Assembly: GCF_020382885.2 (NCBI RefSeq)
Contig: NC_058499.1
Coordinates: forward strand, 13,067,872 to 13,131,871
Direction: 5' to 3'
Length of the DNA stretch: 64,000 nucleotides
Source: Scatophagus argus
Taxonomy: Eukaryota; Chordata; Actinopteri; Scatophagidae
Positions 1 to 64,000 of the stretch are shown in pieces. Within the stretch, counting starts at the first letter, position 1. Each line of letters begins with the position of its first letter. The notes under the pieces were generated by a model that saw only the letters and a list, made by a program, of their open reading frames with translations, was not told where the DNA came from and did no database searches. The position numbers and the translations under genes were made by a program.

Positions 1-1580
1 AATGATGGGGTTTTTTTTAACATCTCTGATCAACACTCCTCATAGTTGGTTTCTATGAATAATACTCCTCCATACCCCACCCCAGGCTCCGCTCATACAG
101 AAGCATACTGCACTTAGAATGTACAGTTTGTTCTCCATTTGGTGGGTCTTGATCCTGGTGTTAGAGTCACTTTTGGAGCCCCATTGACTGTGCTACATTT
201 ATGGACTTCATTTATGCATATATTTGGATTTGTTTATTTTGATATTTGTTTATTTTGGGGTGTTTGTTTGTTTCAAAAATCTTTAAAACAATCATGCTGG
301 CACTATTCATTTTTCAGCACTCAGACTTTGTTGTGCTGTCCTCCGCCCTGTCTCACACGCCAATGATCCAGATAACAAAGGTTAAATACTGTAACAAACA
401 CCTGTAATCAATTACATTAATCAACATCAGTCATCAATCAAACTCTTCGTAAGCACGCTGTTTATTGATACATTTTCCCATCCAGGTTATATGGATGTTG
501 ATATTCCACCATTGATTAGATAATTACTTCTTCAATTTTACCCTTTAGTCTATTGATGTGCACATAAAGGTTTCTCTTGTAATTAATTTATATCTTCACT
601 TAAACTATACAAATTTAAGAAACAGCCAGTGGAATATAAAAATCCCTGTTCTTTCAAAGGCAATGAATCCCCTAAGTCTTATCATCTCTTCATAATATAC
701 ACATGAACTGAACACACATTTAAATCTGTGCAGGAGTACAACTTCTGTGTTGGAGGTTTTGAGAGAATCTAATGCACAGCTGGTTGACAAATGTGAAGGA
801 AAGTGAAATCATGTGGAAGAAAGGACTGAATTCCTGTAAATCAGTTATTAAAAACACAATTATTCACCTTCTCCAGGAATCAAATTCACAATGTGAATAC
901 ACATCAGCATATTGATACTAAAGCCACAGGCATTAACCACAGCTCATTATAAGGGGACAATTACAACAATTATCACATCAGTAAGAAATAATATCCGCAA
1001 AGAAACAGTATGACCTTTTGGAAATACACTTCTTCTTTTTTCTTGCTTAGATTTAGATGAAAAGATTGATACCACTCTCATGTCTGTATGGTAAATATTA
1101 AGCTACCGCCAGCAGTCAGCTAACTTAATTTATAATAGACTCATAGAATTCATAAAGACTGGAAAAGCCAAATTGCAAAAACAACAAGTTGTGGTTTTAT
1201 GGTGGGCCTGTGTGTGGAAGTATTTCTTGAACCACTCCAGCTGCCGGACAAATAGTCCAGGCTAAGAAATCATCAGGCACATAGCCCCCCGACAATTAAT
1301 TCGGTTTTTCATACAGATTGTACTACCAAGATATGTATTAGTCAGCTTTAGAGGTACAGATAGGCGGAATTCATTTAATCGAGACCTGACAGCCGAAGGC
1401 AACTCAAAAGCCTCAGTTGAGGTTGAGTGAAATGTCCAGGTGAGTTTCCAATTCATGTATACGCATGGATTTGGATGAACTCACAGCTCATCACTAATAT
1501 AAACAAAATCATTTTGCCAGGCCGATACAAAACAGTTCGGCTCTGAGGAAGAAGCCGGGCTGCATTGGGCACTGAGCATG

Positions 1581-1622
1581 CACACACACACACATACTCA
1601 TACTCCCACACACAATCACACA
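1581..1622 (+). repeat. (CA)n microsatellite, interrupted
   Basis: Alternating CA dinucleotides interrupted by CATACTCATACTCC. It lies in iqsec3 intron 1. Confidence 0.8.
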
Positions 1623-2586
1623 CACTCTCAGCAGGTCCGTCCATCTGTCTGTACAAGACACACACATAACAGCCATTCGTCTCCAACAACGCTTACAAAG
1701 AGAACAGGTGAATATTTTAACAGTACATTCCTCCTGCTGTCGGCCCATGTTCGCTGCTTCTCTGTGGCCCGTCCTCGCTCACACCAGCCCTCTCTTCTGT
1801 CCTGTTTTGTAAGAGTACTTTAAATGCAATGCTTTTCGTCGGTATCCAGTGGAGAGTGCTGACATGCAACAAGGGTTGCTCCATTTGGACTCAAAACATT
1901 GCCAGTACATTGTGTGCATCTTCCACTGCGCCACAGGATGCCACAGCCTGTCCCTCTGTTGTCCAACCTATCTATTTGCCCACCAGCAAGATAGATAAAC
2001 TGTGGAGACAGCTACCCCAAATGCACCCCTTTTTTCATCTCTCGCCTCGCTGTTTTTGTTTCTTCTCCCTGCACCTGTCTCAGTCCCTGCATACCCCTCC
2101 CCACCCATTCTCCTTCCTCCTTCCCTTTCACTGGTCCTTTCAGTGCAATGTCAGCCTCAAGCCCCTTTCTCTAGACACCTCTAAGGGCTCCATCAAAGAC
2201 AACGCCCGAGCATGCATCTCTCTATTTTTCTCTTTCTGTCTCTCTGCCTTTTTTCTCTCCTGAGAATGGCTGATTACCGTTCGCTCCACGGGCTAAGTGG
2301 GGCAGATAGGAGCCTCAGCTGGAGAGGGAGACAGAGAATGTGCGTATCCTGTCCTCCCCCCTCAAAACCCCCCCACCCATAGGCCCATCCACGTGCAATG
2401 CTGACAACAAGGAACAAGGCAAAGCACACAAACACACTTGCAGCCAACCCTACGCAGCCCACAAGTCATTTATCTGTAGGGCAAACTGGGCTGCATATGG
2501 TTAGACAAACATTCAAATAAATGCATGCAGTGAGATGTCAGAAATTTGAAAGAAAGCAAGAATGCTAACACATGCTACCCCCCCTC

Positions 2587-2610
2587 CACACACGCACACA
2601 CACACGCACG

Positions 2611-2654
<44 letters not shown>
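2587..2654 (+). repeat. (CA)n microsatellite with CG interruptions
   Basis: About 68 bases of CA repeats, with several CACG units in the 5' half and a pure CA run in the 3' half. Confidence 0.9.
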
Positions 2655-2656
<2 letters not shown>

Positions 2657-3176
2657 GCTTTAAAGAAAAACATGCTGACACACACAAGTCACTGAGAACA
2701 GGAAAAGCAGAGGGCAGATCTGATCTCCAGCCAGCCGCAGACAGGATGCAGCAGGCAGCGACAGGAAGGTGAATCCTCTAAAAGATCCGAGTGAAAGACT
2801 GAACTCAGCACCCCTTAAACCACCTGTATGGACTTCCAGGGGCAAATTTAGAAATTAGGTGTTATGCTCCAAGTCATATCCAGAACAATTTAAAATCATT
2901 CAGCAGGCGTAAGGTTGCATTCAAGGACACAACATCAGCGGCTGCAGGAACAAGGAGGCCACTAGCCCATTTCACTATACTGATGAACTGGTGCGTGGCT
3001 GTGCTGCTTTCCTCTTGCAGCTTTTACAATAACAATTAATTTCTTGTAATTTCTTCCTCACCAGTAAAACGAATTTAAATTAAGAACCAGAGGTACTAAA
3101 TTGATTCCTGTCCAAAAAAAATGTTGCCACAGGGTACAACTCTCAGGCAAGACTACTGTGGAGAGCAACAGGCACT

Positions 3177-3178
<2 letters not shown>

Positions 3179-3229
<51 letters not shown>
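3179..3229 (+). repeat. (AC)n microsatellite, pure
   Basis: About 25 uninterrupted AC units in iqsec3 intron 1. Confidence 0.9.
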
Positions 3230-3230
<1 letters not shown>

Positions 3231-3432
3231 CTCAAGAGCAGGAAATATATGTAGCAGGTGAATCATTTGCTGTGATTAATATCAACAACTTCCTTTTTTT
3301 GTTTAAGTGTACCCCCTTCTGCACTCCTCTGCTCCTCTCAACTCCTCCTCTGTTCTGTGTTGCTCCCCTCAGTGGGGGTGGAGTCCCAGAGAGACCAATC
3401 AGGACTCCTGCCGGGATACAACTTATGAACAG

Positions 3433-3433
<1 letters not shown>

Positions 3434-3472
<39 letters not shown>

Positions 3473-3483
3473 AGAGAGAGAGA
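3434..3483 (+). repeat. (CA)n followed by (GA)n
   Basis: A run of about 17 CA units to 3468 is followed within a few bases by a short GAGAGA run, forming a compound microsatellite. Confidence 0.85.
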
Positions 3484-3750
3484 AAGATGGGTTTTCTCTC
3501 ATTACTGTATAGGTGATGTGCTGATGTACTATGACGCTCTGGTACCAAGATGAGGGTGATGATGATGATGATGTGTCTCATCTAACACAGCACACAGCAA
3601 CATCAGAGGCTCAGAGGTCCCGTGAGAGTTCCCAGATCCCGTGCAGTAATGAACAGAGAAACCAGCAACACCGCGGACAGCGACTCGCGGTGTCTCATCA
3701 TCGCTGCTCCTGCTCCAGCTGACATTGACCGCTGTGCTGTTTGTTGCGCT

Positions 3751-3754
<4 letters not shown>

Positions 3755-3808
<54 letters not shown>
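3755..3808 (+). repeat. (CA)n microsatellite, pure
   Basis: About 27 uninterrupted CA units in iqsec3 intron 1. Confidence 0.9.
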
Positions 3809-3810
<2 letters not shown>

Positions 3811-4248
3811 GGGCCTATAGGCCTACAGCTGTTTGTTATGTAATCATCCAGCGATCGTGATCCAGTTTCTCATTTAAATAATCCACCTCTTCCTCTTCTG
3901 GCACAGGCGACACACACAGCTGAAAATTGGAAATTTGCAAGCGCCTTCTTCATTAATTAAACGCCTCTCAATCTGTAGGACACGCACACGCGCGTGCACG
4001 TCTCTAATTATACAGTTTCAGACGGATAGTACTGAAATATTGTTGTGAGGGTTAAAAAAGTCTATTGTAACCAAAGAAAGAAATTTTAATTAGATTATTG
4101 GAAGATACTGCAGAGAATTAGATACAACGGAAGGTTTTAAAATGTTAGAATAGATAGAAAAATTCTGGATATTCTATCATGCAAAGAATGTTTCCTATTT
4201 TGACACAAACATACACTCATGTGCAAAAACCATATAACCTCTACTTAC

Positions 4249-4766
4249 TCGGATTTCCTGGCTACGGCCAGAGATCGACAAAGGGTTGTGGGGGTCATCG
4301 GAACCAAAGAGCGGCAGCTTTGGCAACTTCCGCCGTTTTCTGGGTCACTTTCCAGTGGGGAAACCATGGACTGGTCGGCCGGGACCAGCTGCATGTCCCC
4401 CGGGTCCATAGTTTGGGATGGCGACGGCTGGCCCACCGGAGCCTCGACCTGTGATGGTGCAGCCGCATGGTTTGGCAAGGACCCCGCAGCAGTCTTGAGC
4501 TGGGGGTCCTGAGGGTGGTGGTGGTGATGAAGGCAGCTGGGGTCGGGGTGATGGTGATGATGATGATGGTAAGGATGATGTTGTTGTACCCTGACGTTCC
4601 GCAGGTGCCTGTTCTCGCCGATGAGCTCGTCCACTCGCCGGTCCAGTTCCTCTATCCGGGAGCGCTGGGTCTGGATGAGACTCTGCTGGTTCTGGACAAT
4701 GGTGGTGAGTTCCCGCAGGTACAGAATCGCCTGTACCGGGTTTTCCAGCAGGCTGGAGCTCATCAT
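4249..4766 (-). CDS. iqsec3: IQSEC3 (IQ motif and SEC7 domain ARF-GEF), first coding exon only
   Basis: This is the N-terminal coding exon of an IQSEC family protein, an ARF guanine-nucleotide exchange factor of postsynaptic sites; in mammals IQSEC3 acts at inhibitory synapses. Translation starts at the ATG at 4766 (a second Met follows directly). The first ~50 residues contain [20 protein letters not shown] followed by a Q/R/E-rich coiled coil, which matches the known IQSEC3 N-terminus closely. A His-rich run (about seven and five His in two blocks) and a Pro/Ser/Gln-rich stretch follow. The exon ends after about 172 codons in phase 2 at a strong GTAAGT donor (4248-4243 on the plus strand). 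The IQ, SEC7 and PH domains are not in the window, so the rest of the gene must lie beyond the left edge. The ORF stays open upstream of the chosen Met, but that part lacks family similarity and is treated as 5' UTR. Which teleost paralogue (a or b) this is cannot be told. Confidence 0.85.
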
Positions 4767-5507
4767 ACTCAAGACAAATGACGGAAGAGAAGGAGAAGGA
4801 AACTGAAACTGGACTGACTGATGGAGGACAGAGAAAATCCAAAATATCCGTGAAAGCGGATGAAAAGGTGAGATGTCCTTCCTCTCTTCTCTCGCTGATT
4901 CTTCTCGGTTGTGGATGAGGCTGCACCGACCGAGCAAGCCACCGCTTCTTCGGTCGTTTCCCTCCCTCCCTCTGTGTCTCTCTCTCTCTCTCGCACTGCG
5001 TTGAGTGGTGCTGATGAGAGGGGCCAAATCCAGATGTGAGAGGGGGGAGGAGGCGAGGAGAAGCGCTAGAGGACTGATGCGTCATTACGCACATGCACGA
5101 GAAAACTACAGAACAAGCATGCGCCCTACTGGCTGTTGAAGAAAGAGGTCCAGCATCTGGGCAACTCTCCTATTCCTTGTTTACTGCACACAACAACAGC
5201 AACAACAATAACAATCATCATCATCATCCTTAAGTTCTTGAGGAATACTGTTATGAAGTTAAAACAAACTGTGTTTTCCAAGTTTTATTCATTTAATCCA
5301 TGACCAATTCGCCCGTTCGTTCAAGTGAATTTCTGAGTGAACATGAAGGCAACACTATCATCCAAGGACACCAGCATGGTCACATGACACGTGGATGCGG
5401 AAGTACGCAACCGTTGTTTTGCTAATGATTAGCTCGGATGATTAGCACAGACAGCATAGCGACTTCTTATTATATATTTTGTAACCGTTATCAGGCAAAC
5501 AACACCC
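4767..5507. promoter_or_regulatory. Head-to-head interval between iqsec3 (-) and washc1 (+)
   Basis: About 740 bases separate the two start codons. The interval holds the 5' UTR of iqsec3, including a (CT/GA)n tract near 4978-4994, and the first-exon 5' UTR of washc1. The arrangement suggests a shared or bidirectional promoter. No TATA box stands out. The promoter call is inferred from gene order only. Confidence 0.5.
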
Positions 5508-8500
5508 ATGGTCAGGTAAGATTAATATTTTCAAGTGACAAGCTTTCGCAGTTTAACTCCTCATTGAGCTGATATTATTCGATTTGAGGCTGGAGGCGAT
5601 GCTTTCTTTAGCTCGGAGAGACTGTCAGTTTGTTTCGAATATCTTTTCTTTGCTTTTTTTAGCAGTTGTCGTTATCACATACAGCTACAGGGATCAACTT
5701 GTGCCAGGTCACGGTTTAAAACTTAAAAACATAGCTTCATCGTATTGGTTTGGGCGTTTGTATATTCCCATACTGTCATGTGAGAGTCAGGTGAGGTCGA
5801 CAAGTGTGGTTTGCTAACGTAAAGAAATGACGGTTTAGTTAACGATACTGACGCTTTGTGGTGTTGAATCTGACAACAATCACAGATTCGACGGATTCTT
5901 TTGAAAGTTTGATTTATTTCAGTCATGTCATACAGATCCCGAGGTCAGTCAGAGTTTTGACTGGGTAACACACGCCCTTGTTCTTGATTATAAACTTGCT
6001 GTTCTGCGTTGTTGTCTTCAGGATGAGCCAGAAGCACTGCCTGGAGGGCCAGGTGTACACGGTGCCTCTCATCCAGCCAGACCTGAGGAGAGAGGAGGCT
6101 GTCCATCAGATAGCAGATGCATTACTCTACTTGGAGACCATCTCTACTGATATTTTCCGAAGGCAAGTTCAGAATCACACACAAATAAGAGCCAGAGGTA
6201 GCATCTTAAAGAACCAACGACAATGAAGGCTTTTATTGCAACTGGAGTGTGAGTGTGTCATGGTTTTCTCTTGGTATGCAGTTGACAGACCACAAAATTA
6301 GCTAAAGAGAATTTGTCATTTATGCCATGTATAATGTGGGATTGTATGTTAACATCATGCTTAAAGGTTGAGTTCACCTCAAAATCATAAATTATCATTT
6401 CCCTCTTGCCAGTAGTGTTATTAGACCATCTAGATTGTTTTGGTGTGAGTTGCCGAGTTGCAGCGATATCTCTCGAACATACAGTAAATGGAGCTAGTAT
6501 TGCTCAAAGCACCAAAAAAAATAAATTAGAAAAACTCAAACAGTTCCAGCAAAGTCTGTGCAATAGCTTTAGTAACCAGGTTATAATTTCTAGAACAAGA
6601 CATTGTTGTTGAGTTTTTTAAATGTATATTTTTTGTGCTTTGAGCACCACAGTTCATAGCTGATATCTGATATCTACTGATTTTGGAGGTAACTGTCGCT
6701 TTAACGTGGTATGCATCAGGTATAAGTTGTGCTAAAAGGATTTGTTAATTAGTCTTTCAAAAGAAATTTAAATGATCATTTATTATGATAACCAGTTAAA
6801 TATATTTGTCATTTTATAAGTTAAAGGATCTTTTTACTGGCTCGCAAATTATGTGATCTGCTTGCATTTTTCTGTGTTGTTGTTGTTGTTGTCTTCACAT
6901 CATCTGTTACAGCATTTTTTTTTTTTTTTTTTTGCTGTCCATAAAGTACTTTGTCATATTTAGTGGCTTGGAGTCTAATACATTTGCAGTCCATCTTCTG
7001 AGACAAAGTTTATGCCATTTGTTTTAAAAGAGGTAGTCCCGTCTCTCACCCTGAAAGTAGAGGAGGTGTCCCCTGCTCTTAATTTTCATTAAACACAAGA
7101 AGACTACAATTACATTATTCATTCATTCTTAGGATTCAGTTCCCTGCAAAGTTTAAGAAAGAAAATGGACAAGGGAGTCTGAGGTTACGCTCTCTTCTAT
7201 ATTGGATTGTGCAATCTAAATGTATTTTCCACTGTGTGTGTGTGTGTCTGTTGCTCCCAGGGTGTCTGACAGTGTCGAGAAGAACCGGCGCCAGCTGCAG
7301 AGCATCACTGACCGGATCAGACTAGCACAGGCCCGTGTCGACAAGATCAAAGGCAGTAAGAAGGCCACCAAGGTAACGCAGCATGTGCACTTTTGGATGG
7401 CAGCTTCTCATATTGCATGTATGATACAGCAGTGATACCCAAACGGGGATACTGCTGCTGTTGCCCAGGGGTATGTGGAGAGACTGTACAGTAGCTCAGA
7501 TAATTAGAAAAAAAAATTGATTTAATGATTTGATTTAAAGAATACATTTGCTTTAGCTTTAACAATTAGTTGAGGTGTTTTTGCAATGAAAAGTGTGGGA
7601 AAACTAGTTAGCAAATGAGCAGAAGAAATGAAATAACACCATGAAAAGAAACAGCTACTAATTTGAGCAATTTTGTGCAATTAGCATCCAGTTTGAAATC
7701 ATTGGTGTGGTTAGAAGTGTAGCTGAGTGCACTGGACTGAGCTGTGGGGGTCCTTCTTGCTAAAAAGGTTGAGAACCACTGTGATACACAAAAGAGACGC
7801 AATAAGGTGACAATCATTGGAAAATTGGAATTAGCTCTGTGTCTGTCAGCTGTGTCAGTTTTTATTCTGTGTGTATAGGTTTTCTCCAGTGCCAAGTACC
7901 CGGCCCCAGATCGACTTCAGGATTACTCATCCATCTTTATCGATGCTGCAGACCCCTCCTCGCAAACCCGCCCCCGCCACAGGATACAGAATAAACTACG
8001 ACCCTTTGATGAGAAGGCCCTGCAGGTAAGATGATTATATTAAAATGCCGATGAGGGAAAGGATTTTGACATGCATTTTCTCTAATTTATGTAAACAGTA
8101 AAAAGTGGGACTTTTAAAGAGCCGTGGTTTCACAGTCTGTTCTCCAACTAATATCTTGAAGCCCACAAGCCATTGTGCTGTAATTAAGAACATTTGTGCT
8201 TGTCTGATGGTGTTGGGGCCTCTTTAGACAGATGACACTGGAAAAAAACTCCAGGTACAAAACAGGCAGAAAACAAAACGTGATTAATTCTTTATTTACA
8301 TGGCTTTTTTCAAATTGCTGAGAATAATGACAGAGTTCTCAGTCCGGTCATCAGGGGACTGAAGTCGTGACCCCCTATATTTATGACCCTGCTGTATTTA
8401 TGCTGCAGTTCAGAGGCAGTGTCCCACAGCTAGCACATAGTCCACCTTACTCCTCCAGAATCCAAGGTCTACTTTTCAGCACGATGACGGGATTTCCTGG

Positions 8501-9785
8501 GGAGGATGAACAGTGTGATACACTGATAATTGGAATACGCTGTCTGGTCTCCTTTTTTCTATAAATAGGAACCACCACTTTTTTTGCCACTCCATAGGCA
8601 CTGTTTCCAACATCCACAGGGATGCATGTGTGAAGTGTAAGCTGAGCCTCAAGGCAGACTACAATCCAAGCCACAACCTTTATTCCGTTACCTGAGCTCT
8701 GACTAATGACCGAAGGAATGAAATGTCTAACAGAAGCAGCTTTAGTGGCCCTCCATGGTAGGGTGAGAAGCTCCGATATCTGGAAGGAGCTGAAAGGGGA
8801 ATTTCTTGTTCCTTCACATTGGAAAGTAGCCGACTTAGATGATGGGAGCATCTGATGTCTCCTGGGTGTCTCCCTGAGGAGGTATTACATATCTCATCTG
8901 ACCTGGAATCGCCTCAGGGTGCTTCAGGAAAGTGCAATGACTTGGCAGGGAAGGACATCTGGGCTGCTTTGCTTAGCCTAACATGACATGAGGTCTAAAA
9001 CTTATTTAACGTATTTTAATATATTATTTGACCTGATCTGGATTCAGTATACCTGTTAAAAGAAAATATTTTAGTGGAAAAATATGGCACAAGTCTGTTA
9101 TAAAGTATGCTTTACATGTTTGTGTTACTGCCTTCACTGTGCTGGCAAATTTTCTGCTTTTTTTTTTTGTTTATGCCATCATCTTTCTTTCATGAACAGC
9201 TGTTTTCTCCTGATTAGCAGTATGCACATTAAAAACATTTGTCACTCAACCGGCACTGATAAGCTTTCAACCATGTCTGTCTCAATTTGTCACACCGAGC
9301 TAAATAACCAACTGGAATCCATTTAATGAAACATTTCATTGGCTGTAATATAAGGTGCTGGGTTCTTTAGGTACAGTATTCACCAAGAAGGGGCAGGTTT
9401 AAACATGAGGCAATGCCCCTAAAGTCCAGTGTATGTGTATATATATATATATATATTTATATATATTTAATCTTGTGTGCTCCAGATAATAACTTGAAAG
9501 ATGAAAAACAAAAAGTGTCACCTCACAGGACTTTGGGGTCTCTGTAACAAACCCAATTTATCCCCATGGCCTTCAAAGCATAGCCTCATCATTCCTTGTT
9601 CTCAGAAGACAAATAACTTGTGTGCACAAGATAAACATCACCTTTCAGGACTTTAAGGTCTCCGCAGTGCAGAGCAGCCCAGTTTTATACCAGCTTGTCA
9701 TTTTTGCTTTAAAACTGATGCTTGATTAGAAGATGAAAACATCATAGACATGTAGAAATGTGCAGCATTTTTTTATTTGCCCCTT

Positions 9786-9821
<36 letters not shown>

Positions 9822-11288
9822 TGCGTGTGTGCCTGCGTTTGTGTAGCTCAGCACAAGCTCCTGCATTATTTATAGAGAACACCACAGTTTTTCTGTTATC
9901 CTCTTAGGAAACTTTACGAAGACCGGGATATTTTCCGCTGCATGTAGTAGGTCTTGCAAGTGTGTTGTTTTTTTTTGTGTGTGTGTATCTCTGTGTATTT
10001 GTCAGAGAGGGAGAAAAGATGAAAACACAGCTGGCAGTTTTCTCTGGTGCAGAAATGCATTATATATATCCCCCTGGAAGCAATTTCCCCCGACCATATA
10101 ATTTGGTATTGCAATGTTTGCGTGTGTGTGCGTGCATCTGTGTGTAGGAGCACTTTGTTGGTGTTTATGAATTGCGTTATTCAGGATTTAGTTGACATTT
10201 TCCAGATCTCCCTCTCACTCTATGTCTGCGTTTCTTCCTTTTAGGAGAAGCTGATGTATTTCCCAGTGTGTGTGAGCAATAAGAAAAAGTCTGAGGATGA
10301 GACAGAAGAGGGGCTCGGCAGCCTGCCACGCAACATCTCATCTGTCAGCTCCCTGTTGCTCTTTAATACTACAGAGAACTTGTGAGTCCACACACGCACA
10401 CACACACAGATGCGAACCATAAACGCAGATTAGATTGAAATCTCTCCCTCATATCTTTGGATTTGTGTGTTTATTTAAAGATACAAGAAATATGTGTTCC
10501 TTGATCCTCTGGCCGGAGCAGTGACAAAAACACACACAACACTAGAGACTGAAAAAGAAGAGAAGCCGTTTGACGCACCGTTGTCCATCACCAAGAGAGA
10601 GCAACTGGAGAGACAGGTGCCTCAAATACCCTTGTCCAATCCAAAAACAGTCTGAACTTGACTTAATTTGGTACTGAGAATTTTAATGACTAATCTTGAT
10701 CATCTTTTTCCCTCTAACAGACAGCAGAGTCTTATTTCTATGTGCCAGACCTGGGCCAGGTGCCTGAGATAGATGTGCCCTCCTACCTGCCTGACCTGCC
10801 AGGCATCGCAGACGACTTGTCCTACAGCGCGGACCTCGGGCCTGGCTTCGCCCCATCAGGACCCACACACAACATCCCCGAGCTGCCCTCCTTCTCTGAG
10901 GAGAGCAACGCACCGGGTACGCTCCCCCGCATTTTCCGCCATCTCATTGTGGTTTATGTTGATCCTGTGTTCGTGAGCTGATGTAGACTTTTCATGTCTT
11001 TGTTTTCAGGCCTTCAGCTCCAACCTAATGTTCCACCTCCTCCTCCACCTCCCCCTCCCCCGCCTCCTCCTCCTGAGCCTGTCCTTGCCCCTGCTACTCC
11101 TGTAGGAGCTCCCCCTCCTCCACCTCCTCCACCTCCTCTTCCTGTTGATGGTCTTGCAGAAGTCCCTCGGGTGGCAAGTTCAGGTTTGTGTAGTTCAGAA
11201 ATCTGCCAGGTACACACCACAAACTTGGAGAATATGATTGAATTTGACAGTGTATTAACTTGTTGAAAAATTGCTCCTACCTCCCTCC

Positions 11289-11320
<32 letters not shown>

Positions 11321-12359
11321 GAGAAACCTTATTCACTGTCTTAAATTAGATCGACCTTTCATTAATGGACGTAATCCCAAATCACTCTGCCGCCCCTGAC
11401 TGTCTCCTCTGACTGCAGGCCCCGTGTCCGGTGCTCCCAGCGAGGTGGTTCAGCCGTCTGACAGCCGTGCCAGCCTCCTGGAGTCTATCCGCAATGCCGG
11501 AGGCATCGGCAAAGCCAAATTACGCAATGTCAAAGAACGCAAGATGGAGAAGAAGAAACAGAAGGAGCAAGAGCAAGGTGTCAGATTGTTTGAGTGGGGA
11601 TGTGCTACATAGTGCAGTTTCAGCAGTGATGGGGAAGCCATGCAATCAAAGCAGCGCATGACTGATCCACAGTTCATCTATGACTGTATTCAGTGTGTCA
11701 GACTGCATGTCAGAATATCAGTGTATGTGCATATGTAAATGCACACAGTATGTATATCAGTCCATGGCTTTTTGCCCTTTATATTGCAAATGTCAACCTC
11801 ATTTAAAGGTTGATTTGATTACAGTCCTATCTTCTAATTATCAGACAGCATTTCTTTGTCTTCATTTCTGGTTTGCTGGTCAGGTCATGACCTCACACTT
11901 AATTCTCGGAGAGAGCTGCACATACCAACTATCTAGTCTTGTTATTGTTCTTGTTGCTGCTATCTGGTCTTGTTCTTTGAAGTTCAGCACTGGGGAATAA
12001 ATGAACATAATTATAAATATACTGACACATGATTATTTATTTCTCTCAGCAGTGGGAGCGGCATCAAGTGGTGGAGACTTTATGTCTGATCTCTTCAATA
12101 AACTTGCCATGCGAAGGAAAGGTGAGGGTCTTTTTTCTATCAGATGAGATTTAAAAATATTGCTGCAAGTTGGTGGAACAGCAGACCGTAAGTAATGTGT
12201 CCTGTCCCCTCTGCAGGCATATCTGGTAAGGGTCCAGCAGGTGGGGAGTCAGGTGACGCTCCTGCTGGAACCGGCGGTGCGTTTGCCAGGATGTCAGATG
12301 TCATCCCGCCACTTCCTGCCCCACATTCGACAACAGATGACGATGACTGGGAGGCATAA
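5508..12359 (+). CDS. washc1: WASH complex subunit 1 (WASHC1/WASH1), complete, 11 coding exons
   Basis: WASHC1 activates Arp2/3 on endosomes and drives actin-dependent cargo sorting. Coding exons: 5508-5515, 6022-6162, 7261-7372, 7879-8025, 10245-10381, 10481-10616, 10721-10916, 11010-11183, 11419-11577, 12050-12121, 12217-12359; all phases join, giving 474 aa (human about 465). The start lies in exon 1 (ATG GTC AG), giving MVRMSQ, comparable to the human MTPVRM start. The N-terminal WASH homology domain is well conserved (for example [34 protein letters not shown]). Exon 8 encodes two long polyproline runs (about aa 296-340). A WH2 segment (about aa 366-386), a connector ([18 protein letters not shown]) and an acidic tail ending DDDDWEA form the VCA module. 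Intron 2 has a GC donor (CGAAG|GCAAGT). Exon 10 has a NAGNAG acceptor. AATAAA signals lie at 12560 and 12596. Confidence 0.95.
6163..7260 (+). other. washc1 intron 2 with GC-AG splice sites
   Basis: The donor reads AG|GCAAGT instead of GT, and the acceptor is TTGCTCCCAG. Only this donor keeps the frame (Arg codon split AG|G, followed by VSDSVEKN). This is the strong consensus seen in known GC-AG introns. Confidence 0.8.
6361..6704. mobile_element. Non-autonomous TTAA-flanked MITE (piggyBac/Kolobok-like)
   Basis: Both ends carry TTAA (6361-6364 and 6701-6704), and the ends are inverted repeats: left AGGTTGAGTTCACCTC versus right, inverted, AGCGACAGTTACCTC. About 344 bases, no coding capacity. 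The internal sequence resembles a high-copy teleost repeat that I know by its ends (AGTTCACC near one end, CACTTTAA-like near the other). It lies inside washc1 intron 2. The superfamily is inferred from TTAA only. Confidence 0.6.
7430..7781. mobile_element. Non-autonomous hAT-like MITE with 8-bp target duplication
   Basis: The left end begins CAGTGATACCCAAAC. The right end, read inverted, begins CAGTGGTTCTCAACC, a typical hAT terminus. Flanking octamers are TGATACAG (7422-7429) and TGATACAC (7782-7789), 7 of 8 identical. About 352 bases without coding capacity, in washc1 intron 3. Confidence 0.7.
8447..8990. mobile_element. Decayed non-LTR retrotransposon fragment, 5' part inverted
   Basis: On the minus strand about 8447-8640 encodes a broken reverse-transcriptase segment (around [10 protein letters not shown], comparable to the VVVPLFKKGDR motif of fish LINEs). 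On the plus strand about 8690-8990 encodes the decayed C-terminal tail (around ISHLTWNRL and, after a frameshift, DIWAALL). The 134-codon minus-strand frame over 8447-8851 comes from this element and is not a host gene. Located in washc1 intron 4. The family is not assigned. Confidence 0.6.
9482..9690. repeat. Diverged tandem duplication in washc1 intron 4
   Basis: Two copies about 120 bases apart share the order ATAACTTG ... TCACCT ... CAGGACTTT ... GGTCTC (copy 1 about 9487-9545, copy 2 about 9609-9664). Copies have diverged and no coding potential is evident. An (AT)n tract precedes them (9439-9470) and a (GT)n tract follows (9789-9815). Confidence 0.5.
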
Positions 12360-13233
12360 TGTGAAGGACAATGCAACACTTAAAGCACTGATAAGGACAG
12401 TATTCGGCAGTGTTGGATAATTTTGTGTACTAAGGACTTCCAGTCACTCTGTATTATAACATGTTCTGCTAACAGAAACTTTCACTGTAAAATAGCCAAT
12501 AATGACAATAAGTGCATTTGTTTGTCTACGCATTTGAACAAAGCAGCACTAAAACTCATAATAAAATTTTATTATGTTTGTCATAAAAATATTTTAATAA
12601 AATTAAACAAGCAGATATAAGAACACTCACTGAAATCATTTCACTAACATCTCTCCATCAAAATAAAAGTATTTTTTGAGTTACATAACACTGTACATTG
12701 AGTGCTTTAAATATTTAGTATTTTCAAGTGTAAATCAGTCACATGGATGCCCAAGCCAGTGCTTTCTCAGAATTTATTCAGTATTTATTATTCATTTTCT
12801 CCTCTCACATGTTCCAGACTGAATTAGAAGGCACTGCAGGATTGATAGACCTGAGTGAATCTAATAAATGCCTTTGACCTTTGTCTGCAGTGTGCCATCA
12901 AATACATCATTCTCTGATTCATCTTCACTTCTCTTAACTAGAGATGGTAGGAAGCCAAAGCAGAACACAAGTAACAAAAAATATACAATTTGGCATGTAA
13001 AATAAAGGTAGAATGATGAACTGGGAACAAAAAAACAGCCTCTCTGGTGGACCTTTGAACTCCAGGAGCATTCAAGAGATCTGATGGTTTCAAAATGGTC
13101 AAGAACATAAAGAGCAGCAAAAAGTGCTGTAGCAATCTTACACACAAAATTGCAGATTGAGTCGCGCTGGGTTTAGTTGAACTATGGTCTTGAACTATGG
13201 TAAAGTTGAATACTGGAGAAATGTCAGTTGAGA
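12360..13233. terminator. Convergent 3' UTRs and poly(A) signals of washc1 and ddx11
   Basis: The stop codons of washc1 (+) and ddx11 (-) are 874 bases apart. Plus-strand AATAAA hexamers are at 12560-12565 and 12596-12601. Minus-strand signals (TTTATT on the plus strand) are at 12773-12778 and 12784-12789. The two transcripts therefore probably end within about 200 bases of each other or overlap slightly. Confidence 0.6.
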
Positions 13234-16200
13234 CTAAACCTGCTTCTGCTTTTTCTCCAGGAAGAACTAGGAAAAAAAGAACAGAAGAGTCAGCGTGTGA
13301 ATACATTTTAGTGGCGATACCGTGGTTTTAGGGTGGATACGTCATAAGCGTGCTTGCTTCTCACCTTTCGTAAGGCAGCAAACGCAGGGCCAAACGTTGT
13401 GTGTGAGCTGGTGCGCTCTTTGATCCATGCAGGAAGTTTAGAGAGCGTAGCAGGTCGAGAGTAACGTCTGTCACACAGCACCACGGAGGAATAGTCGCCA
13501 CGGTGACGGATAGCTCTTCCTGTAGGCAGGTGAAGTCAAATGCATACGAGTACTGAGCATACTATCTAATTACTGTTAATGATTTTTTTAATAACAACTC
13601 ATGAATATTGCATCATTACCTATGGACTGATTAACAGCCTTCATGCAGAGGTTTTCTATGAGTGCTTGGCCAGGGCTCCTGCCTCCACTGTGAGGCTAAA
13701 AAGGAAATAAATAAATAAAGAAGAAAGAAAAAAACTACTGAAAACTTAAAAAATGATCTCTGATGAGACTCGTTTAAGGACTCCTTTGACCTTGCACTTG
13801 TTTTTGCCAGGTTTGTGGATACACTGGAGACTATTAGGACAGAAATGAATCTCACCAAGTGTTTGTCCATATAGGACATTTTTTCCTGCAGCTCTGGGGA
13901 TTTGATGTTGGGGTATGGCATTCCCACCATCACCACACACCTGCCCAGGTCATCAGAGAAATTGATGCCCTCGCTCATCTTTCCTCCGACCACAGAGAAC
14001 AGCAACGCTCCCGTGAGCCCGCCGCCGTCCACAGCACACCTCTAATGAAAGGAGAAGAGACGTGCAAACATTAATGTGCGATGGTAGCGCACACATTGTC
14101 AACGCTCTGTCACAAGAGCTGATGTTTGTGCGCTGACAGTTTTACCTGGATACAACGAGAGAACTCGCTCAGCACCTGCTCGACCTGGCTGGCTTTTTTG
14201 GGCTCCTGGAAGATCTGAGAAAAGTGGTTGTGAGAGCTTAAAGAGTGTATGGGTGGTTCTCTTTTCGCTTTAGGAATTATTTTCCCGCATTAAAACGTGA
14301 TAAAGAACGTTTTTCTTTTTTCAGCTTATTTAACAGAAGACCTCATGTAACTGACGTACCTTCTTCTTGTTAGAAAGACGAGTGAGTGCACCGCTGGCAT
14401 CCCAGTGGGAAATGATCCGCCTCAAGTACTCATAAGAGGGGAAGAAGCACACAACGCCGTCTGGGACCACGTTACAAATGTTGGAGAGAATGCGCCCTGT
14501 CTCATCCATCTGTCAACAAACAGCCACACATCTGCAGTAATGGTTTATGTAAACAGCACAGCTGCATTCGATGATATATGGCAAGGACTTAATGAAACAG
14601 TAAGCATATGTTACCATGCGTGGAGAGTCTCTGTTTTGGAAAGTAAAATCTAGCTCCTGACCGGATGGGCCGCTGCACAAGACGAGGGGAAGAATGTTCT
14701 CAGGAGGAATAACATGACCTGCAGACAGTGTTATCCAGCAAAAAAATAGATCTGTTATTTTATTGATATAAATATAACAATACAAGTGTAAAATATAACA
14801 ACACATAACACAGAACATAACATCTGCAAGACTTTCTTGTTCGTGTGTATTAACAGTAGATCACAGAGTTAAAATTTCACACAGATATTGTGAGTCTGAG
14901 GACAAAGTAAAACATAGCACGTCTTTAATTTTGTATGTCAGTGTCACAGGAGCACAAGTGTTGTTCAGGTACCTTATGACACAACAATCTACCTCAATCA
15001 TCATTCAACCTGTGATGACAGGGAAAAAAAACTCTTCCTCAACACAGAATCATTATGGGCGAACAAAAACACTATGGTTTAGTTCACGAGATGTATTGTT
15101 TGTTTGTTTGTACCATGTTTATCATGTCTTCTTGGTCTGTTCTGATATGATAACACTGTATGATCTCCCACCTCCTATTACCTGAACCAGAATCATGACT
15201 CTTGTATCTAGTCAATCCAACCGCATAACTAAACAGAAAATTAGTTCTCATACTGAAAAACTGCTTTTATTGGAGTTTCTGTCGAGCATTATATTATTCA
15301 TCAAAAAGTCCTGTAAACAGAAATATTGATAAACACATCGCTCAGAGAGAGAGTGCATCATAAAAAAACACAAACAGAGAAGCTCTACAAAGTACTGCAG
15401 TGATATGAAATGGGTCACTCACCACAGGAAAACTCAGTGATGCGCTCCTCTTCCACTCCGGCAGAAAACAGTAGCTCTTGTTTGAAGTCTGAAACCTACA
15501 TATCACATCTTTTAGAATTATAAAACTTAAGCAGCAAGGGTTTCATTTATTTTTAGCAGATTTGAGATAACTTACAGGCTGCATGGTTCCTCCTGCGATG
15601 ATGACTGCTCTGCATTCCTTCAGCACCTGTGCAAAGTGGACTGCTGGATTCAACAGCAGGAACTTGGCGCTGCTCTCTGATAAAGTACCTGGAAATTAAA
15701 CAAGTGGGGTATTTCATAACATTGATTTTGTTGCAGTTTGCTTATTTGGTGTTCAACTTTTTTACAATGGTACCTTGTCTGTGCACCACCACTCTGCCAT
15801 CAGTGTTGCTGCTGGTGAGAGCCAAGAAGAAACCCTCCACCTGCATCATGGGAGATGCACACAGCACTTTCTCTGTCTCTGCAGACCCCTGCTGGTCTGC
15901 TAAAGACACTGCACACACGGGAGCCGAAAGAGAAGATAAACCACGATCAATAACAACCGGGAGCAGGAAAGTACCTGATTGCTAAACACAAATGGCTGTA
16001 TGTGAGGGGTATGCACATGGTGTGAAAAGAACGAAAACATCTGCACATGCAGCAGCATGCATTATATTTATTCTCTTGCCTGTGCACTTTACAAACAAGG
16101 TGATGTGGTGGGTTTTTATGGTAGTGGTTCAACTGTAGGTGGTGTCTGTGCAAGTGCAAGTCAGTGGAAAATGTCTATCAAAGGAGAATGAACGACAGCT

Positions 16201-19200
16201 CAGTAGGTTTTTCTGAAATCAAGCATTTTTAAGATTTTTCCATTGCTGAATATGATCCTTTATTGTCATTAACTGATGCCACATGCCAGCAACAAAATTG
16301 TCCACCTCCAAATTGTGTTTTGTCATTTTGTGGTGGGTGATGTAAGCATCAGCCCACTCACCTGGCGCAGTGCTCTGGTTGCTCTGTAGCGTTTGAAGGT
16401 AGCGGTTTAAGCCCTCGGTGCGTCGGTTCTCCTTGTTGGAGCTGCTCTGAGTGTGCAGACTCACACCTGATCCTGCGTACTTCTCCACAAAGCCGCCCAG
16501 CTGCGGAGAGAAGACAAGCGTGGCATTAATTTCATTTTACCGTAGATCTCTCTCACAAAAATTTAGTAGTTTATATGAGGCATAAATCAAAACACATTAA
16601 ACTTACTTTTCTGCTGATCATGCTCTTCTCAAAGTATCTCTGTAACTAAAGGGACAGTGGAAGTTTGCAGTTTGTATAGGGTGTTTGAAAAACATGACTG
16701 TGATCAGCATAATAACACCTTTGTTGTTAACTACCTTAAATAAGTTGATATTGTCGATCTGAGCCTTGAAGAGGAAGTTGTTTATTGTGTGCATTTCAGT
16801 TCCTAAAAGACAAAAGAGATGTGACTCGTTAGCAACGTCTGCTTAGCTGTGTATTACAGCTGCAAATATTAATCGATTAGCCATCAGCTATTGCATAAAT
16901 ACAATGGTCGATTAATTGGTTTGAGGAATAATAATGAAAAAAAAAAGAGAGTCAAAATTCTGTGATTCCTCTATGACTGTAAACTGAATATCTTTGAGTT
17001 GTGGACAAAACAAGACATCTGAGGTCATCTTTGGGCTTTTCATTTTTCACCATGTTCTGACATTTCATAGATCAAACAACCAATAGTTGCAGCCACAGCG
17101 TGGATTATTGACTGACCTGCTTGTGTAGTCTGGCTCTGTGGATTCTGCCCCACTTTACCTGCAGCGACAACATTCACATCATAGGAGAAAATGTTGCATG
17201 TGCCCTGTTCAGCAATTTCCCCTTCAAACCACGTCGCTGACTGCCAGTAATCAATCATCGAAAACCAATTTTAGCCCAAAAGCACTCACCTCCCAGCACC
17301 CGCACAAGTCCCTCAATCACAAACAGAATCTGCTTGATGTACATCACGTTCTTTGCCTTCAGTCTGCTCCTGATGGTGTAAATGCATTAACATCAGCAGG
17401 CAATACAATATTTAATTTGCGAATGAGTGCAGTGTGCCAGTGTGTATACTCACTTATAGCGTTCAGCATACTGGGTGAGCTGAGAGTAGGCACGACAAAG
17501 CTGTAGAAGATTCCAATTTTAGCATATCACAGGGAACATGTATGATATAAATTTCCATTTTCTACATAATTTGTACAAGTGTGTTTACCTGTGCTCCACT
17601 GAGTTCTGCGCTGTGTATACAGGAGAGTGTGTCACTAAGATTGTGAGCTTCGTCTATAATGACAACCTATGAAGAAACAGATTACTGGTGGGTAATACGC
17701 TAAATCAGTTCCACTTCAAATAGCTGAAACTAAACCTGTATTTGGCTCTTTTCTGTTTTTTGGTACCTGTTATGCTGCACATGTGATGTCAAATTAATGA
17801 AGACATTTTCTTAATTTGATAGTGTTTTTTGTCTATTTGCATGTAAGCTGTAGTACACTGAGCTCTCAGGGCCACTGTATGAAACTGATAAAAGTATGGC
17901 AGAATCACCAGGTATCCAAACAATCTAAAATTTCCCAGTCAAACTGGCTCTGTGTGTTTACATCTTTGTTCTGAAATGTTATTGCGATGTGCCAATGATT
18001 AAACTACTTATAAGAAAGTGTCTTCAACATTGGTGGGGAATTTCAACCATTAAAAAAAGTATTTTTTAAGATTTGCATGATAATATTGACAATTGCTGAG
18101 CAGAAATAAAATATACGATAGAACAAGAGAAGCTCAAAAATAACATCTAGTCCTACCTGTCCCTTCAGTTGGATGCCTGCTGCCTTTCTTGTAGCTTCAT
18201 GAAGCAGCATCTGATAGGGCAACACCACCAACTATGCAGACACAATAAGCAGAGACCATACAGATTGCATTGAAAAAGCGACTGGTTATTGCTCCCCAGG
18301 TTAACCTGTGGGGAAGAAGACTAAGACTGACATTAACAGCAGAACAAGCAAGCAAACAGTCTCCAAAGTAATGCGACACAGGATGGGATGAACAAAGGAG
18401 GACAGTTTTACCTGAGCAGGGGGAATGGCGAGGCGAGTCGAGTAGTAAGGACAGGAATGTTTTTCTCTGCCCAGCTTCAGCAGCTGTTCGATATCATGGA
18501 CTGTCCCCAGAATGTCATCCCTCATCTGCTGCAGTGCTGAAGCTTTATTGTAGGGACACACACTTTTTGCTGGGCCACGCTTACGTTTTACGCCCTCTTC
18601 ATCATGCTGCTTCTCTACAAAAGGGAAGAACGAGCAGCGCTGCTAGGATTAACTCTTCTTATTTATTTTTATGCGTTAAAACAGCACTGAGGGTTGTTTA
18701 AGGATTATCTGATTGCATTCGAAATATCGTAAATAGCAACATTTCTCTTACAACTGACAAATCTCATACAAGGTTGACGTTAGCTGGTACTGATCTTCTG
18801 TAAGATCAGTAGTTTTGGAGCCAGTGCGTGTGTGGCGGGGGGCTCTCACCATGTTTGTTTTTCTGCATCTCCATACAGCGGTCATTAATGTGCTGGATGT
18901 TGCCCAGGCGACGCACCTCCTCGTTGATGCACAGATTCTGGAAAGTACACAGTTTGATGTTTACTGGGCAAACACTGTCAGATGTTATGTTGACAATCAT
19001 TTTGCTGTAAGCAGTAAATGTTCAATGCCAAGTTGTAACACTGGCATGTTTGATAAACAGAGTAAATATCACCTTCAAGAAAACACAGCATATCACATTC
19101 TGTCTCCAAACAACACTTTAAGTAAGCAATCATGATCAAACATTCCTCAGTACATTTACATCTACTGCTTGTAGTCACAATGAGACTTAAAGAAATATAC

Positions 19201-20714
19201 TAAAATCTAACCGTTTTACTGGTAGTCTGTGGGTGTATATTTCAGAGTGTGTGTGCGTGTGTGTGTGTGAGAGCACACACCTGCCGTGAGCCCAACGTGA
19301 CCACACTGACGTCCTTGCTGAAAGGGCTCTTTTGAACCTCGTGGACAAATTGGGCCAGCTGGGAGTGAGTGCGGCTGCAGTAGTAAATCTAAGAACACAC
19401 ATATGTATGTAGTCTCACTTCAGTGTAACGTGAGACACTCATTATTCAGTGGGACGCTCTTTCTTCTTTTACAGTTAGAATGTGAAATATGTCTCTAACA
19501 AACCTTAGTGACATGTTCTTCAACCAGTTCATCATCTGTGTCATCCTCACCATCACAAAACCTGAGCATGAGAGCAAACAAACCCTGCTGTAATTTTAGT
19601 TTCTCACCATGATGTAACATTTGATGAACTCAACTCTTAAGCAATATTTGGGACTGTGCAATACATTTTAGACATTTTTATTCGTGCTACTGTTTATTCC
19701 ACTCTTGCTGCTTATTTATGTTGAGTTGTTTGTTCTGCACATGTATTTTATCTTGCACCTCAAATGCAAGGAGTTACATTTGATTTTCATTGTACTGCTG
19801 TTCAATGACAATAAAGGCATTCTATTCTTTTCTTTTTTGATATAACTGGCAGCCAAATACTTGGCTGCTCTCACCTGCTCCTGCTCTTTGACTCGTCATC
19901 GCTTTCATATTCTGCGACGATAAGTTCCTCATCTTCATGATCTCCTTGTGTCTCTGTTTGTTCCTCTTTACTGAGCTGGAGCAACTTGAATGCCTCATCA
20001 TCTTCACAGCTCTACAGATACATACAGAGAATTCATATATTGACTTCTAGAGCCTTGGATTATCTTAAAATTGTCATTGTGTCTGATCACTTACTTTCCT
20101 CTTCATTGCATACTTTAGCTGAACATTGTTTCTGATCATTTCCAGTCGCTCCTCTCTCTTCTTTCTTTTCAATTCTTCCTCCTGACACGCAAAAACATGC
20201 AATAACATTTGAAAGACAAAATTCTCAGAGGTTCACACCAAGGTCACGTGTGTAGCACAATGGCATTCTTACCTTCAATTTTGACACCAAATCACGTTCT
20301 GCCTTTTTCTGCACAAAATCAGTGATCCAGTCAGGCTCCGCTGAGGAGCTGATTGTGGAGGACTGAGCGGAGGAAGTGGAAAGAGTTGTTTCTCCTTCTT
20401 GCAGCAGAGCAGCTGCCTCCTGTCTTCTCTTCTCGTCATAGTCCGTGAGCCAGCTTAGCGCTCCACATATCAGACTCAGAGACTTTCCCTAGATTATAGG
20501 ACATATGTGGTGAAAACACAGATCAGTCAATAAAATCTAATGGCTCCTGCTGTAATCTCTTTTATATGCATGCACACATACATACCGTTCCAGTTGGACT
20601 TTCAAAGATGCCGACTTTGCCCTGGTCAAGTGCCCCATACAGGGCTTGCATAAACTGCTCCTGGATGTTATAGGGTTTGTATGGAAATGGAAACTGAGAC
20701 CTGCCATTCTCCAT
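13234..20714 (-). CDS. ddx11: DDX11/ChlR1 Fe-S DEAH-box DNA helicase, complete, 26 coding exons
   Basis: DDX11 is an XPD-family 5'-3' DNA helicase needed for sister-chromatid cohesion and replication repair. Exons 5' to 3': 20714-20586, 20488-20273, 20181-20095, 20011-19875, 19561-19504, 19388-19281, 18937-18850, 18614-18412, 18231-18157, 17666-17589, 17500-17454, 17369-17290, 17158-17117, 16802-16735, 16645-16607, 16500-16362, 15899-15774, 15688-15576, 15495-15423, 14718-14615, 14509-14360, 14214-14146, 14041-13856, 13695-13620, 13519-13365, 13266-13234. All phases join; 892 aa (human about 906). Walker A SPTGTGKS (aa 39-46) spans intron 1; DEAH is at 372-375; QSIGRAIR (motif VI) at 828-835. 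All four Fe-S cysteines are present (C248, C266, C294, C329). Start chosen at MENGRSQ because a 5' UTR acceptor (CTTTCAG) lies just upstream at 20729; an ATG at 20768 is in frame but upstream of that acceptor. Confidence 0.95.
19630..19840. repeat. Probable interspersed repeat tail in ddx11 intron
   Basis: The stretch ends with CATTGTACTGCTG, TTCAATGACAATAAAGGC and a TTCTTTTCTT run, which resembles the 3' tail of a common teleost retroposed element. Family and exact 5' boundary cannot be fixed by eye. Confidence 0.4.
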
Positions 20715-20728
20715 GTTCGTGAACCTGC

Positions 20729-22008
20729 CTGAAAGATGCCAAAATTCAGTTGATTTCTGTTCAGACATGGTCACTATGAAACGAGCACCTGGCTACTTAA
20801 TCAACTGAAAGCTATACACAGTATGTTTAGACTGGTTTGTGTTAGCTACAAGCGCTAACTTCTGATAGAGATGTTATGTCTACGCATGAAGCAAATTTTG
20901 AGGCTGGATTCTGGTCTTACGCAGATCAATCAATCTCATTACAACCGTGGCGAATTTCTGATTAAGTTTGCCTTATTTTTCTACAATATACATCTATGCA
21001 CTACAACGACATAAATCATCATTTGACTACACAGCTTCCCAGTTAGCGTATGTGTTATGTCAGGCAGCTAACATTTAATTTTAAAGGTTGTCACAACGAG
21101 CTCTTTTGTTGTCTTCTGCTGTTAAGGAACAAAAACTTCAACGCCAGCGGTCTCGAATCCATAGCTATGTCATTAATAACATAATAGATAACCTTATCGG
21201 CTTAAGTCTTAATGCTGTTCATCATCTGAACAGAGATTGTTGAGATTCTTACCCGCAGATATTCTAAAAAATAAGTTTTTGCTTTGTGTTAATGTTTTCG
21301 TCTCACCGCCGATTCAACAACGCGCCAACCCAGAGAAATGGACAGCGAATCTGACCAATAGGGTGCAAGATGAAACAAGAAGCGCGTGTTTTTAATATTC
21401 TGCAACGCTTGCGAAGACGGGGCTATGTAATTCTGTTTCCTATTTTTGTCATTCAATACGGAGCTACGTGACTGCTACATTACACTTGAAGTGAGTACAC
21501 GATTCGTTATCTATTTCATGGCACAACGTCTGTAAATTATGTGCTTGTTCAGTCTAGAGTGTGCACCGCCTTTCCGGGAGACGCCCTTATAGTATAAGTA
21601 ACGCCGAAACGTAATCTCACCCCCCCTTCCTCCTAGAACGTCTGGAAAATTCTCTCCCCTTCTTTAAGCGCTTGTCAGACGTTTGGCTGCTAAACAACGT
21701 GGACTTGGAGCTACCTCTCATCCTGCCCGGATACAAGTGTGACTGGTGCACAACGTTAGCACGGTTTCAACGCGGCTAGCTCTAAGCTGTAGCGTATTAT
21801 TTTATTTACAGCGGCATTCACGAGTTAGTGAGGATACCGAAGAGGTTTAAGAAGCGTTAGTTAGCAAGCTAGCGTTGACCTTAGTAGGGTTGTTGCTTGC
21901 TGCAATTGACGTGAATTGAGAAGTAGCATTAGTTAGCTTTAGCCACCTATTAGTCAGTGTTAGTTTGAATTGGAGTGCAGGTCAGAGTAGAAGATAGAAA
22001 ACTACTTA
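20729..22008. promoter_or_regulatory. Head-to-head promoter region of ddx11 (-) and fkbp4 (+)
   Basis: It contains the ddx11 5' UTR intron (20729-21252; donor GCGG|GTAAGA read on the minus strand, acceptor CTTTCAG), the ddx11 first exon from 21253 upward, and the fkbp4 5' flank and 5' UTR. A TATA-like TTATAGTATAAG lies at about 21587-21598. No other gene is seen. Confidence 0.5.
21644..21653 (+). promoter_or_regulatory. Heat-shock-element-like site upstream of fkbp4
   Basis: GGAAAATTCT consists of two perfect inverted pentamers (nGAAn, nTTCn). The preceding pentamer (CGTCT) is a partial third unit. It lies about 355 bases before the fkbp4 start. FKBP52 is an Hsp90 partner also known as HSP56, so HSF control is plausible but inferred. 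Confidence 0.4.
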
Positions 22009-25000
22009 ATGACAATGACTGCAGAGGAGCAGACAACTGAAGGACAAAACACCATCCCAATGGAAGGAGAGGATATCACGCCAAAGAAAGACGGGGGTGT
22101 TTTAAAGGTAAATTGTAGTGTTTTGGTGCAGCATATTTAAACCAGCTAGCTGAGTGATTATCTGTCTCCTTGGTGTTTACTCATTCAGCTAGGCTAACGT
22201 TAGCTCGGCTGTCGCATGTACTGTCAATAAAAACGGCTAACAGGGTAACCACAACGCTGACAACACAGTAACACTGTTTATATTTTTTCTTGTCATTGGT
22301 TACATAGCTGACTTACTAACAGGATGTCAACAACGGGGATAGTTAGTCATTTCAACCATCTACATTTCTAGAAAGATCTAGAGTCCTCCATAAGGAGCAA
22401 ATGCAAAAGCTATTAAGGCTGATGGGGTGCATTTACACAGACAGAGATAGATTTGAATGAGACGTTACAGCTCACGGTCATTCACTATGAATGATTTGGC
22501 AGCTTTACCTTTTACAATGCAAAGAACTAGATTGCAGGGTCGGTACACAGGACGCAGCTGGCATGTAAGGCTTTTTGTTTAAAGGCTTTACATGCCAGCT
22601 GCATACATGATGGATTTTTTTTTTTAATAAATCCCTGATTTGGATAAATGCTCTTCTTGCTGCCTGTTTTTCCAGCTGGTGAAAAGGGAAGGCACAGGCA
22701 CAGAGCTGCCCATGACTGGTGACAAAGTCTTCGTACATTATGTAGGCACACTTCTGGATGGTACTCATTTCGACTCGAGCAGAGACAGGGGAGAGAGGTT
22801 TTCCTTCGAGTTGGGCAAAGGTTGGTTTCATATCTTGCAGAGACATGAACATTCACCTGGCACAGTTGCACAGCCAGTGTTGTTAACAGTTTTCTATGTG
22901 TCTAGGTCAAGTGATAAAGGCATGGGATATCGGCGTAGCCACAATGAAAGTGGGGGAGTTGTGTCAGCTCATCTGTAAGCCAGAGTATGCTTATGGGTCT
23001 GCAGGCAGCCCACCTAAGATACCCCCCAATGCCACTCTTGTTTTTGAGGTAAGCTTCAATGATATCAAGCTATTTTTATTATCTTTGTTCCTGGGTTTGT
23101 GCTTGAAACACAACATGTCTTGATCCTTTTCATTGATGTGAAAAAATAATTTACTTGTCTGCAAACTTATAGGTGGAATTGTTTGAATTTCGAGGCGAGG
23201 ACATAACCGAAGATGAGGATGGAGGAATTATCCGTCGCATTATTACTAAAGGACAGGGATATTCCAAACCTAATGAAGGAGCTGCTGTTGAAGGTAATAC
23301 ATTCAGACACACCTTCTTCTTATGGAGATGCAATTTTTTATTCACCATCCCTTTAAGAGTAAAAATATAGCAAGATCAACGTCACCAGAAATTATTCATT
23401 CAAATCATACACCAACTCAGTGTATTTTTTTTTAGGTGAGAGCTGTTACAGTGTAACAATGGCAATAAGTGACATTTCTTTATTTATTACATTTCTTTAT
23501 TTCTTTATTTATTAAGCAACATGTGAGACCATAACTCTTTTAAATATCTGGGGATGTATTTGCATCAAGGTATTTGTCTCTCCAGACCCCCTAATTGGAT
23601 TAGGCCATAGAAAAGACATCCAAGATGAACTTGGTGTCTACTTGGTGAAATGGTTTAGTGCGCCGATGCTTATTTTAAACTTCACCATACATTTGATGAT
23701 CATGTGACACTTTCCAAATTGGACTTTTGACTATCAAATATTCACCCGCTGTAAGTGTGAAAGGTGGCTTGACTTTCAAGAGTTAAGATATCCTCCCCCA
23801 AATTGACACAAACAGTTGCAGTGGATTCAAACTGGTCTCTCTTGTTAGCATTTCATCTTCATTTATCTTCGCCGTGCTCATAGGAAGACGCTGACCAGCG
23901 TGGGGGGGTTACACATTACAGTAAAGTAATCCCATGCTTGATATTGACTGATTTACAGACATTCTTATCAAAGCAAAGGATTTTGGTTTTGGTTTGGAAA
24001 ATGCATCACTTGTCTTCAGCTGCCACATATCTAAGTTTGTGGCGAAATGTAGAGTCTGATTTATGGCAGAATCTAACCGCAACAATTTTTCAACTCCTTT
24101 CAGTAACTGTGGAGGGTTCCTGTGAAGGACGTGTATTTGATGAGAGAGAACTGAAGTTTGAGATCGGAGATGGAGAGAGTCTTGGCTTGCCAGCTGGAGT
24201 GGAGAAAGCTATTATGGCTATGGAGCAGGGAGAGGAGGCACTCTTCACTATAAAGCCTAAGTATGATCACTTGTTTTTAGACAAATACAGACTGTTTCTT
24301 TAGTGATGTATTCTGAGTATTTCTTTGTTTTTTTGTTTTCCATCCGATCATTATGTGGGTTTTCCTACTAAGGAGTCAGTTGTCTTAAGTAAAATATTAT
24401 CCCTGTCTCCTGCTAGTGGACTAAAGAGGGAGTTAAGTGTGTTGAATTCAATTGGGCTCTAAAGAGAGTCAAATTTGGCTAACACAGTTGACTTCGAGTT
24501 TGAGACTGTGACATAACAAAATTACTTCAACCACAAAATCTGATTGACAAAATACCTTGAAGTTAGAATGCAAAAGGTAATACAACATGTCTATCCTACA
24601 TTTGAGATGACTAATGATAATTGTGTTTGTATTTGCAGGTATGGTTTTGGGACTGCAGGAAATTCAAAGTATAATATTCCGGGCGGGGCAACACTGCAGT
24701 ACAAAATCAAGTTGATAACTTTTGAGAAGGTAAACAGAGCTTGGCCCAAGTTGGCCGTTTATTTGTCTGATGTGTACAACGACAGAATTAATTTAATGTC
24801 TGTTTTCTTTAGGCTAAGGAATCATGGGAGATGAATACAGCAGAGAAACTGGAACAAAGCAGTGTTGTCAAAGAAAAAGGAACGCAGTATTTTAAGGTAT
24901 GCAGGAGTGCACAGGGTTTCCCCATACATTCATTACTAAAGGATATGCATTGACACCGGTTATCTGCTTAAATTAAGCGATTGGAGATTGGACAGACATC

Positions 25001-26823
25001 CTCAAAACTTAACAAACAACCTGCCGTCTGTGGGCACTGACATGTAGCCAGGAGTCGGGTTTCGTGACATTTATATGTACCTGATAGCCCTGATATTTTG
25101 TTGAATCTATTTGTATAGTCAGTCGCATAGCAATTCACTTTTTAGGTGTGTTTGGTGTTTATGCAGCATTCAAACTGAACACTAATGTATTTGCTGAATA
25201 TGAATAGTATTGCGACTCACGGTGGTCTAACGTAACGCATATGGTAGCCCACCACACTATCAACATTGCCCACCCAGTAGTCATTTTTTATTTTGCTGCA
25301 TCCCAAACACCTCACACACGTTTCCCACACATAGACTCTACTTAAGTGGCTGCCAAAGTTTTTGTGGTGCCATCTCTTCTGTTTAATGTAAGCCAGCCTT
25401 TGCTGTTGTTTGGGTTGGTGCACAGTCATTCACTACCACTTTGGCTTTGATCGTTTCGATGGGCATCCCTCCCCTCTTCAGCTAAGACAAGTTAATACTT
25501 TTTCATGTTTTCTAATGTACTGATTCCATATCCTTTAGGAGGGAAAATACAAACAGGCATCGGTGCAATACAAAAGGATTGTGTCGTGGCTGGAACATGA
25601 GTCTGGTTTGTCAGAGGAGGACGAGAAGAAAGCAAAAGCATTGCGGCTGGCTGCACATCTGAACTTGGCCATGTGCTTCCTTAAACTGCAGGAGCCAAAC
25701 CAAGCTCTAGAAAGCTGTGACAAGGTATAGTTTGTGAGGTGAACACACACACACACACATTTGAGAAACATTCATTCAGAATTAAGCAGATTAGAGATTT
25801 GTCTGTGTTGGAGTGAGAAGTGGTTTAATTCTTTGTTACAGTGAGTATAGTTTGTGTGAATAAATGCTGCAAACATTTCATCATACTGTGTTGGTGGTTT
25901 CTAGGCTCTAGAGTTGGATCCATCCAATGAGAAAGCTTTATTCCGAAGGGGAGAGGCACTGTGTTGTATGAAGGAGTTTGACAAGGCAAGAGATGACTTC
26001 CAGCAAGTTGTTCAGCTGTATCCCACCAACAAAGCTGCCAAGAGCCAGGTATGATGCACTTTTTGCCATCATGATGATTGAGTTTGTCACAAATCCAAAA
26101 AAGGTTCATTACATAAAAAAAAATATGAATGTTTCTCTTTTTATACAATCTAATTTTGGCTGTGAGGTCTTTGGGTCTACAGTCACTGTGCTGTCAGGGC
26201 ACATGGTGCTGTCTTAAATGTATTAAATATCTGCCATCACCTCATTTGGCTAGTAAACTGTTGCTTCTGCATTTTCTGGTAAACCACATGCCAGTTTTAA
26301 AGAAGGGACATTTCTGTGCACTCAGATAAAGCCCACATTTAAACTTGTTCGTTATCCTTCAGATCATATCAAATTGCACTATGACATATCTGATCAAAAA
26401 AGCTGAAATCATTCATTGCATCTTTCGCCCATTGCTATAACTTTGTCACATCAGTGAAATATGGTTGTCTCACCTCTCCTTTATTACGTCCTGCCAGGTG
26501 GTTCTTTGTCAGAAACGTATCAAGGAGCAGCATGAGAAGGACAAACTCATCTATGCCAACATGTTCCAAAAATTTGCAGAGAGGGATTCAAAGGTGAAAA
26601 ACTGTGTTTCTTACAGCAGCCACCAGGGGGAGGGATAGGCATGCTTTTGCAAAAGAATGTCTGAAAGGGACAAAAAAATGCTGATTTGGATGTTTTGTGG
26701 TGTATTTCTCTCAATGAACAGAAAGAAGCAGGGAAGGTGAAGACTGACAGCAAGGAGAATGGCGACGAGGAGATGGAGATTGAGATTGGAGAAAAGGAAG
26801 TTGCGAGTGAAGCAAATGCGTAG
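22009..26823 (+). CDS. fkbp4: FKBP4 (FKBP52) Hsp90 co-chaperone, complete, 11 exons
   Basis: FKBP52 is a peptidyl-prolyl isomerase immunophilin that joins Hsp90-steroid receptor complexes. Exons: 22009-22107, 22676-22820, 22906-23048, 23173-23293, 24104-24260, 24639-24729, 24813-24896, 25539-25724, 25905-26048, 26498-26593, 26722-26823; phases join to 455 aa (human 459). Order: acidic N-terminus; FK1 domain (about aa 34-140) with conserved [17 protein letters not shown] and VIKAWD; FK2 (about 160-255); three TPR units (about 270-400) starting near [20 protein letters not shown]; charged tail. Two features favour FKBP4 over FKBP5: GSPPKIP (proline, not leucine, in the FK1 loop; P117 here) and the hinge DITEDEDGG with a Thr matching the FKBP52 CK2 site. 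Two in-frame ATGs (22009, 22015) give MTMTAEE or MTAEE; the second matches mammals exactly. AATAAA at 27686 and 27950 suggests a 0.9-1.1 kb 3' UTR. Confidence 0.96.
25300..25420 (+). repeat. Possible hAT-like repeat fragment in fkbp4 intron 7
   Basis: The stretch CGTTTCCCACACATAGACTC at 25319-25338 resembles the terminus of a common fish repeat (consensus remembered as CAGTGTTTCCCATACATAGA). A similar GGTTTCCCCATACATTCATT occurs at 24915-24934. No clear target duplication was found. Confidence 0.3.
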
Positions 26824-29800
26824 ATGAAGACGTCACTGTTATGGTTCATTTTCTTCAGACTTTTGTAACTTCAACCATTTGTGTCTAAGGGGCGTGTGTG
26901 TGTGTGTGTGTGAGCGTGTGAGAGCGAGAGAGAGAGAGAACAAGCATGTCAACAAGAGCACTGATTTTGGGTGTATCTTCGCTGGCTTTCTCTGTGTCTG
27001 GGCTTTTTGCTGTGGCTGCTAGCGGAGCGGGTGGGGCTTCTCCAGCTGATGGCACTGTAGGACGTGGTTTTAATACATGAATTTTGTACCACAAACCCCA
27101 CCCCTGAATCCTGTCAACCCACGGCTTTGAACTGTGCATGTGTTTTCACAGCGTTTTGGGTAGGGAAAGGAAAGTGTTAAGTGCAAAGTTTCAAACCTTC
27201 ACCCGTCAAGGGCTAGACCATTCACCTTGCACTACCCCTCTGTCCTAATGCCCTCCTCTCCTGACATTTTATGCTATCCATCCAACCCTCCTCTCATGGG
27301 CCTACTGATCAATTCCTGGAGTTGTGATGGTTGTATGCATACATAGGATGTGTCTGATTGTTTGAGCACTCGTGTGCCAAAGTACGCATGTAGCAGCAGC
27401 ACTGTTGATAGGTGGAGTAATAAGATGTTAACCCGGAATAGCTGTAGGACTTTGAGCTCTTAAGCTAAAGATGGAGCTGCCCTATAGTCCACGGGGTACA
27501 GGACTGTTCACCTTTTCTTTGGAAATACTGACTTTGTTTTGTTTTTGTTTTTTTCTCCAGTGTTGTACTTGTGATTTCTGTATTGTTATCAAAATGATGA
27601 ATTCAACCAATTACTTAACTGGAACATGTGTATTTTAAACCAGCTAGAAAGAACATTATTAAGCTTCTCCTGGACACACTCAAGTAATAAACAGTTAAGT
27701 CTTAGTCTTAATTTACTGTATAAAAAGTACATGTATGAATGTGTGCATATATGACTCATCAGATTCAGGCTGTTAAAGATGGTACGCTCGAGGAAGATGG
27801 AAGCCCTGGTCGTTCTTTTTACAACAACAACAACAGCAGCAGCAGCAGCAACACCTGAACTGGGAGGCTAATTTCAAACGGGGCTGTGGGCTCTTGAGTT
27901 TATCTGTTGGAAGGGTCACTGCTTGGTCTGCCCTGACAGAAGGATATATAATAAACAATAGCATCAGCTTGATTGTGTGTGATATTCTTGACTGTTACGT
28001 GTATTCCTCACAGTTCCCAGTTTCTTTTTTGCTACTTTTTTTTTTCTCCTTGTCCATATAAATTGTCTATATGAAGAACTTTGTGGAATTGTCAAATATG
28101 AGTGGATGCAAAGTAGGCTACTTTAGTATAAAGTAAGGAGTGTGCAGAAAGTTGTCATTTGTCAGGAGGACTTGATTATTACGCTGAACTGTCAAGTCAT
28201 TGTTGAGCAATTTAAATTTCAGCACACATTTTGGTTGACGGTTAACGACGAATAGATTAGGTTACTTTTTTCACACTGGTTAAAATATTTCAATTTATTT
28301 TGAAACCCAATGTTTTAGATAGAGTTTTAGAGTGCTTTAGATATTCATTTAAAATAAAACAGAAACAAATTTGCACGAGTCATTTAGCGAGTTTTAAAAA
28401 TGGGGTGGTTAATTAGTTAACTTATTCTCAACAGAAAACTATTTTCTATGAACTGTAAATTGAACTTCCTTGGATTTTAAATTGCTGGTTGTATGCAGCA
28501 ATTGGAGCATGACAAAGTCAACTTTAGGGAATTGTAATGGCCATGCTTGATTATTTTATCATATTTTGTTAAATAAGTGACTAATTGAGGAAACTAAGAA
28601 CAGGCAGACTCGCAAAGAAAACATTCATGGAGGTTTTCTTGCCACCTGCACAGGAGAAATTTATAAGATTCAGATTTTGAGGGCGTTTGTGTATTTTGAA
28701 AGTGACCCTGGTGTAATATGTTTTTGGAGAATGAGGGAGTTTAAGCACAGTGCTGGACCAGGTATGCACCTGCAGCAGCTGGGAGGTCAGAGTCTTCTTA
28801 CCCTGTAGACGAACAGGATCTGATCTGATCCTCCAGCTCTCTCAGTCAGGGGCACCGGTGTCATCTTACGGATGTGATCTGCCTCCGGTGTGATTACTGT
28901 TTGTTCTCTTCGGGTGGATGATGGAACTAAGTAAACGAACTGTTAACTATTTGCTGACAATATTTTGTGTGTCCTCGGCGTTTGCTTTGTTTGGACAGTA
29001 TTTTGTTTGAAAGCGCTGTTTTGTGACACTGACTTTAACTTCGGTTTATAAAGGAAGGGAGGGGTAGGAAGAGCATTCTCCTGCGAGGCTTTGTGATTTC
29101 TGTTTCTAGAGCAGCAGGATCCACGATCTCTTTGTCTTGTCTTTGCATACTTGACAGTAGACGTTTAAACCGCAAGAGAGCACACTAACAATGGTCATCC
29201 ATATAAGGTGCATCAACAATAGCACCATTATGCATTAACATAAAGCATAAACGATTACCCCACAAGTTTATACCATGAAATCACTCCCAACAACACTCCT
29301 TTGGAGTTTGTTTATGGACCAACTGCTCTGTAATAATTTCCTAATTATTTAATGGTAAACATATATAATTAATCTGTATTTTCTTTTTTTTTCAACCACT
29401 GTCGATCCCATATAACTTAATGTTGGAAAAGGGTTACTATGTTCGTACTGGCATGTTATTGAAGGCGCAATAACAGAACAAATTGTAGACACCAGCTAAT
29501 TATTCACACTTAGACCTTCACATGTTCAGTGTACAAAACAGCAACACCTGTATTCAAAACATTCTTCTACTCTTATGAGTATGTCGCTGTTGCAAATGTA
29601 GTTAAGTGAAAAGTACATTTTTCTAAGATGTCTACCCTTAATTATTATTGTTATCAAGTTAAGTAAAGAACAAATCTGGGGCTCAGAAGTGTTTGCATAT
29701 GGGGCTAGTACCTGTTACAGGTAATTCCCAGTGATGAGTGACGTCCAGGTTCACTCCTCCCACCAGTCTCTGAGCGAGCGGTGTCAATCGACTACAAATA

Positions 29801-30451
29801 AAAAGTGTTTCCGGTAGCGTTCAAAATAAACTACCAGTTACAGACACAATGACTCGTGTAAATCAGTGTACCAAACTGTAAATATATTAGAAAATTTATG
29901 GATAATAAACAGTAAACTTAAGAAATTTAATCATGGCCATGCCAGCGTAATGTATTTTGCATCAGTGGGACACACATGCTTTTACTTTGAATGCAAACCT
30001 TGCTCTATTCCGGTATTTTTCTGGCTTTCTCTTGTGTGTCTTGAAGTTGTGTGCAATGAGGGTGGTGTGGGATTTCACCGCCTCACTCCGTTGTTTGTGC
30101 TGCTCGGTGCGCGCTAATGCGAGACTAACGGAGCAGAGGTCAGCACGGCAGCACTCTCTGTTAGGGAGCAACGGGAAACCCTCTTGAAAGTTTTAGATGG
30201 ATCTAGAGTGCTCAGTGTAAAGTGACCGCAACTCCAGGACGTGGTGGGATTTTTCGCGAGATGAGAGCCACCAGGGGCCGCGCGCACTGGGGACATCCAG
30301 GGCGCCGGTAGTGTGCACCCACTGAAACCGCAGCGGTGGGAGGGTGGCAGGCAGGCGGACGGGCTCACGGTGGGATCGGAAGCCTACTGATGACAAAGCA
30401 TTTGACCCGACCGATGAATAACTCGGCAGGAGATTTCGCCCGAGTGCCAAC
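26824..30451. other. fkbp4 3' UTR and fkbp4-b4galnt3 intergenic region
   Basis: 26824 to about 27970 is the probable fkbp4 3' UTR, with a GT/GA-rich tract near 26891-26939, a CAA/CAG run near 27820-27852, and poly(A) signals at 27686 and 27950. From about 28000 to 30451 I see no gene. A TATAAAG at 29047-29053 could be a core promoter element, but nothing else supports it. The CpG-rich segment about 30080-30450 is probably the b4galnt3 promoter and 5' UTR. Confidence 0.5.
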
Positions 30452-47436
<16,985 letters not shown>

Positions 47437-50400
47437 CCTTGACACCTGCCGCTGTGCCACGACCACGGTTGCCATGGTTACAACCACGGCAACCAGAGCA
47501 CTTTAAGGTTGGAGCATTATCCCTCTTACATAATGGTAATACCTGCTGACCAACAGAGAGGGTGACATAGGATGCTGACTCATGATTGGATACTGTCTTC
47601 AGTCACTTGTGAAGGAGATACTACTGATGTGCTCAGAGTTTATTTCACTGGATGCACTGTTGACTGCTTAGAGGGTACTCATCAATATGTGCCACTGACT
47701 TCACAATATCACATATGAAGATACTGACCTGCACCATGATGATCTGGCTGCAAGGAACTGCCCTGATCCAAAGACAAAACATTAATTAAATGATAGCTCA
47801 CACTCCAAGAATGTGTACACACAAGTGGCCTACATCATAATGATCAGAAGTCTTGCACATGAGTCTTAACTGGTGAAAAAATTGTTTGTTTTGTTTGTGA
47901 CAAAATGAAATACACGTATTTCACTGCAGATTGTGTTCATGGTAAACACAGCCTTATTTGTCATGTTGTAAATTATGAAAAACTTTATATTTATTTTATC
48001 AATGTTTGTGGGTTGTTGTTTTTTTCAGTTAAATGTTACTTGTAGATACAGACAATAACATTTCACAAAAGTGTACCTCAGTTTGGAGCCCTCCACTAAT
48101 AAGTGTGCCTTATGTTTTTTTTTTGTCAGGAAAGCTTAAACTTAAACTGGAATACTAATTGAATATTTAAGTGAATTTTCATGCTTTCTGCATTTAGTTT
48201 AATCTGAGAAGAATAGTCAATTTAAAAAAAAAACAGCGATTAGGATTTCGAGAGGTATGTTTGTGATGCTCAGTGCATCACAATTGACAGTTTTGAATAT
48301 GTTTCTTATTTCTGCCACTTCCCTGCACTGCCACCAAAGATAATAGCTCAAAGTTGAGTCTACTTTTTTTTCACGTGCAGAAAAATCAAATTAAAAGGTT
48401 TTGTCTTTTGATGTGACAGACTATTGAAGTGTCTGTGTAAATATAGCAAGGGCAATTTTGGTCAGTAACTAGTTTTACTGTAATTTCATGTTATTTCATG
48501 TTATTTTTATTGATCAACCTGCTGAATTCCGTAGTTGTTTTTCAAAAGAATAACTGTTTTGTTGAATTTCAAAAAGCTACGTTTGTTTCACCTCAGCCTA
48601 TGAAGCTTCCCCTTCTAATAGTGGGAGTTATTGTTTTCACTGCCAGCACAGTAAAACCAGACAGGAAATGTAGTGGGTGAAAAGTGATCTTGTGTATTTA
48701 TCATTTTGTTTTGTGGTATTTAAGATACGACTAATGGCAGCATTTTTATGATTGTTCACATTCCAATTTAACAGACTTGTTGTGCCTTTCTTAGTGTATT
48801 GAAATTGATACACGTTACACTTGACAAACTATTTCACCTTTAAAACACAACAGAAGTCTGGTGTGATGCCTGGCTTGGTTGCTGGTTTTGGTTTGGTTAA
48901 AATGTTAGATGTTTTCCCGTCATCCTTTACCGCTCCTTCATGTCTTACTTTGTTGTTTTTAGATATACCTCATCCCTCTCTCTGTGCTGGGAGTTAACTT
49001 CTGCTTTAATGTACAGTTCTGCAGTCTCCTCTCAGGGACGGTTTTGCTTTCATGTTACACTTGACAAATCAGAGGAATAAATTTCTTCATTTCATGTCTT
49101 CATTTTCAGTGCATTATTTGTACTTTTTAATAGCTCTTTTATTCTCTGCAGATAGTCAACTGAGACAAGCTTCCATCTGATATTACAAAACTGAGACGTT
49201 CAGACTATTAATTGTATGTCTGAAGCTTTTAAATAACAAAACAAAAACTAGTATAAATGGTGCCATACAGTATTTGCATAACACCATTGTTGGCTTTAAA
49301 CTTTACCTTTTAGTTTGGACTTTAAATGATGGGTGACTTATATGTGAAATGTTTTTCAAGCTCTTTGTATAAACTCAAAAATGAGTTGTGCTCATATTGC
49401 CAATGCTGGTGAGTTATTCATTTCATTATTCATAAGTGTAAAGTAAGTACAAAAATTGAAGTACAAGTGCAATTTTGAGGTACTTGTACTTTGCTTGGGT
49501 ATTTCCATTTTCTGTTACTTTATTACTTCTGCTCTGCAACAGTTCAGAGGCAAATATTGTACTTTTTACTCCACTACATCTATTATTTGACAACTTAAAT
49601 TATAAGTTTCATTTCAGGTTTAGTTTAATAACACAAAACATAATCACGAAATAGATTATGATGTGATATTATATGTTAAGATAAAACCTTACTGATCTCT
49701 AAGCAAAATTCACAAGCCATCTTATAAACTACTTTTCACCGCACCAACACTGAAGTGATAGCCACATTCATATTTACGCATACACACACATTCCCATTCC
49801 GAAATATGTGATTCTGCATAATGAGTACTTTTACTTTTGGTACTTTAAGTACATTTTGATGCTAATATTTTGTATATATATTTTGTACTTTTGGCTAAGG
49901 AAAAATTTAAATGCAGGACTTTTATTGTAATATATCTGTATTGTGGCGTGGCTACTTTTACTTACTCAGAATCAGAATACTTTCTTAATCCCTGGGGGAG
50001 ACTGGGTTTGTTACAGTTGCTCCAACCAAGATAAGAAATCTTAAGATCTGAGTACTTCTTCTACCTCTGATTCTTAACTAAGCAGCAGTGGTACAGAAAA
50101 CATGCTGCCTAAACTCTCAGTGTAGGCAGCAACAGAGCACAGTCATGTGCAAAACAATGATTTGTATTTTGACCACTATGTTTAACAGTGTTATGTAGTT
50201 TTTCATTCAGCTTTGGCATTCACAATACCAGTGGGACCAGGGATCTTGAACAATGTTGGACTTATTGATGCAAAGGTCACGGGGATATTGGCTGTAGCTG
50301 AAGGTTTGTGAGATGCAGCTAATTTGACATATTGGAGGAACTTTGCATTACAAACATCACAGAACAGCACACACAGCCGATAGCAAAAAACATGGACATC

Positions 50401-51642
50401 CACATTGTTGGTTACAACACTGGGTGTGAGTCCTTGGCTAGTGGATCTTTGACTATTTTTAATCCCACCCGAAGGGTAGTGAAAACACGAATAATTTCAA
50501 TATGATCCAATTGCACTCAAAGGTGACTATATTCTGGCATGGGTCCCTGCAGTTTTGGGTAAACCCGCAACAAGATGATGAATCTCTTCCAAGTGTGTGA
50601 TGATTTCAGAGGCCTTTCAGCCAACGCTCTCTCGAGAAGACAATTTAGTAGAAACACAAGTTTGAGAAGAGAGACAACGGTACAACTGTGGAGCATGATG
50701 ACTATTTTAAGCTTTAACAGTGGTGGTGAAAATGCTCGGCACAGTAAGAATAACAATAACGGGACTGTTGCTGGCATTGACACAGGGACATACTGTATGT
50801 GCACAGATGCTCACCCTCCATCATTCAACATTCGTCTTACTGACACTCTTTGATGTCAGTCCAAGGACAGTTACTAGCGTGTGTGATGGTGCTTACATTA
50901 TTACTGGAGAGGAATTCATTCCAGACAAGAAGAAAGTCTAAGTATATCCTGGCTCTGACAGAAAATATCTTTGGTTCTTTGCCATCGTAAGTCAATGGCA
51001 TAGCTTAGCGGAGACACAAGGCAGTTACGATACCCTTTTCATGAGTGTACAAGTGCAATGTCAAGTCTGCTGCACTTACAAATGAAATTCAACATTGAAC
51101 CTATAGGATTTGTTGCAATATTCTCATCCTTGTAAGTCCGACCAGCAGTACAAATGCTCTGTGCAGCAATACCACATGCCGCAATTACTGACTGTATTTT
51201 ACACATTGCTTCAAATCCATTGTGAAAATGTGTAAGTGAAACAAAAAAAGAGGCAATATGTACAACACTTACATACAACTTGTAGTACAGCTTGTTTACA
51301 TAATAGTACATAATAGCATTATCAGGGCAGTAATATACCATGGATTCACAATGCTATTTTACAAATGCACTTTTTGAGAAGAGAATAAAAACCTACAATG
51401 AAGTCATGTGTATTGTTACACTTCCACCAAAACACTGGCAGCATCTAAATGCAAGGGGAAAAGTCCAATGCATTAAATAATGTTGTCGGGTGAATTTACA
51501 GCATGTCACTGCTGAGCTTCGTGAAATATGAGCCTCCCAGGCATAATTTAATGCTTATCTTTTGTTTTTCTTTTTTAAAGTCATGCATTTTTGTTGAAGA
51601 ACATTATATTTCCATTATTTAATTTGAATTTACCCCCTAACA
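47437..51642. other. b4galnt3 3' UTR and b4galnt3-tnni1 intergenic region
   Basis: The probable b4galnt3 3' UTR runs to just past AATAAA at 49076-49081. Then come a MITE-like repeat (49440-50075) and a stretch (50140-51350) that I cannot classify. Open frames here are under 105 codons and show no recognised family. The last ~300 bases are probably the 3' UTR of the minus-strand troponin gene. Confidence 0.45.
49440..50075 (+). mobile_element. Non-autonomous teleost repeat with a nested insertion
   Basis: The order GAGGTACTTGTACTTTGCTT, ATATTGTACTTTTTACTCCA, TGCATAATGAGTACTTTTAC, GCAGGACTTTTATTG and GAGTACTTCTTCTACCTCTG follows a repeat common in fish genomes. Between the penultimate and last blocks sits a foreign piece (about 49967-50035, TACTTTCTTAATCCCTGGGG and GTTACAGTTGCTCC) that matches the end of another common fish repeat, so the insertion appears nested. 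Superfamily is not assigned. Confidence 0.5.
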
Positions 51643-53301
51643 TCATGCATCAAACATCTTCTTCCTGCCCTCCATACCAGACATGGCCTCCACATTCTTA
51701 CGCCAGTCACCCACCTCCATGGTCAGCTCCTTAGTAAACAAAACAAACAGACCTTTAGGTTTTTGCAGTTTTTTTCAAAGATTTTGGATGGCTGTATCTC
51801 TGCTTCACTGGGCATACCTTCTCTTGTTTGATGTCCTCTTTCTTCACAGACTTGAGGTTTGCCCTCAGGTCCATGGAGCCCTTGCTCTTGGACCCAAAGA
51901 GAGCTCTCATCATCTCATCTGCCGAGACTCTCACCTTTCTCAGAGCTGGCTTCTTGAACTTCCCTCCGAGGTCCTGCACCTTTAGATTCAGTTCATTGAT
52001 CTAGAGGTGTTGAAAGTGCTTAGCTGGTGACTTTATGTTAATAAACAACACATACTCCTGATATACTTCAGTATTTTTTATTTAAATCTGGTGTGTGGTG
52101 GTGCATGACATACATCTCTGTTGTTCTTGATGACTTTGGCCTCGCAGTCGTACCGCTCCTCATCCACCATATCAATCTTTGCATGAATCTGCTTACAGAG
52201 TTTCTGCAAAACAACAGTAAATACAAATATCCACACTGTTGAAGTACAAGGACAAGACACTCTTTTATGCTTTACTTCCTCTGGTGATTTTTTGTGACTC
52301 CCACCTGTAGGTCATCCAAATTCAAACCTGCCAGCTGCAGGGGTGGAAGCTTCTCTCCCAGGTAGTGAACCTTTGCTTCCTCTTGTGCTGCCTTCTCTGC
52401 CTCCAGCTCTTCCATGGCACGAGCCAGCAAGAGGATCTGGATGAGTCAAAGTTAACATGGAGAGAAGTCAGCTCTTATTGTTTTCCTGTTACTTGATTTG
52501 TGTGTCAGAATTTAAGGTAATAAGTTAGCACATCATAGTTTATATGTCTTACCTTCAGGGAGAGCTTGCGGGAGGCTGAAATCTTGCATTTGGGCTGTAA
52601 ATAATAAAAAATATTAAACATTACATCTAACCTATAATGATATAACATATATATATACTTTTCTGTAGGATCAATTAGGTTTGTTTGGTTTTTTACCTGC
52701 AATAGCTAAAATATGTTCCCAGAGTCTTTTCTCCTTGTCTAAACTTGCTATTCTATGTTATATCAAGTAAAAATGACTCCTTACCATGTGTCTAAATACA
52801 TTTGCCCATATGACACTGAACAAAACATCACAATAAACCTTTAGTTTAGCTCACACCTGAAGAAGAATTTTATGTACCTCAGTATAAACACAACATGTCT
52901 GCAAAAATTTTGACATTTTACTTTGACATTAAACTTCAACTTTCAAAGTTCAACAACAAAGTTCAAGAATTGATCATTGCATGCTCCATATACCTTTTAA
53001 GGCTGAAAACATTAACAAGAAGTTTAATAGAATCATTGTTTCTTTGTATTTGTTGAGCTGATCTTTCTAAAGAAGGACATTTGAGTTTATCAGACAGTGA
53101 TATTTTAATAATAAAGTAATATTACATGACCCATTTCCTTTAAAATATTGTTTTCTTCAATGGAAAAGAATCATTCACTGAAAATGCAAACATGACTACT
53201 TGAAAAGTTAGCACAATGGGACTGTTTTTCATAAATACGTCTGGTCAAATAAGTCAAACTACCTTTGCCTCTGCCTTGGGCGGCATGCATGCTGGTGTGT
53301 A
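51643..53301 (-). CDS. tnni1: Troponin I, slow skeletal/cardiac type
   Basis: Troponin I is the inhibitory subunit of the thin-filament troponin complex in striated muscle. Exons 5' to 3': 53301-53263, 52594-52553, 52436-52305, 52203-52114, 52000-51818, 51729-51643. From the ATG at 53286 (MPPKAEAK) they encode 185 aa (human TNNI1 187). The N-terminal helix [14 protein letters not shown], the IT-arm helices ([18 protein letters not shown]), the inhibitory region ([18 protein letters not shown]), the switch segment and the C-terminus ([20 protein letters not shown]) are all present. [14 protein letters not shown] and the C-terminus are TNNI1-like rather than fast (TNNI2). Divergences include [12 protein letters not shown] where slow isoforms have the more usual LLGSKHKV. 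The first exon listed is open upstream of the Met (YTPAC), so translation may start further 5' (see 53421-53424 and 53577-53587). Which teleost tnni1 paralogue this is cannot be resolved by eye. Confidence 0.88.
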
Positions 53302-53420
53302 CTGAAGAGAAAGGAAAAAAGAATGGAAAGGAATTTAAGCTATATTAAACGTCAAACTTTAATTGTTTGATCAGTTATTTGAATTAGATGGCATGACAAG
53401 ACATGCAGGCTGTTACTTAC

Positions 53421-53424
53421 ATCA
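53421..53424 (-). other. Possible 4-nt microexon (TGAT) of the troponin I gene
   Basis: On the minus strand CACCACAG|TGAT|GTAAGT gives an acceptor and a strong donor around four bases. Joined to the upstream exon ending at 53577 (ATG TCA GAT GA) and to the exon starting at 53301, it restores one frame, [18 protein letters not shown]. Without it the upstream ATG is out of frame. The acceptor has a weak pyrimidine tract, and a longer exon from 53503 is an alternative. Confidence 0.35.
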
Positions 53425-53576
53425 CTGTGGTGGTCATGTGGAATTTGTTCGACCAGAGAAATCAAAGATGCAGAAACAAACAAGATAGATGGTTATTATT
53501 CTGATATAAAATGCTTCGTTTGACAATAACTACTTTGGGAAAATAAGCTTTTAAATTGTGTGATGACAGGACTTAC

Positions 53577-53597
53577 TCATCTGACATTGTTGAACCC
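53577..53597 (-). other. Probable upstream troponin I exon with an ATG
   Basis: On the minus strand an acceptor (TTTATCAAG, approximate) is followed by GGTTCAACA and ATG TCA GAT GA, then a strong donor GTAAGT. MSD plus an acidic residue is a usual start for fish striated-muscle troponins. The exon is at least 5' UTR and may hold the true start. Confidence 0.4.
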
Positions 53598-53599
53598 TT

Positions 53600-56150
53600 G
53601 ATAAAGAAAGAGAAAAAAATGATCCAGTGACAAAAAGAAAATGGCACCTAAAATTTCAGAATATGTGTCGAGTGAACAATTGGAATGGCATTAACATCAG
53701 TTTGCTTTTATATGTCAGACTTGTACACCAAAGATCCTCTACTGAATAGATGAGTCACCCCACAAAAGTTTATGATTTTAAAAACTTTGTGTAACAGCTT
53801 TCTATTAAAACTGACATGTTGTCTTATTGCAGCAGGTCTTGTGAACCCAGCATTCATTTTCCGACCTACATCCAAAACAAAGTCAACATTTCCTTGTCTT
53901 CCCTGATCCATAGTGATACCTTGAAATAAAGACATAGTGAGCCATCTTCTCTTTGTTTAGCTGCTCTTAAAGGTGCCTTGTGACGCCTCCCACTTCTTTA
54001 AATTGTTAGTCGGTCAATAGCATTAACGGGAAAGCGGCGTTTGTTAACTCAACAACTTTTCAATGACTGATAAGATTATCACCTCTGTTGGAAAGGATAG
54101 TGTCCTATCAACCAACAAAATGGATCTCACCCTGAAACAACATCATTGTTTTCTGGAACCACAATAAAACAAACAACAACAACAAAAATTGTCTTCTCCA
54201 CAATTTATCTGCATATGCAACACATTTGTGAGCTTGTGGTGATGTTTGTATGCTTCAGTTTACACCAAACGTGTATACGTGTAAACGAGTCTAGCCTTTT
54301 ATTTTAATAGGCATACACTTTAGTCCATACTGTATGTCTGCATATTGAGAACAGCAGTTTTTTCTGTTACTGTTGCTCCACAGCACATGTCATGTTGCTA
54401 TATTCAATAACCTTTGTGGTGCTATGTCTGTCATCCACACAATGTGGTGCACCCACTCAGTTACTATTAAACACATGGTTGGATTAACCTGTTAGGAGCC
54501 CAGGGTGCCAAAACGTTCTTGTTAAGCACAGAAAAGCATATATACATACATGGAAAGTAGGCCTACAGCTGAAGCTTCTGGGAATATCATTAGTTTTCCA
54601 GTAGTTGGTCATAGCTGATGATTGCGCTTTGGGAAAAGTCAGGGGTTTAAATTGTTATTTGTTTTCATGGCATTTCATACAGTACTTGTTGAGAGATTTC
54701 ACTAAAAACCACAAATATCTACCTCATGACGGGTCTAGAGGAAATGTCAGGGGTTCACATGAGTCAGTAGCATTCATCATCTGTCACAATGAATGTGTGC
54801 AGAAAATGTCATGCAATTCATAAGATTTCTCTGACTTTAACCACGTTGAATAATGATGAAACAAATGGTGTTGATAGAAATGAACTTCCAAAGGGTCAAA
54901 GTTTTTATCACCCATAAGTAAAACATGAACATAAATAAAAGCATACATAAATGCAAATCTCATACAACAAGCTGAAATTCAGGGCAAGAATAGCAGAAGA
55001 TAAGAGGTGATCGTCGTGAAGAGCACCGTGCCAATGTAACTACTAAAACATGTGCACCAGCTCATGTAATATGACCACTGCACAGACCTGAACAACAACA
55101 CCAAAGGTTGAACCTGGAGCATTCACCCATTACTCATTCCAGTGTATTGTTTTGGTTCAGGATGTTCACAAGTTTATGTGGGAATACCACAAAAGCAGGA
55201 AAGTCATGACTGTCTGTCATCACTTTGAAGAAGGACAAGTTTAGGTCGCATATTTTTGTGCCTGCCTCTCTTCTGTTTGAACTGAAAACAGAATCACTAA
55301 ATCACTTATGGGTCATACCGTGTACATGCTTTCTGATATGATTAAAATCTGAATAGTATGATGCAGAAGGTAAGTATTAGCTGGGAGATCACTGCGTCCT
55401 TTACAGGCTGGAAAGTGTCGACCTTGATGGCTTCACCCTTCTCTGACTCTTCTATGAGAGTGATGATATGTTTTATGGACCTACATGAACAAAAGGATGT
55501 TGTGTTTTTTTAGAAGCATGTTCAGTGTAACCCCCAACTGCACAAGACAGCATGCAACACGACTTTTGAGCTATATTTTGGGACCAAAAACTATGTACTA
55601 CCTTCACGTCTCTCTGTAATTATTTTACATGTTGTAGTCAACCAAAGTGCCCAGAGAACTGTTCACTCTTTTCACTTTCTCTTAGTTCCTGCAGTTTTGT
55701 GTGAATGGTCTCAGTGGATGGATTGCCATGAAACTGTAACATGTCAGAATTGTGTTCACTTTGGTGACCCCAACACTTTTCATCAATGGAAAAATAGAAT
55801 ATTTATCTAATACTTTGGTTCATGATTAAATGACCTACTGGGAGAAAGAAACCGATGAGTGTATCTCTATGAACTTTTTTTTATTTTGCTTCTCCCTTGC
55901 TGCTTTCGCGTACACCAGTGAGTCTCTCTTTTCCGACAGTATTTTATCATGGCAGCAAGTGAACACACCAGGCAATTGACACGTGAAAAAAAAAAAATCA
56001 AAATATTATATATAAAAATATAAACAAACATGTAAAACTGTTGACAGGACAGCTTCAACTACAACGTCTGTAACTCTTTCTATTATGGTTTTTCATCCAT
56101 TAGGGTTTTGGATTTCTAAAACGTCACTCGAGTCGAGAAATTCACGGGCG
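53600..56150. other. Intergenic region between tnni1 and c2cd5
   Basis: No gene is recognised apart from the unidentified exon-like stretch at 55342-55480. Around 55700-55790 a fragment (GGATGGATTGCCATGAAACT) of the same repeat family as at 36935 is present. The 75-codon minus-strand frame at 53708-53935 shows no known motif. Confidence 0.45.
55342..55480 (-). other. Unidentified exon-like open stretch
   Basis: After an acceptor-like CATGTAG on the minus strand, a 45-codon open frame encodes SIKHIITLIEESEKGEAIKV, then VDTFQPVKDAVIS, then a hydrophobic end (LILTFCIILFRF) and a TAA. The composition looks like real protein and the tail resembles a GPI-signal or membrane end. I do not recognise the family and see no upstream exons before the c2cd5 promoter. 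It could be a stray last exon, a gene relic or chance. Confidence 0.3.
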
Positions 56151-56300
56151 GGGCCGACAGGAGAAAAACCCTACTGCGCATATTCATTGACATATTGAAC
56201 CGCTTACCCAGGAAGTAAATCCGGAAGCAAGGAAAGTTTTTAGCGTATGCGACAGGCAGCGCCATCTTTGGATCCCGTATCTCGTTTTATACAAATCTGC
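56140..56300 (+). promoter_or_regulatory. c2cd5 CpG-type core promoter
   Basis: A TATA-less cluster of GC box (GGGCGGGGC, about 56148), NRF1-like TGCGCAT (about 56175), ETS site ATCCGGAAGC (about 56219) and a YY1-type GCGCCATCTTTG (about 56260, inverted AAGATGGCG) lies here. This is the usual layout of housekeeping promoters with start sites near the YY1 motif. Confidence 0.6.
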
Positions 56301-57360
56301 GGATGATACTCAGACCCCTCGGAGTACCCCTTGAGTATTTATTCACGTAAAATACATCAAAGCGACCGAAAACTATAATTAGTGCGTATTATGGAAATTT
56401 ATATTTTTATTTCCAATGATACTAGCCATTAAAAGGTTTATTTTGTTATTTTAAACGCAGAAACATCAGTGCAGTTTTCAAATGGAAGTACGACCTTACG
56501 AGGTGTACTTGAAGGCAGCACACTAACCTCTGAAAACCCATTCATCACGGAGGGTATCTTCAAGCTATCCGTTGGCTTTACGCGCGAACTAGCGACGTGT
56601 GCAATGGCTATGGATGTATTGACTCAGTAAGTCGGTCGTTACGCCATTCGTACAGCTAGTCGCGTATAATATCAGGCTGGTATACATTCCCAAATTGGAC
56701 GACACTGTCTTGGCTGGCCAGCGCCTTGTGTTATGGGAGAGACACGGAGGTCAGACGAGCGGTGGGCTGTCAACAACAATGTCCGAGTCAAACAATTCTG
56801 CTACCGCTTTGACAGCTGTCTTCTGATGTTATAGCACTGGTGAGGGTGATATTTTTTTCATTTGGAATAGCGAGGCATAATTTTCTTGTTACATGGGAGG
56901 TGGCTTGCAGTGTGTAGTATGATCGTAAAAACATGGCCGATCAGGTAGAGCTTAGGAGATTGTGACTGCAATGCAGTTAACCTAAGTGGCTTTTCTTGCT
57001 AGCCTTGCTTTGCTGCCTCAATGAAGCCACAGGACAGTTGTTCTCCTGTTTATGAAGGGCAGGGCTATAGATGGCGTTAACTCTGAACCTAGTCGATAAG
57101 CTATGTAGAGTTAAGCTAGAGACGTTGTTGAAATCTTGCTTAGCAGAGATAAGCTAGTTTATTAGCTTGTGAGCATGTAAATAGATGAGGGGGCCCTCCA
57201 CGCTGTCAACAACATATGTCCATGAAATTAAAACCTACACTCTTCTGAAGTCTACTCTTTTGCGAGACAGTAGCGTTGATTACAGCAGATAAAAAGCCCC
57301 TGAGGCTGATACTTTTTGTTATTGATATTATTTGTTTACAGGTTAACTACAAATTAAATC

Positions 57361-60300
57361 ATGCCTGGCAAACTGAAGGCCAAAATTGTGGCAGGACGCC
57401 ACTTGCCTGTGATGGACAGAGCCAGTGACCTCACTGATGCTTTTGTTGAGGTGGGTGAAGGTTGAAGATTTGTTAAGTTATAATTTCAAAATTTCTAAAT
57501 AAAATATAATTTCTTATAAAAGTAAATGAAACGTTTGTCTCTGGCTTTATTTTTCAGGTTAAGTTTGGAAACACAACCTTCAAAACCGATGTGTGTCCCA
57601 AATCCCTCAATCCACAGTGGAACTCAGAGTGGTTCAAATTTGAGGTAAAATACCTGTGAGCTTCCCTTTAAACACAGCAGGAAGTGATTGTATTACTTTG
57701 ATACATCACACAATGCAGATGAGTTGGATTAAATTTTAGCATCATTAACTTCTTTTCCCATCTTATTTCTGCTCTGCTTTTGTCTTCTTTCCATCTCTTT
57801 CTCTTGTTGTCTAGGTTGATGATGAGGACTTGCAGGATGAGCCCTTGCAGGTCACAGTGTTGGACCATGACACTTACAGTGCTAATGACGCTATTGGGAA
57901 AGTTTACATTGACATCGACCCGCTGCTGTGCAGCGAGGCTGCTTCTGTCATTTCTGGGTGGTTTCCCATCTATGATACCATCCATGGTACTAAAATAAAC
58001 TAATGTGACCATGTTAATTGAACATTTCCCCCTGTAGTATGCCTTATTACAATGCATTTCTTGCTGTTAGGTATCCGAGGGGAGATCAATGTCCTTGTCA
58101 AGGTGGAGCTTTTTAACGATTTGAACCGCTTCAGACAGTCCTCCTGCGGGGTCAAGTTCTTCTGCAGTAAGTCTGACTTGACATTTGCTTCAAAATTGTT
58201 TGGTTACAGTTCAAAAATATAACACAAGATACAGTTGTCAGCAAAAGGTTATGTGTGAAGCAGTTTGTAAAATATGTTTATTTTAAGCACAATATAATTT
58301 TGATTTATTAGACATGACTAACACTTAATCAGCCTTACAATGAGTGCACCAAGAGTGTATCTGTAAACAAGGAATTGTCACAGAAAAATACAAGTCAAAA
58401 ATTGAGTAACAGCTTAAGAGACTTTAAAAGGAACTTTTCTGCATTTGTCTGATTGTGCATGGTAGCTACATCCATTCCACGATGCTACCGGGCAGTGATG
58501 GTGCATGGATTTGTGGAGGAACTTGTGGTAAATGAAGATCCAGAGTACCAGTGGATTGACCGTATTAGAACTCCCCGGGCCTCCAACGAGGCACGACAGA
58601 GGCTCATCTCTCTCATGTCTGGTGAGGAAAATCACAGTGATCTTCTATGATGTTGGTGTGCAGGAAGAAGAATTTGATTCCTCCCATTTTTCCCTTCTTA
58701 ATTTGGTTAATGTTTCTGTTACCCTGTATTTAGGAGAGCTGCAGAGGAAAATAGGGCTTAAGGTGCTGGAGATGGGCGGGAATGCTGTGGTGGGATACTT
58801 ACAGTGTTTTGACTTGGAAGGAGAGTCTGGCCTGGTGGTCCGGGCCATAGGTACCGCCTGCACACTGGACAAACTCAGTTCTGGAAGTGCTCCCAACACC
58901 ACCACACATACGCACCCTAACACAGCCCCTGCTTCCAACGCCTGCAATTCCCCTTCTAAGGACGGAAAGGAGTGAGTATCAACTAACAACACAAGCATGG
59001 ACCCTACCTCTTTTTATGTGCAAGTTTCATTGCAAATCTAGTTTGTGAGAATGCAGAATATGATCGGTGTGTGCATGAAAGGGAGTGTGTGTGGACTAAA
59101 TGTACTGTATGCAATATCTATTTATAGTTTAGCAGTTACACCTGTGTGTCTCAGTATCTTTGATTTCCCTTTGTAGTTTGTGTGTATATTGTGTCACGTG
59201 TATTGCATCATGAAACTAACAGCACACAACATATCCTGAGACACACACGTACAGGACACACACAGCCATCCTCAACCCCCCTCCTCGTCCCTTGTCTGCT
59301 CTTTTAGACCACTCTTGCATGGCTTTCTGCTCTGCCTCTGCATGTTCTAGTGCTGCGTCTATTAGTGAGTATCCAGCACTCATGTGTTCTGCTCAGCCCT
59401 TAACAGTGTGCTCCTTAACTTTGGTTTGTTTTCCTCACCATGGCTAGAATAGTTAGCTTGTGATTTCAGCTCATTGCTGTAAGCTTAGCTACAGCTGAGT
59501 GCATGTGTGCCTCTGCCTCTATATGCATTTATCTTTGTGTCAGTGTGTGTGAGATTGTGTGTATATCAGGGATGTAAACACTGTTATGGTGATAACTTTG
59601 GGTCTTGTTCTGTTCATGTAATTATGGGGATATTTGTCAGAATGACAGTGGAAAGAAAAGTGTCCAGGAAATGATACTATACAGTATGGTTTGTTATATA
59701 TGCATATTTTTATCTTATTTCCTCTTTACTTGTTTACTCACTGAACCAAAGTTATCTTGACCCAGAATTTGTAGCAGCAAAGCTGAATTGGTTTTGATAA
59801 TTAATTAAAAATAGGCTTTAAAAATTAAATTAAATGTTTGCTTTGTCAGTTTTTCTTGACACAATTTCGTGTTATTAACCATAGAGAAATTCTAATACCA
59901 CAATACCATTTCGACTCCTAATTATTATTGGATGTGGATTATTAAGGATATGTTTAATTGTGAGTTTATCTGATTTTTTTTTTTTAAATCAAAAAGTAGT
60001 TCATATTTTACTGTAAATATAAATTGTTTATTTTAATTATAAATCTTCTCTTGTCTGCAAGATTTTATGATGCAGTCTTAAACATGTTTCCATTGTGAAA
60101 GAGTTCTCAGACCTCAGTGAAGGAGAATAAATAATTAAATGTCAGAAAACCATGATAAATGCCCCTCATAATGTCATAATCTCTCCTCTAGAGACTAAAG
60201 GTTTTAAAAAGGTAAAAACCAAAAAGCAGCAGCTTCTAACATTTGACATTCATAACATTTAATTACAATTTTTCTACAGCTTATCTTGTCTCTATGCCTG

Positions 60301-63300
60301 TTGAGATCTTTGTCAGCTTTTGACATGTTTGCATCCCTGTGTATGTTTGTGTGAGACTGAGATCTAAGCTATGCATGAGTTTCCTGCTGAGGCAAAGACG
60401 GGGAGTAAAACCTTTTTTTCCCTTTTGTCTCCTTTTCCACTGTATTGCAATGTTGTGGTGTTGGTTTTTGTGTGCGTCTCTTTCTTCCTCTCTTGCTCTC
60501 TGGCTACATTCGGATTGGGACGTTTCTCACTGCTTGTGTCCAAATCGGCCCCTTGTCTTCCTTTCTCTGCGTGCTGATTGGCCCAGGTCTCCCCTTGCCC
60601 ACGGATGCCGCTCCACCCACAACAGCCCAGTGCATTCAGCCTGCAGCTCCCAGAGACTGTCCCAGAACTTCTCTGTCTCTGTTCCCACACTCATCTTCAC
60701 TGGTACGCAGAGGCAGGGAAGGAATTAGTTTCAGGAGAAAGACAAGATAATTAAAATACAAAGAGAAGTAGACGGTTATGTTTCTATGGAAGGTGAATGT
60801 ATTTTTGCTGGGGTGTGGTAGATTGACAGGCATGTAGTAGCAATAAAGCCATGGTGTAGACAGAGGCATCAAGCCACAGAAGGAGGGCAGAAAACTTTTG
60901 TTGTAGAAAGCCCAAATGGGAAGCTGATGGTGCCCTTAAATCCCCTCCACCTGGCATATCTTTTTTTCTGGTGATAGACAGTAGACGACAAGTCGTGTCA
61001 TTCTGCATTTTTTTTGGTTGATTACCACAAGCAGCCAAATGGTGTGGTTTTAGCCCTGAATAAGGGCCTTTGATCCCTCTGCAGTCACCTGACCTTTGCT
61101 TCACTCTTCTGGGACACATGCTTCAGCTCTTCATCCTCTGTTGAATCTGACCTTCTTGTGTGCCACATTGCTTTCTTTAGTTTAGTGTGTGTGTGTGTTT
61201 CCTTGTATTTATGTATTTTTTGCTTTCCATGCTTGCTTTCTTTTGTCCTCCAGCCATCTGTAGCACCTCTAACACACCTCACCCAAAGCAAACACATCAC
61301 ACATTAACATACTCACCTTCCTACTTAATGGCAACACTGAACCACTCCCATATGTGCACGCTCACACACATACACGCTCAGAGGGTGAGGTGGTGACTGA
61401 CGTGGGTGTGTGTATATGTGATGTTCTTCTGGCAGGCCGGTATTTGGTGAGGACCTGCTCTCGTCCTCTGGCCCACCAACCCCTTTCAGAGCCCTTCCCA
61501 CCTCCTCCTCCTCTCCTCCCCCCTTCTCTCCCTCCAAGCCATGCAGCCGCCAGTCCTCATCATCAGACACAGACCTCAGTTTGACGCCCAAGACGGGTAA
61601 GAACACTTGGCCCCGCCCTCCTTTCCCATTCTCATCCTTCCCTCTCCTTCACCTCATTGTGGTGCTACTCTGGTGGTGGTGTTTTTTTGAATTTTTGTTT
61701 AAAAAAAAAATTCTACTTGAGTTTAATATTATTTTATTGTTAATATTTGTTTAGCCCAGTCCCATCCTCCTCCTTGTCCTCATTGGCCTGCTGTGTCTTC
61801 TTCTTCTTTCATACCATTGAAAAAAGGATATTATAGCCTTTAGTTCCTGTAAGGCTTGCTTAATTGTGTGAAGACACACCAGATCAATGTATTAGTTTTG
61901 TCCCCATGTTGTTGTGGTCTTTAATTGAAGCACTGTGTCTCATGAGGGTTTGTTGTTGATCTAAGGTCACTTATTCATTAGCAGCCATTATGGTAAATCA
62001 TTGAGGAAAAGGTAAGTTTAGTCAAACTCTGCCCCACGGACAACCTGAGCACATTCCTACCAGAGTCGCTCCACTGACCCCTCAGGAAGAGACCAGCAGC
62101 CCCTCAAGCCAACATCCCCCTTCCATTTCCCCACTCTTCTGCTGTTCTTTTTAATAATTCCTCTTCTCTCTAATTTGTTTCTCATATTCTGTTCCTCTTG
62201 CGTTCTCCCATTGCTTCTCTCACTTATTTGTGTTAACTTATCCAATCTTATTCCTTACACACCTCTTTTCTTTAGCTTGGCTCCTCTTTGTTCTGTAATT
62301 AAAATAGGTTTGTTATTGTGCCTACTACCACTATTTTAAAGAAACAGTCAACCATTCACAGATGTGTAGGCGTTTATGTGGCTTGTTTGCTCCATCCATT
62401 ATAAAAAAAAAAGAAAGGCAACAGATTGAACCAGTTGCATAAGCTAACTAACGGGAATAACAACTCTAAATGTTTTCATTTGTCCTGAATAGCAGGTTGA
62501 TAAATAGTTAAGTAAAAAGTTAAGTACCCTTAGCAGTTTCGACCACAACTCCCAGTGTCTACTGAAAATGGATACCTCAGTTGCTACTGAGTGATTAGAG
62601 ATGATTCAGCGAGTGAATAGTTGAAACAAAATAAAACCCAGATCAACAAGAATATGGGTAATATGAACACAATGTCATGCAGAATAAGTGAAAGAAAATG
62701 GCAATTCAATTTAATTATCAGGCTATTCAATTTCTACACTAGTGTCCTCTTTCTCCTCATCACATCCCTCTCCTCCCTCATTGGTTGTTGTGCTTCTGAC
62801 CTCTCTCCTCATTGCTCTTCTCAATATATCTGTTTTTCTCTGTGCACCCTGCCATCTCTGTTTCTGCTGGATAGAGGGGCCCCAGCCAGTGAGACTCAGG
62901 CCTGGGATCTTCCTCTGCCCCAGCTCCCCCACCCTCTCCACAGACACTCTGTCCCTTCCTGGTTCTGGCTCAGTGGGTTGTGGTCATGGCTCTGCCCCCA
63001 GAGCCACCACCCCACCCCCTCCCTCCACCAACCACTCAGACTCTGCCTTGCTGCGAAAGAGTGTGTCCTTCACTGAGGACCTGCTGCTGGCAGCCTCCGG
63101 TATAGTAGGACTGCTGTGTGTCATCAAGAATCTGAACCTTACAACAATAGTGTTGGCACCTCTCTTGTATATTGAGGAAACAGCAGGAAGGTTCACACCC
63201 AGACTGACTTGACTGATGTTACCAGAAATATTAACTCAACATGCATGCTACTGCCCAAAGCTCATTGGGAAACAGCACTGGTCCTGTTCAGGATTCTGCT

Positions 63301-63627
63301 ATCTCAGACATACCAAAACCTTACTCTAGATCTTATATTTGTGCCTGAACAAGAGAAAAAGTTAAGAGCAGGAGTCTTAGGATGAGGATGAAGTAGTTTT
63401 GTGGACTGTTCTCTAGCTGAGGCGTTGTGTGCAGCTCCAGCATTTGCTTTCACTTGATTGCCATAATAACATTAATATTGCAGTGTACCAAATAAAGTGA
63501 AAGTGACATATTGAAGCCAGACTCTCCTCTCTGATCAGGAATGGGCAGCGGGGGCAGCGCCGGGAAGGAGGCAGGGCCTCTGAAGACCCTGCTCAGACAA
63601 CAGACGCAGACGGCCCTAGAGCAGAGG
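57361..63627 (+). CDS. c2cd5: C2CD5 (C2 domain containing 5, CDP138), 5' part, continues past right edge
   Basis: C2CD5 is a Ca2+/phospholipid-binding AKT2 substrate that helps insulin-driven GLUT4 vesicle fusion. 5' UTR exon 1 ends near 56839 (CACTG|GTGAGG); the coding exon 1 acceptor is at 57341. Coding exons: 57361-57450, 57558-57644, 57815-57986, 58071-58166, 58466-58621, 58734-58971, alternative 60587-60702 or 61436-61596, optional 62875-63099, and 63539-63627, which ends in phase 0. The N-terminal C2 domain (about aa 1-110) is typical: MPGKLKAKIVAGRHLPVMDR, SLNPQWNSEWFKFE, and acidic loop residues DHDTYSANDAIG. A YbjQ-like/C2CD5 core follows (GLKVLEMGGNAVVGYLQCFD). 61436-61596 matches the mammalian segment SRQSSSSDTDLSLTPKTG, and the last exon matches GSAGKEAGPLKTLLRQQTQ. 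The remaining exons are off the window. Confidence 0.93.
58972..60586 (+). other. c2cd5 intron 6
   Basis: A stretch of about 1.6 kb with T- and A-rich runs (for example a (T)10 near 59975) and no exon-like segment. Open frames in 60339-60586 are only the upstream overhang of exon A. Confidence 0.5.
60587..60702 (+). other. c2cd5 alternative exon A (phase 2 in, phase 1 out)
   Basis: Acceptor GCCCAG|G, donor ACTG|GTACGC. In the frame carried from 58971 (GA|G) it encodes a Ser-rich 38-residue stretch beginning ESPLAHGCRSTHNSPVHSAC. It leaves phase 1, which fits 62875 or 63539 but not 61436. Confidence 0.6.
61436..61596 (+). other. c2cd5 alternative exon B (phase 2 in, phase 1 out)
   Basis: Acceptor TGGCAG|G, donor ACGG|GTAAGA. 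It encodes EPVFGEDLLSSSGPPTPF and, further on, SRQSSSSDTDLSLTPKTG, the version I recognise from the mammalian main isoform. Entry and exit phases equal those of exon A. Confidence 0.8.
62875..63099 (+). other. c2cd5 optional cassette exon (225 nt, phase 1-1)
   Basis: Acceptor GGATAG|AG, donor CTCCG|GTATAG. It encodes 75 residues starting EGPQPVRLRPGIFLCP and ending near SVSFTEDLLLAAS. The length is divisible by three with equal phases, so inclusion and skipping both keep the frame. Confidence 0.6.
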
Positions 63628-64000
63628 GTACGACAATACTCGACACTCACACATACTCATACACGTTTTATATATACAGACATTTTGTTTCAGGCAGGGC
63701 TTTGATTGACTAGTCGCATTACTGCAGTTAAGTGCAGACAAAAATAAAAAGTGTTTTTTAGCCACAAGCAACAACACAAGTCAAGGCAGTGAGCTAGAGG
63801 CGGCATTTTTGACAATTTATGCTTTGACATGCAGTTTGTGCATCAGTTACAGCCTGTCTAAATGTCTGGACATGGGGTCGGGCAGTTACTCAGCACTCAC
63901 TCTTCACACAGCTCCATTCTTGGTGATAGAGAACTAATTTAGACTGGTGCGGTGTTCAGTGTTTGATGGGAAGTGGGACTGTGTAAGAGCAAGTAATGTA
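63628..64000 (+). other. c2cd5 intron running off the right edge
   Basis: It follows the donor at 63628 (AGAGG|GTACGA). No exon or repeat is recognised before the edge. Confidence 0.5.

Follow-up and report, generated by a model that had tools for sequence, protein, structure and literature searches.

A fish genome with convergent washc1 and ddx11 genes in the gene order described for other vertebrates

We are highly confident that a fish genome has kept the ancestral vertebrate gene order iqsec3-washc1-ddx11-fkbp4, in which washc1 and ddx11 are two ordinary, intact housekeeping genes that converge on each other. The analysis covers a single stretch of fish DNA 64 kb in length, hereafter the window. 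It provides one more genome in support of the idea that the DDX11L/WASH units at the ends of human chromosomes are remnants of two genes that were neighbours long ago, rather than something put together in primates. Conserved synteny of these genes is already known, and the window adds little beyond a 2024 description (PMC10924726).

Background

Within the WASH complex of endosomes, WASHC1 is the subunit that activates Arp2/3. DDX11 is an Fe-S helicase with roles in the cohesion of sister chromatids and, together with Timeless, at the replication fork. A Timeless-binding EYE motif of DDX11/Chl1 is described in PMC8109800 and PMC7506991.

In humans, WASH1 genes are closely followed by a DDX11-like fragment on the opposite strand, and the WASH8P copy on chromosome 12 is considered the ancestral human copy, with only 3 of the 13 human WASH1 copies able to yield a full-length protein (PMC10924726). 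The fragment, DDX11L, matches DDX11 exons 18 and 22-25 plus the 3'UTR, its 3' end overlaps the 3' end of WASH by a few bases, and that 2009 report gives it as found in primates only (PMC2705379). It was proposed there that a rearranged piece of DDX11 had moved beside WASH in primates. This is contradicted by the later account, in which the fragment results from an inversion in primates with one endpoint within DDX11 (PMC10924726). A WASH/FAM138/DDX11 segment has been traced to chromosome 12 of the ancestral African ape and is described as single copy in macaque and orangutan (PMC12926204), whereas the earlier report counted DDX11L twice in rhesus and did not find it in orangutan (PMC2705379).

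Outside primates, PMC10924726 reports that wash1 is followed in zebrafish by ddx11 on the other strand, that FKBP4-DDX11-WASHC1-IQSEC3-SLC6A12/13-KDM5A is contiguous in tetrapods, and that WASHC1 adjoins IQSEC3 in the elephant shark.

Results

The washc1 gene (5508..12359, + strand) and the ddx11 gene (13234..20714, - strand) lie tail-to-tail in the window. The initial annotation had described this arrangement over 5508-20714, with both genes intact and their stop codons 874 bases apart, and the spliced models bear it out in full: the span runs precisely from one ATG to the other, the stops are separated by exactly 874 bases, and the products of 474 and 895 aa contain no internal stops. Introns are of the GT-AG type in nine of ten cases in washc1 (the tenth is GC-AG) and in 25 of 25 in ddx11, tallies that are not independent evidence because the exon borders of both models were picked by eye to preserve frame and splice sites.

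The washc1 model, spliced from the window sequence, comprises 11 coding exons and has its sole stop at the end. An N-terminal WAHD domain is present, with a Pfam match to PF11945 (WASH_WAHD) over residues 13-292 at an E value of 1.1e-129. The product also shows runs of proline and ends in an acidic DDDDWEA, which may belong to a VCA region, although Pfam returned no VCA profile match. A PDB search with washc1 returned no solved WASHC1 structure at an E value of 0.001. Exon 10 could also be spliced at an alternative acceptor 3 bases away (CAG/CAG), and intron 2 apparently has a GC-AG donor (GCAAGT, 6163-6168).

The helicase gene has 26 coding exons and encodes a Chl1-type member of the XPD family, with Pfam matches to DEAD_2 (residues 212-394, E value 3.9e-52) and Helicase_C_2 (E value 3e-51). 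A Walker A motif, GTGKS, is found at residue 42 and DEAH at residue 372; an EYE motif at residue 178 sits after GTGKS and before the DEAD_2 match. This XPD-family helicase is best read as ddx11. Human FANCJ is its top PDB match, at 284 bits against 169 bits for the chain named CHL1 (8rev_A), which would speak for fancj/brip1 or another XPD relative in place of ddx11; the searches turned up no vertebrate DDX11 sequence to compare. We give that alternative almost no credence. The window helicase has 895 aa and the FANCJ chain 1271, and by eye the product appears close to human DDX11. Its EYE motif lies N-terminal to the DEAD_2 match, where DDX11/Chl1 places the Timeless-binding EYE, and the gene adjoins washc1 and fkbp4, as DDX11 does in tetrapods according to PMC10924726.

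As for chain 8rev_A, the blocks of it that align to the window helicase are similar to those of RAD3/XPD, as are the scores. We doubt its CHL1 label, which may be wrong judging from these alignments, because the aligned blocks nearly match those of RAD3/XPD. Viral contigs were also searched for relatives of the window helicase; three stretches fit a sequence pattern, and none of the three was confirmed.

Both genes have a neighbour on their outer side. The gene upstream of washc1 belongs to the IQSEC family, and its first coding exon is in the window (4249..4766, - strand), with an ATG at 4766, a donor at 4248 that was read by eye, and the remainder of the gene beyond the window start. A phmmer query of 4245-4760 had its best PDB match in the N-terminus of IQSEC2 (9m46, a 67-residue chain; E value 4.4e-10), and a Pfam search of this first coding exon gave no matches. 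This neighbour had been named iqsec3: its sequence places it in the IQSEC family, and we infer paralogue 3 from position. The gene is divergent from washc1, with 741 bases from ATG to ATG. Upstream of ddx11 is fkbp4 (22009..26823, + strand), a complete gene of 11 coding exons encoding 455 aa, with 10 of 10 introns GT-AG. Its best PDB match is FKBP4, at 639 bits, ahead of FKBP5 at 556 bits. The two genes are divergent, with an ATG-to-ATG spacing of 1294 bases. With a divergent IQSEC exon beside washc1 and a divergent fkbp4 beside ddx11, the order is therefore iqsec3-washc1-ddx11-fkbp4. The washc1-ddx11 linkage may, reportedly, have been noted first by Linardopoulou et al. 2007, the WASH gene paper.

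Both members of the convergent pair thus have close divergent partners (IQSEC gene/washc1, 4766-5508; ddx11/fkbp4, 20714-22009), and shared promoters are therefore possible on each side. The observed/expected ratio of CpG is 0.65 at 4300-5000, 0.95 at 5200-5900 and 0.89 at 21200-22200, with 0.40 for the whole window.

The gap between the facing stop codons (12360..13233, 874 bases) carries AATAAA signals on both strands. On the + strand they are found at 12560, 12596, 12662, 12863 and 13001, and on the - strand they start at 12573, 12778 and 12789. Counting AATAAA alone, with the variant ATTAAA left out, the five + strand signals compare with a mean of 1.1 in 500 shuffles (5 is reached in 1 of 500) and the three - strand signals with a mean of 0.5 (3 is reached in 8 of 500). 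One location, at 12560..12573, is a perfect 14-base palindrome, AATAAAATTTTATT, that provides AATAAA on both strands. From the sequence, washc1 likely uses sites within 12560-12662, and ddx11 likely uses 12778 and 12789. The poly(A) signals of the two genes had been placed within about 200 bases of each other; this stands for the likely choices among these predicted sites, whose spacing runs from 116 bases (12662 on the + strand to 12778 on the - strand) to 229 (12560 to 12789). A more ambitious reading of the junction, with its two-strand poly(A) signals and palindromic AATAAA, is that it constitutes a conserved termination element that has contributed to holding the two genes together from early vertebrates onward and of which the 3' overlap of human DDX11L/WASH is a direct descendant. 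We consider this reading unlikely.

Elsewhere in the window, the gene at 42222-45390 is one that we presume to be b4galnt3-like. Two joined pieces of it gave a CHGN match (E value 0.0002) below the Pfam cut-off, and single frames gave none. A troponin exon lies on the - strand at 51755-52000 (PF00992, E value 4.9e-20), and a c2cd5 exon at 58532-58975 (C2CD5 YbjQ-like domain, PF23025, E value 8.1e-13). Over the whole window, Rfam returned no structured RNA at gathering score and ARAGORN returned no matches. The telomere-like repeat TTAGGGTTAGGG, with at most one mismatch, likewise had no matches in the 64-kb window, in which single TTAGGG occurs five times per strand.

Discussion

Compared with the description in PMC10924726, the window has FKBP4-DDX11-WASHC1-IQSEC3 in the same order and orientation, with the IQSEC paralogue assigned from position. 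The pairing is ancestral, and this is already published for zebrafish and land vertebrates in that source, the one among those consulted that describes the ancient pair. A chance arrangement was considered and rejected, as zebrafish and tetrapods are stated there to have the same order.

The initial annotation had proposed that the fish locus represents the ancestral one behind the human pairing. This interpretation is supported: the same is stated independently in PMC10924726, and the window has the same four-gene order. In that account, a block with DDX11 and WASHC1 would have been duplicated in an ancestor of Euarchontoglires. In primates, a block of 16 coding genes would then have been inverted, one of its ends lying midway through DDX11, and WASHC1 with a DDX11 fragment would thereby have come to lie at the end of chromosome 12, from which subtelomeric copies would have spread. 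On this account, the human pairing would be inherited and not newly assembled (PMC10924726). The window is in agreement with this 2024 account for fish and tetrapods and is silent on the primate steps.

The competing model, that of PMC2705379, is that the pairings in fish and in primate subtelomeres are independent, a rearranged piece of DDX11 having been moved beside WASH in a primate ancestor. It draws on the report in that paper of DDX11L in primates only. Set against it, the complete genes face each other tail-to-tail in the window and, as PMC10924726 states, in zebrafish and tetrapods. Because these share that order, no move of a DDX11 piece is needed, and we regard an independent origin as highly improbable.

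The inherited pair is thus our preferred reading, and by description (PMC10924726) the zebrafish wash1-ddx11 pair and the tetrapod FKBP4-DDX11-WASHC1-IQSEC3 block have the same genes, order and washc1-ddx11 convergence as the window. The human subtelomeric WASH-DDX11L units, as portrayed in PMC10924726, also resemble the window in having WASH followed by DDX11 sequence on the opposite strand. Two traits of the primate duplicon are absent from the window. One is telomere-like repeats nearby, given the lack of TTAGGGTTAGGG matches at up to one mismatch. The other is the reduction of DDX11 to a fragment: the DDX11 part of the human units is a short rearranged fragment, whereas the fish ddx11 is intact at 895 aa, as is washc1.
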